Shown here: positions 1 to 64,000 of the stretch, one piece after another
Position numbering within the stretch: position 1 is the stretch's first letter
How the letters are laid out: every line of letters begins with the position of its first letter
DNA from: Parapedobacter luteus
Lineage (GTDB): Bacteria; Bacteroidota; Bacteroidia; Sphingobacteriales; Sphingobacteriaceae
Direction of reading: 5' to 3'
DNA length: 64,000 nucleotides
NCBI RefSeq assembly: GCF_900168055.1
Contig: NZ_FUYS01000009.1
Span: forward strand, 62,001 to 126,000
Translations under genes and position numbers: made by a program
The notes under the pieces: generated by a model
The model's database searches: none
Seen by the model: the letters and a program-made list of their open reading frames with translations, nothing else
What the model was told of the DNA's origin: nothing

Positions 1-493
1 CCACCTTCCGAAAATAAAAGCGCTATGGCAACGTTTTTTCCCCGACAAGGTATTTGACTATTCGTTTCTGGATGAGGCCTATGCCGCTCAATACCGCAAA
101 GACACCGTTACGATGTACCTATTTAGTTGCTTCACGGCATTAGCCATCCTGATCGCCTGCCTGGGCCTGTATGGACTAGTGGCACTGATGACGGCCAGAC
201 GTACAAAGGAAATTGGTATCCGCAAGGTGCTGGGCGCGTCGGTGCAGGGCATCGTGAAGCTGCTGTCCAAGGATTTTGTGAAGCTGGTGTTGGTGGCGGT
301 GGTTGTAGCCTCCCCCATTGCGTGGTGGGCGATGGACAAATGGCTGGAGAATTTTGCGTACCGCATCGACATCGAATGGTGGATGTTTGCCGCGGCAGGT
401 GTGGCGGCTGTAATGATTGCGTTAGCGACGGTAAGCTGGCAGGCCATCCGCGCGGCGGTAGCTAATCCGGTGGAGTCTTTACGCGATGAGTAA
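1..493 (+). CDS. FtsX/MacB-like ABC permease, C-terminal part (cut by window edge)
   Basis: Reading from base 2 there is an open frame without a start, so the gene begins before the window. What remains is about 163 residues: the end of the second extracytoplasmic domain (FPDKVFDYSFLDEAYAAQY), then the last three membrane helices of an FtsX domain with the cytoplasmic loop KEIGIRKVLGAS and the family ending ANPVESLRDE. The last 70 residues are almost the same as those of the permeases at 1424, 3933 and 6414. It is the last gene of a transcription unit that starts upstream; a toxin-antitoxin pair follows 68 bases later. Known for the family: MacB/LolC-like transmembrane subunits working in the inner membrane. 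Inferred: same role as the other copies here. Confidence 0.93.
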   Translation, partial: HLPKIKALWQRFFPDKVFDYSFLDEAYAAQYRKDTVTMYLFSCFTALAILIACLGLYGLVALMTARRTKEIGIRKVLGASVQGIVKLLSKDFVKLVLVAVVVASPIAWWAMDKWLENFAYRIDIEWWMFAAAGVAAVMIALATVSWQAIRAAVANPVESLRDE

Positions 494-512
494 ATCGCGT
501 AAAAGTGATGGA

Positions 513-543
513 TTGCATGTTACGTATCTTTTTATTATCTTTG
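513..543 (+). promoter_or_regulatory. Bacteroidota housekeeping promoter of the first toxin-antitoxin pair
   Basis: TTG at 513-515 is followed after 20 bases by TATCTTTG at 536-543, which fits the Bacteroidota TTTG/TAnnTTTG promoter. Transcription would start near 549, directly before a strong ribosome site (GGAGGT, 551-556). The promoter lies just after the stop of the upstream permease, so the pair has its own transcript. Confidence 0.6.
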
Positions 544-561
544 TACGTACGGAGGTTAACT

Positions 562-816
562 ATGCCAAGCACGAAACTTACGTTGAACATTCAGGAAGAC
601 GTCATTAGCAGGGCAAAGGCTTATGCCAATCAGCGGCATACCAGTTTATCTAAGATTGTGGAGAATTACCTCGCCACGCTTACTGATCGAGAAGAAACAA
701 ATGCCGAGGTTTCTCCTTGGACGAAAGAATTAATCGCTGTAAAAAAACCAACTCCAGATTTCGACCATAAAGGTGAGTACCGCAATGCGATATTGAAAAA
801 ATACGCAGACCGATGA
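562..816 (+). CDS. Antitoxin, DUF6364-like (partner of PIN toxin)
   Basis: 84 residues beginning MPSTKLTLNIQEDVISRAKA, the ribbon-helix-helix-like start seen in DUF6364-type antitoxins (TKLTLNIDxxVIxxAKxYA). The ATG at 562 is chosen because GGAGGT lies 5 bases before it; a longer reading from 505 would overlap the promoter. The C-terminal part (EVSPWTKELIAVKKPTPDFD) probably wraps the toxin, as in related pairs. The stop overlaps the start of the PIN gene in ATGA, typical of coupled toxin-antitoxin translation. Such proteins normally neutralise the toxin and repress their own promoter; no obvious operator was seen beside the promoter. Confidence 0.8.
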   Translation: MPSTKLTLNIQEDVISRAKAYANQRHTSLSKIVENYLATLTDREETNAEVSPWTKELIAVKKPTPDFDHKGEYRNAILKKYADR

Positions 817-1220
817 CACTCTTTATTGATTCGGATATATTGCTTGATGCCGTATTAATGCGTGACCCCTACCATGATTTTGCCCTCAGGACATTGTCGT
901 TGGTAGACCGGGAAGACCACTCCCTATGTATTTCTGCCCACAGCCTCCTCAATGTATATTACTTTACTCGAAAAATTGCCGGCAAACCCGCAGCTACTAA
1001 ATCAGTGAATCTCCTGGAAAGTAGATTACTTGTTTTGCCCACTACCGCTGAAGCAATCCGAACGGCCATCACTACAGCATTTACAGATGTAGAAGATGCT
1101 GTTCAGTACACAATAGCGCTGGCCAATCACTGTGATATCATCATTACCCGAAACTTGAAAGATTACAAGTATTCGCAGCTTCCGGTAATGACTGCCGAAC
1201 AATATCTTAAAACTCATTAA
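813..1220 (+). CDS. PIN-domain ribonuclease toxin (VapC-like)
   Basis: 135 residues. The start MTLFIDSDILLDAVL carries the first PIN acidic residues (D6, D8); TDVEDAVQY holds D92, E94 and D95, and IITRNLKDY (N114, D117) gives the last cluster, so the metal-binding site looks complete. PIN toxins of this kind cut RNA, commonly tRNA or rRNA; the target here is unknown. Its ATG overlaps the antitoxin stop by four bases. The operator and hairpin of the next permease operon begin 31 bases after the stop, and that hairpin, with TTTT at its end, could also terminate this transcript. It sits between two permease units, as does the second toxin pair near 9 kb. Confidence 0.85.
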   Translation: MTLFIDSDILLDAVLMRDPYHDFALRTLSLVDREDHSLCISAHSLLNVYYFTRKIAGKPAATKSVNLLESRLLVLPTTAEAIRTAITTAFTDVEDAVQYTIALANHCDIIITRNLKDYKYSQLPVMTAEQYLKTH

Positions 1221-1251
1221 CCATCCCCCGATAGCTATCATTGCCCGCTTT

Positions 1252-1280
1252 CGAACAAAAGGTGTTCGAAAGCGAACACC
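1252..1280 (+). promoter_or_regulatory. Three-half-site operator (candidate enhancer), region 1
   Basis: Half-sites CGAACA (1252-1257), TGTTCG (1263-1268) and CGAACA (1273-1278) are spaced 5 and 4 bases apart. The inner pair forms GGTGTTCG-AAAG-CGAACACC (1261-1280), and its arms extend to 12 bp with flanking AAAA/TTTT. The same arrangement occurs at 9547, 42102, 49114 and 51823. The palindrome centre is 64.5 bp before the -24 G, a normal place for a sigma-54 activator site. The regulator is not in this window. Confidence 0.75.
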
Positions 1281-1313
1281 TTTTGACAGCAAACGCTCCG
1301 GCATCTTTCTGAA

Positions 1314-1347
1314 TATAAACAACTTATAGTTTTGGCGCAATTACTGT
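1314..1347 (+). promoter_or_regulatory. IHF-like site and sigma-54 type promoter, region 1
   Basis: TATAAACAACTTA (1314-1326) differs from the IHF consensus WATCAANNNNTTR at one base and ends 9 bp before the -24 G. The promoter TTGGCGCAATTACTGT has GG at 1334-1335 and GT in place of GC at 1346-1347, with the correct 12-base step. Transcription would start near 1359, leaving a leader of about 65 bases before the permease ATG at 1424. The -12 GT makes this the weaker half of the match; the shared geometry with four other regions supports it. Confidence 0.7.
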
Positions 1348-1423
1348 ATTTGGAAATCGGAAGTCATAAGCCGAAAGCCCGGGATCGTGGATAAAAGAGC
1401 GACGAATTAGGAAGCAAGAAAAA

Positions 1424-3874
1424 ATGATCAAACACCACCTCAAAACCGCTTGGCGTACGATGGTCAAGGACAAGACCTACGCCACCATCAATATTCTTGG
1501 GCTCACCATCGGCCTTGCGGCCTGCATGCTGGTCTTTACCGTGGTGATTGACGAATTGTCGTATGATAAGTTTTGGAGCCGGTCCGATGATTTGTACACC
1601 GCCTATGAAGATCGGAAAATGGGTGATGGCTTATACCAAAAACATCCCCATACGACCGCCCGGCTTGGCAAAGCCTTGAAAGACAATTTTCCAGAGGTAG
1701 AACAGTTTTCCGAAATCTCGGCCCGCGAACAACGCTTCCGCATCGGCCCGGAAAACCCAGATGGCATTCTTGCAAGGGTACTGGAAGCCGATACCAATGC
1801 CCTTGCGATGTTTGACTTCGAATCCGTCGACGGTCGCCTGCCAACCTTCGTATCCGGGCAAAAGAACTTACTAATTACCGAAAGTTTCCGCGACAGGCAC
1901 TTCAATGGCCAGGATCCCACCGGGCAAATCATCGACGATGTACCCTCATGGAGTGACGAAAAGGAATCCTTCCTCATCACGGGGGTCATTAAAGACATTC
2001 CCCAGAATACGCACCTCCGCGCAGACGCCATCGCACTCACCAAACCCACCAGCACCCAATTAAGCAAAGACGGGGTTTGGGGAGGCCAAAAGGTGTACTA
2101 CCTGCTCAAGCCCGGAACGGATGTACAGGCATTTACCCAAAAAATGAATGATTGGGTACAGCAATATATCGACAATCCGAAACAAAAGGAAAAAATATTC
2201 GGTTTGCAACCGCTCACTGAGATTTATCTCAACTCGGACCACGACAGCAATATCGCCGTAAAGGGCAACCGCAATACCATCTATATCCTCACTGGGGTGG
2301 GTGCCTTACTCCTACTTATCGCCTGCATCAACTTCGTGAACCTGAGCACCGCGCGGGCGATGAAACGGCTCAAAGAGACGGGCGTACGCAAAATCCTTGG
2401 TGCACAACGTGGTCAACTGGCGGGGCAGTTCCTTACGGAATCGCTCCTGTTTTTCTTGGTAAGCACGCTACTGGCTATTGGACTGTATGCACTGGGGCTG
2501 CCCGTAGTGGAAAGCTTCATCGGACACCCGTTGGTGCATTCGCTGCTGGCCAGTCCGGGCATCTTCGGCGCCACATTGCTGCTCATTTTCTTTATCAGTA
2601 TCATTACCGGCGCCTACCCCGCCTGGTTATTGTCCGGCTTCAACCCTTCGAACACCTTGAGAGGCAGACTCTTCCAGGGCACCATTGTCAGTGCAGGCAG
2701 TCTGCGGAAGGCACTCGTGGTGATTCAATTTGCTATCGCTGTGGTGGTATTGATAGCACTGCTGGTCGTAACGAACCAGGTAAATTACTTAGCCAATAAG
2801 CCGATTGGTTATAACAAGGAAAACTTGCTACATATCAGTATGCGCAATTGGGATAACAAAGGAGAAACATTTAAGACCGAACTGAAAAAATTGCCCGGTA
2901 TAGAGGCCGTAAGCTTCGCCGGCTGGAATCCCGCAAACGGCAATGCGACCATCACGTTGCAACAACTGGATCACCCGTTTAAAGACGGTGAAAAGATTGA
3001 TATACAGTTTCTGGTAGCCGATTTCGATTTTGCGGAGACCATTGGCCTCGAATTGCAGTCTGGCAGGTACTTAGATGCAGCTTTTGGAGCTGACGTGTAT
3101 GACGTATGGGCCCCGATCAAAAAGAACATGGATCGAGCGGAGACAAGCACGTACATGAATTCACGTTCGTCTATTATTACAGCTACTACGGCAAAGATGT
3201 TCGGTGTCCAAGAAACGGGGGCTCTTATTCCGAAAATCGGATTTCCACCTGTCGGTATCGTCAAGGATTTCCACCGAGAGTCGCTACATCATGCCTTAGG
3301 CCCATTATTCATTGTCGGGCGTGACAGCTCGGAACACTCGCTGCAGATGTTCATCCGCACCACACCCGGCATGGAACGACAGGCACAAGAATCTTTGGTG
3401 ACATTGTACCGAGATTTTTATCCTGATCGCCTACTAGGTGCCGAATGGGTGACGGATATCCTCGACAGGCAATACGAGGCCGAGCAGAAACAGCAAACGC
3501 TGTTTTCCTTTTTCAGCGGACTGATGCTGTTCCTTTCGACCATGGGGGTATTCGGATTAGTCGTACATGCCGCCCAGCAACGCGTGAAAGAAATTGGCAT
3601 CCGTAAGGTGCTGGGCGCTTCGGTAGCCGGTATCGTGCGGTTGCTTTCCACGGATTTCGTCAAACTTGTACTGATCGCCGTAGTGGTGGGCTCACCCATC
3701 GCATGGTGGGCGATGAACAAATGGCTGGAAGACTTTGCCTACCGCATCGAGATCCAGTGGTGGATGTTTGCGGCGGCGGGACTGGTGGCCGTAGTCATTG
3801 CCCTGCTCACGGTAAGCTGGCAGGCTGTGCGGACGGCGTTGGCGAATCCGGTGGACTCGCTGAGGGATGAGTAA
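1424..3874 (+). CDS. FtsX/MacB-like ABC permease (copy 1)
   Basis: 816 residues, first gene after sigma-54 region 1. Order of parts: membrane helix 1 (about 18-40), first MacB-type periplasmic domain (45-280), helices 2-4 of FtsX domain one (285-307, 336-360, 379-403), helix 5 (430-449), second periplasmic domain (455-690), and helices 6-8 of FtsX domain two (693-716, 745-767, 780-802). Cytoplasmic loops RLKETGVRKILGAQ and KEIGIRKVLGAS follow the pattern that contacts the ATPase in MacB/LolCDE. This double layout, fused from two four-helix halves, is usual for large Bacteroidota permeases; no ATPase domain is attached or nearby. N-terminal and membrane parts are nearly identical in DNA to the next gene, but the periplasmic domains have diverged. 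The substrate is unknown; export or extraction of lipid, peptide or antimicrobial compounds is only a family-based guess. Confidence 0.93.
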   Translation: MIKHHLKTAWRTMVKDKTYATINILGLTIGLAACMLVFTVVIDELSYDKFWSRSDDLYTAYEDRKMGDGLYQKHPHTTARLGKALKDNFPEVEQFSEISAREQRFRIGPENPDGILARVLEADTNALAMFDFESVDGRLPTFVSGQKNLLITESFRDRHFNGQDPTGQIIDDVPSWSDEKESFLITGVIKDIPQNTHLRADAIALTKPTSTQLSKDGVWGGQKVYYLLKPGTDVQAFTQKMNDWVQQYIDNPKQKEKIFGLQPLTEIYLNSDHDSNIAVKGNRNTIYILTGVGALLLLIACINFVNLSTARAMKRLKETGVRKILGAQRGQLAGQFLTESLLFFLVSTLLAIGLYALGLPVVESFIGHPLVHSLLASPGIFGATLLLIFFISIITGAYPAWLLSGFNPSNTLRGRLFQGTIVSAGSLRKALVVIQFAIAVVVLIALLVVTNQVNYLANKPIGYNKENLLHISMRNWDNKGETFKTELKKLPGIEAVSFAGWNPANGNATITLQQLDHPFKDGEKIDIQFLVADFDFAETIGLELQSGRYLDAAFGADVYDVWAPIKKNMDRAETSTYMNSRSSIITATTAKMFGVQETGALIPKIGFPPVGIVKDFHRESLHHALGPLFIVGRDSSEHSLQMFIRTTPGMERQAQESLVTLYRDFYPDRLLGAEWVTDILDRQYEAEQKQQTLFSFFSGLMLFLSTMGVFGLVVHAAQQRVKEIGIRKVLGASVAGIVRLLSTDFVKLVLIAVVVGSPIAWWAMNKWLEDFAYRIEIQWWMFAAAGLVAVVIALLTVSWQAVRTALANPVDSLRDE

Positions 3875-3932
3875 TTTTAAGTCGGAAATCAGAAAGTCTA
3901 ATATCTGTTGTCTGTCGTCTAATGGCTAAACA

Positions 3933-6383
3933 ATGATACGAAATTACCTCAAAACCGCTTGGCGTACGATGGTCAAGGACAAGACCTACGCCACCATCAA
4001 TATCCTCGGGCTCACCATTGGCCTTGCGGCCTGCATGCTGGTCTTTACCGTGGTCATCGATGAGCTGTCTTACGATAAGTTTTGGAGCAGGGCCGATGAC
4101 CTATACAAGGTAAATAGCTCGAATAAAATGGCCGATGGCTTATACCAAAAGAATCGCTATACCCCGTTGGGATTAGCGTATATGTTGAAAGAACGTTTTC
4201 CGGAAATGGAGCAATTTGCCACCATCAATTCTTCGGAAGCACGTCTGCGGATTCGTAATGACGATCTGGACGGCATCGCGTTAACCGTAATAGATACCGA
4301 TACAAATGCTTTGGAGATGTTTGATTTCCAAGTGGTATCCGGTCAACTCACCCCATTCGTAGCCGGACAAAAGAACCTGGTGATTACCGAAAGCTTCCGT
4401 GATCGGCACTTCAAGGGTGAAGAACCCATCGGCAAAATCATTGAGGATGTGCCTACTTGGAGCAAAAGCCCAACGTCTTACCTCATAACGGCAGTTATTA
4501 AAGACATTCCCCAAAACACGCACCTAAGGGCCGATGCTATTGCATTGACAAGCCCTCCAGCGGATAACGGCGAACTGACCAAAAAGGGTATTCGGGGCGG
4601 ACGCAATATCTACTACATGCTTAAGCCGGGGACGGATGCAGTAGCTTTTAATGACAAAATCAACAGCTGGTTTCGGGATTTTATGGAAAATCCGAATGAA
4701 AAGAAAAATGTCTCATTTGAATTGCAGCCCGTTACTGAAATATACCTTGATTCGGACTTCGACAGTGAACTCACCGTACGGGGCAACCGCAACACCATCT
4801 ATATCCTCACTGGGGTGGGTGCCTTACTCCTACTTATCGCCTGTATCAACTTCGTGAACCTCAGCACCGCACGGGCAATGAAACGGCTCAAAGAGACGGG
4901 TGTACGCAAAATCCTTGGCGCCCAACGCAGCCAATTGGTGGGGCAATTCCTCACCGAATCGCTCCTGTTTTTCTCCGTCAGCACCATATTGGCCGTCGGC
5001 CTGTACAGATTGGCTTTGCCGGTGATCGAAAGCTTCATCGGGCACGGGCTTGCTCATTCGTTACTGGCCAACGTCGGTACATTTGGCGTTACGTTGGCAC
5101 TTGTTTTTGCCATGAGTATCGTTACCGGAGCCTATCCCGCTTGGTTGCTTTCGGGCTTCAACCCATCGAACACCTTGCGCGGGAAATTATTCCAAGACCG
5201 CATCGTCAGCGCGGGCGGTATGCGGAAGGCATTGGTGGTGGTCCAATTCACTATCGCCATTGTGGTGCTGGTGGCGCTATTGGTGGTCAGGTATCAAGTC
5301 GACTATTTAGCCGACAAACCACTCGGCTACGACAAGGAAAATCTCCTGCATATTGGCGTTCGCAATTGGGAGGGCAAAGGCCAAACGTTCAAAACCGAGT
5401 TAAAAAAGCTACCGGGCATTGAGGCCGCCAGCATTGCCGGATGGAGCCCGGTGGATGGAGCCGTCACGTTCAGAACGCTCCCATTTGATCACCCCCTAAA
5501 AGACGACGAGAAAATCGAGATACAATGTATTGTTGCCGATTTCGACTTTGTGCAAACGCTGGGTTTCAAACTCCAAGAGGGGCGACACCTGAATGCCGCT
5601 TATGCAACGGATGCTTTTGAACTAAATGCTACCTGGCAAATGGACAGTCTTGAACGTCATCAGTATATCAATTCACGCGCTGTACTGATTACGGCGTCTA
5701 CGGCCGAAATGCTCGGTGTTCAGGAACTGGGCGTACCCATCCCTAAACTTGGCTACCCGCCCGTGGGTGTCCTTCAGGATTTCCACCGGGAATCCCTACA
5801 CCATGCGCTTGGACCGGTGTTCATCCTGGCAGAACAGAACCCCGATTACACCCGGATGTTCATCCGCACCACGCCCGGTATGGAAAAGCAGGCGCAGGAA
5901 TCGCTCATGAAGCTATGGCGGGAAATCTATCCAAACCGCCTCTTGGACGCCCAATGGGTGACGGATATCCTCGACAAGCAATACGAGGCCGAGCAGAAAC
6001 AGCAAACGCTGTTTTCTTTCTTCAGCGGACTGATGCTGTTCCTTTCGGCCATGGGCGTATTCGGCCTGATTGTGCATGCCACACAACAGCGCGTAAAAGA
6101 AATCGGTGTCCGTAAGGTGCTGGGCGCTTCGGTAGCCGGTATCGTGCGGTTGCTTTCCACGGATTTCGTCAAACTTGTACTGATCGCCGTGGCGGTAGCC
6201 TCGCCCATTGCATGGTGGGCGATGAGCAAGTGGCTGGAAGATTTCGCGTACCGAATCGACATCCAGTGGTGGATGTTTGCGGCGGCGGGACTGGTGGCCA
6301 TAGTCATTGCCCTGCTCACGGTAAGCTGGCAGGCTGTGCGGGCAGCGTTGGCCAATCCGGTGGACTCGCTGAGGGATGAGTAA
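3933..6383 (+). CDS. FtsX/MacB-like ABC permease (copy 2, sister of copy 1)
   Basis: 816 residues, the same length as the upstream copy. The first 35 residues after the start (TAWRTMVKDKTYATINILGL) and the FtsX-one segment (TIYILTGVGALLLLIACINF) are almost base-for-base copies of the upstream gene, while stretches such as residues 60-160 and 540-590 differ widely. It follows by 58 bases and has no sigma-54 element of its own, so it is probably co-transcribed from the promoter near 1347. The ending ANPVDSLRDE is intact. The pattern of identical membrane segments with different exposed domains fits tandem duplication and later exchange. The two could form a pair or accept different substrates; the sequence does not decide. 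Confidence 0.93.
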   Translation: MIRNYLKTAWRTMVKDKTYATINILGLTIGLAACMLVFTVVIDELSYDKFWSRADDLYKVNSSNKMADGLYQKNRYTPLGLAYMLKERFPEMEQFATINSSEARLRIRNDDLDGIALTVIDTDTNALEMFDFQVVSGQLTPFVAGQKNLVITESFRDRHFKGEEPIGKIIEDVPTWSKSPTSYLITAVIKDIPQNTHLRADAIALTSPPADNGELTKKGIRGGRNIYYMLKPGTDAVAFNDKINSWFRDFMENPNEKKNVSFELQPVTEIYLDSDFDSELTVRGNRNTIYILTGVGALLLLIACINFVNLSTARAMKRLKETGVRKILGAQRSQLVGQFLTESLLFFSVSTILAVGLYRLALPVIESFIGHGLAHSLLANVGTFGVTLALVFAMSIVTGAYPAWLLSGFNPSNTLRGKLFQDRIVSAGGMRKALVVVQFTIAIVVLVALLVVRYQVDYLADKPLGYDKENLLHIGVRNWEGKGQTFKTELKKLPGIEAASIAGWSPVDGAVTFRTLPFDHPLKDDEKIEIQCIVADFDFVQTLGFKLQEGRHLNAAYATDAFELNATWQMDSLERHQYINSRAVLITASTAEMLGVQELGVPIPKLGYPPVGVLQDFHRESLHHALGPVFILAEQNPDYTRMFIRTTPGMEKQAQESLMKLWREIYPNRLLDAQWVTDILDKQYEAEQKQQTLFSFFSGLMLFLSAMGVFGLIVHATQQRVKEIGVRKVLGASVAGIVRLLSTDFVKLVLIAVAVASPIAWWAMSKWLEDFAYRIDIQWWMFAAAGLVAIVIALLTVSWQAVRAALANPVDSLRDE

Positions 6384-6413
6384 TTAATTGAATAAAAGCG
6401 AAACACCATTAAT

Positions 6414-8821
6414 ATGCAACACGGCATAAAAATAGCCTTCCGCTACCTGAAAAAAGGAAAGCTGTATACGTTTATCCATATCTTCGGAATCACCGTGGGT
6501 CTCACCGCGTGCTTGTTGATCGGAACCGTGGTGATCGACGAATGGTCGTATGACAAACAGTGGAGCCGGTCGGCCGACACCTACCGCTTACTGTCCATCC
6601 GTGAAGGCGGCGGAGCCTACCATCGGAAAGGAGGTACAGTTTACGGCGGTCTGGGCCCCTCCCTTAAGAAGAATTTTCCCGAAGTGGAGGATTACAGCGA
6701 AATCTATCCGATGCCCATCCACCTGAAAATCAACAAAACGGACGATCTTCCGCTCAAAGCGACCGTACTCCACGCCGACACGGCGGTATACAAGCTGCTG
6801 GACATCAGGCTGATTGACCATGCAGACCTGAGCCCGGCCGGAGATATCAACAAGATCATCATCTCCGAATCGTTCAGCAACACGCATTTCGGGACCGCCG
6901 ACCCGCTGGGCAGACGTATCTATGACGTGCCCAAATACGAAGAAAGAGCCAACGAGTACATCATCGCCGGGGTGATGCGCGATCTCCCGGCCAACACCCA
7001 CTTGCGCGCGGACATGCTCATGCCCATACCGCGGAAAACGGCCGAACTCACGCCGGATGGGAACGGGCCGGGTAGCATGTACGTGAGGCAATACATCCTG
7101 TTGCGCAAGGGGGTAGACCCCGCGCAATTCGAACAGAAAGTAAACGGTTGGTATCGCCGGTTTACGGAGGTCGACAGCAAACTGACGTTCGGCCTGCAGC
7201 CAATGGAAGACATTTACCTAAGGACGGATTTCCCCGCATACCAGCCTGTCATCGGCAATGCACAGCACAGCTACATCTTCGCCGCTGTGGCCATCCTGCT
7301 CTTATGCATTGCCTGTATCAATTATGTCAACCTCAGCACTGCCCGTGCAAACAGCCGTCTGAAAGAAACGGGGGTGCAGAAGATTCTGGGGGCTTCGCGC
7401 AAGGATATCATGCTGCAATCCCTATCGGAGTCAGCCATCATCTTCTGCGTAGCCGCCATGCTGGCGCTACTGAGCTACCAACTGGCATTGCCTGCGCTTG
7501 AGAATTTTGTAGGCCATCCCCTGACTTTCAGTTTTCTGGGCCACTGGACGTATTTCGCCGGTGCAATCGCGACCCTCGCCCTGGTTTGCCTATTCAGCGG
7601 CTGGTATCCGGCATGGCTGGTATCGGGCCAGCACATGGCAAGCAGCATGCAACGCATCCTCAGCGGCGGAAAAAGGAACGGCTGGCTGCGCAAAAGCCTT
7701 ATCGTCTTGCAGTTTACCATTTCCGTAACCATCATGGTGTCCATGCTGGTCGTGCTGAAGCAGGTCAACTTCCTCAAAACAAAGATGTCGGGTTTGATCC
7801 CGATGGTCTTCTCAGCGTCAACTATGTTTCCTGGGACAATAAATCGAACGCCCTGCGCAACGAGCTATTGAAAAATCCCGCTATCCAGTCGGCCAGCTTC
7901 GCCAATTGGCTACCCACTGCCGGAGCCGGGTACAGGGTTGATGAGGTAGCAGATCCCCGTGATGAGAACGAAAAAGTCGAACTGTGGTACATGGACGGTG
8001 AACCCAACATGGCGCAGACCCTGGGGCTCCGGTTGCTGCAAGGCCGTTTCCTTGAAATGGATAATATAGGCGATGCCATCCGGCACAACGACTTCGAGGC
8101 GGAGGAAGGTTTAAGACCCTGCCTGATGACGGCCAGCACAGCGAAGCTGTTTGGCATTAAGGAATTAAATGTGCCCTTTCGGCAAGCCGGCGTTATACCC
8201 GTTGGCATTGTAGCTGATTTCAACAGCGAATCCCTGCATAAACAGATGGTTCCGACCATAATCGTAGGCCATCGCGACCCCGAGTATGGCGCCCTGCTAC
8301 TGCGTGTACAACCGGGGGAGGAAGCAGCGGTGATGCGCTACGTATCGTCGGTATGGAAGACGATATACCCCGACAAGCTGTTCGATATCCAGATCGTGCA
8401 GGAAACATTGGCCGCGCAGTACGCCGCCGAGGAAAAACTGCAGCAGCTATTTAGCCTGTTCAGCGCGCTTACCCTGCTGCTCGCGGCACTGGGGATCTTC
8501 GGCCTAGTTGTCCATTCCCTGGCTTTGCGTGTCAAGGAAATCGGCCTCCGCAAGGTGTTGGGCGCTTCGGTGTCTGGTATCGTGGCCTTGCTCTCCAAAG
8601 ATTTTGTCAAACTCGTACTGTTTGCCGTGGTCGTAGCCTCTCCCATTGCCTGGTGGGCCATGAACAAGTGGCTGGAAGACTTTGCCTACCGCATCGATAT
8701 TCAGTGGTGGATGTTTGCTGCCGCGGGGCTGGCGGCCGTGGTGATTGCGTTAGCGACGGTAAGCTGGCAAGCGCTCCGGGCGGCAGCGGCTAATCCGGTG
8801 GATAGCCTGCGGGATGAGTGA
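6414..8821 (+). pseudogene. FtsX/MacB-like ABC permease (copy 3), frameshifted
   Basis: Two overlapping frames make up one permease of about 802 residues. Frame one runs from ATG 6414 through the first periplasmic domain and FtsX-one helices to KQVNFLKTK, then turns into unrelated residues and stops at 7871. The correct continuation (NKDVGFDPDGLLSVNY) is in the -1 frame and runs on to the normal ending ANPVDSLRDE at 8821. The break lies in the A run 7776-7779: one more A would restore the frame. This is a single-base deletion or a read error; it does not look like a programmed slip, because no heptamer of the usual type is present. Copies 1 and 2 lie directly upstream in the same unit. If real, the gene yields only the first half-permease. 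Confidence 0.85.
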
Positions 8822-8838
8822 AGGAAAAAATAGCGGTA

Positions 8839-8878
8839 GGTATTTCTTGACAACTTGACAAGAAATACCATATCTTTG
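8839..8878 (+). promoter_or_regulatory. Promoter with 11-bp inverted repeat before second toxin-antitoxin pair
   Basis: TTG (8847-8849) and TATCTTTG (8871-8878), 21 bases apart, form a Bacteroidota promoter. A perfect inverted repeat, GGTATTTCTTG (8839-8849) and CAAGAAATACC (8859-8869) with a 9-base spacer, covers the -33 element and reaches to 1 base from the -7 box. The position is right for an autorepressor operator bound by the antitoxin or toxin-antitoxin complex. Transcription would start at about the antitoxin ATG, so the mRNA may be leaderless. Confidence 0.6.
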
Positions 8879-8882
8879 TTGT

Positions 8883-9116
8883 ATGGAGACTATGACAGTC
8901 GGTGAATTCAAGGCACATTTCGCAAAAGTGCTTGAGCAGGTTAAATCGGGAGTAGGATTTGCGGTGACTTATGGACGCAAAAAAGAAATTGTGGGTTATT
9001 TCCTTCCGGAGTCACAAGTCACTAAATCTGCACGCAAGCTGGGATTGTTGGAAGGAAAGGCGAAGGCCGTGTTTAAACCCGATTATAAAATGACAGAAGA
9101 AGAGCTGCTCGGATAA
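8883..9116 (+). CDS. Antitoxin, Phd/YefM family
   Basis: 77 residues starting METMTVGEFKAHFAKVLEQV, the usual opening of Bacteroidota Phd/YefM antitoxins, followed by the strand motif KEIVGYFLPES and a charged tail (KAVFKPDYKMTEEELLG) expected to bind the toxin. A second ATG at 8892 is possible, but 8883 matches relatives better. Known role: dimer that binds the promoter and blocks the partner toxin. It has its own promoter and an 11-bp inverted repeat operator directly upstream, and the PIN toxin gene directly downstream. Confidence 0.85.
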   Translation: METMTVGEFKAHFAKVLEQVKSGVGFAVTYGRKKEIVGYFLPESQVTKSARKLGLLEGKAKAVFKPDYKMTEEELLG

Positions 9117-9511
9117 GTTACCTTCTGGATTCGCATACGTTCATTTGGGCGGTATTGGACCGCAAAAAACTTTCGGCCAAGGTTTCCCGTTTGTTGGAAG
9201 ACGCCACTAACCGTGTATTTATCAGCTCGGTGAGCTTTTGGGAACTTTCATTGAAACATAGGTTGGGCAAGCTCGACCTAATAGGGGTTTCCCCGGAGGA
9301 GCTGCCGATAATAGCCCAAGAAAGCGGCTTTGAGTTTCTTCCGCTCATCCCATCAGAAGCCGCAGGATATCATCTTCTGAAAGCCGACTGGCATCGGGAT
9401 CCTTTTGATCGGATGCTTATCTGGCAAGCGATTACCCATGACTTAACCTTGCTGAGCAAAGACAATACCATCAGTCAATACCGATCTGTTGGATTAAAGC
9501 AACTATGGTAA
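9113..9511 (+). CDS. PIN-domain toxin with abnormal (ATA) start
   Basis: Reading from 9113 gives xSYLLDSHTFIWAVLDRKK and about 132 residues to the stop at 9511: first aspartate at residue 6, SFWELSLKH with the conserved glutamate, and DPFDRMLIWQA, so the PIN site looks complete. This is the partner type usually found with Phd/YefM. No ATG, GTG or TTG exists in frame before D6. The codon in the expected start position is ATA, overlapping the antitoxin stop as ATAA where ATGA would be normal. A TTG at 9155 is available but would delete the first catalytic aspartate. One G-to-A change could therefore have silenced the toxin without harming the antitoxin stop. Weak initiation at ATA cannot be excluded. 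Confidence 0.75.
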   Translation: MSYLLDSHTFIWAVLDRKKLSAKVSRLLEDATNRVFISSVSFWELSLKHRLGKLDLIGVSPEELPIIAQESGFEFLPLIPSEAAGYHLLKADWHRDPFDRMLIWQAITHDLTLLSKDNTISQYRSVGLKQLW

Positions 9512-9546
9512 CTCGTTAATCAAACCGAGTAATTCCTGCCCACTTT

Positions 9547-9574
9547 CGAACTATTGGTGTTCGATATCGAACAC
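9547..9574 (+). promoter_or_regulatory. Three-half-site operator (candidate enhancer), region 2
   Basis: CGAACT (9547-9552), TGTTCG (9558-9563) and CGAACA (9568-9573), with an 18-bp perfect palindrome GTGTTCGATATCGAACAC at 9557-9574. The centre is 63.5 bp before the -24 G. Same half-site order and spacing as region 1, lying just after the second toxin gene. Confidence 0.8.
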
Positions 9575-9607
9575 TAATGCCACACAACATACCAATAAAA
9601 CACTAAC

Positions 9608-9641
9608 CATCAATCAGTTGAATTTATGGCGCAGAAAATGT
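9608..9641 (+). promoter_or_regulatory. IHF-like site and sigma-54 type promoter, region 2
   Basis: CATCAATCAGTTG (9608-9620) matches the IHF consensus except for the first base and ends 9 bp before the -24 G. The promoter TATGGCGCAGAAAATGT has GG at 9628-9629 and GT at 9640-9641. Predicted start of transcription is near 9653, about 56 bases before the permease ATG. As in region 1 the -12 dinucleotide is GT in place of GC. Confidence 0.65.
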
Positions 9642-9708
9642 ACTGCGTCACCTATCATATTGATTCGTATATACAAAACTGACGGCTGATAGCCGAATGC
9701 TGGTAATC

Positions 9709-12072
9709 ATGATTAAGAGCTATTTCAAGATCGCGTGGCGAAATATCCTCAAAACCAAAAACTACACGCTCATCAACATAACGGGCTTGGCTATTGGTAT
9801 GGCCGCGGCGGCTTTAATTTTGCTGTGGGTCGAGAACGAATGGACTTTTGATCGATTTTATAAAAATACTGATCGCATATACGAGCTATACAACCGCGGC
9901 GAATTTAGCAACGACACCCATGCGTGGCCGGGCGTGGGGAATCCGCTGGCACCACTATTAGTAAGTCGGCATCCCGAATTGGAAAGCGTTGTCAGAAGCA
10001 CTCCAGCCAACCTATCGGTAAGTGTACAAGATAATCGATTCAACAGTGAAGGCCTATATGCGGATCCCGATTTTTTCAACCTATTTGACCGACGCGTTAT
10101 CCGGGGAGATTTACACAAGGCTCTTTCAACACCCGAAGGCATTGTTTTAACGGCATCAATGGCAAACCGGTTGTTCGGAACGGATGATGTTGTAGGCCAA
10201 ACCGTCACCATTGATTCGGCTGACCATTTCAGTGTCACGGCCCTAGTGGAAGATTTTCCTGCCAATAGCCGCTTTAAAAATGCCGGATATTTCCTCCCTT
10301 GGGAATACTTCGAGCATAGCATAGGCCAAAAAGCCGCGGCGTCATGGACAAATTTCAAGGTTGCCACGTTCGTTATGTTAGACCCTACTGCCAACCATCA
10401 ACACGTGGAATCACAAATCAGTGCCATTTTAACCGAATTGCAGGTCGCCGACAATATGTTATTCCTGCATCCAGCAGAAAAATGGCATTTGTATAGTAAA
10501 GCGACGCACGGCTATTTCACCATAGGCAACATCCAAAAAGTACGGTTATTTAGTATCATCGCTTTCCTCACCCTTTTGACAGCCTGTATCAATTTCGTAA
10601 ACCTGAGTACCGCCAAAAGCGAACAGCGCGCAAAGGATGTGGGCATCCAAAAGATACTTGGAGCACATCGAAAAAGCCTGATCGTACAATTTTTGGCAGA
10701 ATCCCTCATCCTATCCACCTTTGCCGGCTGTCTGGCATTCTTACTGCTTTCATTGGCTATAAATCCCTTCAATCACCTATTCGGCTACGAACTCGACATA
10801 CCGTATCACGAATTTTCCTTTTGGTTAGCGACATTGCTATTCATCCTTTTCACCGGGCTGTTGGCCGGGTCTTATCCGGCTTTCCTGTTATCGGGCTTTA
10901 AACCGATGGCTATCTTGAAAGGCAGCGCACCCACTACCCGGCAGCCGCTATCGGTTCGCAAGGCATTGATTGTATTTCAGTTTTCGTTCACCATCGCCTT
11001 ACTGATTGCTACGTTGGTCATCGTCAAACAAATACACCATGCAGAAAACCGGGAACAGGGTTATGACAAAAGTAACCTAGTCTACCTCCCGCTCAACACC
11101 AAGTTAAAGATGCAATATGAACAAATCAAACATGACCTGATCCAATCGGGAACTGTCCTTTCCATGACCCGTTCTTCCGGCACCATCACGCGGCAGACAT
11201 TCGGTGCGCTGAATTTCTCATGGCCGGGCAGTAATGCCGCAGATGCGCAACAAGCATTTGTAACCATCACCACCGATACCGATTTTAAATCAACCATGGG
11301 TACGCAGCTTGTGCTCGGGCGGGATATCGATATCGAAAGGTATCCCACAGATGAAAATGCGGTACTGGTGAATGAGGCAGCGGTGGAAGCGATGAAGTTG
11401 GATGATCCGATAGGAACCATTATCAGAAATGGCGAACAGCAGTGGCACGTGGTGGGGGTAGTCAAGGACTTTATCTTCTATTCGCCCTATACCGCGATCA
11501 GTCCGCTATTTATCATGGGAAGCGGGGATTGGTTCAACTTTGCCTACCTCAAATTGGATGCCTCCCGACCGTTGCAACAAAATCTTGCCCGTGTTTCGTC
11601 TGCCATTCAAAAATATGCGCCTAACGAGACATTTGAATACCACTTTGTCGATGAAGCCTATGCGGTGAATTTCAAAAGGGAAAAGCAAACGGCCAATCTC
11701 ACCCAGGTATTTTCAGGACTTGCCGTCTCTATTTCCTGTTTAGGATTGTTTGGCATGATGGCATTTGTTGTCCATCAACGGCGTAAAGAAATCGGAATCC
11801 GGAAAGTTCTTGGCGCATCCGTTTCGGGCATCGTATCCATGCTCTCGGGTGATTTCGTGAAGCTGGTGCTGGTTGCGGTGATCGTCGCCTCTCCCATTGC
11901 TTGGTGGGCCATGAACAAGTGGCTGGAGGATTTTGCCTACCGCATCGAGATCCAGTGGTGGATGTTTGCCGTGGCGGGTATAGTGGCGGTAGCTATTGCA
12001 CTACTTACCGTAAGCTGGCAAGCGCTCCGGGCAGCGCAGGCCAATCCGGTGGATAGTTTAAGGGACGAATAG
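9709..12072 (+). CDS. FtsX/MacB-like ABC permease (copy 4)
   Basis: 787 residues. The ATG at 9709 (MIKSYFKIAWRNI) is preferred to that at 9697 because nearly all copies begin with this pattern; the upstream residues MLVI have no counterpart. It has the same eight-helix, two-periplasmic-domain plan. Helix 1 (INITGLAIGMAAAALILLWV) belongs to a different N-terminal subfamily from copies 1-3, yet the last 70 residues (SPIAWWAMNKWLEDFAYRIE and onward) match theirs closely. It is the first gene behind sigma-54 region 2 and probably heads a run of six permeases reaching 24437. No ATPase is fused or adjacent. Confidence 0.92.
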   Translation: MIKSYFKIAWRNILKTKNYTLINITGLAIGMAAAALILLWVENEWTFDRFYKNTDRIYELYNRGEFSNDTHAWPGVGNPLAPLLVSRHPELESVVRSTPANLSVSVQDNRFNSEGLYADPDFFNLFDRRVIRGDLHKALSTPEGIVLTASMANRLFGTDDVVGQTVTIDSADHFSVTALVEDFPANSRFKNAGYFLPWEYFEHSIGQKAAASWTNFKVATFVMLDPTANHQHVESQISAILTELQVADNMLFLHPAEKWHLYSKATHGYFTIGNIQKVRLFSIIAFLTLLTACINFVNLSTAKSEQRAKDVGIQKILGAHRKSLIVQFLAESLILSTFAGCLAFLLLSLAINPFNHLFGYELDIPYHEFSFWLATLLFILFTGLLAGSYPAFLLSGFKPMAILKGSAPTTRQPLSVRKALIVFQFSFTIALLIATLVIVKQIHHAENREQGYDKSNLVYLPLNTKLKMQYEQIKHDLIQSGTVLSMTRSSGTITRQTFGALNFSWPGSNAADAQQAFVTITTDTDFKSTMGTQLVLGRDIDIERYPTDENAVLVNEAAVEAMKLDDPIGTIIRNGEQQWHVVGVVKDFIFYSPYTAISPLFIMGSGDWFNFAYLKLDASRPLQQNLARVSSAIQKYAPNETFEYHFVDEAYAVNFKREKQTANLTQVFSGLAVSISCLGLFGMMAFVVHQRRKEIGIRKVLGASVSGIVSMLSGDFVKLVLVAVIVASPIAWWAMNKWLEDFAYRIEIQWWMFAVAGIVAVAIALLTVSWQALRAAQANPVDSLRDE

Positions 12073-12133
12073 TTTTTGCTATATAAAGACAGGCATTTTC
12101 ATCATAAGGCACGATCCAAAGCAAATAAAAAAC

Positions 12134-14602
12134 ATGAACATGAACGATCTCAAGCTCACCCTCCGCCACCTGTGGCGTAACCGACTGTTTACAGCGTTAA
12201 ATATCCTGGGGCTGGCCATCGGCATCAGCGCGTGCTGGGTCATTTACCGGATCATTGATCATGAATTCAGCTACGATGCCAACCTACCGAATAGTGACCG
12301 CATTTATAAGGTGATCAGCGTATTCAGCCGAGAAGGCAGGGAATCAAGGATGGGCGGGGTGTCGGCGCCGCTGTATCAGGGCATCGAAGAAGAGCTCGCG
12401 GGGGTGCAGCATGTGGTGCCGGTATTCGGCCAATGGGTAAGCAGCGTTGAAATCAAGCGGCAAAACCAGGCCGCTTTTATCCAGGAAGACCCAAGTGACA
12501 TTGTAGCCACCAATGCTTCTTATTTCAAGATGCTTCCGTACACCTGGCTGGCCGGTAATAAGCATACGGCATTGGATGCCCCGGAAAGCGTGGTACTCAC
12601 CCAAAGCCGGGCAGCCATATACTTCCCGGATATCCAAACGGAGGACATGCTTCATCGGACCATCACCTACTGCGGGCAGGATACTGTGGTGCGCACGGTT
12701 ACGGGAATAGTGGCCGATTATTTTACGCCCTCGGAGTTTACGGCACAAGAGTTTGTCGTACTGCCGAGAGTGGCCTATGATACCTACGTATGGACCAACA
12801 CCAACGGGAGCGACCGGCTTTACCTGCAACTCCAGGGCGGCGTGGATGTTCGCACCAAGCTGGATCAGATCAACGAACTGGATGCGAGGCATTGGAAAGC
12901 CTTTGAAGATGAACGGAAAAGCGGGGGGAATGCCAATATTCCCCCCCGGATACGGTCATATGAACTCCTGCCCATCAGGGACGTCCATTTTTCGACCAAC
13001 GTGTCTGATGGTGCAAACGTAAGCAAAACCAGTAAACCCGTGCTATATGGACTGCTCGGTATCGGGGCGTTCCTGCTCATCCTCGCCTGCATCAACTACA
13101 TCAACATGAGCGTTGCACAAATCCCGCAACGTGGCAAAGAAATCGGCGTGCGGAAAACGCTCGGCGGCGGCTCCCGGCAACTGATCGGCCAGTTTCTCAG
13201 TGAGACGTTGCTGACGGCCTTGATTGCCTCAGTAATGGCTTTCGGCCTCGGCCGCCTGGCGTTCTGGCTGCTGGACGACATCATCCCCGCTGGCGTCACA
13301 GCGGCAGACAACATCTTCCTGTTCACGGGATTTATGCTGGGCCTGGTGCTCCTGACCACCCTGCTGGCCGGGCTATATCCCAGCTGGCTGATTACCAAAG
13401 TAAAGACGGTAGATGTATTCAAAAACTTCTTCGCGTCTCCATCAGTCCATCGCTTCAGCCTACAGAAGGTCCTCATTGTGTTCCAGTTTACCATTGCACT
13501 GATATTCATCATCTGTACCATTATTGTCGGGGCGCAGCTCCGGCATACCATGAAGGCCGACATGGGTTTTGATAAAGACGCCACCGTGCTGGTAAACGTG
13601 CCGTGGAAATACCTCTCCGACCCGCGCTACCAGGACAAGCAGTTCACGCTGTTGAACGAGCTCCGGAACCTGCCGGGGGTTGATCAGGTAGCCATGGGTA
13701 CCGCCCCGCTGTCATCGGGCTATTCGTCCAGCCCTTTCGGGTATACGCCCCAAGGTGAGGCCCCCGTGGAAATCATCAGTTTCAAAAAGACCATCGATAC
13801 GGCTTATCTGGCGTTGTACCGGATGGAGCTGCTGGCGGGCCGGAACATCCGTGCCTCGGACACCACTTCCGAGTATATCATCAACGAAACCGCAGCCCGG
13901 GCCTTCGGTTTCACCACTCCTGAAGAAGCCCTCGGTCAATTCATCGGCCAGCGGGGAAACAGTAAATACCCCGTTGTCGGTGTTGTCAAGGATTTTCACA
14001 CGCAGGACTTTTACACATCGATCACGCCGACAGTGCTGTCGACCTATAAAGGAGATCTTTCTTCATTCAACATTAAACTGGATGGCCACGATCCTGCACG
14101 GTGGCAGGCCACATTGAAGCGGATCGGCGAAAAATGGGCGCAGTTTTATCCTGCCGATACTTATCAGTACCGTTTTTATGATGAAATGCTGGAAGCGATG
14201 TACAAGCAGGAACGGCAGATCGGAAAACTCATCAACCTGGCAACGGCGATCACCATCCTTATCAGCTGCTTAGGCCTTTTCGGCCTGGCTACGCTCACTG
14301 CTTTCCAGCGCACCAAGGAAATCGGCATCCGGAAAGTGCTGGGAGCAACGGTGTCGGGCATTGTAGGGTTGCTTTCCAAAGATTTTGTCAAATTGGTTTT
14401 GATAGCCGTGGTCATTGCTTCGCCCATGGCATGGTGGGCAATGAACAATTGGCTGGAGGGTTTTGCCTACCGCATCGAGATCCAGTGGTGGATGTTCGCG
14501 GCAGCGGGATTGGTGGCCGTAGTCATTGCGCTGTTCACCGTGAGCTGGCAGGCGATACGGGCAGCGATGGCCAATCCGGTGGATTCATTGAGGGATGAAT
14601 GA
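12134..14602 (+). CDS. FtsX/MacB-like ABC permease (copy 5)
   Basis: 822 residues (820 if it starts at the second ATG, 12140). The opening DLKLTLRHLWRNRLFTALNI and helix 1 with GISACWVIYRIIDHEFSYD form a separate subfamily shared only with copy 9 at 22002; the FtsX-one loop also differs (PQRGKEIGVRKTLGGGSRQL). The C-terminal FtsX segment matches the common type. It follows copy 4 by 61 bases. GGCACG occurs in that gap at 12108, but a sigma-54 -12 element at the right distance is missing, so read-through from copy 4 is the simpler view. The different periplasmic domains suggest a different ligand from copies 1-4. Confidence 0.92.
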   Translation: MNMNDLKLTLRHLWRNRLFTALNILGLAIGISACWVIYRIIDHEFSYDANLPNSDRIYKVISVFSREGRESRMGGVSAPLYQGIEEELAGVQHVVPVFGQWVSSVEIKRQNQAAFIQEDPSDIVATNASYFKMLPYTWLAGNKHTALDAPESVVLTQSRAAIYFPDIQTEDMLHRTITYCGQDTVVRTVTGIVADYFTPSEFTAQEFVVLPRVAYDTYVWTNTNGSDRLYLQLQGGVDVRTKLDQINELDARHWKAFEDERKSGGNANIPPRIRSYELLPIRDVHFSTNVSDGANVSKTSKPVLYGLLGIGAFLLILACINYINMSVAQIPQRGKEIGVRKTLGGGSRQLIGQFLSETLLTALIASVMAFGLGRLAFWLLDDIIPAGVTAADNIFLFTGFMLGLVLLTTLLAGLYPSWLITKVKTVDVFKNFFASPSVHRFSLQKVLIVFQFTIALIFIICTIIVGAQLRHTMKADMGFDKDATVLVNVPWKYLSDPRYQDKQFTLLNELRNLPGVDQVAMGTAPLSSGYSSSPFGYTPQGEAPVEIISFKKTIDTAYLALYRMELLAGRNIRASDTTSEYIINETAARAFGFTTPEEALGQFIGQRGNSKYPVVGVVKDFHTQDFYTSITPTVLSTYKGDLSSFNIKLDGHDPARWQATLKRIGEKWAQFYPADTYQYRFYDEMLEAMYKQERQIGKLINLATAITILISCLGLFGLATLTAFQRTKEIGIRKVLGATVSGIVGLLSKDFVKLVLIAVVIASPMAWWAMNNWLEGFAYRIEIQWWMFAAAGLVAVVIALFTVSWQAIRAAMANPVDSLRDE

Positions 14603-14611
14603 CTTTTTGCT

Positions 14612-16993
14612 ATGATAAAGAACTATTTCAAAATCGCATTTCGCAACCTTTGGCGTTACAAAGCGTATTCGCTCTTAAATATTTCCGGGCTATCCATCGG
14701 TCTGTTATCAAGCATCCTGATACTGCTATGGGTTGCCAACGAACGGAGCTACGACCGTTTCCACGAAAACGCGTCGAAAATCTACCGGATTACAAGCAGT
14801 CTATCCGAAGACTTCAGGGCTGCAGTGGCGCCTCCCCCGCTTGCTCCGGAGCTGCTCGAAAAGCTGCCCGCTGTCGACAATTACTTGCGGTTTAGCCATC
14901 CGGTAAAGTACACGTTTGAACATGAGGGCAATCGCTTCGAGGAAAAAGGGGGCTTTTACGTCGACAGTACATTCTGGGACTTTTTTTCATTCGCATTGGT
15001 AGACGGAGAAAAACAACACTCGTTCAACATGCCAAACGCCATCCTGATCACGGAAAGCATGGCCAGAAAGTATTTCGGGCATACCGAGGTCGTTGGCCAA
15101 TCCTTGATACAGGAAAATAAACGGCCGTTGACCATCACGGCAGTACTCGCCGACCTTCCCAGCAACTCCCACCTGCAATTCGACTACCTGCTCCCGATGG
15201 AACAGATCGAACACGACAGCTGGATGCACGATGCGAAACAGGATTGGCGGAATTTTGTCAACTATGCATACCTCAAGATGGATGACTCGTTTGTCCATAC
15301 TGAAGCTTCCGTTGATCATATCGAGCGGCAAGTACAGGAAATCTTCTGGGCACACGTGGATGGCTCGATGCTAAAAACAACGTTCAAACTTCAGCCATTG
15401 GGCGACATCCACTTGCACTCCACCAACCTGCAGGTAGACTTGGCAGGACGTAGCAACAGCCGGTATGTGGATACCCTGTTCATGGTCGCGGTCTTCATGC
15501 TGGTCGTTGCGTGCATCAATTTCATGAATCTCTCCACGGCGCGATCGGCCCGCCGGGCAAAGGAAGTAGGACTAAGGAAAGTCGTTGGTGCCGAACGGGT
15601 GCAACTCATCGCCCAGTTCATGGGTGAGTCACTCCTGATCACGTTCGTGTCTCTTTTCATTGCAATAGGGTTGGTGTGGTTGGCATTGCCCGGCTTCAAT
15701 ACACTCATCGGCAAGACGTTGGAAATCCGCCTGTTTGATATCAACATATTAGCCGCTATGTTAGGCATCGCGCTGCTCACGGGATTGATCTCGGGAAGTT
15801 ATCCGGCTTTGTACCTATCGGGCTTTGTCCCTGCGAGCGTACTCAAAGGCGCGCCGACTGCGGGCAAAAATGGTCATGTCGTGTTTAGAAACACGTTGGT
15901 GGTTGTGCAGTTTGTCGTGTCCATATTCCTCTTGGTTGGAACAATCGTCATCTATAAACAGCTCAGCTTTGTGAAGAACCGAAACCTTGGTTTTGACAAA
16001 TCCAACCTGGTCTATGTAGAAATGAACGGTGAAGTGTGGGGTAAGCAGGCTGCCTATAAAGATGCATTAGCCAACCATCCGCTAACATCGGATTTCACCG
16101 TCATTGATATGCTGCCATCGAATCTGAAAAGCGGCACCGTAGACTTTCAATACGAGGGAAAGGATCCCGATTCGGAGCTGATTGTGCCCATGATGGACGT
16201 AGGGGAGAACTTTATCGAGGTATTTGATATGGAAATGGTGGCAGGGCGGCCTTTCTCCAAACAACACAACGACTCGAGCAATTACATCATCAATGAAAAA
16301 TTGGCGGGCATTATCGGATATGCTCCTGAAGAGGCGATCGGCAAGCCGTTCGCTTTATGGGGGAACAAAGGGCAGATCATCGGGGTGGTGAAGGACTTCA
16401 ATTTCAAGCCCGCTACCCAAGCCATCGAACCCCTGATACTTTCTTATAACAATTGGGGCGGAATGTTCGTGGTCAAGGCACAACCGCAGCAACTGGAGGC
16501 TACCCTTAGCGCATTGGAGAAAATCAACGCTGATATCAATCCCAATTTCCCTTTTTCGTACGGGTTTGTTGACCAGGAGTTGGACAAACTATACGAAAGT
16601 GAACACCGGCTGAGCAACCTGTTTTACCTATTTGCCGCGTTGGGTGTTTTTATTTCCTGCCTTGGCCTATACGGGTTATCTGCTTTCATGGCCGAAAAAC
16701 GCATCAAGGAAATAGGCATCCGTAAGGTATTAGGGTCGTCGGTCACTGGCATAGTCTATTTGCTGACAAAAAATTTCATCGGCTTGTTGGCTTTGGCCGT
16801 GGCCATCTCGATTCCCTTGGCATGGTACGGTGCATCCAAGTGGTTGGATACCTTTGCCTATCGGATCGACATCAACTGGACGATTTTCGGCGTAGCAGCT
16901 TGCTTGGCTTTCATCGTCGCGCTGGTGACTGTCAGTTATGAATCCATCAAAGCTGCAACGGCCAATCCGGTGGATTCGTTGAGGGATGAGTGA
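14612..16993 (+). CDS. FtsX/MacB-like ABC permease (copy 6)
   Basis: 793 residues, starting 9 bases after the stop of copy 5, so clearly in the same operon. It has the full layout (helix 1 ISGLSIGLLSSILILLWV; FtsX-one loop RAKEVGLRKVVGAERVQL; FtsX-two loop KRIKEIGIRKVLGSS). The last two helices (LAWYGASKWLDTFAYRID, WTIFGVAACLAFIVALVTVS) differ from the otherwise uniform C-terminus of most copies, although the final ANPVDSLRDE is kept. This makes it a useful outgroup for judging how far the other C-termini have been made alike. Confidence 0.92.
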   Translation: MIKNYFKIAFRNLWRYKAYSLLNISGLSIGLLSSILILLWVANERSYDRFHENASKIYRITSSLSEDFRAAVAPPPLAPELLEKLPAVDNYLRFSHPVKYTFEHEGNRFEEKGGFYVDSTFWDFFSFALVDGEKQHSFNMPNAILITESMARKYFGHTEVVGQSLIQENKRPLTITAVLADLPSNSHLQFDYLLPMEQIEHDSWMHDAKQDWRNFVNYAYLKMDDSFVHTEASVDHIERQVQEIFWAHVDGSMLKTTFKLQPLGDIHLHSTNLQVDLAGRSNSRYVDTLFMVAVFMLVVACINFMNLSTARSARRAKEVGLRKVVGAERVQLIAQFMGESLLITFVSLFIAIGLVWLALPGFNTLIGKTLEIRLFDINILAAMLGIALLTGLISGSYPALYLSGFVPASVLKGAPTAGKNGHVVFRNTLVVVQFVVSIFLLVGTIVIYKQLSFVKNRNLGFDKSNLVYVEMNGEVWGKQAAYKDALANHPLTSDFTVIDMLPSNLKSGTVDFQYEGKDPDSELIVPMMDVGENFIEVFDMEMVAGRPFSKQHNDSSNYIINEKLAGIIGYAPEEAIGKPFALWGNKGQIIGVVKDFNFKPATQAIEPLILSYNNWGGMFVVKAQPQQLEATLSALEKINADINPNFPFSYGFVDQELDKLYESEHRLSNLFYLFAALGVFISCLGLYGLSAFMAEKRIKEIGIRKVLGSSVTGIVYLLTKNFIGLLALAVAISIPLAWYGASKWLDTFAYRIDINWTIFGVAACLAFIVALVTVSYESIKAATANPVDSLRDE

Positions 16994-17175
16994 TTGGTGA
17001 CGGCCGGCCAGCGGTGAGTGATGGATTGCCGTTGGCTGGTGAGAACGGAGAACGATACTGGAACAACGGTCGAAGGAACAAGGATAAATGAACAAAGACG
17101 TTTGCGACTAATGACGAACAACGGCAGGTCACGGAACACTGTTCATTGACCACCGAACACTGAACACTGAATAAA
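16994..17175. other. Intergenic stretch with GAACACTG repeats
   Basis: A 182-base gap inside the permease run. It is purine-rich and holds three copies of GAACACTG (17134, 17155, 17162, the last two touching) and the small palindrome GAACACTGTTC (17134-17144). No sigma-54 or TAnnTTTG promoter was found. It may hold a regulator site or be remnant sequence; nothing coding is seen. Confidence 0.35.
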
Positions 17176-19512
17176 ATGATCAAGAATTATTTCACAATCG
17201 CCCTGCGAAATCTCTGGAGGACCAGGGGCTACAGCGCACTCAACGTTTTCGGCCTTGCCGTGGGCATAGCCGCGGCATCGCTTATTTTCCTTTGGATTGC
17301 CGACGAAATGGGATACGACAACCATTTTCTCGACAAGGAACATATCTACATCACCAAATCAAAACAGGGCGGGGATGCCCACTCCGGCCTCTTAGGTCCG
17401 GCAATGAAGGCCGATATCCCCGGAATCAAACACGTTGCACGGGCAAATTGGAGGGGCTCATATTTATTCACGGTAGGCGACAACGGCATTTACCAGAACG
17501 GTCACATTGCCGACCCCGAATTTATGGATATTTTCTCTTTGGAATTTGTAGAAGGCAGCAAGGCCACGGCCATGGATAGCCCCAATGACCTGGTCATCTC
17601 GCAATCTGCCGCCAAACGTCTCTTCGGCGACGTGCCCGCACTTGGCAAATCGGTGCGCGTCAACGGGAAGGAGGACTATATGGTCTCCGGCGTGGTAAAA
17701 GACTTGCCTACCAACAGCACGATCCAGTTTGACTGGCTTGTGCCATTCGAAACGTTTGAAAAAGAAAACGCCTGGGTCAGGGATTGGCGCAATGCCGTGG
17801 TCATGACTTATGTCCGGCTGGAACCCACAGCAGCTATAGCTGACGTAAACCGCATGCTCAATGATTTGGTCTCGCGTAAAACAGGTAATGCCGATGCTGG
17901 CAATTTCCTCTATCCGATGGAGCGCTGGCGGCTGTACAATAGTTTCGACGAGGAGGGCAACGAACAGGAAGGCCGCATGAAGTATGTCCGGCTGTTTAGC
18001 CTGATTGCGTGGGTGGTACTGGTGATTGCCTGCATCAATTTCATGAACCTTGCCACCGCACGTTCTGAAAAACGCGCCAAGGAAGTCAGCATGCGCAAGG
18101 TCGTCGGTGCATCAAAAGTCTCGCTCATCGGCCGTTTTCTGGGAGAGTCAATTATTCTGGCGGCGATAGCCGGCTTGCTGGCGATTGGACTCATTTTTTT
18201 GACTATCGGTGCGTTCAACAGCCTGGTCGAGAAGGAATTGGTGGTCGACCTGCTTAAACCCTCTCACCGCTACTTCCTCATCAGCATCGTTTTGGCCTGC
18301 GGCATCCTGTCGGGCATATATCCCGCATTTTACCTTTCCGCATTCAATCCGATAACGACGCTGAAAGGGGCCAAGCAAAATGTGGGCGCGACAGGGTTTA
18401 TACGGCGTGGGTTGGTGATATTGCAATATACCGCCTCGATTACACTCATCATCTGCACGGTCGTCATCTTCCAGCAGATCCAGCATGTGAAAGGCCGCGA
18501 CCTGGGGTTTGAACGCAGCCAGGTGGTCACCGTGCCGTTACGTGGCGAAATGACCAAGCGCTACGATGCCATTAAACAACAACTCATGGCCACGGGTAAT
18601 GTGGAAAGTATCGGGTTGAGCAGCGGAAGCGTCCTTCATATCGGGGTACGGACCGGCATGGACTGGGCAGGGAAGGACCCAAACGAACAGGTGACGTTGT
18701 ACTACCAATGGGCCGATGATGGTTTTATCCCGACGATGGGCATGGAACTGGCGGATGGCCGTAACTTCCGGCCGGGGATGCTGGGCGACAGCAGCAGTAT
18801 CATCATCAACGAAGCTTTCGCTAAACATATAAGCCCTGACGGCAAGGCCGCCGGGAAAACGGTCTATTGGGACGGCGATCCGTACCTCGTCGCCGGGGTG
18901 GTGAAAGACTTTATATACAATGATGTTTATGCGCCTGCGGCACCGGTTTTCTTCCGTCCTTTTAACCTATCGGGAGGGCTATTGAACATCAAGACAAGTG
19001 TGGGTGCGGATCTCCCGAAAACCGTTTCCCAGATTGAAGAAATCATGAAGGTGAATAATCCGGGTTATCCGTTCGAATATGGTTTTCTGGATGAACAGTT
19101 CAATGAGATATTCAAGTCCGAGATGCTTATCCAGAAACTGGCGGGCGTATTTGCCATGCTGTCCATCATCATCTCCTGCCTCGGCCTGTTCGGCCTCGCG
19201 GCTTTCACTGCCGAACGGCGTACCAAGGAGATGGGCATCCGCAAGGTGCTCGGTGCATCCGTTGCGTCCTTGGTGGGATTGCTCAACCGTGAATTTGTCG
19301 TGCTCGTACTGATTTCGTGCACCGTGGCATTTTCGGTCGCGTGGTGGGTCATGAGCGATTGGCTGGGCAACTACCAATACCGCACCGACCTGCATTGGTG
19401 GGTGTTCGGGCTGGCAGGCGTGGGTGCACTGCTTATTGCCCTTGTTACCGTGAGTTCGCAGGCCGTCAGGGCGGCACTTGCCAATCCGGTGGAATCATTG
19501 CGCGATGAGTGA
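17176..19512 (+). CDS. FtsX/MacB-like ABC permease (copy 7)
   Basis: 778 residues, the shortest intact copy; the first periplasmic domain is the part that is reduced (KSKQGGDAHSGLLGPAMKAD follows helix 1 quickly). Membrane and loop motifs are present: RAKEVSMRKVVGASKVSL in FtsX one and RTKEMGIRKVLGASVASL in FtsX two. The last helices (VAWWVMSDWLGNYQYRTDLH) are only distantly like the common C-terminus, as in copy 6. A 182-base gap precedes it, so whether it is read from the copy 4 promoter or from one of its own is not clear; no matching sigma-54 region is present. Confidence 0.92.
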   Translation: MIKNYFTIALRNLWRTRGYSALNVFGLAVGIAAASLIFLWIADEMGYDNHFLDKEHIYITKSKQGGDAHSGLLGPAMKADIPGIKHVARANWRGSYLFTVGDNGIYQNGHIADPEFMDIFSLEFVEGSKATAMDSPNDLVISQSAAKRLFGDVPALGKSVRVNGKEDYMVSGVVKDLPTNSTIQFDWLVPFETFEKENAWVRDWRNAVVMTYVRLEPTAAIADVNRMLNDLVSRKTGNADAGNFLYPMERWRLYNSFDEEGNEQEGRMKYVRLFSLIAWVVLVIACINFMNLATARSEKRAKEVSMRKVVGASKVSLIGRFLGESIILAAIAGLLAIGLIFLTIGAFNSLVEKELVVDLLKPSHRYFLISIVLACGILSGIYPAFYLSAFNPITTLKGAKQNVGATGFIRRGLVILQYTASITLIICTVVIFQQIQHVKGRDLGFERSQVVTVPLRGEMTKRYDAIKQQLMATGNVESIGLSSGSVLHIGVRTGMDWAGKDPNEQVTLYYQWADDGFIPTMGMELADGRNFRPGMLGDSSSIIINEAFAKHISPDGKAAGKTVYWDGDPYLVAGVVKDFIYNDVYAPAAPVFFRPFNLSGGLLNIKTSVGADLPKTVSQIEEIMKVNNPGYPFEYGFLDEQFNEIFKSEMLIQKLAGVFAMLSIIISCLGLFGLAAFTAERRTKEMGIRKVLGASVASLVGLLNREFVVLVLISCTVAFSVAWWVMSDWLGNYQYRTDLHWWVFGLAGVGALLIALVTVSSQAVRAALANPVESLRDE

Positions 19513-19581
19513 TGAAATGGGATAAAGAATAGGAAAACCATCCGCCAAAGCGGATAGCTAAAATCTCAAAAAGTAAACAAA

Positions 19582-21981
19582 ATGCTTACAAACCACTTCA
19601 AAATCGCCTGGCGCAACCTCGTGCGGGGCAAGGTATTTTCTGCCATCAACATTATGGGCCTAGCCCTTGGGCTAACCGCCTTTCTCTTGCTTGCGCTATA
19701 CGTAAACGACGAGCTGAATTATGATCGCTTCCATGAAAAGGCCGATCGGATTTACCGGGTGTCTCGGGAGTTCCTGTCCGACGATGGGTCGACAAGCCTG
19801 CACCTGGCCCAACTGGCCCCACCTTATGGGCCGTTAATTGCGCAGGATTTCCCCGAAATAGAACGCGTAGTGCGGACGCTGCAGACGAGTGCAACCATTC
19901 GGTACGGCGAAAACGTGTTCAACGAAGATCGGATATTTTTTGCCGAGGATGGCTTCTTTGACGTTTTCACCGTGGATGTGACCCGAGGGGATGCCCATAC
20001 GGCCCTGAAAGATCCGTATACTATACTCATGTCGGCTCCCACGGCCAAAAAATATTTCGGCGACACGGATCCTGTAGGTAAGACCGTGCGTGTAAACAAC
20101 CAGGCGGAATTCATGGTATCGGGGGTATTCGCCTCCCTGCCGTCCCAGTCGACCATGCACCCTGATATGCTGATATCGTTCGCTACACTGAACGACGAGG
20201 CCATCTACGGCACGGAGAACCTTCGGACCAACTGGGGCAATAACGCCTTCAACACCTACCTGCTGCTCCCTGAAGGGTACGACCCCCAGCGATTAATCGA
20301 TGCCTTTCCGGCCTTTCAGGACAAACATATGGGCGAACATACGTCGAAGTATTCGTTATTGCACCTGATGAAGCTAACGGACATCCACCTACATTCGCAT
20401 ACCGACTCGGAAATCGAACCGACATCGGATATCCGGTACGTATATTTCTTTTCGGCCATCGCGCTTTTCATCCTCATCATCGCCTGCATTAATTACATGA
20501 ACCTCACCACGGCCCGTTCGGCCAAGCGGGCCAAAGAGGTGGGCATGCGCAAGGTGGTGGGCGCCCTACGCGGCCAACTAATTCGGCAGTTTCTGGCCGA
20601 ATCGCTCTTGTACACGATTATTGCCACTGCGCTGTCGGTTGCGTTGGTGGCGATTGGCTTGCCGTTGCTGAATGACCTTTCGGGGAAGAGCCTTTCCTTT
20701 GCGGAGGTGCTGACACCTACCTTTGCGTTGGTCCTCCTGGGCATCTCGGCGTTTACCGCACTGGTGGCGGGCAGCTACCCTGCTTTTTTCCTCACGGCTT
20801 TCCAGCCCATCAAGGTGTTCAAGGGCAAAGTGGCTACGGATGTCAAGAAAGGCGTGCTGCAGCAGGTACTCGTCACCGTTCAGTTTTCCATAGCCGTGCT
20901 GCTGATTAGCTGCACCATCATTGTATACCAACAGATGCAACATATACAAGATTTCAAGCTGGGCTACTCCAAGGAACAGGTGGTGCTGATGCCTGCTGCC
21001 GGCGACTCAACGTCCTTTGCGTCCTTCAGGCAGCAGTTGCTCCAGCATAACACCGTTATGGATATCGGCCGTTCTTCACGCATCCCCACCAGCAGGTTGC
21101 TGGACGGCCAGGGGGCCTCGGTAACGCGGGGCGGCGAGCTGGCACCGGTAGGTGCCATCATCAAGGGATTGGCCATCGATGAACGGTTTATTCCTACCTA
21201 CCAAATCGAGCTAGCGGCTGGGCGCAATTTCTCCAATGCGCGTCCGTCTGACCGAACCGGCGCCTTCCTGCTCAACGAAGCGGCTGTGAAAATGCTGGGA
21301 TGGGCTACTCCCGAGGAGGCCATTGGGAACACGTTTGCCTATGGCGACGCGAAGGGTACGATTATCGGCGTGACCAAAAATTTCCATTTTGAATCGCTGC
21401 ACCAGCAGGTGGTGCCGTTGACGATGGGTATGCAGACGGCGGGCTATTCCTGGTGGACAGTTCGTCTCACGGAGGGTGACGCCAGAACCGCCCTGAGCCA
21501 TCTGGAAGCCGTCTGGAAAGCCCACTTTCCGGACAACCCCTTCCGCTATGAATTTCTGGACGACCGGTTCGGCGCGCTGTACGAGCGGGAACAGACACAG
21601 CAACTGCTTTTCGGTATTTTCGCCGGTATCGCCATCTTTATCTCATGCCTGGGGCTTTTGGGACTATCCATGTACATAGCCGAACTGCGCACCAAGGAAA
21701 TCGGCATTCGCAAGGTGCTGGGCGCTTCTGTAAGCAGTGTCGTGCAATTGCTCTCGAAAGATTTCCTTAAGCTGGTGTTTTTTGCCATCGGCATCGCGGC
21801 CCCTCTGGCTTGGTGGCTCATGAACAAGTGGCTGGAAGATTTTGCCTATCGTATCGACGCCCAGTGGTGGATGTTTGCCATGGCCGGAGCCGTGGCCGTG
21901 GTGATTGCATTGGCGACAGTTAGCTGGCAAGCCATCCGCGCAGCGGTGGCCAATCCGGTGGACAGCCTTAGGGATGAATGA
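19582..21981 (+). CDS. FtsX/MacB-like ABC permease (copy 8)
   Basis: 799 residues, beginning MLTNHFKIAWRNLVRGKVFS. It follows copy 7 by 69 bases; the gap has a small hairpin (ATCCGCCAAAGCGGAT) and no recognisable promoter. FtsX-one loop RAKEVGMRKVVGALRGQL; FtsX-two loop RTKEIGIRKVLGASVSSV. The C-terminus returns to the common form (LAWWLMNKWLEDFAYRIDAQ). The first periplasmic domain contains the widespread segment YSLLHLMKLTDIHLHSHTDS before helix 2, like KLQPLxDIHLHS in copy 6, a family landmark for the border between the periplasmic domain and the membrane. Confidence 0.92.
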   Translation: MLTNHFKIAWRNLVRGKVFSAINIMGLALGLTAFLLLALYVNDELNYDRFHEKADRIYRVSREFLSDDGSTSLHLAQLAPPYGPLIAQDFPEIERVVRTLQTSATIRYGENVFNEDRIFFAEDGFFDVFTVDVTRGDAHTALKDPYTILMSAPTAKKYFGDTDPVGKTVRVNNQAEFMVSGVFASLPSQSTMHPDMLISFATLNDEAIYGTENLRTNWGNNAFNTYLLLPEGYDPQRLIDAFPAFQDKHMGEHTSKYSLLHLMKLTDIHLHSHTDSEIEPTSDIRYVYFFSAIALFILIIACINYMNLTTARSAKRAKEVGMRKVVGALRGQLIRQFLAESLLYTIIATALSVALVAIGLPLLNDLSGKSLSFAEVLTPTFALVLLGISAFTALVAGSYPAFFLTAFQPIKVFKGKVATDVKKGVLQQVLVTVQFSIAVLLISCTIIVYQQMQHIQDFKLGYSKEQVVLMPAAGDSTSFASFRQQLLQHNTVMDIGRSSRIPTSRLLDGQGASVTRGGELAPVGAIIKGLAIDERFIPTYQIELAAGRNFSNARPSDRTGAFLLNEAAVKMLGWATPEEAIGNTFAYGDAKGTIIGVTKNFHFESLHQQVVPLTMGMQTAGYSWWTVRLTEGDARTALSHLEAVWKAHFPDNPFRYEFLDDRFGALYEREQTQQLLFGIFAGIAIFISCLGLLGLSMYIAELRTKEIGIRKVLGASVSSVVQLLSKDFLKLVFFAIGIAAPLAWWLMNKWLEDFAYRIDAQWWMFAMAGAVAVVIALATVSWQAIRAAVANPVDSLRDE

Positions 21982-22001
21982 TTTTGCAATAAGCCAGAAA
22001 G

Positions 22002-24437
22002 ATGATCAAGAACTATTTCAAAACCACATTGCGCCACCTCTGGCGCAACCGTCTCTTTACCGCATTGAATATGCTGGGCCTCGCCATCGGCATCAGTGCC
22101 TGCTGGATGATTTACCGCATCGTTGACCACGAGTTCAGCTATGATGCTAAATTACCCAATAAGGAAAACATCTATCAAGTCATCTCCGCTTTTTCAAGCG
22201 ATGATAAAATGGGCGGGGTAGGTGCGCCGCTGTACCAAGGAATCAGGGCTGAAATCCCGGGATTGGAACAGGTGGTCCCCGTATTTTACCAATGGGTGAA
22301 CAGCGCTGAAATCAAACGTGATGGCAATGAAATTTTTGTAAAGGAAGATCCGCAAAAGGTGATCGCCACGGATGTTTCTTATTTTAACATGCTGCCGTAT
22401 ACGTGGCTTGCGGGAGACAAGGCAACAGCGCTGAATGCACCGGGAAATGTGGTGCTTACCCAAAGCCGGGCCAAAGAATATTTCCCTGGAGCCAATCCGG
22501 AGCACATCGTGGGCCAAACCATCCAGTATTACGGACGGGATACCGTGCGGCGGACCGTAACCGGCGTGGTGGCCGATTACGACATGCCTTCCGAATTTAC
22601 CGCGCAGGAATTTTTTGCGCTGCGTGAGCAAACGTACGAAATGTATATGTGGACCAACACCAACGGCAGTGATAAACTTTTCCTGCAACTCAAACCGGAA
22701 ACGGATGTGGAAGCCACATTGCAACTGATCAACGAGCTTGATGCGCGGCATTGGAAAGCTTTTGCGGAAGAACGGGGAAGTGAGCTGCAACGGGGTAAAA
22801 CCTATGAGCTGCTGCCCGTAAATGACATTCATTTCGCGACCGGTGTAAGCGACTACTTCGGTGTCCCCAAGACGAGCAAGCCGGTGCTGTACGGCCTGGT
22901 CGGTATCGGCGCCTTTCTGCTGATCCTCGCCTGCATCAACTACATCAACATGAGCGTGGCGCAGATTCCTGTACGGGCGAAGGAGATAGGCGTACGGAAG
23001 ACGCTTGGCGGAGGCCGGTCGCACCTGATCGCCCAGTTTCTAAGTGAAACAGCGGTAACCGCTTTTATCGCCTCCATCCTTGCTTTCGCGTTCAGCCGAT
23101 TGGGGTTTGTGGTATTGGATGACATCATTCCGGCAGGCGCGACACCCTACGGTGGCGTTTTGCTATTTTTTGTCTTCACGCTCGGCGTGGTGTTGTTCAT
23201 CACCGTGTGCGCCGGCCTCTACCCGAGTTGGCTCATTGCGAGGGTAAAAACCGTCGTCGTGTTGAAAAATTCTAAACTGAGCGCACTGCCGGGCCGGTTC
23301 AGCCTGCAAAAAGTGCTGATTGTTTTCCAGTTTTTCATTGCGCTGGTCTTTATCACGTGTACGATTATCGTCGGTGCGCAATTGCGTCATACACTGAAAG
23401 CCGATATGGGGTTCAACAAAGACGCTATTGTGCTGGTGAGTGTCCCCTGGAAATACCTGAGCGATCCACGCTACCGCGACAAGCAATTCACGCTATTGGG
23501 CGAGCTCCGGAACATCCCGGGGGTCGAAAATGCTGCATTGGGAACAATTCCGCTCGCTCCGGGAGGTTCATTTGCGCCGTTTCAGTATGACGCCGCCGGA
23601 GAGCATATGGTGGAAAGGAAATGGATAGACTCGGCCTACCTGGGTTTGTATGGGATGGAACTGCTGGCCGGGCGCAACATCCGCCAGACCGACACCGTCA
23701 GTGAATACATCATCAACGAGTCTGCTGCCAGACTCTTTGGCTTCGCCACGCCTCAGGATGCCATCGGCCAGCCATTCGCGCAACGAGGCAACAGCCAGCA
23801 CGCCATCGTAGGGGTGGTGAAAGATTTCCATACGCTGGATTTTTATACACCGATCGGGCCACTGGCATTGATGTCGGAAAAAAGCCAGCTGTATACGTTC
23901 AACATCAAGCTGAACGGCCGGAGTCCGGGGCAACAATGGCAGGCAACGCTAAATGCCGTGGCGGAGCAATGGAGCAGTTTTTATCCGGCCCATTCGTTTC
24001 AATACCGCTTCTATGACGAAGCACTGCAGGCGCTGTACCAGCAGGAACGGCAGATCGCCAAACTGATTAACCTGGCCACGGCAATTGCGATCTTTGTCAG
24101 CTGTCTTGGCCTGTTTGGCCTGGCTACGCTCACGGCCTTCCAACGCACCAAAGAAATCGGTATCCGCAAGGTTCTGGGCGCGTCCGTAGCAAGTATCGTC
24201 CGATTATTTTCGCTGGACTACGTAAAACTGATTGCCATTGCGCTGGTGATCGCTTCACCCCTTGCCTGGTGGGCGATGAGTGAATGGCTGGAGGATTTTG
24301 CCTACCGAATCGACATCGCGTGGTGGATGTTTGCCTTGGCTGGTTTGTCCGCAATAGTGATTGCCCTACTCACGGTGAGCTGGCAAGTGATACGGGCGGC
24401 CGTGGCCAATCCTGTGGATGCACTGCGGGATGAATAA
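22002..24437 (+). CDS. FtsX/MacB-like ABC permease (copy 9, sister of copy 5)
   Basis: 811 residues, 20 bases after copy 8 and so in the same operon. From the opening (RHLWRNRLFTALNMLGLAIG) through KMGGVGAPLYQGI, MWTNTNGSD and the FtsX-one loop KEIGVRKTLGGGRSHLIAQF it is clearly closest to copy 5, although three other permeases lie between them; copy 5 and copy 9 are thus an older or relocated duplicate. The ending is ANPVDALRDE with a diverged helix 7 (KLIAIALVIASPLAWWAMSE). It is the last permease of the first block. A bulged hairpin (24434-24462) follows the stop. Confidence 0.92.
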   Translation: MIKNYFKTTLRHLWRNRLFTALNMLGLAIGISACWMIYRIVDHEFSYDAKLPNKENIYQVISAFSSDDKMGGVGAPLYQGIRAEIPGLEQVVPVFYQWVNSAEIKRDGNEIFVKEDPQKVIATDVSYFNMLPYTWLAGDKATALNAPGNVVLTQSRAKEYFPGANPEHIVGQTIQYYGRDTVRRTVTGVVADYDMPSEFTAQEFFALREQTYEMYMWTNTNGSDKLFLQLKPETDVEATLQLINELDARHWKAFAEERGSELQRGKTYELLPVNDIHFATGVSDYFGVPKTSKPVLYGLVGIGAFLLILACINYINMSVAQIPVRAKEIGVRKTLGGGRSHLIAQFLSETAVTAFIASILAFAFSRLGFVVLDDIIPAGATPYGGVLLFFVFTLGVVLFITVCAGLYPSWLIARVKTVVVLKNSKLSALPGRFSLQKVLIVFQFFIALVFITCTIIVGAQLRHTLKADMGFNKDAIVLVSVPWKYLSDPRYRDKQFTLLGELRNIPGVENAALGTIPLAPGGSFAPFQYDAAGEHMVERKWIDSAYLGLYGMELLAGRNIRQTDTVSEYIINESAARLFGFATPQDAIGQPFAQRGNSQHAIVGVVKDFHTLDFYTPIGPLALMSEKSQLYTFNIKLNGRSPGQQWQATLNAVAEQWSSFYPAHSFQYRFYDEALQALYQQERQIAKLINLATAIAIFVSCLGLFGLATLTAFQRTKEIGIRKVLGASVASIVRLFSLDYVKLIAIALVIASPLAWWAMSEWLEDFAYRIDIAWWMFALAGLSAIVIALLTVSWQVIRAAVANPVDALRDE

Positions 24438-24462
24438 ATGGGTCGGCAGCGACCATTTATCT
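24434..24462 (+). terminator. Possible weak terminator after permease run
   Basis: ATAAATGGGTCG and CGACCATTTAT pair around a GCAG loop with one bulged G. There is no real T tract (TATCTTC follows), so this is a weak candidate for the end of the long permease transcript. Confidence 0.35.
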
Positions 24463-24546
24463 TCACCATGAAGGCTTTATCGGCTCTCCTTGCATATTGT
24501 CGAAAAACGCCGAACCCGTAGCAATATCCCTTTAGCTTTGCTAAAA

Positions 24547-24762
24547 ATGGATACGATAATGAAAAAGAAAGCTATTGACTCGCCCAGCGATTATATGGAA
24601 ATGTTTGCGCGCTTGGCTGAAGCACGTGCGTCCATGCATAAGCAACAGGAGGCATCAGCGATGCCCAAGCACGATGTCCCCGTTAAGCAAATCAACGCAG
24701 AGCGGTTCCACGACTTCCCGCCATTGGAAGCTCATTTATTTTCTTTGCTTGCCCTCGACTAG
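24547..24762 (+). CDS. Small unrecognised protein (71 residues)
   Basis: I do not recognise this protein. It is charged and probably cytoplasmic: MDTIMKKKAIDSPSDYMEMF, then a helical stretch ARLAEARASMHKQQEAS and a C-terminus with FHDFPPLEAHLFSLLALD. A TAGCTTTG -7 box at 24533-24540 puts the transcript start at about the first ATG (24547); the second ATG at 24559 is also possible. Its TAG touches the ATG of the next gene, so the two are translationally coupled. It may be a regulator or a partner of the envelope protein that follows; nothing in the sequence proves this. Confidence 0.5.
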   Translation: MDTIMKKKAIDSPSDYMEMFARLAEARASMHKQQEASAMPKHDVPVKQINAERFHDFPPLEAHLFSLLALD

Positions 24763-26226
24763 ATGAGACACTTCATAAACGTCTTGGCTTCGTTGGCGAG
24801 GGCGACGAAACCGGTTTGGGCTGGCCTCTGCCTATTGCTGCCCCTTTTTGCCGTGACCGGGTACGGGCAAACGAAGGAACAGGGCACCAGGGGAAACTAT
24901 CCCATGCAAATTGACCTCCCCTTGCTGGATATGCCTTTCCAACGGGATGCGGCACTGGCCGGGGAACTGTTTGATAGCTACTCCATGCAGCAGGCACTTG
25001 CCGTAACCCAGAACCTGCACCGTGTAAACTACCACTTCAACAACAAGCTCTGGCACGGCATCATCCGCCCTGACAGCAAACGGAAGCATGTGTATAACCG
25101 CATTGCTGCCAATGTTACTTCGGGGTTGGTTGACTATGTATTCACTTATTACGGGGTGGTATTTTCAGCCCAATGGCTGCATGAGGAGTTTCATCGAGCC
25201 GGATTGACCATACGGGGCCTTTCCTCGTACGACGAAACGTATAACCGCCTCAACGGTGGATTGGCCAACGGCTCCGTAAGCCGCGTAAAAGACGAAGACC
25301 TCATCCGGATGAAAAAAGATGCTCCCCAAGAGTTGGTACGTAGTTTTGCTGCTGGAATCGAAAGTGAATTTTTACTGTTACGGGGGCTGCAAAAGGATAA
25401 TTTTTTCGGTGGCGCTAAGCATGCTAACATTGCACTGAACATCCTACTGACAAAGCACGCCATCGACTATGTAAACCAGTTCAAACGGATCGGCTACAAT
25501 GCGAGCATCGACAGTATGAACGCTCATGGGCTGGCGGTGGCCGACCGCGACTTCGTGGGATGGGACTTTACGCCGTGGGTGTACGACCTGCACCGCCCGG
25601 ACGAACCATATGAAGCACGGGGACGGCACCCGAGCGGGGTGGGAATAGACCGCGCTATCAAAACGACGGCGCTGACCGGCGAAGAACTCCGGTATTTGAA
25701 GCGAATGGGCAATCTGCAATACCTCAACTTCGTCTCACCCTTCATGATCGGCATTAACCGCATCCGGTTAAATGACCAGACCGCATTCAACGTTGCGGTA
25801 AGGCACTACCTCAATTCGTTTGGATATGACCTGACGGCCGACTTTTTTATCGACCACCGGGATAAACAATATCTCTTCAGCCTGCATGGGTACCGCAATA
25901 AACATCGCTTACTACCGGGCATTGAGATGGAACGGAGCCCTCATGCGTTTGACCTAATGGGTGACGACCGCTTATTACTGCAGCCGATGGCAATGCTGTG
26001 GCTGCAACCAGGTGATTTTTATGACCGTAGGGCTAGGCCGGGCGGACTGCTGCGGTTGCAGGGGGCTTATTCGCTTGGCAACACCTGGCGTGTGGTCGCT
26101 ACGGCCGAAGCCAAAACCGCGGGCTGGGTGGCGGGCAATCCTTACCTCGATGCGAAAGCGAGCCTCCGCCTCGGGATAGCGGCCTTTTTCCATGCCAACA
26201 ACAGGCGCACTACAGTGTTGATGTGA
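24763..26226 (+). CDS. Exported protein with HExxH motif and barrel-like C-terminus
   Basis: 487 residues. A hydrophobic segment (about 18-34) ending GYGQ looks like a signal peptide. Residues 139-145 read LHEEFHR, a zinc-protease HExxH (H140, E141, H144), and AAGIESEFL gives E200 or E202 as a possible third ligand about 60 residues on, as in gluzincins. A hydrophobic stretch just before the motif (LVDYVFTYYGVVFSAQWL) is unusual for a soluble protease. After about residue 335 alternating polar and hydrophobic runs (VAVRHYLNSFGYDLTADFF and onward) suggest outer-membrane strands. I know no named family, so protease activity is inference. The C-terminus lacks a clear last strand and ends oddly (RRTTVLM); a strand-like continuation exists in another frame, so the end may be frameshifted. 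It is coupled to the small gene before it. Confidence 0.75.
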   Translation: MRHFINVLASLARATKPVWAGLCLLLPLFAVTGYGQTKEQGTRGNYPMQIDLPLLDMPFQRDAALAGELFDSYSMQQALAVTQNLHRVNYHFNNKLWHGIIRPDSKRKHVYNRIAANVTSGLVDYVFTYYGVVFSAQWLHEEFHRAGLTIRGLSSYDETYNRLNGGLANGSVSRVKDEDLIRMKKDAPQELVRSFAAGIESEFLLLRGLQKDNFFGGAKHANIALNILLTKHAIDYVNQFKRIGYNASIDSMNAHGLAVADRDFVGWDFTPWVYDLHRPDEPYEARGRHPSGVGIDRAIKTTALTGEELRYLKRMGNLQYLNFVSPFMIGINRIRLNDQTAFNVAVRHYLNSFGYDLTADFFIDHRDKQYLFSLHGYRNKHRLLPGIEMERSPHAFDLMGDDRLLLQPMAMLWLQPGDFYDRRARPGGLLRLQGAYSLGNTWRVVATAEAKTAGWVAGNPYLDAKASLRLGIAAFFHANNRRTTVLM

Positions 26227-26278
26227 TACGTATCGCTTCGAATCCGGGTGGTCGTCCAGCCAATATTACGAGGCGTCT

Positions 26279-27196
26279 TTATCCACCAGTCAGAAATTTG
26301 GCCAAGATACGTTTCAGTTCAGCAATATCGCCGAATTGCCGCATCAGCCGATCGAGATAATCCGCAGGCACACGCTGATAGGTTTGAACATGCTGGGCTT
26401 CGGACCAACCCTGTTTTGCCGTCTCGAATGCTGCGGGATGGCTTCGGTGCAGGTTGGTAAATGCGGCAGCCATCTGCTCCCGCTCCGGATCAGAAAACCG
26501 GCTACTCACCAACACCGGACCCAGCGGTATCTCCGGAGATTTCCAGACCAGCCGGATAGGGCGATTGGTGGTATCGCGCACAAAATCGGCATAAGCAATG
26601 CTACCGATTGCGCCAAGATCGGCTTTGCCCATGGCTACTTGCCCGGCTGCGGCCTGATGGGTGCCGCCGTATACCACCGTCTTGAATTGCTGCTCGGGGT
26701 ACGCGATGCCCAAGGCAGATAGTGCCATACGCGGCACCAGGTTGCCTGAGGTGGAGCCTTCGCTGACCAACAGCAGCGAAAGTTCGGAAGCATAACGCAC
26801 GATATCGGCCGAGTCAGCTATAAGACCGCCCTGCGGTGCGATGAAAATGCAGCGGTAATTGTCTCCCACGCCACCCGTGGGTGGCTGCCACACGACCAAC
26901 GGCGGCATGCCTGTCGCAGCCGCGGAATCGGCCGCCAGCAGCAGGTACCCGAACGTATTGATAAATGCCAGATCCACTTCATCCCGCTGGATGGCATCCA
27001 CCAACTCGCGGACGCCGGCGTAGCTGGCCACCTTTGCGGTCTGGCCGATGGCTGCGGCGACGACATTAGCCGCCGGACGGATGTTGTTCTCCCGGCTGTT
27101 GCCGGCATATTGATAGGTTGCGACGCGCAATTGGGCGATCCCCTGCATGGGGGTTAAACACCACAACAGAAACAGTAGGTGACTAATCCGTGACAT
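26279..27196 (-). CDS. PhnD-like periplasmic binding protein, orphan
   Basis: 305 residues. Start MSRISHLLFLLWCLTPMQGI gives a clear signal peptide ending IAQ; a longer reading from 27238 is unlikely. The body matches phosphate/phosphite/phosphonate binding proteins: RVATYQYAGN, VRELVDAIQRDEVDLAFIN, SEGSTSGNLVPRMAL, and the tail helix AAAFTNLHRSHPAAF. No PhnC ATPase or PhnE permease gene is nearby, so it is not in a normal phosphonate uptake operon; such orphans often feed a sensor kinase or scavenge a ligand. The start overlaps the end of the serine hydrolase gene by 14 bases, so it is the last gene of the minus-strand operon beginning at 31130. The ligand is not certain. Confidence 0.82.
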   Translation of the reverse strand: MSRISHLLFLLWCLTPMQGIAQLRVATYQYAGNSRENNIRPAANVVAAAIGQTAKVASYAGVRELVDAIQRDEVDLAFINTFGYLLLAADSAAATGMPPLVVWQPPTGGVGDNYRCIFIAPQGGLIADSADIVRYASELSLLLVSEGSTSGNLVPRMALSALGIAYPEQQFKTVVYGGTHQAAAGQVAMGKADLGAIGSIAYADFVRDTTNRPIRLVWKSPEIPLGPVLVSSRFSDPEREQMAAAFTNLHRSHPAAFETAKQGWSEAQHVQTYQRVPADYLDRLMRQFGDIAELKRILAKFLTGG

Positions 27197-28337
27197 GTAA
27201 CAAATCTTCAATGACATCCTTGCGGTTCCCACCGCCATAATTGGAAAACAGCACGACAGCCATCTGCCGGTCGGGAAAATAAATCAGATTGGCATCTACG
27301 CCCAGCGAGCTGCCATTCATCCCGTAACCGGAAAACGGCCCCACTTTCCACAGCTCGATACCCAAGCCATATCCGCAATCATCGCAACCAGGAGCTTCAG
27401 CAATCGTGGTCATCGCCTCCAGCGACGGCGCGCTTAGCAACCGGCCGTCAAACAGGGCTTGGCCGAAAGTGAGCAGATCTGCCGCCGTGCTGATAATGCC
27501 GGCGGCAGGATCACCGTCGCCGTCGGCCGCATCCCAACGTGTGACGTCATAGATGCGGTTTCCACTGCGATTATATCCCCGGGCGACATTGGGGTCGGCT
27601 CGCCTGGCCAGGTAGGTATCCACAAGCCCCAAGGGCACGAATACTTGTTCCTGCAGGTTTTCAGCAAACGGCTTGTCCGTAGCGGCTTCCACCATCCACT
27701 CCAGCACCCAATATCCGGCATTGCTGTAATAAGTGCTGCTTCCGGGGGGATGTTTAAGCGGCTTGCCATAAATAAACTGCTGCAGGCGTTGCCGTGTGGT
27801 AAGATCTGCAAAATAACCCGGATTATTGATCAATCCCAGCTGGTAGTTCATGTCATCATCGGTGGGGTGTCCTAATCCGCTGGTATGGTTCAGCAGCTGC
27901 CGGATGGTTATTTCATCTGCCCGGGGAAGCTGGCCGCGCAATCCAGGCAGGTGCGTAGTGATCTTGTCGTCCAGCCCGAGCAGCCCGGCCTCCGCCAGCT
28001 TTAGGACAACAGTGGCTGTAAACAGCTTGGTAACGCTACCGATCCGAAACGGTGTACAGGCATCCATCGCCGACTGATGGGCCAGGTTGCTGTATCCCGC
28101 TGCGCCTACCCAAGGGGCTTGGCCGATTTGCTTGACACCGACAATACTTCCGGGTGCTGCCGTCTGTTCTTGATATGTATGTAGCAGCTGGCTATACTGC
28201 TGATGCTGGGGATGGTTGGTGTATCGTGCCGAGCATGGGCTGTAATCCGGCAGCGGAATCTCTTCCTGCTGGCAGGACATAACCCCAAACACCGTACAAG
28301 CGACCATCCTCCATGAGTTAAACCGTCGGATATTCAT
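27183..28337 (-). CDS. Serine hydrolase of the class C beta-lactamase family, lipoprotein
   Basis: 384 residues. The N-terminus has a lipobox-like end (TVFGVMSC, C22), so it is probably anchored to a membrane. Family motifs: SVTK at 101-104 (nucleophile S101 and K104), YSN at 204-206, LLNHTSGLG at 148-155. The third motif, normally HTG or KTG, appears as MNG (GYGMNGSSLG, about 337-346), a departure that may alter the substrate. Family roles include D-amino-acid peptidase, esterase and penicillin binding; which one applies is unknown. The ATG overlaps the stop of the gene before it by one base (TAATG), and the next gene starts inside its end, so it is tightly coupled in the operon. Confidence 0.85.
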   Translation of the reverse strand: MNIRRFNSWRMVACTVFGVMSCQQEEIPLPDYSPCSARYTNHPQHQQYSQLLHTYQEQTAAPGSIVGVKQIGQAPWVGAAGYSNLAHQSAMDACTPFRIGSVTKLFTATVVLKLAEAGLLGLDDKITTHLPGLRGQLPRADEITIRQLLNHTSGLGHPTDDDMNYQLGLINNPGYFADLTTRQRLQQFIYGKPLKHPPGSSTYYSNAGYWVLEWMVEAATDKPFAENLQEQVFVPLGLVDTYLARRADPNVARGYNRSGNRIYDVTRWDAADGDGDPAAGIISTAADLLTFGQALFDGRLLSAPSLEAMTTIAEAPGCDDCGYGLGIELWKVGPFSGYGMNGSSLGVDANLIYFPDRQMAVVLFSNYGGGNRKDVIEDLLHVTD

Positions 28338-28939
28338 TATAGGCTATTCATTTTTAAGCCGACCTGAAAAAGCTGGTGCGGCAGGATGGTGGAACTGGAA
28401 TTAATGAATGGCGAATCGACATAAAATCCGTAGCTGGCATAAGGCACAAATTTCCCGAACCGATGGCCATAGCTGGCGGCGGCGGCCCCGACCCATTTTC
28501 CCTGGAATATCTTTGCGTGATAATGGCCTCCGCCGGTACGATAGACGGGGCTGGCAGGGCGGAATAGGTTATATCCCCCGCCTACGCCTAAGCTGACGAC
28601 GGCGTTCCCGTGTACATACTTAGGGCCAAATTGCGTGGTCAACATGTTGCTCGTGCCGAACGATCGGTTCGTTGAAAGTGCATAATCTACCGAATGGAAA
28701 AAGGCGATACGTCCCCGACTGCCATAATGATATTCTGCGCCGATTTGTATTCCGGGATTAATGCCGTACTTGAAGCCGGAAACTCCGGGCAAGGCAATCT
28801 GTTCCATGAACAGTCCGACCTTCAGCCAGACTCCCCTTTGGGACATTGCTTGACCTGAAGCCCCTGTGCCGCTGATCAAGCAAGCCAGTACAGAGGCTGT
28901 CATTACCCGGATGCAGCGGCTTATGCGGTGATATCTCAT
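28337..28939 (-). CDS. Small exported barrel-like protein
   Basis: 200 residues with a signal peptide (VMTASVLACLISGTGASGQA). The rest is rich in glycine and aromatic residues with alternating pattern (GIQIGAEYHYGSRGRIAFFH, VGAAAASYGHRFGKFVPYAS) and ends FQVGLKMNSL, which looks like a small 8-strand outer-membrane barrel. No specific family recognised. It lies 40 bases after the lipoprotein gene upstream and shares TAATG with the serine hydrolase gene, so all are probably one operon with the OmpA-like gene at its head. Confidence 0.6.
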   Translation of the reverse strand: MRYHRISRCIRVMTASVLACLISGTGASGQAMSQRGVWLKVGLFMEQIALPGVSGFKYGINPGIQIGAEYHYGSRGRIAFFHSVDYALSTNRSFGTSNMLTTQFGPKYVHGNAVVSLGVGGGYNLFRPASPVYRTGGGHYHAKIFQGKWVGAAAASYGHRFGKFVPYASYGFYVDSPFINSSSTILPHQLFQVGLKMNSL

Positions 28940-28979
28940 CGTATTAAATCATTCCGGTTATAACGATGCCGAGATTTGC

Positions 28980-29795
28980 TTACTTGTAAGGCTCCAGCGC
29001 CGCAACCAATTCGCGGTAGTCTTTTCGCGTCAGCCCCGGCCCATCGGTAATTTCCCATAGCGCACCCTGAATCAGCGTATAGATAAGCTGCCACTCGGGA
29101 GTTTCATAATCTTCGTCGAAGAGTTCCTGCGGATTGTAATGCTGGGTAAGCCGTAGCTTGGGGTAGTCTTTCAGCAAATCCAGCAGCTTGCGGATATTCG
29201 GGTCTGTGGTGACCACGCCGGGTTCGTACATATCCTTACCGATGGGATAGTCCTGCGTGTCCCACTGCTGGTTTTCTTCCCACGGGAAGGCCATGGAATA
29301 GTTGAGGCACCCCAAGCCGAGGTATACGGTGGTGGTGTCTGCGGGCGTGCTTACGTCTACATAGGTGGGCGGCACCTGGAGACGCACAGTGGATGTGAGG
29401 ATACCGTTTTGCGTGCGTCCTTCGTGTTTGAACAGGCAAATGAGCCCTCCCGGTATCTCAACGGTCACCGTTACATTCAAGCGGTTAATAAAATTTACGT
29501 CTGCATAAAACGTGTTCAGGCTGCCGTGCAGCAGTCCGAGGTCCGGATTGAACGGCTTGTCCGGCCGGGCTACCACCTCGATGCCTTCGGGCAGCTGCCA
29601 GGGCGTCCCTGCGGGAATGCCTTCCGTATCGCCGAATCCCGGCTGGTCTTTCGATGAAGGGATGACGATATCCCAATCGTTTCCCTCTTCCAGTGGATCA
29701 GGCAAGTCTGGCCCCTCCCCTTTGCTGCACCCTGCCAGCAGCAACAGTACCAAAAGATAATGCGGCACCCTATTCATCTTCATTAACGTAATCAT
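28980..29795 (-). CDS. Unrecognised lipoprotein
   Basis: Up to 271 residues; ATGs at 29795, 29783 and 29777 are all possible, with the lipobox LLLAGC placing the acylated cysteine at C23 of the longest form. After an acidic linker (PDLPDPLEEGNDWD) come β-rich segments (LNVTVTVEIPGGLICLFKHE) and a helical end (IRKLLDLLKDYPKLRLTQHY). It resembles lipoproteins in which a thioester-like domain is proposed, but I cannot name the family. It starts 6 bases after the OmpA-like gene ends, so the two are surely co-transcribed. Confidence 0.6.
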   Translation of the reverse strand: MITLMKMNRVPHYLLVLLLLAGCSKGEGPDLPDPLEEGNDWDIVIPSSKDQPGFGDTEGIPAGTPWQLPEGIEVVARPDKPFNPDLGLLHGSLNTFYADVNFINRLNVTVTVEIPGGLICLFKHEGRTQNGILTSTVRLQVPPTYVDVSTPADTTTVYLGLGCLNYSMAFPWEENQQWDTQDYPIGKDMYEPGVVTTDPNIRKLLDLLKDYPKLRLTQHYNPQELFDEDYETPEWQLIYTLIQGALWEITDGPGLTRKDYRELVAALEPYK

Positions 29796-29801
29796 GCTAT
29801 T

Positions 29802-31130
29802 TTACAATTTGATAAATTCTACCCTTCTGTTTTGTGCGCGGCCCGCTGCGGTTTGGTTGTCAGCTACCGGCTCCACCTCGCCCTTGCCACTGGCTTCCAG
29901 CCGGGCGCCGTCTATTTGGTGCTGGGCCTGCAGCGCTTCTTTCACCGCGGCAGCTCTCCGCTCACTCAGCGCCTGGTTGGCGGCGTCGTCACCCACGGCA
30001 TCGGTATGGCCCACAATGTGAACACGGATATCCGGGTGCTGCGTAAGCACCGCAGCGATGGATTTGAGCACCCCGGCGGATTCAGGCTTGATGGTGGCCG
30101 AACCGGTGTCAAACAAAATGCCTGTGGTGCTGAACCTGCCCTCTTCTACCAGCTTGTGCCGGGTATCTGGCAATCCCCTGGCTATTTTGATGTTGCCGAC
30201 GTATACGCCTATCTGTTCGTCTTCATACGGGCTGCTGCCCAGTTGGAAAAACAATTGGTTGAGCTGGCCATCTTTCGGAATGCCCTTGGGTACATCGTAT
30301 AACTTCTCGCCATCCACCCAGAGGCGCAGCCGCTCCTTTTGCACCTGAATCGCCACGTGCGATGATTTGCCGTACCAGCTGCGGGCGACCTTGTTCTTGT
30401 TAGGCGGACTGTAAAAGTGGCGGGTATACTTCTCATAACTCTCCAGCATCAGGTTGGCGGCATCCGACAACGGCGATATTTCCAAGTAAAATGACTTGTC
30501 GCCCTTCGGGTCGGACAGCAGCTTGTTGGCTGTTGTCGACTCGGCCCCGGATGCCAACAGACCAAGTTTGAATGAGGGAGGCAGCCAGCCCTTGAAATCA
30601 ATTTGCAGCACCATGTCAAACTCCACCGTAAAATCGGGCCCGAATGCCTGCTCGTTGTCCGTCAATACCACGGTGCGCTGCGCCATGCGCAGCCATTGGC
30701 CCGGCAGTCCATCCAACGAGACCACCACCGAGCTGCCGTTGCTGTTCCATCCGGTAGGCAATTCGCCGATGGCCTCGCCGCTGAAGTCGTTGGCGTACAA
30801 TACCGAGTCACCAGGCACGAAATCGTACCTGCTGAAGGCGTGGATGGCAGTCTGCTTGTTGGCAGCCGTATCCGGCCCGGGTGCAGCGGATGCGCCGTCT
30901 GTTTCGGGGGTATCTCCATCCGGCTTAGTCGTTGCCGATTCGATGGCTTTATCCATCCCTTTCGATACCGCCTTGTCGGTCTCGTTCAATACTTTCTGGG
31001 TGGCGGTCTGCTCCGCTCTGTTCTTTATTTTGTTCAGGATAGACTGGGCCTGTATAGGAAGGGGCATGATGCCGAATACGATTCCTATAGCTGCGGCAAT
31101 CGCCGCTGTTGTTCGTTGTAAACACTTCAT
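29802..31130 (-). CDS. OmpA-family protein with N-terminal exported domain
   Basis: 442 residues from ATG 31130 (MKCLQRTTAAIAAAIGIVFG, signal peptide ending IQAQ). Next comes a charged helix (ILNKIKNRAEQTATQKVLNE), a central sandwich-like domain (about 100-310; SYGKSSHVAIQ resembles lectin or glucanase-like folds) and a C-terminal OmpA domain: GILFDTGSATIKPES, IVGHTDAVGDDAANQALSER, GRAQNRRVEFIKL. The C-terminal domain normally binds peptidoglycan, so this tethers the outer membrane to the wall. A longer reading to 31202 has no signal-like start. It heads the minus-strand operon ending at 26279. A TAACTTTG -7 box lies about 20 bases before the start. Confidence 0.85.
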   Translation of the reverse strand: MKCLQRTTAAIAAAIGIVFGIMPLPIQAQSILNKIKNRAEQTATQKVLNETDKAVSKGMDKAIESATTKPDGDTPETDGASAAPGPDTAANKQTAIHAFSRYDFVPGDSVLYANDFSGEAIGELPTGWNSNGSSVVVSLDGLPGQWLRMAQRTVVLTDNEQAFGPDFTVEFDMVLQIDFKGWLPPSFKLGLLASGAESTTANKLLSDPKGDKSFYLEISPLSDAANLMLESYEKYTRHFYSPPNKNKVARSWYGKSSHVAIQVQKERLRLWVDGEKLYDVPKGIPKDGQLNQLFFQLGSSPYEDEQIGVYVGNIKIARGLPDTRHKLVEEGRFSTTGILFDTGSATIKPESAGVLKSIAAVLTQHPDIRVHIVGHTDAVGDDAANQALSERRAAAVKEALQAQHQIDGARLEASGKGEVEPVADNQTAAGRAQNRRVEFIKL

Positions 31131-31151
31131 AACACGGATCATTAATCGGCA

Positions 31152-31159
31152 CAAAGTTA
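31152..31159 (-). promoter_or_regulatory. -7 box for the OmpA/hydrolase operon
   Basis: The minus strand reads TAACTTTG here, about 20 bases before the ATG at 31130. No convincing -33 TTTG was found at the usual distance. The gap to the divergent plus-strand gene (31351) is 220 bases. Confidence 0.45.
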
Positions 31160-31350
31160 CCTCCGCTGCCTTATCGCCTTTGTCCGTTTCGATGAACAGC
31201 AATATAGCGGCATGAATGCACCATAGCTTCGACGAAAGTCATGGGATTTTCTATCGCGGTTTAAAGCGGTTCATCGGCGCTATCGGCGATTCGTCGAAAG
31301 TGTTGTTCAGTAAAGACAAAAACCGGCGATACTTGCGCCAAAAATTGATC

Positions 31351-32673
31351 ATGGAACGACATAAAACATCCTTGCTCACCTTGGCCGGGTACCTAACACT
31401 TGTGTTGGCTTTGTCTTGCAACAAGGATACCCCTGCGCCGGCAGATGATGAGGCGCCGCCGGTTTTCGGCGAACCGGTAACCAAGCCAAAAGGTCAACCT
31501 TCGGCCAGTGCCGCTTCAGCGATTATCGGGCCCGCTGGTGGCGTTCTGCAATATGAGCAAGCTGTACGGCTGGAGGTTCCGCCCGAAGCGGTGGCGCAGC
31601 CGACTACCTTTGCCATCCAGCCCATTAGCAACACGCTGGACGATGGTTCTGCTGCACAAGCGTTTAGACTCATGCCGGAAGGTGTCCATTTCAAGAAACC
31701 CATCAAGGTATCTTTCCCGTATATACCCGGCAATGGCGACAACCCGACAGCCCGCATGGTGGCTTTCCAACGGAATGACGGTATATGGTGTGGCGTGCCT
31801 ACGGCACTCGATGCGCAACAGCACCTGTTGACCGTAGAAACGCACCACTTCAGCGACTGGGTGTGGTTCGACATGCTGTCGCTACGTCAGGACAAAGAAA
31901 CCGCACGGGCGGGGGAAACGGCGAACCTCAAGCTGATGGAACAGGTGCTTGGCGCATTGATGCCTGCAAGCACGATCGATAGTGTGCCATTGGCCGCGAT
32001 GGACGACATTGGTTTTTCAAAGGATGTCACGGTAAGCGGCTGGCGGATTGTGTCTGGCCCCGGCACGCTGGAACCGAAACTCAACACCAATCTGTTGCTC
32101 GGCGACGCCATTTACACCGCCCCTACAACCGTCAACGAAGCAGCGAACGTGGAAATCCAGGTGGAGGTGGAAAGCAGGAACGGTTACATCAGCGACCCCA
32201 CCGCCCCCAACGGCCGGCGTAAGCTGGGCAAAATGATCCTCTTGACAACCATCCGCCTGATGCCCGAAAACTTCGTGCAGCTCAAGCTAAACGGTGCCGA
32301 ACAAGACTTCGCCCATTTAGGCAATGCCCGCGTGGTAAACGGCACGCTGTACATCCGCACGCACAACGAGCAGATAAACCTGACCTTGCAGTGCAACGGC
32401 GCCGGACGGGGCACGTATCCCGGTGGGTTTGGAAATGGCCAGTCGCTCTTTTCGCTGACCAGATCCCAGGGACAGACCCGCCGCAGCTTCGCCAATTTCT
32501 ATCGCTCATGTGATACCAACAAAGAGGTCTTCAACGGCTCGGCCGTCATCAGTACGGTGGAGGATTATGTCGAAGGAACGTTTACGGGCAACCTGTATCC
32601 GGTTGACCACCAAAGCTGTGATCTTCCGGAAGCAACGGCCGTGGAGTTTAAATTCAGAATTAAACGTAGTTGA
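31351..32673 (+). CDS. Lipoprotein with ZU5-like domain
   Basis: 440 residues from ATG 31351 (MERHKTSLLTLAGYLTLVLA, then LSC lipobox). A reading from 31216 adds an unlikely 45 residues. After a short acidic linker, IGPAGGVLQYEQAVRLEVPP and the following TTFAIQPIS match the start of ZU5-type β-sandwich domains (GGxLxxxxxxLxVPPxALxxxTxIxI), often found in surface proteins. The remainder is β-rich (FAHLGNARVVNGTLYIRTHN) and unassigned; it ends EATAVEFKFRIKRS. It is divergent from the OmpA operon and followed 24 bases later by a second lipoprotein, so the two are likely one unit. Confidence 0.7.
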   Translation: MERHKTSLLTLAGYLTLVLALSCNKDTPAPADDEAPPVFGEPVTKPKGQPSASAASAIIGPAGGVLQYEQAVRLEVPPEAVAQPTTFAIQPISNTLDDGSAAQAFRLMPEGVHFKKPIKVSFPYIPGNGDNPTARMVAFQRNDGIWCGVPTALDAQQHLLTVETHHFSDWVWFDMLSLRQDKETARAGETANLKLMEQVLGALMPASTIDSVPLAAMDDIGFSKDVTVSGWRIVSGPGTLEPKLNTNLLLGDAIYTAPTTVNEAANVEIQVEVESRNGYISDPTAPNGRRKLGKMILLTTIRLMPENFVQLKLNGAEQDFAHLGNARVVNGTLYIRTHNEQINLTLQCNGAGRGTYPGGFGNGQSLFSLTRSQGQTRRSFANFYRSCDTNKEVFNGSAVISTVEDYVEGTFTGNLYPVDHQSCDLPEATAVEFKFRIKRS

Positions 32674-32697
32674 TAATTTTTAAAAAAGATAACCACC

Positions 32698-33462
32698 ATG
32701 AAACAAATGAGCACGCAGATGAAATGGACTTTCTTTGTGCTGACATTCAGCTTTGTCATTCAACTATTTACCAACTGCTCAAAGGCCAACGATGGCCCCG
32801 AAGGAGATGACGATGGCACGCCACAGCCCGGCTACCTGACCGGAACGGTGAAAGACCAGGCGGGCAACCCGCTGCAAGGCGTGCATATCCTTGTGGACCA
32901 CAGCATTTTTTTCAATTCGAATCTCTCGACATATACCGATGCTGAGGGCAGGTATAAAATTAAGTTACCCAACGGTTCCTGGTATGCTTTTGCTATGCAT
33001 GATGTCAGCTACCAAGGCAATACGTTTTCATTGTACCTCCACCCGGAGAATCCGGCTGGATTTGGCGCGGAAGGCGGTGTCCGCAACTTTGTATGGAAGC
33101 TTTCGGGTACCATGCCACAACCGCTATCGGGAATTTACGGAGGATGGGTGACCATTGACAATTTCCCCGGAGTGTACATAGAGGAAACGGCAATTGACTT
33201 TGTCTTTACGCCGGTAGGCCCGCTCATTGACGGCAGCGCGGGGGAAGTCATACGCCGCCGTGCGGAAGATGCACATAACATCAAGGATATTCCCATCGGT
33301 CGATACCAACTTACCGCCACTTACGAAGGGCGGCCCGTAAAATTCAGGGCGTGGAACTCGGACGCGGAATTCCGTGAAACGTACGATCTGCAGTTCAAGC
33401 CGCAAATCGCTGAACAATGCGACAATTGCGCGATGGTGGAATACTATTGGGAACCACTATAA
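32698..33462 (+). CDS. Lipoprotein with carboxypeptidase regulatory-like domain
   Basis: 254 residues. Signal and lipobox: FVIQLFTNC, then an acidic stretch. GYLTGTVKDQAGNPLQGVHI followed by TDAEGRYKIKLPNGSW is the CarboxypepD_reg-like fold common on Bacteroidota surface proteins. The C-terminal half (about 140-254) is not recognised; it contains a CDNC near the end. It shares its transcript with the ZU5-like lipoprotein upstream. The last six bases overlap, tail to tail, the LytTR regulator gene on the other strand. Confidence 0.68.
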   Translation: MKQMSTQMKWTFFVLTFSFVIQLFTNCSKANDGPEGDDDGTPQPGYLTGTVKDQAGNPLQGVHILVDHSIFFNSNLSTYTDAEGRYKIKLPNGSWYAFAMHDVSYQGNTFSLYLHPENPAGFGAEGGVRNFVWKLSGTMPQPLSGIYGGWVTIDNFPGVYIEETAIDFVFTPVGPLIDGSAGEVIRRRAEDAHNIKDIPIGRYQLTATYEGRPVKFRAWNSDAEFRETYDLQFKPQIAEQCDNCAMVEYYWEPL

Positions 33463-34173
33463 GATTAGCGACTTGATGGGATTCATGTAGTGCTTGCCAA
33501 CACTGATTTCCTGGCCGTTTTCCATAACCAGGTATAGCTTACCAATGTCCCGGTAGCAGGCATCGATACGTTCTATATTGACAATAAACGACCGATGCAC
33601 GCGGACAAATAGCGCGGGGTCGAGCTTCCGCTCGATAGACCCGATACCTGATGAGCTCAGGAATTCCCCTTGCTCCGTGAACACCACGGTGTAGTCGCCG
33701 GCGGCTTTGAAGTACCTCACGTCATTCACGGCAATACGCCGCAAACGCCCACCATCTTCCACAAAAAGGTTTTTTGGATAAGGGTGAGAAGCAAACGTAT
33801 GGTCCGGCAGCCTATCCGCCGGAGGGCGGCTAACCACTTTTTGCAGGGCAGCATCGAGCCGCGCGGCGCCGTAGGGTTTCAACAGGTAATCCAGCGCTTG
33901 ATGGTCAAACGCCCGCAGGGCATGGGATTCGTTGCGGGCCGTGAAGATGATCTTGGGTAAATGGTCGGCCTGCTGTATCAGATCAAACGCTCTTTCCCCT
34001 CCGAGCTGTACATCAAGAAAAAGTACATCCGGCTCCAGCGCATTGACATAGCGGATGGTCTCGTAGGGGCTACCGCACTCGCCAACCACACGAAATCCGG
34101 GACGGCCGCCGATATGTTGCCGGATTTGCTGGCGGCATACCGGCTCGGGGTCGGCAATTAAAATGGTGTTCAT
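33457..34173 (-). CDS. LytTR-family response regulator
   Basis: 238 residues. Receiver domain 1-120 with acidic D8, phosphorylation site D54 (DVLFLDVQLGG) and K99 (YLLKPYG). LytTR DNA-binding domain about 140-238 with FKAAGDYTVVFTEQGEFLSS, RKLDPALFVRVHRSFIVNIE and the end EISVGKHYMNPIKSLIL. These regulators bind DNA repeats and are driven by membrane histidine kinases, often of the TPR or 7TM type. A strong ribosome site (AAGGAGGAT) lies just before the ATG. A TACTTTTG -7 box (34230-34237) and a hairpin lie in the leader. The divergent gene is a TPR histidine kinase, but that kinase is of the HisKA_3 class, whose usual partner is the LuxR-type regulator downstream of it. Confidence 0.9.
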   Translation of the reverse strand: MNTILIADPEPVCRQQIRQHIGGRPGFRVVGECGSPYETIRYVNALEPDVLFLDVQLGGERAFDLIQQADHLPKIIFTARNESHALRAFDHQALDYLLKPYGAARLDAALQKVVSRPPADRLPDHTFASHPYPKNLFVEDGGRLRRIAVNDVRYFKAAGDYTVVFTEQGEFLSSSGIGSIERKLDPALFVRVHRSFIVNIERIDACYRDIGKLYLVMENGQEISVGKHYMNPIKSLIL

Positions 34174-34200
34174 GTTATCCTCCTTTTTTCAAATGCTACG

Positions 34201-34237
34201 TGCGGTGCTCGTAGCGCACCGCAGGCACACAAAAGTA
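34201..34237 (-). promoter_or_regulatory. -7 box and 5' hairpin of the LytTR regulator gene
   Basis: Minus-strand TACTTTTG at 34230-34237, transcript start near 34225. Directly after it TGCGGTGC (34216-34223 on the minus strand) pairs with GCACCGCA (34201-34208), an 8-bp stem with a 7-base loop that would sit at the 5' end of the mRNA. It could protect the message or act as an operator. Confidence 0.4.
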
Positions 34238-34402
34238 AGCGGCAGGCCTTGCGCAATTCATCGAAGTTATGCGATAAAGCGCATTTACGTAGTACTACGC
34301 AAGCCCGTCAAGCGTCTTCGCCGCCACGCAAACGGCCAGTGTAACATTCCGCATCGTTCTATCGTCTACTCTGCGTATTTTTACGGAAATGACTGACTAA
34401 CC

Positions 34403-36337
34403 ATGAAACAGCTTAGCTTTCTGTGCTTTTTGATTTTCGTACTTGCCAGTACCAAGGGACAGGTAGCACAACAGGATACGGCCAGGGTGTTCCAGCTTAT
34501 TGAAGCTGCTAACGAAAAACAACAGCAGGGGCTGGCCGATGCTGCGGAAAGGGATTTCCGCAAAGCGGGAGAATTAGCGAAGCGGCTGAATTTCGACCGT
34601 GGACTTCTGATGTTTGCGGGCTACTATTGTGTATTTCTTTACCACCAAATCCGGTACGAGGAGGCGATGACAATGGCTGAATTGCAATTGGAAGTAAGTG
34701 AACGCATAGGCGATAAGCAACGCATAGGATATGCCTACAACAACATATCCTTGCAACACCAAGCACAGGGGAAGTTGCAGCAAGCCGCCGAGTCTTTGAT
34801 GAAAGCACTGGAAATTTCGTCGGAAATCGAAAGCCCCACCCCTCGCGATCTCTCGGATCGCCGGAAATACTACAACAACCTCAGTTCGCTGCTGCTGGAT
34901 ATGAACGATCTGAAGAAGGGTAAGGAATATGCCGTGAAAGCGCTCGAAATCGCTGAGCAGCTGCAAGACACCTTGGCTATCGGATGGAGCCTGATAAACC
35001 TACTGGTAGCCGAAGCGATGGCCGGTGAGCTGGCTGACGCGGAGAAACATGGCATGCAATTGCTGGCCGTCGGCCAATCGCAGGGCGACGCCGAGATGGA
35101 GCTGAAAGCTTACAATAACCTCGGCGATATCTATCGTATGCAAAAACGGTATCCACTCGCGCTGGAAACCTTTAAAAAAGCCCAGCGGCTTCTGGCCAAA
35201 GCGCCTCCCGGCAACGAAGTGTATATCCTCATGGGCATTTCCTCGGTGTACAACGGCATGAAGCAATACGGCCAAGCCAATACGTATTTCGATCGCGCAC
35301 GTATGCTGGCCGAACGGGAACTAGCCAAACCTCAGCTTATTGAACTGTACCTTTCGGGCGCGGAAATCAAGGAAGCTATGGGTAACTATAAAGAAGCGCT
35401 CGCGCTTCGGAAGCAGTATGAACAAATCAACGATTCGCTACGCAATCAGGAAACCCACAATGCCATACAGGAGCTCGAAGTGAAGTACCAGACTTCCGAG
35501 AAAGAGAAGGCGCTTGCTGAACGCGACCTGCAAATCAGCAAACAGCGCGGCGAACTGGAACGCAAGAATAAGTGGGTGATTTTATCTGTCTCCCTGGTTG
35601 CAATATCGGTCCTGTTATGGGTATTCAACCGTCTAATCAGCCGACAGAAACGGAAAACTGAGGCGACGGAGCAGGCCAACCGCCTGCTGGAAGCGCAACT
35701 GCGCGGTGAAGAAAAGGAGCGGGCGCGCACCGCCCGCGAACTGCACGATGGCGTTGCCAGCATCTTGTCCGCGGCTAAACTCCACATTAACGCAAGGCCG
35801 GGAGGAGACACCAAAACCGACCTACTCGTGGGGCAGCTGATCGAAACCGCCGTACAGGAAATCCGCAACCTCTCCCACAACCTGGCTCCGGAACGGGTAC
35901 TTAACGACGGGTTTGAGCAGGCCGTGCAGGAGTTTTGTAGGCGTGTGAACCATCCGGGGTTGCAACTGGAGTGTTATGTGGTAGGAGTACTCCCGAAACT
36001 GGATAAAGACGCCGAGCTCTTGCTATACCGAATCATCCAGGAAGCCGTGACCAATATCGTGAAGCATGCCGAAGCCACCGAAGGTATCGTGCAGCTCGTG
36101 GGCGACGGCCCACGGCTCTCCATCACCATTGAAGACAACGGCAGGGGATTTGAGCATGATGCCTCGAAAAGCACCGGCCTGGGACTGAAAAACCTCGCCT
36201 CCAGAATACAATTACTGAAAGGCAGCCACGAAGTACGTTCCGCACCCGGAAAAGGGACGTCCATCTACATCGAAATTGATGCGGCTACTGCGATGCAACT
36301 TACAGATACCGGATTGGAAACGCACTTTTCCGGATAA
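34403..36337 (+). CDS. TPR-type sensor histidine kinase (HisKA_3)
   Basis: 644 residues. Signal peptide 1-20; TPR repeats about 25-345 (AYNNISLQHQAQGKLQQAAE, AYNNLGDIYRMQKRYPLALE); coiled coil 350-388; membrane helix 391-414; dimerisation/phosphotransfer helix with ARTARELHDGVAS, H448; ATPase with N box NIVKHAEA (551-558), DNGRGF (578-583) and GLGLKN (592-597). The TPRs should lie in the periplasm, though the signal peptide could instead be a first helix. HisKA_3 kinases pair with NarL/FixJ regulators, and such a regulator gene follows 80 bases downstream. The stimulus is unknown. Confidence 0.92.
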   Translation: MKQLSFLCFLIFVLASTKGQVAQQDTARVFQLIEAANEKQQQGLADAAERDFRKAGELAKRLNFDRGLLMFAGYYCVFLYHQIRYEEAMTMAELQLEVSERIGDKQRIGYAYNNISLQHQAQGKLQQAAESLMKALEISSEIESPTPRDLSDRRKYYNNLSSLLLDMNDLKKGKEYAVKALEIAEQLQDTLAIGWSLINLLVAEAMAGELADAEKHGMQLLAVGQSQGDAEMELKAYNNLGDIYRMQKRYPLALETFKKAQRLLAKAPPGNEVYILMGISSVYNGMKQYGQANTYFDRARMLAERELAKPQLIELYLSGAEIKEAMGNYKEALALRKQYEQINDSLRNQETHNAIQELEVKYQTSEKEKALAERDLQISKQRGELERKNKWVILSVSLVAISVLLWVFNRLISRQKRKTEATEQANRLLEAQLRGEEKERARTARELHDGVASILSAAKLHINARPGGDTKTDLLVGQLIETAVQEIRNLSHNLAPERVLNDGFEQAVQEFCRRVNHPGLQLECYVVGVLPKLDKDAELLLYRIIQEAVTNIVKHAEATEGIVQLVGDGPRLSITIEDNGRGFEHDASKSTGLGLKNLASRIQLLKGSHEVRSAPGKGTSIYIEIDAATAMQLTDTGLETHFSG

Positions 36338-36383
36338 CGCAATCTTCCGTAGTGATACGGATACGACAGCGCGATAATTGCTT

Positions 36384-36408
36384 TAAATTTGCATAAAACT
36401 TTAGGAGA
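36384..36408 (+). promoter_or_regulatory. -7 box and ribosome site of the LuxR-type regulator
   Basis: TAAATTTG at 36384-36391 gives a transcript start near 36397. AGGAGA (36403-36408) lies 9 bases before ATG 36418. No clear -33 element. The regulator may therefore be transcribed both with the kinase and on its own. Confidence 0.45.
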
Positions 36409-36417
36409 TATGCACTT

Positions 36418-37047
36418 ATGATTACCATTGGAATCGTGGACGACCACTCGCTGATCATCAGCGGACTGGCCCATATGCTGAGTGATCAGCCGGATTGCCC
36501 TATCCTGTTTACCGCCGGCAATGGCAAACAGCTCGTCGCCGAATTGGAGCGCCAGCTGCCGGATGTCTTGTTGCTTGACATCGAATTGCCGGACAGTAAT
36601 GGGATTGAGTTATGTGCAGAAATCTTGAAAAAATACCCTGCCTTGCCGATTATTGCGCTCACAAACCATGACGAGGTCGTTTACGTCAGGAAGATGATAC
36701 GCAGCGGTGCAAAGGGCTACTTGCTCAAAGGAACCGACAAACAGAACCTCCTGAATGCCATCCAGGCGGTATACAACGGCCAGCAATTTTTAGACCGCCA
36801 GATTGAACAGGCCATCTTGCAGCAAGCCATCTCGGGCAAACGGCCATCAACAATCATTAAACTAACCAAGCGGGAGAACGAAATTCTGGCGTTAATAGCC
36901 AATGAGTATTCCAATCAGGAAATCGCTGATAAGCTGTTTCTAAGCGTGCGCACGGTGGAGTCGCATCGGCACAGCCTTAATCAGAAGCTGAACATCAAAA
37001 ACCCAGCAGGCTTGGTCAAGGAAGCGTATCTACGCGGGCTGATTTAG
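36418..37047 (+). CDS. NarL/FixJ-type response regulator
   Basis: 209 residues. Receiver 1-120: acidic pair DD (8-9), phosphorylation site D54 (VLLLDIELPDSNG), and K at GAKGYLLKG. LuxR-type helix-turn-helix about 145-205: KLTKRENEILALIANEYSNQ, then EIADKLFLSVRTVESHRHSL. It is very probably the partner of the HisKA_3 kinase gene just upstream (80-base gap). Targets are unknown; no tandem site for it was recognised in the window. Confidence 0.93.
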   Translation: MITIGIVDDHSLIISGLAHMLSDQPDCPILFTAGNGKQLVAELERQLPDVLLLDIELPDSNGIELCAEILKKYPALPIIALTNHDEVVYVRKMIRSGAKGYLLKGTDKQNLLNAIQAVYNGQQFLDRQIEQAILQQAISGKRPSTIIKLTKRENEILALIANEYSNQEIADKLFLSVRTVESHRHSLNQKLNIKNPAGLVKEAYLRGLI

Positions 37048-37049
37048 CT

Positions 37050-37643
37050 TTACTTCTGGCCGAGGGTCTTCCGTATCCGGCTGAGGCTATCCTGATGAAT
37101 GCCCAATAATGAAGCAATATATTTTAAAGGAACCTGCTGGATGACCTCCGGCTGTTCGGCCATGATTTTTTGATAACGTTCTTCCGCAGTCATGCACGCC
37201 GCATCGATTTGGCTATCTTGTATCCAATTGAGCAGCCTATCCATAATTGCCAGCTCCATGTCGTACATTCGGGGAATCCGCTGCTTCATCGCCTCTACAC
37301 CGGGCCTATCCCACACCAACACATCGATATCGGTGAGCGATTCCAACGCACAGGAGGACAGCTCGCCATTCAGCAAGTATAGCGGGGTAGACAGGAAATC
37401 ATTCACCGAGACGATACCCAGTGTGTAATCCACGCCGTTGTGTAGCCGGTACAAACGGGCAATGCCGCTGTTCAGAAAATAAAGTGTCCTGACAACCTTA
37501 CCTTGTTCCATGATTACCGTATGGGGCGGCAGTAACTTATGGCTGGTAAACGATTTGATGATCTCGAACTCTGCAGGCGTAAATAACACACCTTTACGCT
37601 GCGCGTAATGACATACCTTTTTAAAATGGTCAGGCGGTATCAT
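37050..37643 (-). CDS. Crp/Fnr-family regulator
   Basis: 197 residues from ATG 37643 (MIPPDHFKKVCHYAQRKGVL); the longer reading from 37715 adds an unlikely hydrophobic start. Cyclic-nucleotide-binding-like domain about 20-115 (LPPHTVIMEQGKVVRTLYFL), central helix, then helix-turn-helix near the C-terminus (IASLLGIHQDSLSRIRKTLG). The arginine of the usual cAMP-binding site was not recognised, as in most Bacteroidota members, so the signal may be another ligand or none. It ends 2 bases from the LuxR-type gene and is divergent from a LytTR regulator; a 14-bp palindrome lies between those two starts. Confidence 0.88.
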   Translation of the reverse strand: MIPPDHFKKVCHYAQRKGVLFTPAEFEIIKSFTSHKLLPPHTVIMEQGKVVRTLYFLNSGIARLYRLHNGVDYTLGIVSVNDFLSTPLYLLNGELSSCALESLTDIDVLVWDRPGVEAMKQRIPRMYDMELAIMDRLLNWIQDSQIDAACMTAEERYQKIMAEQPEVIQQVPLKYIASLLGIHQDSLSRIRKTLGQK

Positions 37644-37708
37644 GATAAAGCGAGATCTTAACGGCCAATCCGTTACGAAAATAATAAAAAAAACCAAGGC
37701 AACAATTT

Positions 37709-37753
37709 CTGACATATGTCAGTTGAACTCGAGGCGCTGCCACACTAATTTTG
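37709..37753 (+). promoter_or_regulatory. Palindrome CTGACATATGTCAG and promoter of second LytTR gene
   Basis: A perfect 14-bp palindrome at 37709-37722 directly touches TTG (37723-37725); 20 bases later TAATTTTG (37746-37753) completes a good Bacteroidota promoter for the gene at 37777. A protein on the palindrome would sit at the promoter's -33 edge and 66 bases from the divergent Crp/Fnr start, so the Crp/Fnr protein is the natural candidate. Confidence 0.6.
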
Positions 37754-37776
37754 CTTGCCATGAAAAGAATAGGGTT

Positions 37777-38505
37777 ATGAGAAAGTCTACATTACTGATT
37801 GCGGATAAGGACGGCGATTTCCGTGAGGAACTTCAGCGCTTGATCAGACAACAGGGATATCCGGCTGTATTTTGGACGTGCTGCAACGGACTGGAAGCCC
37901 TCAAATACATCAATGCGCTGCAACCCGACCTCGTCTTGATGAACGTTGAGTTGCCTGGTAAAAGTGGATTTGAAGTATTGGATGCCGCCATTGAAACCCC
38001 TGCCGCCATTTTACTTGCCGATTCGCCTGCATATGCCGCCAAGGCGTTTGAGTACCATGCCGTGGATTACCTCCTAAAGCCGTTTACCGCGGAACGCCTG
38101 GAACTGGCGCTGGGGCGCTCAGCGTTGCGAAGCAGCTCAATGGCTGCAATCCGCCATCTCCATACCCCAAATAACGGCTTTCCCACCCGCATATTGGTAG
38201 AAAAAGGGAAACGCCTCACCAGCATCCCGGTCGATAAAATCACCCATTTTAAAGCAGACAAGGATTACACGTGGATTCATACCATCAATGGCGAGTCGTA
38301 CCTCAGCACGAACGGCATCGGCCAACTTGAGCGCAAGCTAAACCCAGTGCACTTCATCCGCATCCATCGCTCCTATATTGTCAATATTGATTATATCCAG
38401 GAACTTTACCGCGATATCAGCAGACTTTTTGTAGCGCTGCCCAATGCCATCGAAATCAATGTCGGACGAAACTATATGCCCGCCATAAAAGAGCTGATGT
38501 TCTAA
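37777..38505 (+). CDS. LytTR-family regulator with altered receiver (N in place of D)
   Basis: 242 residues from ATG 37777; a longer reading from 37642 would cover its own promoter. The receiver domain looks ordinary (acidic residues near 10-14, YLLKPF lysine) except at the phosphorylation site: DLVLMNVELPG has asparagine 56 (AAC at 37942) where aspartate is expected. Such receivers cannot be phosphorylated in the normal way and may act constitutively or by ligand or protein contact. The LytTR domain is complete: VDKITHFKADKDYTWIHTIN, RKLNPVHFIRIHRSYIVNID, INVGRNYMPAIKELMF. It is clearly related to the LytTR gene at 33457, which keeps D54. The end overlaps the methyltransferase-like gene on the other strand by 4 bases. 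Confidence 0.9.
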   Translation: MRKSTLLIADKDGDFREELQRLIRQQGYPAVFWTCCNGLEALKYINALQPDLVLMNVELPGKSGFEVLDAAIETPAAILLADSPAYAAKAFEYHAVDYLLKPFTAERLELALGRSALRSSSMAAIRHLHTPNNGFPTRILVEKGKRLTSIPVDKITHFKADKDYTWIHTINGESYLSTNGIGQLERKLNPVHFIRIHRSYIVNIDYIQELYRDISRLFVALPNAIEINVGRNYMPAIKELMF

Positions 38506-39308
38506 CCACCACTTGATGGGCTGACCGGCCGCTCAACTGGATAGCCCAAAAGGTAACTGACAGGCATCAAGCCGCCCTTGGCCTTGCCAACTTCCCAAAT
38601 ATAGGACCTGTCTAAATCAGCACCGTAAGCCAAGTCAAGCATTTCATTGAGCGTATAAGTACGGCATACGCTGACCAACCCGTCCCACAGCAGATAAGCC
38701 GGTATGAGCGGTATGAAATAGGTAAAGAATATTCTTTTCCACCGAAACGGGCGGATGCCCGGTGTGAGCAGCCAAACGCATAGTGGAGAGAGCACCAAAA
38801 ATTTCAACAGGTTGAAAGCGTTCCGTTCCTGTGCTTCCACCACCAGAATAGGCGAACGTTGCTCCACGGCGTCTGCCAGCAAACGTTGCGCTGCTCGCGG
38901 GCGGAAGTGATGGAACGACATGAACTGTGTACGCACTCCCCGCAGGTGCGAGGGCACATTCAATGCATCTACCGGATAGGCACAGAAGGTCACGTGCGCG
39001 GGAAACCGGCTCGCCAGCTTGGCAAACGCCTCCCGGTTTGGGAAAATGTCTGTAAGCGTGACGTTCATGTCCGGTCTTAAGGGAATCATCCGTTGCAGGA
39101 TTTTCTCCCAGCCACCGCCTCCTCCCGCCGCAATATCGACAAATGCGGACCGGCGGCTCCTATCCAACGCATCCAGCAGGACGGGGATAAGCTGTTCATA
39201 ATAGTCCGCGCGGTCGGCGATGGCACGCAGGAAATCCGTTCCATAGTCTCGAAGCCAAGCGGGGAACCAGGGCATGTCTTCAAATTCAAATAAATGTAAT
39301 CGTTTCAT
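38502..39308 (-). CDS. Methyltransferase-like protein with hydrophobic segments
   Basis: 268 residues. FVDIAAGGGGGWEKIL (about 56-71) is a plausible SAM-binding motif I, and VTLTDIFPN gives the acidic residue after strand 2; FMSFHHFRP (about 129-137) fits a later motif. Between residues about 163 and 215 two hydrophobic segments (NLLKFLVLSPLCVWLLTPGI, IFFTYFIPLIPAYLLWDGLV) suggest membrane association, unusual for a class I methyltransferase. The substrate is unknown; a lipid would fit the hydrophobic part. A TAGATTTG box at 39316-39323 (minus strand) lies directly before the start. Confidence 0.62.
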   Translation of the reverse strand: MKRLHLFEFEDMPWFPAWLRDYGTDFLRAIADRADYYEQLIPVLLDALDRSRRSAFVDIAAGGGGGWEKILQRMIPLRPDMNVTLTDIFPNREAFAKLASRFPAHVTFCAYPVDALNVPSHLRGVRTQFMSFHHFRPRAAQRLLADAVEQRSPILVVEAQERNAFNLLKFLVLSPLCVWLLTPGIRPFRWKRIFFTYFIPLIPAYLLWDGLVSVCRTYTLNEMLDLAYGADLDRSYIWEVGKAKGGLMPVSYLLGYPVERPVSPSSGG

Positions 39309-39315
39309 TGGCCCG

Positions 39316-39323
39316 CAAATCTA
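39316..39323 (-). promoter_or_regulatory. -7 box of the methyltransferase-like gene
   Basis: Minus strand TAGATTTG; transcript start would fall within a few bases of ATG 39308, so the message may be nearly leaderless. A TTTG lies 24 bases further up, longer than usual. Confidence 0.4.
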
Positions 39324-39499
39324 GCGGTCAACGTAATCGATCCGGACCAAAGCCGTCCAACGATTATATACGGCGACAAACGGCCGGATAAAGGAGATGA
39401 AGAGAAAACTGAGCTAACATTTGCGAGCAAAAGGATACGTATTACTGCCTAAACGTTCATTACCGTACTTCCGCGGTGGAATGGCTAAACAGCCAAAGC

Positions 39500-39507
39500 T
39501 AACTTTG
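39500..39507 (+). promoter_or_regulatory. -7 box of the DUF4595-like lipoprotein gene
   Basis: TAACTTTG, giving a start near 39513 and a leader of about 26 bases before ATG 39539. No clear -33 element at the usual distance. Confidence 0.45.
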
Positions 39508-39538
39508 CCTTCGCATTGAAAACATAATATACTGTAGA

Positions 39539-40306
39539 ATGAAACAACGATTTTTTATAGTAGGGCTTGCCTGTATCGCATTAGCCGTGGGCTGCAAAAA
39601 AAATAGTCCAAAAGACGACTCGCCGTCAAACGCAACCAAATACCTTCAACGTTATGTAACGACCTCGGATGGCGAGTCGGTTACCTATACGTTGGCGTAT
39701 GATACCAAAAACAGGTTGATAGCCTACAACAGTGAGGAGGACGATTATCGTAGTCGGATAACATATGACAACAATGACAATCCAATCAGATTTGAGCTTG
39801 AGTCGACGGGAGCGAAACAGGTATTCGAGATCACCTATAACAGCACTGGGGTACCCTTGCGTGCGACTTCTGTGCTGTCAGATCTGGATAATCCCGGTGA
39901 GGAACTTGAAACGGAGATTACTTACGAAGTAACCGACGGCAAAATCAGTAAAATGTACTTCGCCGATGAGGCAGGCAACGAAGCCGTTTACACACTCAGC
40001 TACATGGGCAATAACCTAACCCGGGTGGCTTATACGGCGAGCGAGGGCGAACTAGTACTGACATGGAACTATGGAAACAAAAAATCTGCATACAGCGCAG
40101 CCCGCTTTAACTACCTGGTTATTCCGGACCTCTTTTCTGTTTTTTCGAGCGAAAACGAAATCACCCAAAGCCGTCTGGAAATAACCGGGCTAGGGGCGTT
40201 TATCACGACTTACACCTATCAATTTGACGCGGCAGGATATCCTACTGCGGCTACAGAGAAGGATCAGGACGGCAACGAATCGCAAATCAGCTTCTTTTAC
40301 GATTAA
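39539..40306 (+). CDS. Lipoprotein with YD-repeat-like strands (DUF4595-like)
   Basis: 255 residues; signal and lipobox FIVGLACIALAVGCKK (C19). The body is a series of β segments resembling YD or DUF4595 repeats: YTLAYDTKNRLIAYNSEE, SRITYDNNDNPIRFELES, FEITYNSTGVPLRATS, ending TYQFDAAGYPTAATEKDQDG. Such proteins sit on Bacteroidota membranes and their function is generally unknown. It stands alone, with its own -7 box and a downstream hairpin. Confidence 0.72.
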   Translation: MKQRFFIVGLACIALAVGCKKNSPKDDSPSNATKYLQRYVTTSDGESVTYTLAYDTKNRLIAYNSEEDDYRSRITYDNNDNPIRFELESTGAKQVFEITYNSTGVPLRATSVLSDLDNPGEELETEITYEVTDGKISKMYFADEAGNEAVYTLSYMGNNLTRVAYTASEGELVLTWNYGNKKSAYSAARFNYLVIPDLFSVFSSENEITQSRLEITGLGAFITTYTYQFDAAGYPTAATEKDQDGNESQISFFYD

Positions 40307-40346
40307 TGCTTTCGGCTGGGTAAACTGCGGTAGCGATCAGACCGAA

Positions 40347-40369
40347 AAGGGCATCCTATGCGTGCCCTT
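40347..40369 (+). terminator. Hairpin after the DUF4595-like lipoprotein gene
   Basis: AAGGGCA (40347-40353) and TGCCCTT (40363-40369) form a 7-bp stem with a 9-base loop, followed by CTTCATTT. Only a weak T tract, so a moderate terminator; it could also serve the convergent PhnA gene. Confidence 0.5.
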
Positions 40370-40397
40370 CTTCATTTACCGGGAACTTCTTTCTCAA

Positions 40398-40967
40398 CTA
40401 ACTTTGTTTCCGCAGATACTTCGTGAGGATAACGATTAGCTGCCCTTCTACCCTACCTTCTATTTGTTCGGGGTTGTCCTCGACGAGCCGAATGTTTTTG
40501 ACCACCGTGCCGAGCTTGGCACTGAGGTTGCTGCCTTTCACATCGAGCGTTTTGGTTAGCACCACTGAATCGCCATTTTGAAGGGTATTGCCATTCGAAT
40601 CTTTGTGCACGATGGCTTCACCAGCTTCTGCTTGCTCACCTACTGCCTTGGCCCACGCAAGGGTCTCGTCGTCAAGGTACAGGATATCCAACGCTTCTGC
40701 TGCCCAGCTTTCACTTTTCAAGCGGTTGAGCATGCGCCATGCCAGTACCTGTACAGCACGAACTTCACTCCACATCGCTTCCGGCAAGAAGCGCCATTCA
40801 TCAGGGTTAAGCGGCTCAACGCCTTCGATTTGACTAACCAATGTCTTACAAACCGCCACTTCATTGTCGGCATAAGCATCGGGCGGTACGGGGTAGACCG
40901 CCAGCGCTGTTTCTTTCTGGCACAACTCGCATCTGCCGCCACTGCGGGCCATCAGCTTTTCGTTCAT
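40398..40967 (-). CDS. PhnA-domain protein (YjdM-like)
   Basis: 189 residues from ATG 40967 (MNEKLMARSGGRCELCQKET). The N-terminal zinc-ribbon region has C13 and C16 and a third cysteine C40 (NEVAVCKTLVSQ), but the position where a CxxC partner would be expected is leucine, so the metal site may be incomplete. The C-terminal PhnA domain reads HKDSNGNTLQNGDSVVLTKT, VKGSNLSAKLGTVVKNIRLV and IEGRVEGQLIVILTKYLRK, which is well conserved. Despite the name it is not known to break down phosphonates. The gene stands alone. Confidence 0.85.
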   Translation of the reverse strand: MNEKLMARSGGRCELCQKETALAVYPVPPDAYADNEVAVCKTLVSQIEGVEPLNPDEWRFLPEAMWSEVRAVQVLAWRMLNRLKSESWAAEALDILYLDDETLAWAKAVGEQAEAGEAIVHKDSNGNTLQNGDSVVLTKTLDVKGSNLSAKLGTVVKNIRLVEDNPEQIEGRVEGQLIVILTKYLRKQS

Positions 40968-41105
40968 GGCCCAAAGATACGGTTTTGGCATTCCGTTTTA
41001 GGCATTTTTCATGCCAACCTTACTGACCACCTCCTATCACTGAAATTCCTTGGCGTTGATACTAAAGCCGGGGCAGTCTCGTGTGTGCTTGGGGCCAGCC
41101 GCCGA

Positions 41106-41879
41106 TTAATCCACCGCCCCGAATACTTTTTTCAGTAACGATGTGGTACGGAATACCGAGTTGTCGCGAATGGCGCTCTCCTTCTCGGCCACCATCTTGA
41201 AGACACCGTTGACGGTCTCCTGCGTCACGTAAGCGTTTAAATCGGTGTCGATGGATTGCCTGGTGAGCCCATTATACCTGCTGATGATCTGCTCCCAAAC
41301 ACGGTCTGCACCGACTTTGCCCAGCGAGCCTTCCACCTTGGGCCTGAAAGCTGCAAACAATTGTTCTGACGTCTTACCTTTGAGGTAGTTCGTGGCAGCT
41401 ACGCTATCACCCAGCAGGATGTTTTTCGCATCATCAAAGGTCATCGTGGTGATGGCATTTGCAAAGATAGGCACCCCTTCTTTTACGGCGTCTTCCGCAG
41501 CGCGGTTGAGCAGCAACAATCCTTGATCAGCCAAGTTGCCCAGGCCGACACCACGCAGGGCGGCGTCCACTTTCCGCAACTGCTCGGGCAGCAGGATCCT
41601 GACCAGTTCATTCTTGAAAAAACCGTCTTCGGCACCGAGTTTTTGGATCCCTTCTGTAACGCCTATATTCAAGGCTTCTTTCAGCGCACTGGAAACTTCG
41701 CCGGTAGACAGTCCCGACAAGTCTATATTCCGCTTTTCATCACCACTCCGAGCCTGGCTACCCGAACGTTCGGCCATGGCGTCCTTTACCCGATCGAGTA
41801 AACCCTGCGCGGAAGCGGTTGAATAAACCAGCATGCCCGCCAATAGAAGTACGCCTATAAACTTCTTGCTTAATCCCAT
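41106..41879 (-). CDS. DUF4197 exported protein
   Basis: 257 residues with a signal peptide (KKFIGVLLLAGMLVYSTASA, then QG). The rest is helical and matches DUF4197: GEVSSALKEALNIGVTEGIQ, KNELVRILLPEQLRKVDAAL, FDDAKNILLGDSVAATNYLK, TVNGVFKMVAEKESAIRDNS and the tail TTSLLKKVFG. Function unknown; the family is periplasmic. A TATTTTTG -7 box at 41908-41915 on the minus strand gives a leader of about 24 bases. Confidence 0.88.
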   Translation of the reverse strand: MGLSKKFIGVLLLAGMLVYSTASAQGLLDRVKDAMAERSGSQARSGDEKRNIDLSGLSTGEVSSALKEALNIGVTEGIQKLGAEDGFFKNELVRILLPEQLRKVDAALRGVGLGNLADQGLLLLNRAAEDAVKEGVPIFANAITTMTFDDAKNILLGDSVAATNYLKGKTSEQLFAAFRPKVEGSLGKVGADRVWEQIISRYNGLTRQSIDTDLNAYVTQETVNGVFKMVAEKESAIRDNSVFRTTSLLKKVFGAVD

Positions 41880-42101
41880 GATCTGCTATTTAATGAAACA
41901 ACTGCAGCAAAAATAGCAATATCTTCGGGTTGTCGGCCGAAACGGGCGCTAAATCTCGGCACAACGGAGAATGACATGGGTAGCGCCGTCCCGATCGATT
42001 TGTGCGCACAACTGTGGTTTTGCTGGCGTTGAATAGCCGTCTCAGGCTCTCTTGGTCAGCCCCTGCATTGGCCCGGCGTCGGTATTACAACTGTACGTAT
42101 C
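41880..42101. other. Intergenic region before the second permease block
   Basis: This is the first part of a 353-base gap. It holds the minus-strand -7 box TATTTTTG (41908-41915) of the DUF4197 gene. No coding sequence or other clear signal is seen up to the operator at 42102. Confidence 0.4.
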
Positions 42102-42130
42102 TGGACAACCGGTGTACGGAATCGAACACC
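42102..42130 (+). promoter_or_regulatory. Three-half-site operator (candidate enhancer), region 3
   Basis: TGGACA (42102-42107), TGTACG (42113-42118) and CGAACA (42123-42128); inner pair GGTGTACGGAATCGAACACC with two mismatched pairs. The weakest of the five copies in sequence but exact in half-site spacing and in distance (63.5 bp from centre to the -24 G). Confidence 0.7.
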
Positions 42131-42162
42131 CGTTGCGACTGGAGGTATCGCAAAAAACTGAC

Positions 42163-42196
42163 TATCAAACAATTGTTTTTTTGGCGCGTAACGTGC
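42163..42196 (+). promoter_or_regulatory. IHF-like site and sigma-54 promoter, region 3
   Basis: TATCAAACAATTG (42163-42175) is a full match to the IHF consensus and ends 9 bp before the -24 G. The promoter TTGGCGCGTAACGTGC has GG 42183-42184 and GC 42195-42196. Predicted start near 42208, 25 bases before the permease ATG. Confidence 0.78.
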
Positions 42197-42232
42197 TGCG
42201 TACTACGGGTTATCGTTTAATGCCAAATGGCC

Positions 42233-44638
42233 ATGATCAGAAACTACTTCAAAATCGCTTGGCGAAACCTCATCCGCGATAAGCGGACGTCCCTTATCAA
42301 CATCACCGGCTTGTCCCTGGGTATAGCAGCAGCATTGATACTCTTCGTCATCATCCAATACGAACGGAGCTTTGACAGGTTTCACAGAAACTACAAGCAC
42401 GTCTACCGCGTCGTCACAGAAACACAATATGGAAATTCGTCGGATTATAACCAAGGGGTGGCGGCTCCGCTGGCTAAGGCGCTCAGCATAGACATGCCAC
42501 AGCTGAAAGCCGTCGCTCCCTTATACGCTTCAGGCGGTCAAATCAACGTCACCAAGAGCACCAACCAGGTAGACAAATATTCGGAACTGGTCCTCTTTAC
42601 ATCGGCCGATTTTTTTAAGCTCTTTGATGCCACTTGGCTGGCGGGCAACGCGGACGTATTGGCCGATCCTAACCTTGCCGTGCTGGACCGCAAGACGGCG
42701 GCACGCTATTTCGGATCATGGCAACAGGCTATCGGTCAAGACCTTCTGTTTGCCAACGAGATCCCGCTGAAGATAGCCGGCGTGGTAGAAAACGTACCGG
42801 AGAACAGCAACTTCCCTTATCGGTTGCTGGTTTCCTTTCCCACACTGGAAGCAAACGCCCACTTATTTAATTACGGGCCTGACGACTGGAAAAGTGTGAG
42901 CAGCAGTATGCAACTCTATGTACTGCTTGATCCCCAAGACGCCAATACGGCGACAGGACAGTTAGCGGCGCTCTCCAAGAAGTATTTTGACAATCAGGGC
43001 GCCTCCATCCGGATACTTCATCTCCAGCCACTCAGCGACATTCATTTCGATGCGCGTTATGGAACCGTTGACCACCGTCAAATCAATCGGTCAACATTGA
43101 CGACACTGGCGCTTATCGGCGTATTCATTTTGCTGATGGCCTCCATCAATTTTGTGAACCTCACTACCGCACAGGCGATAGGAAAGGGTAAAGAAATTGG
43201 TGTGCGCAAGGTACTGGGTGGCAGCAGAAGAAGCTTGATTATACAATCTTTCGGCGAGACATTTCTGCTGGTCTTTATAGCCTTGCTGGTGGCTGTGGCC
43301 TTGGCTTATGGTGCCTTACCCCATATTCACCACCTTTCCAACATGCCGGACGTTCCGCATGTGCTACAGGCGGATACATTGACTTTCTTATTGCTTTCGT
43401 TACTGGGACTTACCTTCCTTGCGGGGCTTTATCCTGCTTTGGTTATCTCCGGTTTCAAGCCCGTGGTAGCGCTTAAAAACAAAATCAACACCGCCCAAAT
43501 CGGTGGGGTGCCGTTGCGCAAGGGACTCGTGGCCGTACAGTTTGTCATTGCCCAATTGCTCATGATAGGTACGCTGGTAGCCGTCAAGCAGATGGTCTTT
43601 ATCCGTGATGCCGATCTGGGTTTTGACCAGTCTGCACTGTATACAATACAGGTACCGTCGGACGGTAAGCAACAGCGTATGTCGGTATTCAAGCAGCAGT
43701 TGCTGCAACTCCCCGGCGTTAAATCGGTAAGCTTCGCCAGCGATGTACCATCGTCAGACAACAAATGGTCGTCCAATTTTTACTTTGACGGCGATACATC
43801 GGACAACATCAACTTTCCTGCATTCCTGAAATTTACGGACGCAGATTATTTCGAAAGCTACGGCCTGTCCATGGTTGCTGGTCAAGCTTACGCAGACAGT
43901 GATACCCTCCGAGAAGCCGTCATCAACGAAACCATGGTCCAGAAGCTGGGGCTGGCTTCGGCAGCGGACGCTATCGGAAAACGTATCCGCATCGGTTTTG
44001 CCTCGCCATGGATGACGATATCAGGCGTAGTCAAGGACTATACTCCTAATTCCCTACGCGAAGAAATCAGCCCCATCATCATGGGGACGGACAAAAGCCT
44101 CTATTACGTTGCTGGCATAAAGCTCGGTGCAGGTACGGGCAAGAAGACGCTGAACGAGATTCAACAGCTATTTGAAGCGCTCTATCCGGAACATTACTAC
44201 GAGGCGTCCTTCTTGGACGAAACTATCAGCGAATTTTATAAGCAGGAGGAGAAAATGGCCACAGCCTATCAGTTTTTTGCTGCCTTATCTGTTGTAATCT
44301 CCAGTATTGGCTTGTATGGCATGGTCTCGTTCATGCTGGGGCAAAAGGTTAAAGAGATAGGCATCCGGAAGGTGCTTGGTGCAAGTGTTGCGAGCATTGT
44401 ATACCTTTTCTCAAAGGAGTTTATTTACCTCGTGGGCATTGCCTTTTTCATTGCGGCCCCGTTGGCATATTACTTCATGCAAGATTGGCTCAATAGCTTT
44501 GCTTACCGCATCGATTTATCGGCAGGGTTGTTTCTGGCCGTCATGCTGGCCGCGTTGGCAATCGCCCTGGCCACCATCGGCATGCGGGTGTACAGGGCCG
44601 CCATAGCCAATCCGGTTGAGTCATTGAAAGATGAATGA
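42233..44638 (+). CDS. FtsX/MacB-like ABC permease (copy 10)
   Basis: 801 residues from ATG 42233 (MIRNYFKIAWRNLIRDKRTS); an ATG at 42227 lies two codons earlier and is less like the family. First gene of the second block, directly behind sigma-54 region 3. FtsX-one loop GKGKEIGVRKVLGGSRRSLI; FtsX-two loop KVKEIGIRKVLGASVASIVY. The last two helices (LAYYFMQDWLNSFAYRIDLS, GLFLAVMLAALAIALATIGM) differ from the common C-terminus, and the ending is ANPVESLKDE. Its periplasmic domains are the most different from the first block, so a different ligand is likely. Confidence 0.92.
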   Translation: MIRNYFKIAWRNLIRDKRTSLINITGLSLGIAAALILFVIIQYERSFDRFHRNYKHVYRVVTETQYGNSSDYNQGVAAPLAKALSIDMPQLKAVAPLYASGGQINVTKSTNQVDKYSELVLFTSADFFKLFDATWLAGNADVLADPNLAVLDRKTAARYFGSWQQAIGQDLLFANEIPLKIAGVVENVPENSNFPYRLLVSFPTLEANAHLFNYGPDDWKSVSSSMQLYVLLDPQDANTATGQLAALSKKYFDNQGASIRILHLQPLSDIHFDARYGTVDHRQINRSTLTTLALIGVFILLMASINFVNLTTAQAIGKGKEIGVRKVLGGSRRSLIIQSFGETFLLVFIALLVAVALAYGALPHIHHLSNMPDVPHVLQADTLTFLLLSLLGLTFLAGLYPALVISGFKPVVALKNKINTAQIGGVPLRKGLVAVQFVIAQLLMIGTLVAVKQMVFIRDADLGFDQSALYTIQVPSDGKQQRMSVFKQQLLQLPGVKSVSFASDVPSSDNKWSSNFYFDGDTSDNINFPAFLKFTDADYFESYGLSMVAGQAYADSDTLREAVINETMVQKLGLASAADAIGKRIRIGFASPWMTISGVVKDYTPNSLREEISPIIMGTDKSLYYVAGIKLGAGTGKKTLNEIQQLFEALYPEHYYEASFLDETISEFYKQEEKMATAYQFFAALSVVISSIGLYGMVSFMLGQKVKEIGIRKVLGASVASIVYLFSKEFIYLVGIAFFIAAPLAYYFMQDWLNSFAYRIDLSAGLFLAVMLAALAIALATIGMRVYRAAIANPVESLKDE

Positions 44639-44686
44639 TTGTATTGCGATAAGCGGTAGAAGGCAATAAGCATAACGCACAAAAAC

Positions 44687-47167
44687 ATGATAACGAACTA
44701 TTTTAAAACCGCTTGGCGAAATGCCGTTCGGAATAGCGCGCAGGCCCTCATTAATGTGTTCGGCCTGACCTTGGGCATGGCCTGCGTCATGCTGATTGCA
44801 CTTTTCATCAAGCATGAATACCAATATGACCGGCATTTCGCGGATGCCGACCGCATTTTCCGTGTAAACATGAATGGGAAAATGGGCGAAGAGGAGTTCT
44901 ACGCTGGCTATACCCCGCCGCCTGCCGGCAGGACGTTGATGGAAACATTTCCCGAAATCGAAAGTTATACCCGGCTCTATCGCCCCGGACAAAAGATCGT
45001 CCACACCGGCGAGGGGGGCAATCGGGAAAACCGGTTCAATGAGCACGGTATATTGAGCGTGGATTCTAACTTCCTGCAGGTGCTCAACTATCCGCTACGG
45101 GCAGGAGACCGGAATACCTGTCTTGCCGATCCGCATAGCGTCGTGCTTACAGACGCCATGGCCAAAAAATATTTCGGTGATGCCAATCCGATAGGGCGTG
45201 GACTATTCATTGAGGGTGACGAACAACCCTATACGGTCACCGGCGTGGTGGACTTCCCGTCTACACCCAGTTCGCTTACGTTTGACTTTCTCATTCCCAT
45301 CTCCAATGCTCAAAATGTCCGTTATTTTGACTGGAGCTGGGTATGGCTGAATGTGGCCACGTACGTCAAATTCAAACCCCAAGCAGCCATCGATGCAGCG
45401 GCCATCAAGCGCTTGGAGGCTAAATTCCCGGCGATGATGCGCCAGCATGCAGTCAGCGCCTTTCAGCGCATCGGCCAGCCCTATGATGAATTTTTAAAGA
45501 AAGGGGGCAAATGGGATTTGAGCCTCCAGCCGTTGCTCGATGTCCATCTGTATTCTGCTGATATTATTTCGGCGGTCACCGATCAGGGCAGTATCAAGAC
45601 CGTATACTTCTTTGCCGTCATCGCGCTGTTTATCCTGTTATTGGCGTGCGTGAACTTCATGAACCTTTCTACCGCCGGGGCTTCCAAACGGGCAAAAGAG
45701 ATTGGGGTGCGTAAAGTCATCGGCTCCACTCGCCAGCAAGTGGCCCGGCAGTTTCTCGCCGAGGCAGTGATACTAAGCACTTTTGCCTGCTTGATGGCAT
45801 TGACGCTGGTCTATTGCACGCTGCCTTATTTCAATCAAATATCCGGCAAAACAATCGTTTTTGAAACGTTGTGGACAGCAGGCAACTGGCTGTACGTGGC
45901 ACTGCTCGTATTAATGTGTTCATTGCTTGCGGGCAGCTATCCCGCTTTTTACTTGAGTGCATTCAAGCCGGTAGCAGTACTAAAAGGGCAAAAAATTCCA
46001 GCCACTTCGGGAAGCAACGGCAATATCCGAAGTGGTTTGATTGTGTTCCAGTTCACGATTTCCATCGCGTTGGCCATCTGTACGCTCGTAGTCTACCAGC
46101 AGCTAAAATACACACAACTCCACGACCTGGGGCTGAACAAAGAAAACGTGCTGGTGATTTCAAATAGCGAGCGTCTTGGCAATCAGCAGGATAGCTTCAA
46201 GGAGGAATTGAAACGCCTTTCTGTGGTGAACAATGCTTCCATCACGTCCAGCCTGCCTGGTAGAGGCGGCCATGGCGATTTCTACGTGCCGCTGCCAAGT
46301 GCCGGCGATGAGCCGGCAGTCAAGGACATCACACTCAATTCGTACCTGACGGATGCTGATTTTATCGAAACCATGGGCATCTCGTTGATCGCTGGCCGGA
46401 ACTTTGCGGATGGTTATGACGACTCCCGCACGGTGCTTATCAACGAGACGGCCGCCAAACGCATGGGATACAAACAACCGGTGGGCAAATTTATCAACTA
46501 TCCCGGGGGTAATGCCGCGGAATCGTATCAAATCGTGGGGGTAATGAAAGACTTTCATACGGAGTCGTTGCACGTCCCCATCCAACCGTTTGCGTTATTC
46601 CATGAATCTTCGCACACGTATGAGAAGTCTACTTCTAACATTGTCGTCCGCATGAAGCCGGGGGATTTATCGCCGGTACTCCAGCAAACCGCCCACCTAT
46701 GGCGGTCTTTTTCGCCCGACCTGCCTTTTGAATATAGCTTCCTTCGGGAGGAACTGGCCATGCAATATGCCTCGGATCAGCGCACGGCCGAAATCATCGG
46801 CATCTTCAGTGTGCTATCCATCGTGATTGCCTGCATCGGTTTGCTGGGATTGGTCATTTTCGCGACGCAACTCCGCACCAAGGAAATCGGCATCCGGAAA
46901 GTGCTGGGAGCCACGGAAGGCAGCATTGTCCGTCTACTTTCGAAAGACTTTATGAAACTGATAGGCTTGTCCGTCCTCATTGCCTCGCCCATTGCGTGGT
47001 GGACCATGAATAAGTGGCTGGAAGATTTCGCCTACCGAATCGGCATGGCATGGTGGATGTTTGCCCTGGCGGGATCGATGGCGCTGATCATTGCACTGGC
47101 AACAGTAGGCTTTCAGGCGATGAGGGCGGCAACCGCCAACCCGGTAGACGCGTTGAGGGACGAGTGA
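44687..47167 (+). CDS. FtsX/MacB-like ABC permease (copy 11)
   Basis: 826 residues, the longest copy, 48 bases after copy 10 and without a promoter signal of its own, so a probable second gene of that operon. Its first periplasmic domain is enlarged (TYVKFKPQAAIDAAAIKRLE and the following DEFLKKGGKWDLSLQ). FtsX-one loop RAKEIGVRKVIGSTRQQV; FtsX-two loop LRTKEIGIRKVLGATEGS. C-terminus partly of the common kind (SPIAWWTMNKWLEDFAYRIG) but with GFQAMRAATANPVDALRDE at the end. The next gene has a separate housekeeping promoter that begins just after this stop. Confidence 0.92.
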   Translation: MITNYFKTAWRNAVRNSAQALINVFGLTLGMACVMLIALFIKHEYQYDRHFADADRIFRVNMNGKMGEEEFYAGYTPPPAGRTLMETFPEIESYTRLYRPGQKIVHTGEGGNRENRFNEHGILSVDSNFLQVLNYPLRAGDRNTCLADPHSVVLTDAMAKKYFGDANPIGRGLFIEGDEQPYTVTGVVDFPSTPSSLTFDFLIPISNAQNVRYFDWSWVWLNVATYVKFKPQAAIDAAAIKRLEAKFPAMMRQHAVSAFQRIGQPYDEFLKKGGKWDLSLQPLLDVHLYSADIISAVTDQGSIKTVYFFAVIALFILLLACVNFMNLSTAGASKRAKEIGVRKVIGSTRQQVARQFLAEAVILSTFACLMALTLVYCTLPYFNQISGKTIVFETLWTAGNWLYVALLVLMCSLLAGSYPAFYLSAFKPVAVLKGQKIPATSGSNGNIRSGLIVFQFTISIALAICTLVVYQQLKYTQLHDLGLNKENVLVISNSERLGNQQDSFKEELKRLSVVNNASITSSLPGRGGHGDFYVPLPSAGDEPAVKDITLNSYLTDADFIETMGISLIAGRNFADGYDDSRTVLINETAAKRMGYKQPVGKFINYPGGNAAESYQIVGVMKDFHTESLHVPIQPFALFHESSHTYEKSTSNIVVRMKPGDLSPVLQQTAHLWRSFSPDLPFEYSFLREELAMQYASDQRTAEIIGIFSVLSIVIACIGLLGLVIFATQLRTKEIGIRKVLGATEGSIVRLLSKDFMKLIGLSVLIASPIAWWTMNKWLEDFAYRIGMAWWMFALAGSMALIIALATVGFQAMRAATANPVDALRDE

Positions 47168-47175
47168 TTTTGCTT

Positions 47176-47207
47176 TTTGGATATAAAAGCGAATTTAGCT
47201 AAGTTTG
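47176..47207 (+). promoter_or_regulatory. Housekeeping promoter of the CocE-like hydrolase gene
   Basis: TTTG (47176-47179), 20 bases, then TAAGTTTG (47200-47207): a full match to the Bacteroidota promoter. The start would be near 47213, ten bases before ATG 47223. This sets the gene apart from the sigma-54 units on both sides. Confidence 0.75.
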
Positions 47208-47222
47208 TCGAAAAGCCTGACT

Positions 47223-49097
47223 ATGCGCAATTTATTACCCACTTTGTTCTTCGGGATTACGATGTTATGGGGCTGTACAACGGCCGATCAATTGACTGAA
47301 GCCGAATACATCCAGCGGCATTACACAAAAATCGAACGGCAGATCCCGATGCGGGATGGAGTAAAACTCTTCACCGCCATTTACATCCCAAAAGATACGA
47401 GCCAGCAATATCCACTGCTCATCAACCGGACACCCTATGCCGTTGCCCCATACGGGGAAGACAAATTCAAGGCGACCCTGGGGCCGGACTCCAATTTTGC
47501 CCGTGAAGGTTATATCTTCGTCTATCAAGACGTACGAGGGCGCTGGATGAGTGAAGGCGCATTTAGAGACATCCGGCCACACATGGCTGATAAGAAAAGC
47601 GACCGCGACATCGACGAAAGTAGCGACACGTATGACACCATCGACTGGCTCATCAAGAACATACCCCACAACAACGGGCGAGCGGGGATTTATGGAATTT
47701 CATACCCCGGCTTCTATTCCACGGCCGCCCTGCCGGATGCTCACCCGGCATTGAAAGCGGTGTCGCCTCAGGCTCCGGTGACCGACTGGTTTCGAGGTGA
47801 CGATTTTCACCACAATGGTGCATTCTTCCTGATGGATGCGTTTAATTTTTACAGCCGCTTTGGTGTACCCCGGCCCAAGCCGCTTACACCGGACGAATTC
47901 AATAACGCTGTACCGTTTTCGTACCGTGACAACTACCAGTTTTTTTTGGAACTCGGTGCTTTGCCGCATGTCAACGAGCGGTATTTCGGCGATAGCGTAG
48001 CGTTTTGGAATGACCTCATGCGGCACGGCACGCTGGATACCTTCTGGCAGGCCCGCGAAATTGCCCGCCACCTGCACGATGTAAAGCCCGCTGTGATGAC
48101 CGTAGGTGGGTTCTTCGATGCCGAAGATGCTCTGGGCCCTTTTGTCGTTTATGATAGCATCAAGGCCAATAATCCCGATGCAGCCAATCATCTCGTGATG
48201 GGCCCGTGGTTCCATGGGGGCTGGGTACGTAGTACGGGCGACTTTTTTGGCGACATCCAATTCCACCAACCCACCAGCGCTTGGTATCAAGAACAGCTCC
48301 AGCTCCCTTTTTTCAACTATTACCTGAAGGACAAAGGGACGTTCGATGCTGCGGAGGCCACCATTTTCTTAACGGGAAGCAACGAGTGGAAGCACTTTGA
48401 TAGCTGGCCGCCAAAAGCAGCAGCACCACGGCAGCTGTATCTCCAAGCAAATGGTCGACTGAGCTTCGAAAAGGCTCCCGCCGAAGGCTATGATGAATAT
48501 GTAAGCGATCCGGCTTCACCGGTGCCGTACCAAGCCGGCGTACACGAGCGACGTAGCCGTGAATACATGATAGACGACCAGCGTTTCGCTGCGCAGCGCC
48601 CGGATGTAAAGGTCTACCGTTCAGACGTACTGACAGAAGATATCACCTTGGCCGGTCCCTTACTGGCCAACCTATTTGCATCGACCTCCGGGACGGACGC
48701 CGACTATATCGTGAAACTCATTGATGAACATCCCGAGGATACTACCTCCGCAGGGCTGGGCTATGAAGGAAAAAACCTGAGCGGCTACCAGATGCTGGTG
48801 CGTGGCGAGGTGCTGCGCGGCAAGTTCCGAAACAGTTTCGAGCATCCGGAGCCGTTCGTGCCGGGCAAGGTAACACCCGTTAATTTCAGTCTGCCTGACG
48901 TGGGCCACACCTTCAAAAAAGGCCATCGTATCATGGTGCAGATTCAAAACTCGTGGTTTCCGCTCGTTGACCGCAATCCGCAGCAATTTGTGGACATCTA
49001 TCATGCGAAGGACTCGGATTTCGTCAAAGCTACTCATCGCGTCTATCACGGTGGCGACCATGCTTCGCACCTGACGGTGCACGTGCTGGAGCCATAA
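47223..49097 (+). CDS. CocE/NonD-type hydrolase (S15 family), lipoprotein
   Basis: 624 residues from ATG 47223; a TTG at 47205 is in frame but lies inside the promoter. Lipobox FFGITMLWGC (C18). Order: α/β-hydrolase core about 35-370 with IPMRDGVKLFTAIYIP, GRWMSEGAF, the nucleophile in YGISYPG (S160) and VGGFFDAED supplying a likely acid residue; a β-jelly-roll domain about 380-624 with GGDHASHLTVHV at the end, whose first H may be the catalytic histidine or follow it. Members cleave ester or amide bonds (X-Pro peptides, glutaryl-7-ACA, cocaine esters); which is not clear here. The lipid anchor suggests periplasmic action. It sits between permease operons and might process the same compound, but its promoter is of a different class. 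Confidence 0.9.
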   Translation: MRNLLPTLFFGITMLWGCTTADQLTEAEYIQRHYTKIERQIPMRDGVKLFTAIYIPKDTSQQYPLLINRTPYAVAPYGEDKFKATLGPDSNFAREGYIFVYQDVRGRWMSEGAFRDIRPHMADKKSDRDIDESSDTYDTIDWLIKNIPHNNGRAGIYGISYPGFYSTAALPDAHPALKAVSPQAPVTDWFRGDDFHHNGAFFLMDAFNFYSRFGVPRPKPLTPDEFNNAVPFSYRDNYQFFLELGALPHVNERYFGDSVAFWNDLMRHGTLDTFWQAREIARHLHDVKPAVMTVGGFFDAEDALGPFVVYDSIKANNPDAANHLVMGPWFHGGWVRSTGDFFGDIQFHQPTSAWYQEQLQLPFFNYYLKDKGTFDAAEATIFLTGSNEWKHFDSWPPKAAAPRQLYLQANGRLSFEKAPAEGYDEYVSDPASPVPYQAGVHERRSREYMIDDQRFAAQRPDVKVYRSDVLTEDITLAGPLLANLFASTSGTDADYIVKLIDEHPEDTTSAGLGYEGKNLSGYQMLVRGEVLRGKFRNSFEHPEPFVPGKVTPVNFSLPDVGHTFKKGHRIMVQIQNSWFPLVDRNPQQFVDIYHAKDSDFVKATHRVYHGGDHASHLTVHVLEP

Positions 49098-49113
49098 GGG
49101 TGTTGCCCATATG

Positions 49114-49142
49114 CGAACAAGCGGTGTCCGATATCGGACACC
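49114..49142 (+). promoter_or_regulatory. Three-half-site operator (candidate enhancer), region 4
   Basis: CGAACA (49114-49119), TGTCCG (49125-49130), CGGACA (49135-49140); the inner pair gives the perfect 20-bp palindrome GGTGTCCGATATCGGACACC (49123-49142). The two T-to-C and A-to-G changes relative to the other copies are compensated on both arms, good evidence that the symmetry is under selection. The centre is 63.5 bp from the -24 G. A fourth CGGACA follows at 49146. Confidence 0.82.
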
Positions 49143-49174
49143 CACCGGACAATACAGACAACAACACTGCTGAT

Positions 49175-49208
49175 TATAAACAAATTGTGTTTTTGGCGCA
49201 GTTACTGC
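49175..49208 (+). promoter_or_regulatory. IHF-like site and sigma-54 promoter, region 4
   Basis: TATAAACAAATTG (49175-49187), one mismatch to the IHF consensus, ends 9 bp before the -24 G. The promoter TTGGCGCAGTTACTGC is the best sigma-54 match of the five (GG 49195-49196, GC 49207-49208). Predicted start near 49220, leader about 58 bases. Confidence 0.82.
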
Positions 49209-49277
49209 ACGTCCGTTGGCAGGGGCCTTGATAGGACACTTGAGTGACTTGCAAGGCCACCCGCAAAACGCAAGTTC

Positions 49278-51683
49278 ATGGTTTATCATTCCTTCAAAAT
49301 CGCTTGGCGCAATTTGCTGCGCAACCGGATATTCGCGGCCATCAACATCGTTGGCTTGGCCATAGGCCTGGCCGCATGCCTGCTCATCGGCCTTTATGTG
49401 TACGATGAATGGAGTTATGACCGCTTCCACGAAAAAGCAGACCGCATTGTGCGGGTGGTGTTCGGCGGAACGGTGCCCGGAGGGGAAATTAAAGAAGCCA
49501 ACGTCATGCCGCCCACGGCCCAAGCGATGGTGGCAGCGTTTCCGGAAGTGGAAATGGCTACACGCTTCCGTACCGCCGGTCGGCCCATTTTTGAAATCAA
49601 TGGCAAGCTGTTTCAGGAAGAAGAAATGGCCTTTGCCGATGCCAACTTCTTTGATGTCTTCAGCTTTCAGTTGATACAGGGGAATCCGCAGCAGGCACTG
49701 GCTGCGCCCTACACGGCCGTTGTTTCTGAAGATGCGGCCCGTAAATTTTTCGGCACAACTGATGCACTGGGCAAGGAAATAGCCGTCCGTGACGACGCCA
49801 CCCCCATCAAAGTGACGGGAATCATGGAAAACATGCCCCAGAATTCGCATTTCCACTTCGATATTGTCGTTTCAATGGCCAGTTTCACTGGATCAGCATC
49901 TACGTCCTGGATGGAATCGGGCTACTACACCTACCTCGTACTCCGACCAGGGACCGACTACCGTACGCTCGAAAGCAAACTGCCTGAACTGTTTGAAAAA
50001 TATGCCGGCCCGCAGTTTCCGGCGGCCTTCGGCATGACCTATAGCGAACACCGGAAGGCGGGCAACGACATTGGCCTGCACCTACAGCCCCTCACCGACA
50101 TCCACCTGCGCTCGGACGTCGCCGACCACCTAAGTACTCCCGGAAACATCCACTATGTGTATATTTTCGGAGTTGTTGCCCTATTCATTCTCCTCATCGC
50201 CAGCATCAATTTCATGAACCTCGCTACAGCGAGTGCCTCCAAGCGGGCCAAAGAGGTAGGCATGCGCAAGGTCCTTGGCTCCACGCGGGCAGCCCTGACC
50301 GGCCAGTTTTTCGTGGAGTCACTGCTCCTGGCGTTTCTCGCCATGGCATTGGCCATCGGACTGGCCTATGGGACGTTGCCGCTATTCAACCAACTTGCGG
50401 GGAAGGCCTTGTCATTTGACTTCCTGCTCCACTGGCAGGTGTGGCCGGCAATCCTGCTGGTGGGAGTGGCCGTGGGCCTGCTTGCCGGGGGCTATCCTGC
50501 CATTTTCCTATCGGCTTTCAAACCGGCGGCGACCTTAAAAGGCAAGTTGACGCCTGCCGACAATCACCTCGGGTTGCGGAGTGGCCTGGTCATCTTCCAA
50601 TTTTTTATCTCCATCGGGCTGATGGTCGCCACCACGGTAGTGTACCGTCAGCTCCACTATATGCAACATAAAAACCTCGGATATGACAAGGAGCACTTGC
50701 TGGTGTTGCAGACCTGGCCATTGGGCAAAAATGAAGCGGTGTTCCAACAACAGCTCCTACTGGATCCGCATATCGCGCAGGTGACCAACTCTCCCTTTGT
50801 GCCTGCGGGAGCTTCTTACAGCAACAATTTCTTCGTGCACCCGCTGGATGCCCCGTCCCAGTGGGTCAAAACGCTGCGCTACGACGTAGACGAGCATTAT
50901 ATCCCCACGCTGGGCATCGAATTGGCGGCCGGCCGGAATTTCTCCAAAGCGTTTGGTACCGACTCCCTGAGCGCTATCGTCAATGAAGCGGCGGTCCGCG
51001 CTTTTGGCTGGGCGAACGGCGCACTGGGCCAAATACTGGTCAATGGCGATAACAGGCACCTACGGGTAGTCGGTGTCGTCAAGGATTTCCATTTTCGGTC
51101 GCTGCATGAACGCATTACGCCGCTGGTCATGGTGATGAACGATAACTTCGGTAACCTCATCGTGAAAGCCAAGCCGGGCAACCTGGCAGGGCTGCTGCAG
51201 ACCATGGAAGAACGGTATGATGCACTTCACCCCGATTTGCCTTTTTCGTATTCGTTCTTGGATGAGCGGATAAATAACACGTATACCGTAGAACGGAAAA
51301 CGGGCACCGTACTGGGCGTATTCGCAGGCCTTACGATTTTCGTGGCGTGCCTGGGGCTGCTGGGACTGGTCACCTTCATGGCGCATCAGCGGACCAAAGA
51401 AATCGGCGTCCGCAAGGTACTGGGCGCGACGGTCGGCGGCATCGTCCGCCTGCTAATCAGGGACTTTGCGAAGTTGATTGGCATTGCATTAGTCGTTGCT
51501 TCCCCCATTTCGTGGTGGGCAATGAACAACTGGTTAGCCGATTTTGCGTATCGTATCGATATCCAGTGGTGGATGTTTGCCGTAGCGGGACTGGCCGCAG
51601 GGGTGATTGCACTGCTCACCGTAAGCTGGCAGGCCATCAGGGCAGCGATGGCCAATCCGGTGGAGTCTTTACGCAATGAGTAA
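49278..51683 (+). CDS. FtsX/MacB-like ABC permease (copy 12)
   Basis: 801 residues starting MVYHSFKIAWRNLLRNRIFA, alone behind sigma-54 region 4. FtsX-one loop RAKEVGMRKVLGSTRAAL; FtsX-two loop RTKEIGVRKVLGATVGGI. C-terminus of the common type (WWAMNNWLADFAYRIDIQWW), ending ANPVESLRNE with N for D in the penultimate position. A further sigma-54 region follows 140 bases after its stop, so this is a one-gene unit. Its periplasmic domains are nearest in general pattern to copy 8 (YVYFFSAIALFILIIACINY and YVYIFGVVALFILLIASINF at the border to the membrane). Confidence 0.92.
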   Translation: MVYHSFKIAWRNLLRNRIFAAINIVGLAIGLAACLLIGLYVYDEWSYDRFHEKADRIVRVVFGGTVPGGEIKEANVMPPTAQAMVAAFPEVEMATRFRTAGRPIFEINGKLFQEEEMAFADANFFDVFSFQLIQGNPQQALAAPYTAVVSEDAARKFFGTTDALGKEIAVRDDATPIKVTGIMENMPQNSHFHFDIVVSMASFTGSASTSWMESGYYTYLVLRPGTDYRTLESKLPELFEKYAGPQFPAAFGMTYSEHRKAGNDIGLHLQPLTDIHLRSDVADHLSTPGNIHYVYIFGVVALFILLIASINFMNLATASASKRAKEVGMRKVLGSTRAALTGQFFVESLLLAFLAMALAIGLAYGTLPLFNQLAGKALSFDFLLHWQVWPAILLVGVAVGLLAGGYPAIFLSAFKPAATLKGKLTPADNHLGLRSGLVIFQFFISIGLMVATTVVYRQLHYMQHKNLGYDKEHLLVLQTWPLGKNEAVFQQQLLLDPHIAQVTNSPFVPAGASYSNNFFVHPLDAPSQWVKTLRYDVDEHYIPTLGIELAAGRNFSKAFGTDSLSAIVNEAAVRAFGWANGALGQILVNGDNRHLRVVGVVKDFHFRSLHERITPLVMVMNDNFGNLIVKAKPGNLAGLLQTMEERYDALHPDLPFSYSFLDERINNTYTVERKTGTVLGVFAGLTIFVACLGLLGLVTFMAHQRTKEIGVRKVLGATVGGIVRLLIRDFAKLIGIALVVASPISWWAMNNWLADFAYRIDIQWWMFAVAGLAAGVIALLTVSWQAIRAAMANPVESLRNE

Positions 51684-51822
51684 TCGTATATAAGGAGGTA
51701 CCGATGCATCGAGCCTACCCTTTAATTAACGGCTGTTTCTTGGCCCGATTGATGTGTACTTCATGGTTGTTTTGCAGCATATCCTGATCAGCGGTATATT
51801 CATGCAATAGATTGTCCGGTAT

Positions 51823-51850
51823 GGAACAACCGGTGTTCGATATCGAACAC
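51823..51850 (+). promoter_or_regulatory. Three-half-site operator (candidate enhancer), region 5
   Basis: GGAACA (51823-51828), TGTTCG (51834-51839), CGAACA (51844-51849); 18-bp perfect palindrome GTGTTCGATATCGAACAC at 51833-51850, identical to that of region 2 more than 42 kb away. Centre 63.5 bp from the -24 G. Confidence 0.82.
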
Positions 51851-51883
51851 TTTTATCCGCCAACTTCAACATAAACAACTAAC

Positions 51884-51917
51884 AATAAACAACTTATATG
51901 TTTGGCCTAATAACTGC
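51884..51917 (+). promoter_or_regulatory. IHF-like site and sigma-54 promoter, region 5
   Basis: AATAAACAACTTA (51884-51896), one mismatch to the IHF consensus, ends 9 bp before the -24 G. The promoter TTGGCCTAATAACTGC has GG 51904-51905 and GC 51916-51917. The start would be near 51929, only about 3 bases before the family-type ATG at 51932, so the message may be leaderless. Confidence 0.78.
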
Positions 51918-51931
51918 AATTATTGCGTACT

Positions 51932-54346
51932 ATGCTTAGAAACTTTCTCAATATCACCTTCCGCAACTTACGCAAGCGCACGGTATTCACGGCTATCCAC
52001 ATCCTCGGGCTGAGCGTGGCTTTTGCCGCCGCCATCCTGCTGTTTCTCACGGCCATGTTTGAATTGTCTTTCGATGACTTTCACGAGAACCGCGACCGTA
52101 TCGGACTGGTCTATGATGTGTCCAACCCCACCAGCGGAAAGGAATACGGAGAAACGAAACCCGTGCCCTTCGGTCCGGCGCTGAAAGCCGAACTTCCCGC
52201 TGTGGAACGCATGAGCCGGTTCGGAAACGGGGGCGTCGTACTCCGCAAGGGCGACAAGCAGTTCGCTGCGTCGACGAAATTTGTTGATCCGGATTTCCTC
52301 CACATGTTCAGCTTCCGGCTGCATCGGGGCAGTGCCTCAGCATTGGATGCTTTGGATAACATCGTCATCAGCGAAACCATGGCCAAGAACCTTTTCGGCC
52401 GTACCGACGTGGTCGGCGAATCCGTTGAAGCACAAATCAACGGGCAATGGCAAAATAAGGTCGTGGCTGCGGTCATGGCAACCCTTCCTGCCAATTCCAG
52501 CCTCACCTTCAACACATTGCTGCGCTTTGAGCACATGGTGCCCGACTACCATAGCTATCTGGATAAATGGGGGCATGCCAACCATAGCGTGTTCATTCAA
52601 TGGGCGGGCGATAAACTCGATCCGGTGGCTTTCAACAGACAGGCGAGACCCTTTATGGCCACGCATTACAAGGGCGAAATCGCCAACCTGAAACGCGACG
52701 GGGCCGCCCCGGATGAAAATGGTGAGTACCTGGCATTGAAGGTGCTGCCAATGAGCGAATACCACTTGAATAGCCTGGGTATCGGCGGGGGTGGTCCGCC
52801 AATGTTTCCATGGATGCTGCTGCTTATTGCTGGGCTGATCCTCTTCATCGCGGGTTCTAACTTCGTCAACCTTTCGTTGGCGGGCTCTTTCATGCGTAGC
52901 CGGGAAATCGGCATGCGCAAGACGTTGGGCGGCCGGCCCTGGCAGCTGATGGCCCAACTTTGGGCCGAGTCGTTGCTCGTGTGTATCTTTGCGTTGACCC
53001 TGGGCGGCGTGCTGGCATGGGCATTGCTGCCGCAATACAACGCCAACATGAACTATTCGCTGGCCATCGGCCAACTGTTTACCGGATGGAACTTTCCCAT
53101 ATTTTTCGTTGTATTTCTCCTCCTTACCGCCATTGCGGGTGGGTATCCGGCTTGGTCCATGGCGCGCGTCAACACCATTCAGACATTGAAAGGCAAATTA
53201 CAGCTTAGCACGGGTGGTGGCTTGCGCAATGTACTCACGGTGGTGCAATTTGCCATCGCCGTGGTGCTCATCATAGGCACCTTGGTGATGAGCAGCCAAT
53301 TACATTACCTCCATACCCGCCCACTGGGATTTAATAAAACGGAAGTCATCAGCATCCCTGTCGGCGATGAAATAGACGGGGAGACGGCCTTGAAGCGGAT
53401 GCGGGCAGCGCTGGCTTCGCTCCCACAGGTGGAGAGCGTGAGCGGCTCGGACATCAACATCGGCAGGGGCACCGATGGCAGCTCCGCTACCTCGCGCCTC
53501 GGTTTTGGCTATGAAGACCGTACCATCCGCACGCATTGGCTGCGGGTAGACTACGATTACCTCAGCACACTGGATCTCCAGCTGGTGGCAGGCAGGGATT
53601 TTTCCCGCGATTTTGCCACAGACACGAATGCCGTACTCATCAACGAACAGATGGCTGCGCAGCTGGGTGGCATCGAGAAAATACTGGGACAAACCATTCC
53701 AATCAATGACGGCATGCAGGTGATCGGTGTGGTGAAAGACTACAACTTCAAGGATCTGCGGCAACAGATAGAGCCGCTCACGATGTTTATCAATCCGAAT
53801 GAATTCGCCGTGGAGTACCTTTTTGTAAAAGTACGGCCCGAAAACTTAGCGGCTTCGCTTGCTGCAGTGGAAGCTGTATGGAAAAAAGTAAACCCGCGGG
53901 CAACGGATGGCGCGTCGTATCTGGATGAAAATACGGACAACCAATACCGGCGCGACCGGCGCTTTACCAACATCATCATCAGCGGCGCGGCACTGGCCAT
54001 CCTCATTTCCTGCATGGGCCTATTTGCCATTGCGCTGCTGTCCATCAACCGGCGGGTCAAGGAAATCGGCATACGCAAGGTACTGGGGGCCAGCGTATCG
54101 GGCATTATTCTCTTGCTATCACGCGATTTTATGAAGATGGTGGTCATCGCCTTCGCCATTGGCGCTCCGATAGCTTGGTGGCTGGCAAATAAATGGCTCG
54201 AAAGCTTTGCGTACCGCATTGATGTTCACGCGGGGCTGTTGCTTCTTGGAGGCTTCATGGTATTGATGGTTGCGCTGGCAACAGTAATAACACAGTCGCT
54301 TCGTGCCGCGCTAGCCAATCCGGTGGAGTCGTTGAGGGATGAGTGA
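51932..54346 (+). CDS. FtsX/MacB-like ABC permease (copy 13)
   Basis: 804 residues from ATG 51932 (MLRNFLNITFRNLRKRTVFT). The in-frame TTG at 51923 lies within the predicted promoter spacer, so it is not used. A distinct subfamily: helix 1 is LSVAFAAAILLFLTAMFELS and the FtsX-one loop MRSREIGMRKTLGGRPWQLM; before helix 2 it has a glycine-rich GIGGGGPPMFP not seen elsewhere here. FtsX-two loop RVKEIGIRKVLGASVSGI, ending ANPVESLRDE. It is the first gene behind sigma-54 region 5 and likely co-transcribed with copy 14. The very short leader may mean leaderless translation. Confidence 0.92.
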   Translation: MLRNFLNITFRNLRKRTVFTAIHILGLSVAFAAAILLFLTAMFELSFDDFHENRDRIGLVYDVSNPTSGKEYGETKPVPFGPALKAELPAVERMSRFGNGGVVLRKGDKQFAASTKFVDPDFLHMFSFRLHRGSASALDALDNIVISETMAKNLFGRTDVVGESVEAQINGQWQNKVVAAVMATLPANSSLTFNTLLRFEHMVPDYHSYLDKWGHANHSVFIQWAGDKLDPVAFNRQARPFMATHYKGEIANLKRDGAAPDENGEYLALKVLPMSEYHLNSLGIGGGGPPMFPWMLLLIAGLILFIAGSNFVNLSLAGSFMRSREIGMRKTLGGRPWQLMAQLWAESLLVCIFALTLGGVLAWALLPQYNANMNYSLAIGQLFTGWNFPIFFVVFLLLTAIAGGYPAWSMARVNTIQTLKGKLQLSTGGGLRNVLTVVQFAIAVVLIIGTLVMSSQLHYLHTRPLGFNKTEVISIPVGDEIDGETALKRMRAALASLPQVESVSGSDINIGRGTDGSSATSRLGFGYEDRTIRTHWLRVDYDYLSTLDLQLVAGRDFSRDFATDTNAVLINEQMAAQLGGIEKILGQTIPINDGMQVIGVVKDYNFKDLRQQIEPLTMFINPNEFAVEYLFVKVRPENLAASLAAVEAVWKKVNPRATDGASYLDENTDNQYRRDRRFTNIIISGAALAILISCMGLFAIALLSINRRVKEIGIRKVLGASVSGIILLLSRDFMKMVVIAFAIGAPIAWWLANKWLESFAYRIDVHAGLLLLGGFMVLMVALATVITQSLRAALANPVESLRDE

Positions 54347-54431
54347 TTTCAGCTTATGGGTTATAACCGTTAGGCTTAACAGCGTATTGCTTATAACCTG
54401 ACGCTTACTTCATAAATCTAAAATGTAAAAA

Positions 54432-56780
54432 ATGATCAAGAATTATTTCAAGACTGCCATACGAACTTTGGTCAAAAACAAATCCTACGCTGCCATCAAT
54501 ATCGCCGGCTTGGCCGTAAGTCTCACGGCGGCCATGCTGCTGCTACTTTGGGTATGGGATGAATTGAGCTACGACCGTATGCATGCCAAAGGCGACCGGA
54601 TTTATTCCGCAAACGGCGCCATTGACCGAGAAATGCAGAACATTTGGGCAACTTCGGCGCCCTTGGCCGTCTTCGGTAAGGCGGAAATTGCCGCAGTCGA
54701 AGAGGCTTGCCGTGTGAACGAATCGGGAGGCTCCGTCTTGCTCTCCCATGGCCGTAAAACATTCAACGAGCGGGCAATTTACGCCGATTCTACGTTCTTC
54801 CGCATATTCGATTTCCGCCTGTTGGAAGGGAACCCGCTCAAGCCTTTCGCTGATAACAACTCCATCGTGCTTAGCCAAAGTACGGCGAATAAGTACTTTG
54901 GCAGCGAACAGGCAATGGGTCAGGTGTTGCAAACAAAAGACGGCAGGAACTTCAAGGTAACTGCCATCATGGAAGACATGCCGACCAATTCTTCGCTGCG
55001 TTATGACCTGTTGCTACCGGTTGGCATGCTCGCCGAAAACCGGAATGATATGGACAATGATTGGGGCAACTTCTATTTGAAGACCTATTTTTTGCTTAAG
55101 CCCGGCACAGATGCGAACGCTGTGGGTAAGCAATTGGCAGCAATACATCTTAAACACCGCCCATCCGAGTTTTTCAAGGATATCAACTACTTGATGCAGC
55201 CGTTGGAAAAGCTACATCTTTATAACGAAAAAGGCGACGAGCAAGGGATGCGCCAAGTCAAGATTTTCTCCTTGGTTGCACTCGTTATCTTACTGATTGC
55301 CTGCATCAATTACGTCAATCTGGTGACTGCACGGTCTACCAGGCGTAGCAAGGAGGTAAGCGTTCGCAAAGTAGTGGGAGCTAATAAAGGCCATTTGTTC
55401 TGGCAGTTTATAGCAGAATCGTTTGTTGTCTTTTTCATCGCGCTGATCGTCGCCATCGGGTTGATTGCGGCACTGATACCGATTTATAATAGTCTTTCGG
55501 GCAAGGAAATGGTGTTCAGCCTGTTGGATAGCCGTGTGTGGATAATCTTTGGTCTTGCACTGATAGCCGTGCTATCGATGGCCGGTGTGTACCCGGCCTG
55601 GATGCTTTCGTCGTTCAAGCCGGCGACGGCCCTCAAAGGTAAACTACCTGGATTCGGAAAAAACGGCAACTTCCGCAGGGTTTTGGTGGTGGTGCAATTT
55701 TCATGTGCCGTGGTATTGATTGTGGCTACGCTTGTTATCGCTAGCCAACTCAATTATATCCGCAACCTCAACTTGGGGTATACCAAGGAGAATATTTTTA
55801 CGTTTAACAGCTATAATTTCCAGAAAAATTATGAAACCATCCGGGACGAGCTTCAAAATCAACCCGGCATTGCCGGCGTGACGGTTGCCCAGCAGTCTAT
55901 TCTCAATGTTGGGAGCGCCACAGGCGATATCGAGTGGGAAGGCAAACCTGCTGGCATGGAGAATTTCATGATTAACCAGTTGTCTGTGGATCGCAATTTC
56001 CCCGAAGTGATGGGCATGGAGCTCATAGCGGGAAAAGGGTTTACGGGGACGGCGGCGGATAGCGCTCATTATATTCTTAATGAGACGGCCGTCAAACAAA
56101 TGGGCCTCGAAAATCCCATCGGCCAGACGATATCCTTTCATGAGGTGCCGGGCACCATAGTGGCTGTTGTAAAGGATTTTCATTTCAAGAACATGAAGAC
56201 GGCCATTGAGCCCTGCATTTTGTTCATAAATCCAAACTGGGGGTGGAGTACCCTGTATGTGAAAACTACCGGAAGCGAAGCACAACAGGCAATTGCGGCT
56301 GTAGAAAAACTTTGGAAACAATATAATGCCGACTATGATTTCAACTACCAGTTCATGGATGAGTCGTTTGACAACATGTACAAAAGCGATATGCGGTCTG
56401 GAAAATTGTTCAATATCTTTGCGGGAGTCGCCATCTTCCTATCGTGCCTCGGCCTTTTCGGCCTGGTGACCTATGCCGCGGAAACACGATTCAAGGAAAT
56501 CGGCATCCGAAAGACATTGGGCGCTAGCGCCAGCAACATCATCATACTGATTTCCAAAGATTTTCTTGTCCTGGTAGCCATTTCCTTTTTGGTGGCCTTT
56601 CCGTTGGCCTGGTGGATGATGAACGGCTGGCTGAACAGCTATGCCTACCGTACGGATATCGCTTGGTGGATTTTTGCTGTCTCGGGCTTTGTCGCTTTTG
56701 CCATTGCGGCCATCACCGTTTGCGGCAAATCACTTCGCGCTGCGCAACAGAATCCTATCAAGGCGATCCGAACCGAATAA
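54432..56780 (+). CDS. FtsX/MacB-like ABC permease (copy 14)
   Basis: 782 residues, 85 bases after copy 13; the gap holds two TTATAACC repeats (54361, 54391), the first within the palindrome GGTTATAACC, but no clear promoter. FtsX-one loop RSKEVSVRKVVGANKGHL; FtsX-two loop RFKEIGIRKTLGASASNI. The end QNPIKAIRTE replaces the ANP-V-SLRDE ending of all others, and helix 7 (LAWWMMNGWLNSYAYRTDIA) is also divergent, like copies 6, 7 and 10. It is the last permease of the second block. Confidence 0.92.
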   Translation: MIKNYFKTAIRTLVKNKSYAAINIAGLAVSLTAAMLLLLWVWDELSYDRMHAKGDRIYSANGAIDREMQNIWATSAPLAVFGKAEIAAVEEACRVNESGGSVLLSHGRKTFNERAIYADSTFFRIFDFRLLEGNPLKPFADNNSIVLSQSTANKYFGSEQAMGQVLQTKDGRNFKVTAIMEDMPTNSSLRYDLLLPVGMLAENRNDMDNDWGNFYLKTYFLLKPGTDANAVGKQLAAIHLKHRPSEFFKDINYLMQPLEKLHLYNEKGDEQGMRQVKIFSLVALVILLIACINYVNLVTARSTRRSKEVSVRKVVGANKGHLFWQFIAESFVVFFIALIVAIGLIAALIPIYNSLSGKEMVFSLLDSRVWIIFGLALIAVLSMAGVYPAWMLSSFKPATALKGKLPGFGKNGNFRRVLVVVQFSCAVVLIVATLVIASQLNYIRNLNLGYTKENIFTFNSYNFQKNYETIRDELQNQPGIAGVTVAQQSILNVGSATGDIEWEGKPAGMENFMINQLSVDRNFPEVMGMELIAGKGFTGTAADSAHYILNETAVKQMGLENPIGQTISFHEVPGTIVAVVKDFHFKNMKTAIEPCILFINPNWGWSTLYVKTTGSEAQQAIAAVEKLWKQYNADYDFNYQFMDESFDNMYKSDMRSGKLFNIFAGVAIFLSCLGLFGLVTYAAETRFKEIGIRKTLGASASNIIILISKDFLVLVAISFLVAFPLAWWMMNGWLNSYAYRTDIAWWIFAVSGFVAFAIAAITVCGKSLRAAQQNPIKAIRTE

Positions 56781-56929
56781 GCCGCGGCGACAACCTGTAC
56801 GCAGCAGCCAGTTTGTTGCGTACAGGTACACAAAATTTCATGCCGTAAAAAAAAACAAAACCAGCAGGCCGTTGTTCTCTATGAAGTTGCAGTGTAATCC
56901 TTTTGCACCGCGGGCTAACTAACACAGAT

Positions 56930-58423
56930 ATGAGACAACAAGTTATTGACAATGCGGCATCTCTTTATAAAGATCCTATTCCTGTTCCATTTCTCTTCCC
57001 CAGATATCCAGAGAAAATCCATTACCCATTAATCGAAGGGACATCCTACCGTTATGACGGCATTGCCGAAGGCTTATTTACGCTTGACAAAAACTGGCGA
57101 TGCATCTATGCCAGCACAAGCTTTCTCCGTCTTTTGGACAAGAAATCGCATGATTTGGTAGGCAGCCAAGTGTGGGAGATATTTCCGGAACTTGAAGCTA
57201 CTGCGTTAGGCAGTATTTATAAATGTTCGATGCACGATGGCATGCCCCGTATTCTCGTGGATTATATCCCCGCCTTCTCCGGATGGTTTCGCGTAAGCAT
57301 CACACCTACCGCAGAAGGCATTGATACCATCATACAGCACCATACAAAATCGACATCCGAAAGACACCCTTCGTATACATCGGAAGAAAAGTACCGTACA
57401 TTGTTCAACTCAATTGACGAAAGCTTTTGTTTAGTTGAGGTTTTGTTTGACACCTACAATCGTCCCTATGATTACCGCTTTCTGGAAACCAACGAGGCCT
57501 TCAAGCAACAAACGGACATTGAAAATGCAGTCGGCCGAACCATGCGAGAAATAGCCCCGCTACACGAAAATCACTGGTTTGAAATTTATGGCCACGTCGC
57601 ACTTACTGGAGAATCCATCCGCTTTGAAAATCATGCTGAGCAGCTGCACCGCTGGTATGAAGTCTATGCATTTCGCATGGGAGCTGCCGAACAACGACAA
57701 GTGGCTATACTGTTCAAAGACATCACTGAGCGCAAGCGAATGGAGCACCTCAAAGATGACTTTATCAGCACAGCGAGCCACGAGCTTAATACGCCGCTTA
57801 CCGGAATCAAGGCATATACGCAATTGCTGACGCGGGAATTACAGAAAGCAGGAGATAAAAGGAATACTGCATTGGCTAAAAAACTCCACCACCATGTGGA
57901 ACGGATGGTCAACCTGGTCAATAATTTGTTGGACACTTCCAACATTACCAAAGGAGAGTTCCCCCTTACGAAGGAACGCTTCGACATCAACGACCTCGTT
58001 GGAGAACGCATCAATGAATTCAGGCTGCTTAACCAATATCATCAAATCATCCTAAACACAAAACCCGTAAGGCCGGTTTTCGCCGACCGCCAGCGCATAG
58101 GGCAAGCGTTGGGCAATATCATTACGAATGCTATAAAATACTCCCCCCCGACCGGAAAGATTACGGTCAGTGTCTCTGATGTAGACGAAAAATTCCTAAA
58201 AATCAGTATCGAAGACCATGGCGTTGGCATTCCAGCCCCTTCGTTAACTAACGTGTTTGACCGCTTTTTTCGTGCCGGTAGTGCCGATATGCCGACTTAT
58301 CCCGGTATGGGACTCGGACTATACATTACCGCCCAAATCATTAAGCACCACGGAGGAACCATCACGGCAGATAACAAACCGGACAAAGGCGCGGTCTTTT
58401 CTTTCACGCTGCCCTATGACTAA
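56930..58423 (+). CDS. Soluble PAS histidine kinase
   Basis: 497 residues from ATG 56930 (MRQQVIDNAASLYKDPIPVP); an upstream TTG at 56903 is less likely. Two PAS domains: about 42-138 (YDGIAEGLFTLDKNWRCIYA) and 152-268 (YRTLFNSIDESFCLVEVLFD), the second ending in DITERKRMEHL. HisKA with STASHELNTPLTG (H284), then ATPase: N box NIITNAIKYS (396-405), EDHGVGIP (428-435), FDRFFRAG, GMGLGLYI (459-466). No membrane helix, so it senses a cytoplasmic signal, through PAS ligands or contacts. No response regulator is adjacent, so its partner is elsewhere. It follows the permease block on the same strand after 149 bases; shared transcription is possible but not shown. Confidence 0.92.
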   Translation: MRQQVIDNAASLYKDPIPVPFLFPRYPEKIHYPLIEGTSYRYDGIAEGLFTLDKNWRCIYASTSFLRLLDKKSHDLVGSQVWEIFPELEATALGSIYKCSMHDGMPRILVDYIPAFSGWFRVSITPTAEGIDTIIQHHTKSTSERHPSYTSEEKYRTLFNSIDESFCLVEVLFDTYNRPYDYRFLETNEAFKQQTDIENAVGRTMREIAPLHENHWFEIYGHVALTGESIRFENHAEQLHRWYEVYAFRMGAAEQRQVAILFKDITERKRMEHLKDDFISTASHELNTPLTGIKAYTQLLTRELQKAGDKRNTALAKKLHHHVERMVNLVNNLLDTSNITKGEFPLTKERFDINDLVGERINEFRLLNQYHQIILNTKPVRPVFADRQRIGQALGNIITNAIKYSPPTGKITVSVSDVDEKFLKISIEDHGVGIPAPSLTNVFDRFFRAGSADMPTYPGMGLGLYITAQIIKHHGGTITADNKPDKGAVFSFTLPYD

Positions 58424-58584
58424 TTGACATTTGTCCACGTGTTCCACCTCGCCGCGAGCGAGAAACTTATATGCCCATGACGGACTATGCGATTGCATAA
58501 TGTCCACTGAAATCAACCGCCAGTAAATACCATTTCAAAGCATACGAACGTTTTAAAAAAAAATTTGTTTGCCAACCTAAAAAT
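58424..58584. other. Intergenic region before the sigma-54 small RNA promoter
   Basis: No gene seen. The only notable element is the interrupted palindrome TATGC-GATT-GCATA at 58486-58499, whose centre is 95.5 bp before the -24 G of the promoter at 58585; it may be an activator site but differs from the GTGTTCG operators. Confidence 0.35.
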
Positions 58585-58600
58585 TTGGCACCCTTTTCGC
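58585..58600 (+). promoter_or_regulatory. Sigma-54 promoter for a small RNA
   Basis: TTGGCACCCTTTTCGC: the -24 part TTGGCAC is a perfect match to the consensus, and GG (58587-58588) and GC (58599-58600) have the correct 12-base step. The predicted start is near 58612. No TATCAA-type IHF site is at the position seen in the permease regions, so another activator probably uses it. Confidence 0.65.
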
Positions 58601-58611
58601 TAACAAAGGAT

Positions 58612-58680
58612 AGGTTTAGGTTGATAGCCCCTAACCCCATTGGGGCGGCCGTCCCGATGTATATTGGGACGGCTTTTTTA
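58612..58680 (+). ncRNA. Candidate small RNA, about 65-70 bases
   Basis: The span begins at the predicted sigma-54 start. It can fold a first hairpin (GCCCC at 58627 with GGGGC ending at 58646; an alternative is CCCC-ATT-GGGG) and ends with a strong intrinsic terminator at 58648-58680. No start codon with a reading frame of any length fits between. The transcript would end about 95 bases before the tricorn-like gene, so it is not a normal leader unless the terminator is read through. It could instead be a leader attenuator for that gene. Confidence 0.55.
58648..58680 (+). terminator. Strong intrinsic terminator
   Basis: GCCGTCCC (58648-58655) and GGGACGGC (58666-58673) form a perfect 8-bp stem, extendable by three pairs into the loop, followed by TTTTTTA. 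It ends the candidate small RNA and any read-through from the kinase gene. Confidence 0.85.
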
Positions 58681-58775
58681 TTTATAGCTGCTATTTTACA
58701 GCCTAAATAGCTATTTTGACGATGATTCTTTAACTTAGACGCGTATCCCACTTCATTTAAAATTAATTGCATCTC

Positions 58776-61700
58776 ATGAAGAAAATGATTACAATCATCG
58801 TAATGCTGTGCAGCATTTTGGTCACTTCGGCACAGGAAGAGGCCCGTTTATTGCGCTTTCCCGCCATCCATGGCAATCAGGTTGTTTTTACGTATGCGGG
58901 CGACCTCTACGTTGTATCGGTAAACGGCGGCGTAGCGCGCAAAATCACCAGTCATCCCGGTTATGAAATGTTTGCACGATTTAGCCCGGACGGTAAGCAC
59001 ATTGCATTTACCGGCCAATACGATGGCAACACGGAAGTGTTTGTCATTCCGGCAAACGGGGGTGAGCCTAAACGCATCACCTATACACCTACATTGAGCC
59101 GCGATGACTTGGCTGATCGCATGGGCCCCAACAACATTGTCATGGGTTGGACACCCGATAACCAACATGTAATTTACCGTAGCCGAGGCACTTCGTTCAA
59201 TGCCTTCAAAGGCAAGCTTTATTTGGCGCCCCTCAACGGGGATCTCAGCCGGGAGTTGCCTTACTCAGTGGCCTCTTGGGCCTCGTACAATGCCGACGGC
59301 TCGAAGCTGGCGATGAATCGCGTATTTCGTGAATTCAGGACATGGAAATATTACCGGGGAGGGATGGCTGACGACATCTGGCTTACCGACCCGAAAACCG
59401 GTGAAACGGAAAACGTGACCAACCATCCCGCCCAGGATGTCTTCCCGATGTATTACAACGATAAAATTTACTTTGTAAGTGATCGTAATCGTATCGCAAA
59501 CTTGTTTGTGTATGACACACAAACAAAGCAAACACGACAGGTGACCGACTTCAAGGACTACGACGTCAAGTTTCCCTCGTTGGGAGGTGACGCCATCGTG
59601 TTTGAAAACGGGGGATATATCTACCACCACGACCTCCTTAACGGACAGACCAAAAAGCTTAATATCGTTATCGCCGAAGACTTTGCCTCCGGACGCACCA
59701 AACAAATAGACGCATCCAATTTTATCTATAGCGCTGACCTGTCGCCAGATGGAAAGCGGGTGGTGTTTGGTGCGCGCGGAGACGTGTTTACCGTCCCGGC
59801 GAAAGCAGGCGTGACGCGTAACCTGACGCAAAGTAGCGGCGTACACGACCGCAATGTAGGATGGAGCCCGGATGGCCAGTGGGTAAGCTTTATTTCGGAT
59901 CGTACAGGAGAAGACGAATTATACATCCAGAAACAGGACGGTACCGAACCGGCAAAACAACTTACCAAAGGGGGCGGCGCTTATAAATTTAACGCAGTCT
60001 GGAGTCCGGACAGTAAATATTTGCTATATGGCGACCGGAACCAAGATTTATATGTCGTAGATATCCAGTCTGGCAACAAAACACTTGCTGCTCATTCGGA
60101 CGAAAGCACCATCGGCGCTTATACTTTTGGGCCCGACAGCAAATGGATTGCTTATAGCATGCCCGGCAAAGCCCGCGAATTTACCGTCATCAAGCTATAC
60201 AACATCGAGACCAAGAAAACCATTACGGTCACCGACACGTGGTATAACAGTGGCCAACCGGAATTCAGCCCTGACGGCAAATTCCTGTATTTTGTATCGC
60301 AGCGCGACTTCAATCCGACATACAGTAGTACAGAATGGAATCACGTTTATAATGACATGAGTCGTCCCTATCTGGTCAGGCTCAGCGCTTCGACCAAGTC
60401 TCCGTTTACCGAGGAAAGCGACGAAGTAACGGTGAAAACGAACAAAGAAAAGGAAGAAAATGAAGACAAAAAGGCTGAAAACGCTGCAAAAAACGGTGTA
60501 ATAATCACTGTCGACGAGGAAGGTCTGGCCGACCGAGTAGAGAGCTTGCCGGTATCGCCCGGTTCGTATTTCGGACTTGTTGCTACAGAAGATGGGCTCT
60601 ATTATTCCAGTGCCGGTACCAATGGACGAGGATTCAAGTTTTTTAATCTCTCGGACAAGAAAGAAACAGAAATCGGGACTTTTGGAAGTTATGCGGTAAG
60701 TCCTGACAGAAAAAAAATCCTAATCCGCAGCAGCGGCGGATTCTTCATCGAAAACCTGGCCAAATCAAAAATTACGCCTACGAATAAGGTGGATTTGACG
60801 GGACTGAAAACGACCGTAGATCTAAAAGCGGAATGGAAACAAGTCTATGACGAGAGCTGGCGGCAGATGCGTGATTATTTTTATGATCCGGATATGCACG
60901 GAGTAAACTGGAAAGCCATGCACGACAAGTATGCGCCATTGCTCCCTTACGTCAACCATCGGGACGACCTCACTTACCTCATTGGCGAGCTGATAGCCGA
61001 GCTCAACGTTGGGCACGCCTACGTGAACAGCGGCGACCGCCCTGCAGTGGAACGTATACCTATGGGGCTTTTAGGTGCAACGTTCAGCCGTGACAAAAGT
61101 GGCTATTACCGCATCGACAGCATTCTTTCGGGCCAAAGCTGGAACAAAACGCTCGTATCCCCCTTGCGCGCTCCTGCTGCCGGGGCTAAAAAGGGCGAAT
61201 ACATCATCGCCATCAATGGCGTATCCATGAAAGACGTAGACAACCTCTATCAGACGCTTATTGGCAAAGCCGACCAACTCATCGAAATTGAAATCAACAC
61301 AAATCCTGCACCCAACGGAGCGCGAAAGGTCCTTGTAAAGCCGATAGCCGATGAGTCCGCCCTTTATTACCATGAATGGGTACAGCAAAACATCGCAAAG
61401 GTAAACGCCGCAAGCAACGGCCGGATTGGTTATGTACATATTCCAGATATGGGCCCAGATGGTCTCAACCAGTTTGCTCGTTACTTCTATCCGCAGCTGG
61501 ACAAAGAGGCCCTCATTATCGATGACCGCGGAAACGGTGGGGGCAATGTGTCGCCGATGATTATAGAACGTCTGCTGCGCAAACCTGGCTTAGGGACCAT
61601 GCGGCGAAATAGTAAAACAGCGTCCATCAAGCCCGACGCGCACGTAGGGCCTAAGGTATGCCTCATTGACCAGTATTCTGCTTCGGATGGCGATCTATTT

Positions 61701-62030
61701 CCCTGGCAGTTCAAGCATTACGGGATCGGGCCACTCATTGGCCAACGTACTTGGGGCGGCGTAGTGGGCATCAGCGGCACCCTACCATTTATCGACGGCG
61801 GCGATATGCGAAAACCCGAATTTGCGCACTTCGCGGCGGATGGGTCATCGTTTATCATTGAAGGAGAAGGCGTGCACCCCGATATTGAGGTCATAAACGA
61901 TCCCTATGAAGAGTACCAGGGTACCGATGCCCAGCTAACCAAGGGCATTGAGATATTAATGGAGCAATTAGCTAAAGGAGAGGCTACGGGTGTACCGAAA
62001 ATACCCCCCTTTCCAAATAAAGCAAAATAG
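58776..62030 (+). CDS. Tricorn-like protease (S41 family), exported
   Basis: 1084 residues from ATG 58776; a TTG three codons earlier is less likely. Signal peptide ITIIVMLCSILVTSAQ. N-terminal β-propellers of PD40/TolB type (about 25-560: FARFSPDGKHIAF, GWSPDGQWVSFISD), an acidic Lys/Glu linker near 550-575, a tricorn core region, a PDZ domain about 760-860, and a C-terminal S41 domain. Catalytic residues by analogy with tricorn: H747 (NVGHAYV), S970 and D971 (SASDGDLFPW), and a glutamate near 1029 (IIEGEGVHPD). The tricorn family cuts peptides in archaea; in Bacteroidota these are long periplasmic proteases. It has its own terminator at 62044 and lies directly after the small RNA. Confidence 0.92.
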   Translation: MKKMITIIVMLCSILVTSAQEEARLLRFPAIHGNQVVFTYAGDLYVVSVNGGVARKITSHPGYEMFARFSPDGKHIAFTGQYDGNTEVFVIPANGGEPKRITYTPTLSRDDLADRMGPNNIVMGWTPDNQHVIYRSRGTSFNAFKGKLYLAPLNGDLSRELPYSVASWASYNADGSKLAMNRVFREFRTWKYYRGGMADDIWLTDPKTGETENVTNHPAQDVFPMYYNDKIYFVSDRNRIANLFVYDTQTKQTRQVTDFKDYDVKFPSLGGDAIVFENGGYIYHHDLLNGQTKKLNIVIAEDFASGRTKQIDASNFIYSADLSPDGKRVVFGARGDVFTVPAKAGVTRNLTQSSGVHDRNVGWSPDGQWVSFISDRTGEDELYIQKQDGTEPAKQLTKGGGAYKFNAVWSPDSKYLLYGDRNQDLYVVDIQSGNKTLAAHSDESTIGAYTFGPDSKWIAYSMPGKAREFTVIKLYNIETKKTITVTDTWYNSGQPEFSPDGKFLYFVSQRDFNPTYSSTEWNHVYNDMSRPYLVRLSASTKSPFTEESDEVTVKTNKEKEENEDKKAENAAKNGVIITVDEEGLADRVESLPVSPGSYFGLVATEDGLYYSSAGTNGRGFKFFNLSDKKETEIGTFGSYAVSPDRKKILIRSSGGFFIENLAKSKITPTNKVDLTGLKTTVDLKAEWKQVYDESWRQMRDYFYDPDMHGVNWKAMHDKYAPLLPYVNHRDDLTYLIGELIAELNVGHAYVNSGDRPAVERIPMGLLGATFSRDKSGYYRIDSILSGQSWNKTLVSPLRAPAAGAKKGEYIIAINGVSMKDVDNLYQTLIGKADQLIEIEINTNPAPNGARKVLVKPIADESALYYHEWVQQNIAKVNAASNGRIGYVHIPDMGPDGLNQFARYFYPQLDKEALIIDDRGNGGGNVSPMIIERLLRKPGLGTMRRNSKTASIKPDAHVGPKVCLIDQYSASDGDLFPWQFKHYGIGPLIGQRTWGGVVGISGTLPFIDGGDMRKPEFAHFAADGSSFIIEGEGVHPDIEVINDPYEEYQGTDAQLTKGIEILMEQLAKGEATGVPKIPPFPNKAK

Positions 62031-62043
62031 CTAACTATTCAAA

Positions 62044-62075
62044 GAGGTTATTCATGACGAATAACCTCTTTTTTT
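62044..62075 (+). terminator. Intrinsic terminator of the tricorn-like protease gene
   Basis: GAGGTTATTC and GAATAACCTC form a perfect 10-bp stem around ATGAC, followed by seven T. It lies 14 bases after the stop. Confidence 0.92.
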
Positions 62076-62260
62076 ATTACTAAGAACCAAAACCAAACCA
62101 AAAAAAAGCCAACAACACCAAATAACCATCTATAAAAACTTAAAAAAAATATAAAATAAACAAGAAAACACCAGTTTATTTGACAAAAAACATATTTTTA
62201 TAAAAAATTACCACAACAACGATAACAACAAACACTTCTTTTGCCCCCAAACCAACAGCC
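62076..62260. other. AT-rich region before the ATP-grasp operon
   Basis: 185 bases very rich in A, unlike the rest of the window. TTTG at 62179-62182 and a near -7 box (TTCTTTTG around 62236) are too far apart to be a standard promoter. It probably contains the promoter of the next operon, but I cannot place it. Confidence 0.35.
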
Positions 62261-63715
62261 ATGACAGCAAAAACGAACCATTTTTTAAAACATTACGCGT
62301 ACACTCCCAATAATTGGGATGAAATGTATGACTCAAAAGCAGTAAGAAAACAATACGCGTCAGTTTTTGCTAACCTCCTACAACTGGATACTGATAGTTT
62401 AGTCAGCAAGCATGATATAGCAAGTGAGCTATTCATGAACCAGGGCATTACCTTTACCGTCTACGACAATGATGAAGGCATCGAGCGCATTTTTCCTTTC
62501 GATATCATTCCCCGCATCATTACCGGAACGGAATGGCAGCAGATAGAGCAAGGTATTGCCCAGCGCTTGAAGGCACTCAACCTATTTCTCAAAGACGTGT
62601 ATAATGAGCAACAAATCATACGCGATCATATTATTCCTGCCAGCCTTATTGCCTCTTGCCCGCACTACAAGCGTGAAGTATTTGGCATCAAGGTACCCTA
62701 CGACATCTATGTACACATCTCCGGAATCGATTTAATCCGAGGCAATGACGGAGTACTTTATGTGCTGGAGGACAACCTGCGTACGCCGTCCGGTGTGAGC
62801 TACATGCTAGAGAACAGGGAAGTAACGAAACGGATTTTCCCTGACATGCTCGCTTCGAATAATGTACGGCGGATCAGCCATTATCCGGTACTACTCCACG
62901 AAATACTCCTTGAATTAGCTTCCACCCAGGTATCTAATCCGCGCGTGGTATTGCTTACGCCAGGCATTTATAATTCTGCTTACTATGAGCATTCTTTCCT
63001 TGCACGGCAAATGGGCATCGACCTCGTTGAGGGTAGAGACTTACTTGTAGACAATCACAAGGTATACATGAAGACGACAAAAGGTTTAGAACAGGTGCAC
63101 GTTATTTACAGACGTTTAGATGACGAGTACCTTGATCCATTGGTCTTTATGAAAAACAGTGTATTAGGGGTGCCTGGGCTTATCGGTGCCTATCGCAAAG
63201 GCAATGTAGCCATTGTCAACGCCCTGGGTAATGGTGTGGCAGACGACAAAGCGGTATATGCTTATGTTCCCGCCATGATTAAGTATTACCTCAATGAAGA
63301 CCCAATTTTGCAAAATGTTCCCACCTACCAATTGAGTAATCCGGAAGCCATGCATTATGTATTTGAAAACTACCGGAACATGGTCATCAAAAACACCAAC
63401 CAATCGGGCGGCTACGGCATGGTAATGGGCAACACCATCAGCGAAAAAGAATGGTTAAGAGCGAAAGTTATCATTGAAAACAACCCTCGTAATTATATCG
63501 CCCAGCCTATTGTCCAACTGTCAACGGTGCCCTGCTTCATCAACGGCAACATAGAACCCCGCCACGTGGACCTTAGACCCTATGCTCTTTATGGCCCCAA
63601 AGGCATTAAGCTGGTCCCCGGAGGGTTGACCCGTGTAGCGCTGAAGGCCGGTTCACTGGTCGTCAATTCTTCCCAAGGCGGTGGCAGCAAGGACACATGG
63701 ATTGTAGATGAGTAA
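62261..63715 (+). CDS. Circularly permuted ATP-grasp protein (type 2, DUF404/DUF407)
   Basis: 484 residues. Characteristic segments: YDNDEGIERIFPFDIIPRII, FLKDVYNEQQIIRDHIIPAS, HISGIDLIRGNDGVLYVLED, NLRTPSGVSYMLENR, VVLLTPGIYNSAYYEHSFLA, IYRRLDDEYLDPL, NALGNGVADDKAVYAYVPAM and the tail SLVVNSSQGGGSKDTW. The fold is ATP-grasp with permuted order, so it probably makes an amide bond in a peptide-like product; the substrate is not established. The alpha-E protein gene follows 23 bases later. In many bacteria this pair is linked to a transglutaminase-like gene and to the Anbu proteasome-like protease, which would be expected beyond the window. Confidence 0.93.
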   Translation: MTAKTNHFLKHYAYTPNNWDEMYDSKAVRKQYASVFANLLQLDTDSLVSKHDIASELFMNQGITFTVYDNDEGIERIFPFDIIPRIITGTEWQQIEQGIAQRLKALNLFLKDVYNEQQIIRDHIIPASLIASCPHYKREVFGIKVPYDIYVHISGIDLIRGNDGVLYVLEDNLRTPSGVSYMLENREVTKRIFPDMLASNNVRRISHYPVLLHEILLELASTQVSNPRVVLLTPGIYNSAYYEHSFLARQMGIDLVEGRDLLVDNHKVYMKTTKGLEQVHVIYRRLDDEYLDPLVFMKNSVLGVPGLIGAYRKGNVAIVNALGNGVADDKAVYAYVPAMIKYYLNEDPILQNVPTYQLSNPEAMHYVFENYRNMVIKNTNQSGGYGMVMGNTISEKEWLRAKVIIENNPRNYIAQPIVQLSTVPCFINGNIEPRHVDLRPYALYGPKGIKLVPGGLTRVALKAGSLVVNSSQGGGSKDTWIVDE

Positions 63716-63738
63716 CCTAAATCGATAAGACAGCAATT

Positions 63739-64000
63739 ATGTTAAGTAGAATAGCCGACTCGCTTTTTTGGTTAAACCGATATATGGAACGTACGCAAAG
63801 TATCCTTCGTGTTATACGCAGCCACTATATCATCTCGTTGGATAAAGATGCCATTGGAAGCACCACGTGGAGACCTATCCTTGAAATTTTTGCGCAACTG
63901 ACTGATTCGGAAATCACCCAAATTGAAGCGAAACCCGATATCGTGCTGCAAAAAATATTAACGGAATCCACTAACCCTAACTCAATTAAAACAATCGTGG
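63739..64000 (+). CDS. Alpha-E domain protein (DUF403), cut by window edge
   Basis: At least 87 residues to the window end, starting MLSRIADSLFWLNRYMERTQ, the standard start of the alpha-E family (all-helical, with conserved glutamates). It follows the ATP-grasp gene by 23 bases and always accompanies it in known operons. Its role is unknown; a scaffold or partner of the ATP-grasp enzyme is assumed. Confidence 0.9.
   Translation, partial: MLSRIADSLFWLNRYMERTQSILRVIRSHYIISLDKDAIGSTTWRPILEIFAQLTDSEITQIEAKPDIVLQKILTESTNPNSIKTIV

Follow-up and report, generated by a model that had tools for sequence, protein, structure and literature searches.

How does a response regulator of the LytTR type receive its signal when the aspartate that should accept the phosphate has been replaced by asparagine? 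This question is raised by a locus of Parapedobacter luteus contained in a stretch of 64,000 nucleotides of its genome, which we refer to in full as the window. Its central gene, LytTRa, encodes P0001, a regulator with a receiver domain and a LytTR DNA-binding domain. The initial annotation had noted the asparagine and proposed that normal phosphorylation of the protein is impossible and that it works instead by constant activity or by a different signal, perhaps under the control of the Crp/Fnr-type protein encoded divergently from it. The features of the locus that bear on this proposal are collected in Table 1.

Table 1. Features of the LytTRa locus, with positions in the window and the evidence for each assignment.
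Feature	Position	Strand	Evidence
OmpA-family protein, found in many LytTRa loci, possible target	29802..31202	-	Pfam OmpA 1.8e-24; synteny
LytTRb (P0002), second LytTR regulator; Asp54 kept, DD2 and switch Thr lost	33457..34173	-	alignment
Palindrome CGTAGTACTACG, LytTRb promoter, between LytTRb and the TPR kinase gene	34288..34299	.	conservation of position
TPR histidine kinase (HisKA_3, HATPase_c)	34403..36337	+	Pfam
NarL/LuxR-type response regulator (motifs IVDDH, LLLDIEL and LLKG)	36418..37047	+	Pfam, translation
Crp/Fnr-family regulator (P0003), about 197 aa, predicted regulator of LytTRa	37050..37643	-	Pfam cNMP_binding 6.7e-9
Palindrome CTGACATATGTCAG, predicted Crp/Fnr-type operator of the LytTRa promoter	37709..37722	.	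conservation, rarity
TAATTTTG, predicted -7 box of the LytTRa promoter	37746..37753	+	TAnnTTTG conservation
LytTRa (P0001), receiver-LytTR regulator, 242 aa	37777..38505	+	translation; Pfam
Codon of Lys11 (P0001), second metal-binding acid (DD2, D13 of CheY)	37807..37809	+	alignment
Codon AAC, Asn56 (P0001), phospho-acceptor position	37942..37944	+	sequence, alignment
Codons of Ala81 (switch Thr position) and Asp82 (T+1, normally Ala or Gly) (P0001)	38017..38022	+	alignment

The phosphorylation site of LytTRa and its orthologs

The AAC codon is present and lies in frame with LytTRa, as had been read from the sequence at the outset. Counted from the ATG at 37777, at which the matches to its orthologs likewise begin, the asparagine is residue 56 and not 54, the latter number belonging to the aspartate of P0002. 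The gene ends at the stop codon 38503-38505, and the longer frame that an ORF finder opens at 37642 is probably not the gene because it crosses the LytTRa promoter. A sequencing error behind the Asn56 codon is unlikely given that Asn also occurs in an 82%-identical ortholog (L015) and in the genus orthologs L017 and L018. P0001 has the build of a LytTR response regulator, with a receiver (Pfam Response_reg, residues 7-111, 3.3e-16; 59.9 bits against a PF00072 cut-off of 30.2) followed by a LytTR DNA-binding domain (residues 146-241, 8.7e-22). Its best NCBIfam matches, BtsR and LytR, both fall below their cut-offs, and no specific family is assigned. An AlphaFold2 model of P0001 is confident per residue (mean pLDDT 86.2), and its domain arrangement was left unused because the pTM is 0.50. 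The best full-length match of the model among solved folds is ComE of Streptococcus pneumoniae (4cbv), and further matches include the XynC and LytR receivers.

Alignment with canonical receivers places D10 of P0001 at DD1, K11 at DD2, N56 at the phospho-acceptor position (D), A81 at the switch threonine (T), D82 at T+1, and Y98 and K101 at the tyrosine and lysine positions (Y and K). Of the five catalytic residues, P0001 keeps D10 and K101 and has lost the other three. The early suggestion that P0001 would not be phosphorylated in the normal way thus gains strength, since the losses extend from Asn56 to DD2 and the switch Thr and T+1 is an aspartate rather than an alanine.

To place these changes in context, relatives were drawn from 9 genomes of the genus, from sets of 201 and 399 genomes of the family and from 300 genomes of the order; one relative (L012), which has no receiver, was not included when receivers were counted. 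LytTRa forms one clade of 23 rows in a 45-row tree, and its orthologs in six named Parapedobacter species share 66-82% identity with P0001. A survey of homologs for the same change, as the initial annotation had recommended, finds Asn at the phospho-site in ten of the 23 orthologs, Asp in six, Ser in five and Ala in two, which leaves 17 of 23 without Asp. At DD2 the clade carries Lys (8), Arg (8), Ser (4), Tyr, Asn and Ala (1 each), and an acidic residue in no case. The T position is Ser in 21 orthologs and Ala in 2, and T+1 is Asp in 11, Glu in 6 and another residue in 6. DD1 and the tyrosine are found in all 23, and the lysine in 19 with Arg in the remaining 4. D-bearing homologs in the same clade, which together with proof of their phosphorylation would have spoken against the initial reading, do occur (6 of 23); none of the six keeps DD2, at which they have S, K, N, A, K and S.

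Columns 11, 56 and 82 were removed before a 30-row tree of LytTRa and its seven-member sister group was built; on this tree the D column changes state at least eight times and passes between D and another residue at least five times. At each of these positions the sister group is canonical, and D and DD2 are kept in 41 of 41 other receivers of a 62-row alignment, these being neither LytTRa nor LytTRb and consisting of close P0001 matches and the window genome's own receivers rather than a random sample. Asn alone was rejected as the cause, since none of the 23 orthologs retains DD2 and the phospho-site switches between D, N, S and A. Judged by these residues, the LytTRa receiver is a pseudo-receiver across its lineage, which is more than the drift of one protein. 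We infer that DD2 was lost first in the clade and that D varied later.

The LytTRa promoter and the neighbouring Crp/Fnr gene

A palindrome of the form TGA-N6-TCA, CTGACANNTGTCAG, is found upstream of all 23 LytTRa genes, with 20 exact copies and 3 that have one or two mismatches. The distance between this palindrome and a downstream TAnnTTT element is 23 nt in 18 rows, as it is in the window, and 22 nt in 5, and the bases between the two are hardly conserved. The box itself reads TAnnTTTG in 22 of the 23 promoters and TACTTTT in one; TAnnTTTG is given as the -7 consensus of Bacteroidota in the section of PMC7366714 cited here. Orthologs bearing D, N, S or A at the phospho-site have this one promoter design in common, a finding that argues against Asn as the key feature of the regulator.

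The palindrome is also rare. In the window there is one match with at most one mismatch, where 0.10 are expected in shuffled sequence, and the 4.83-Mb genome holds two exact copies, one in the LytTRa promoter and one in a coding frame of at least 789 codons that reads as a PAS sensor protein. Exact copies occur in 20 of 23 genomes with LytTRa versus 1 of 22 without it. Among the 44 genomes other than the window's own, 19 of the 22 with LytTRa carry an exact copy, beside LytTRa, and a reversed control pattern occurs in 3 of the 44 and at no place in the window's genome. Only the window's genome and G006 have more than one exact copy among the 20 LytTRa genomes with an exact palindrome, and genome G151 has an exact palindrome with neither a LytTRa nor a Crp/Fnr ortholog. 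The TGA-N6-TCA spacing is common to CRP and FNR sites, and class II activators occupy sites centred near -41.5. Assuming that transcription starts a few bases past the box, the centre of the LytTRa palindrome is predicted to lie near -42.

The gene next to this promoter encodes P0003, for which NCBIfam names no specific family and whose only solved relatives at E <= 0.01 are 3dn7 and 4ev0. Its start is likely the Met at 37643, because the alignment upstream of this residue meets stops in 6 of 24 orthologs. The segment IH(Q/H)DSLSRIRK, which we take to be the recognition helix, is kept in 23 of 23 Crp rows, one per LytTRa genome. At a threshold of E <= 1e-45, an ortholog of P0003 was detected in 24 of 399 family genomes, namely all 23 with LytTRa and one (G352) of the 376 without it. 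The naive Fisher p value for this co-occurrence, 2e-36, ignores relatedness and assumes the same genome set in both searches, and the co-occurrence does not represent 23 independent events, given the relatedness of the genomes and the linkage of the two genes in most of them. Indeed, the Crp/Fnr gene adjoins LytTRa in 20 of 23 loci, divergently in 19 and in the same direction in G076, where the palindrome lies between the two genes. In G270 it lies about 2 kb from LytTRa. G043 and G216 carry it at another place in the genome, and in both the palindrome sits at LytTRa and not at the separated Crp gene.

The initial suggestion of control by the divergent Crp/Fnr protein is indirectly supported by two of these observations, the conserved palindrome at activator distance and the co-occurrence of the genes, from which binding of P0003 to this site would be predicted. 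On balance, we favour a model in which LytTRa is an orphan pseudo-receiver whose activity is set by its supply, with its transcription under the neighbouring Crp/Fnr protein. In this model, the P0001 receiver would neither bind Mg2+ nor accept phosphate in the normal manner and would be kept as a folded part, probably a dimerisation unit that holds the LytTR domain ready to bind DNA, P0001 likely being a standing dimer or one driven by concentration. DNA binding by LytTRa would then be independent of phosphate and, since there would be no phosphate switch, its activity would be set mainly by the amount made. The Crp/Fnr protein would bind its dedicated palindrome at the class II activator position and control LytTRa transcription, and the signal would thus enter through Crp/Fnr and not through a histidine kinase. 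Input to LytTRa has, by this reasoning, probably moved to transcription. A class II site is open to a repressor as well, and we would expect activation rather than repression here. The target genes may be the OmpA-type surface genes of the same locus, the presence of an OmpA-family gene in many LytTRa loci being drawn from synteny lists that omit unmatched ORFs below 150 aa.

The palindrome could also be the site of LytTRa itself, as in autoregulation, or of a third protein, in which case the Crp/Fnr gene would merely be a conserved neighbour. Such a reading accommodates the palindrome staying with LytTRa where the Crp/Fnr gene lies apart, as well as the lack of a palindrome in G352, which has the Crp/Fnr ortholog and no LytTRa. 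Nonetheless, TGA-N6-TCA fits the geometry of CRP and FNR sites, none of the 23 LytTRa genomes is without the Crp/Fnr ortholog and LytTR proteins are known to bind direct repeats of about 9 bp, unlike this palindrome, so we regard this alternative as rather unlikely.

Receiver constraint and a second degenerate regulator

Among Parapedobacter orthologs, of which one of seven (L018) was left out for its length, rough dN/dS values are 0.075-0.153 for the receiver in the 6 of 15 pairs with a computable dS, the other 9 giving none because synonymous sites are saturated, and 0.015-0.055 for the LytTR domain in 3 of 15 pairs. Y98, L99, P102, A87 and A90 are invariant in the 23 orthologs and presumably lie on or near the alpha4-beta5-alpha5 side. 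By these measures LytTRa is not a decaying gene.

Around the former metal site, DD2 is basic in 16 of 23 rows and T+1 acidic in 17, and an acidic T+1 accompanies a basic DD2 in 15 of 16 rows versus 2 of the 7 others (naive Fisher p 0.003). Of the 112 receiver positions, only one covaries more strongly in charge with position 11 than position 82 does. These patterns are suggestive of a salt bridge between Lys/Arg11 and Asp/Glu82 that may fill the site. Additionally, Cys is found at residue 35 in 12 of the 23 rows and at residue 36 in 13. Coupling of this kind resembles a rebuilt pocket and, together with the cysteines and the purifying selection on the receiver, is consistent with a receiver that directly senses a ligand, a redox state or a partner, comparable to the linker cysteine of RitR, with transcription serving as background control. 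We nevertheless consider direct sensing unlikely, given that the K11-D82 pairing amounts to only two independent pairs on well-supported branches, that the phospho-site holds N, S, A or D in different orthologs, and that the Cys pair is not clade-wide, which likewise makes a redox switch at Cys35/36 a weak candidate.

Constant activity, one of the modes proposed initially, is in turn opposed by the K+2 residue of P0001, Phe103, since Phe at this position biases CheY to the inactive form (PMC12632262, in the passage cited). Studies of the DD2 position point both ways: with Lys at DD2, CheY is active without phosphate and the equivalent EpsW protein of Myxococcus is inactive, according to the part of PMC4671073 used here, and a CheY D13K/Y106W double mutant serves as an active form (PMC11528121, likewise in part).

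The locus contains a second LytTR regulator, LytTRb, which had been brought in for comparison as a related protein with D54. Its Asp54 is indeed present. As a normal reference it does not hold up, its DD2 being Pro9 and its switch Thr an Ala, and P0002 was rejected as a phosphorylatable reference because both residues are missing. P0002 and seven relatives all keep D, with R, P or S at DD2 and Ala or Gly at T; these LytTRb counts leave out the LytTRb-like genes of L110-L113 and L154, as well as the divergent and degenerate LytTRb-like L098b and L101b, which are part of the 45-row tree. Across the 12 LytTR receivers of the window's genome, D, DD2 and K are all present in 10; the exceptions are P0001, without D and DD2, and P0002, without DD2. 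Two of the 10 intact receivers have Glu at DD1, one of which also has Ser-His at T and T+1.

No LytS-type kinase (PF06580, His_kinase) was found on the contig that carries P0001 and P0002 (C18). The genome has eight PF06580 matches, all elsewhere and each within about 2.5 kb of another LytTR gene, and the 5 of 13 LytTR genes without such a match nearby are P0001, P0002, one on contig C6, one on C11 and one at a contig end. The TPR histidine kinase of the locus is presumed to partner the NarL-type regulator and not the LytTR proteins.

LytTRb has a palindrome of its own, CGTAGTACTACG, of which the copy in its promoter is the only exact one in the window's genome. It is found in exact form at LytTRb in 6 of 8 LytTRb genomes and somewhere in 2 of 33 others and, with two degenerate copies included, it stands 50 nt ahead of a TAnnTTTG box in 8 of 8. 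A reversed control matches 29 of 41 genomes, and it is therefore the place of CGTAGTACTACG rather than its rarity that supports it. Two genomes, G210 and G330, have CGTAGTACTACG with the kinase and NarL genes and without a LytTRa or Crp/Fnr ortholog, which points to the NarL-type regulator or LytTRb as the candidate binder. If so, each degenerate LytTR regulator may take its input from a sensing regulator encoded next to it.

The proximity of the two degenerate regulators, which 6 of 7 genus genomes with LytTRa carry at a spacing of about 3.5-4.5 kb, could alternatively mean that they form a heterodimer whose activity needs both inputs, after the pattern of BldM and WhiI. This is very unlikely because each occurs without the other: G005 has LytTRa, with LytTRb, the histidine kinase and NarL not found in its locus, and G210 and G330 have LytTRb with no LytTRa match. 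Still less probable is an ordinary response regulator that underwent a single late D-to-N loss and whose D-bearing orthologs are phosphorylated by an unlinked kinase, for although some orthologs keep D, all keep DD1 and most keep the lysine, none of those with D retains DD2, the D column has changed state repeatedly and no LytS-type kinase is linked in the window's genome.

Several features of the surrounding DNA are recorded here in their own right. The divergent intergenic region between the OmpA and ZU5-type genes holds a conserved block (31185-31232) with two TCGAA copies 40 nt apart, a candidate operator present in 6 of 15 sources checked. Positions 29521-38501 are 87% identical in DNA to L090 of genome G001 over 9 kb; the OmpA, ZU5 and carboxypeptidase-like proteins of the two are 95-98% identical, LytTRa 72% and Crp 71%, which looks like a recent exchange of part of the locus. 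In locus L154 of G216, OmpA, carboxypeptidase-like, Crp, NarL, kinase and LytTRb-like genes form a cassette that lacks LytTRa; the LytTRa gene of that genome, with its palindrome, lies about 320 kb away. On either side of the LytTRa locus lies a block of genes (1424-24437 and 42227-56780), together about 14, for permease-like proteins of some 800 aa that are FtsX/MacB-like by eye; one of these genes (6414-8821) is split into overlapping frames of 485 and 411 aa by a frameshift or a sequencing error.

A possible exchange of input and its relation to known systems

Beyond the single regulator, it is conceivable, though somewhat short of an even chance, that a LytTR lineage has swapped its input. 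The kinase switch would have been dismantled, the metal site first and Asp then drifting to N, S or A. Its role would have passed to one Crp/Fnr protein acting through one dedicated operator per genome, and the Lys/Arg11-Asp/Glu82 bridge would have replaced the metal site. LytTRb would represent a second case, its palindrome perhaps belonging to the NarL-type system. If a lineage-wide swap of this kind is true, the locus is a natural experiment on the evolution and control of pseudo-receivers. Because the D-, N-, S- and A-bearing orthologs have one promoter design and one predicted controller, regulation by supply rather than by phosphate is directly testable.

Pseudo-receivers as such are known, and we did not find the LytTRa lineage described in the open literature, in which we also found no paper on a LytTR pseudo-receiver or an aspartate-lacking LytTR response regulator and none joining LytTR with Crp, Fnr and Pedobacter. 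The word LytTR is absent from the main text of PMC4395418 and PMC12632262, and the portion of PMC8895600 consulted holds nothing on Asp-less LytTR receivers. LytTRa resembles the aspartate-less or pseudo-receivers of these surveys (Maule 2015, PMC4395418; Bourret 2025, PMC12632262; both in the passages cited) in that a Pfam receiver has its phospho-Asp replaced and DD2 lost, with DD1, Tyr and Lys kept. The former gives Asn, Ser and Ala as 16%, 15% and 9% of replacements of the phospho-Asp, and the latter reports a non-acidic DD2 in about 80% of pseudo-receivers, which make up about 6% of its representative bacterial receiver set. Unlike the proteins of those papers, LytTRa shows D, N, S and A among orthologs with one promoter design.

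P0001 has the same two-domain build as ComE, BtsR and LytR. Those three operate through a cognate kinase that phosphorylates their Asp, and P0001 has neither. CovR, the relative from which RitR of S. pneumoniae diverged, is a regulator of the OmpR type. RitR, whose divergence from CovR and activation by oxidation of linker Cys128 are described in the cited part of PMC5965902, is like P0001 a pseudo-receiver with Lys at DD2 (Lys10; PMC4395418). Unlike in RitR, the LytTRa linker is poorly conserved, with no kept cysteine seen among the 23 orthologs. The scheme proposed for LytTRa is similar to one two-tier model of CmrRST in Clostridioides difficile, in which the system sets the level of the constitutively active pseudo-receiver CmrT (PMC12632262, in the passage cited). 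The first tier of CmrRST is an OmpR-family regulator with a kinase, whereas that of LytTRa would be a Crp/Fnr protein.

Follow-up and report, generated by a model that had tools for sequence, protein, structure and literature searches.

A site in the genome of Parapedobacter luteus very probably encodes a small RNA of about 68 nt under the control of the alternative sigma factor RpoN, and this RNA is one member of an apparently undescribed set of near-identical small RNAs, each under its own type of promoter, in Parapedobacter and related bacteria. The analysis was carried out on a window of 64,000 nucleotides (assembly GCF_900168055.1, contig NZ_FUYS01000009.1, positions 62,001 to 126,000, forward strand), for which the original prediction had proposed a sigma-54-driven small RNA with a strong terminator at 58585-58680. 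The sequence features on which this proposal rested were confirmed, and its main interpretation is supported, although two of its subsidiary claims failed.

The sigma-54 element and the predicted small RNA

The features of the locus, all on the forward strand, are as follows.

58585..58600 (+), sigma-54 -24/-12 promoter element TTGGCACCCTTTTCGC (GG-N10-GC)
58611..58679 (+), small RNA gene, predicted about 68 nt, with +1 at about 58611-58613
58611..58626 (+), 5'-terminal unpaired seed candidate UAGGUUUAGGUUGAUA
58627..58646 (+), hairpin 1, GCCCC/GGGGC, 5 bp with a 10-nt loop UAAYCCCAUU
58647..58679 (+), intrinsic terminator, 12-bp stem (58647-58658 with 58663-58674) running into T6 (58674-58679)
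58776..62030 (+), next gene, a tricorn-like S41 protease (Pfam Tricorn_C1, PDZ_Tricorn and Peptidase_S41), neighbour in seven of nine species and probably not part of the unit

In TTGGCACCCTTTTCGC, GG lies at 58587-58588 and GC at 58599-58600 with 10 bases between them, which is close to the TTGGCAY-N5-TTGC consensus, the -12 region being CGC in this copy. Such a site is weak evidence by itself, since TTGGCAY-N7-GC occurs 34 times in 2.53 Mb of strand-counted sequence of this genome, and a looser consensus is no more frequent in the window than in shuffled sequence. The evidence that it is more than chance is its conservation. In an alignment of the locus from all nine Parapedobacter genomes examined, TTGGCA, TTTT and GCT are invariant and the 5' part of the RNA is nearly or fully so, at a nearly fixed distance from one another, while the upstream DNA is not alignable. 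RpoN is encoded in nine of nine genomes. Conservation of the terminator alone had been put forward beforehand as an outcome that would speak against a small RNA; the opposite was observed, the 5' core being the most conserved part of the unit and the terminator the least.

The stretch 58611-58680 folds with z = -3.6 into the two hairpins listed above, the second having 12 bp rather than the 8 bp originally described. The first ATG of the protease frame lies 96 bases after the T run. In seven orthologues the terminator keeps all of its pairs (100% of cells paired), with compensatory changes on both sides of two pairs. Covariation over all paralogues had proved meaningless because their terminators are unrelated, and the test was therefore redone on orthologues. 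Hairpin 1 never varies in one of the alignments (A2) and has no covariation support there; elsewhere, however, it is preserved by a paired C/G insertion in two copies (L072 and L074), a GUCCCC/GGGGAC variant (L254) and a G-U variant in two viral copies. The 16 nt at the 5' end are unpaired in the folds of class-I copies, the class to which this RNA belongs. A long hairpin CAACCTAAA...TTTAGGTTG across the promoter (58573-58623), seen in one fold, was not conserved in orthologues and was rejected. Taken together, promoter, short non-coding transcript and conserved terminator agree with an intrinsically terminated small RNA gene as a prediction from sequence, without expression data.

The palindrome TATGC-GATT-GCATA, proposed as the activator site, exists at about 58486 but only in this genome. 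More generally, no conserved motif was seen in the 220 bases upstream, which leaves it undecided whether an enhancer-binding protein acts here; the enhancer-binding proteins of these genomes were not inventoried. The proposed separation from the permease regulon fits, as no operator resembling GTGTTCG-N4-CGAACAC (up to 4 mismatches) lies within 220 bases of any of 16 sigma-54-like copies. Perfect palindromes of this kind do occur in the window at 1262-1279, 9557-9574 and 51833-51850, the last just upstream of an FtsX-type permease frame, in agreement with the RpoN permease regulon of the original prediction.

A dispersed family with exchanged promoters

A search of the same genome found the 38-base core TAGGTTTAGGTTGATAGCCCCTAACCCCATTGGGGCGG at five other places, exact or nearly so. 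Homology starts at 58611, where a sigma-54 promoter with C(-12) at 58600 would put +1. The core was then collected from the nine genomes of the genus, giving 63 copies, nearly all followed by their own intrinsic terminator. A covariance-model search gave 1 to about 14 class-I copies per genome, and in some genomes also returned a related class-II RNA at the edge of its threshold. The exact 20-mer AGGTTTAGGTTGATAGCCCC was found nowhere outside Parapedobacter in a collection of named genomes, and class I was absent from the other sampled genomes of the family apart from one weak hit to an RNA that shares only the seed.

In order to compare the promoters, the flanks of 61 class-I copies were examined. 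The sigma-54 element is present in 13, TAnnTTyG in 30 and a CGTTW element in 11, all just upstream of the same first base, whereas in shuffled flanks these occur in 0.04%, 0.6% and 1.75% respectively; 54 of 61 copies thus have one of the three types, against about 2.4% of shuffled flanks. TAnnTTyG is close to the Bacteroidota -7 element TAnnTTTG, and CGTTW was read here as resembling ECF promoters. A second group of copies (L038, L048, L072 and L074) has TTGGCAT-N5-TTGCT at the same spacing. The same arrangement recurs in two other genera (L414 and L415), while L416 is similar but has GT at -12, and in the 16 sigma-54-like copies GC lies 11-12 bases before AGG. The conserved unit therefore begins at +1, which is the mark of a transcript rather than of a DNA repeat. 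Terminators have been exchanged as well: in alignment A2, RpoN-type copies carry mainly GGCCG-type terminators while many TAnnTTyG and CGTTW copies share a CCCGTTAT...GTAACGGG terminator.

On a wider scale, the 15-mer TAGGTTTAGGTTGAT followed within 45 bases by T6 occurs in 154 of 401 Sphingobacteriaceae genomes, from 7 of 25 genera, and never with the reversed control. Outside the family there was one match, against six genomes with a match to the reversed control, hence none beyond chance. Several architectures share the seed, namely class I (GCCCC hairpin), class II (AAAAACA...UGUUUUU hairpin), class III and an efp-linked version. In the latter, seed and terminator follow the EF-P reading frame in many genomes of several genera (L242, L247, L248, L336-L340, L354, L356-L361 and others), often before a 5-formyltetrahydrofolate cyclo-ligase-like gene, these gene names resting on a reading of the translations. 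Four class-I copies in four species (L040, L045, L079 and L093) lie upstream of a two-gene defence-like pair, an AAA ATPase (AbiLi/AriA-like) and an RloB/AbiLii-like protein, one pair having been checked against PADLOC and Pfam.

Three IMG/VR viral contigs (L232, L233 and L234) carry class-I-like copies with a TAnCTTAG-type element, and two of these contigs have a GH108 lysozyme or a ClpP-like protease gene near the copy; L446 carries a seed RNA with a different hairpin. A looser seed search in viral contigs gave mostly hits without a terminator stem, taken as chance, and searches of plasmid and GenBank phage collections gave no match.

Predicted function and candidate targets

The best explanation, held with fair confidence, is that 58611-58679 is a gene for a trans-acting base-pairing small RNA transcribed by RpoN-RNA polymerase, with an unpaired seed at its 5' end, a small hairpin and an intrinsic terminator. 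In this view the same seed and core are placed under different sigma factors (RpoN, housekeeping-like TAnnTTyG and an ECF-like CGTTW type), so that different signals would feed one seed. The sequences themselves demonstrate the conserved promoter, the common +1, the conserved core and terminator, the exchange of promoters and terminators and the family-wide seed, whereas transcription, RpoN dependence and pairing through the seed are inferences; activator protein, RNA chaperone and target mRNAs were not identified.

Evidence on targets is weak. A scan of the start regions of 897 genes in 1.26 Mb showed no excess over shuffled seeds, and the one candidate checked for conservation (LOG family) failed; comparative target prediction over all nine genomes was not run. 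Among 30 susC start regions there was no AACCTAAA-type match, and only a weak excess of duplex formation was noted. One lead came from anti-seed loci in a related genus (g13), first considered as a 'sponge' RNA, which proved to be trpE leaders (L163-L175, L177 and L253). In at least 14 genomes of this genus the leader, after a short Trp-containing reading frame, carries UAUCAACCUAAACCUA, perfectly complementary to the 16-nt seed, just before its terminator. These loci were fetched by exact match, so that their conservation is biased, and the number of independent non-sRNA loci does not exceed the reversed-pattern control. In Parapedobacter most trpE leaders keep only AAUCAACC.

A broader hypothesis, possible but less likely than not, is a family-wide network in which one seed is served by many sigma factors: the same 5'-terminal 15-nt seed would be delivered in Sphingobacteriaceae by RNAs under RpoN, the housekeeping sigma and an ECF-like sigma, by an RNA at the 3' end of efp mRNA and by phages, and would act on common targets, possibly the trpE leader.

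The closest system in logic is the FopS family of paralogous sRNAs of Bacteroides (PMC11697453), of the same phylum, with about a dozen paralogues per genome, a single-stranded 5' seed followed by a terminator, one 3'-UTR-derived member and a copy in a phage. The present family likewise has paralogues with a 5' single-stranded seed and terminator. FopS is driven by canonical sigma-ABfr promoters, represses SusC-type mRNAs and binds RbpB. In the present family there are also RpoN and CGTTW copies, and evidence on susC is limited to the weak, indirect excess above; RbpB binding and susC repression were not assayed. No relevant Rfam family matched the RNA, but as it is not known whether the Rfam version searched includes FopS, and as no covariance-model or direct sequence comparison with FopS was made, this leaves a sequence relationship undecided. 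The Qrr sRNAs of Vibrio are also paralogous (PMC5568312). All Qrr copies are under LuxO and sigma-54; here only some copies are RpoN-driven and the others have other promoters, and the phylum is unrelated with no sequence relation known. The Pxr sRNA of myxobacteria has a sigma-54 promoter and lineage-specific paralogues, but is a multi-stem RNA whose paralogues, in Cystobacter, lie in tandem and are all reported with sigma-54 promoters (PMC5568312).

Literature searches for sRNAs of Parapedobacter or Pedobacter found nothing relevant. RpoN regulons of Bacteroidota are catalogued as protein genes, and the one such survey consulted, which reports FtsX-type permeases in Bacteroidia, does not mention small RNAs (PMC12316311). 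A paralogous family in which one seed is wired to several sigma factors allows RpoN, housekeeping and ECF-like inputs to be compared on the same targets, in a phylum whose post-transcriptional regulation is little known outside Bacteroides, and provides a concrete entry point in the form of a 15-nt seed, a list of loci and a clean rpoN test.

ALTERNATIVES

A protein-binding role, in which the RNA is made but acts as a decoy or scaffold, for example for an RRM protein through the AGGUU-U-AGGUU repeat, is unlikely but cannot be excluded. The seed holds a tandem AGGUU, many identical copies would suit titration, no target enrichment was found, and RNA-binding proteins bind multicopy sRNAs in Bacteroides (PMC11697453); RRM and Hfq proteins were not inventoried in these genomes. 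On the other hand, a 5'-terminal, unpaired and nearly invariant stretch is the usual form of an sRNA seed, and the trpE-leader complement hints at pairing.

A terminating leader of the protease gene, the alternative offered in the original prediction, is disfavoured and very unlikely. The protease gene follows at a similar distance in seven of nine species, but in the other two (genomes G001 and G002) the same unit lies beside nuo genes on the opposite strand, other copies have unrelated neighbours, and no conserved alternative pairing to the terminator is visible in the folds. The downstream gene is consequently not the same wherever the element occurs.

A dispersed DNA repeat (mobile-element end, MITE or similar) that happens to carry terminator-like hairpins is equally improbable: there are several copies per genome, some on short contigs, some sharing longer flanks and some on the three viral contigs, but the conserved unit begins at the +1 of three different promoter types, most copies share no flanks, terminators differ but are almost always present, and the RpoN copy keeps its position over species.
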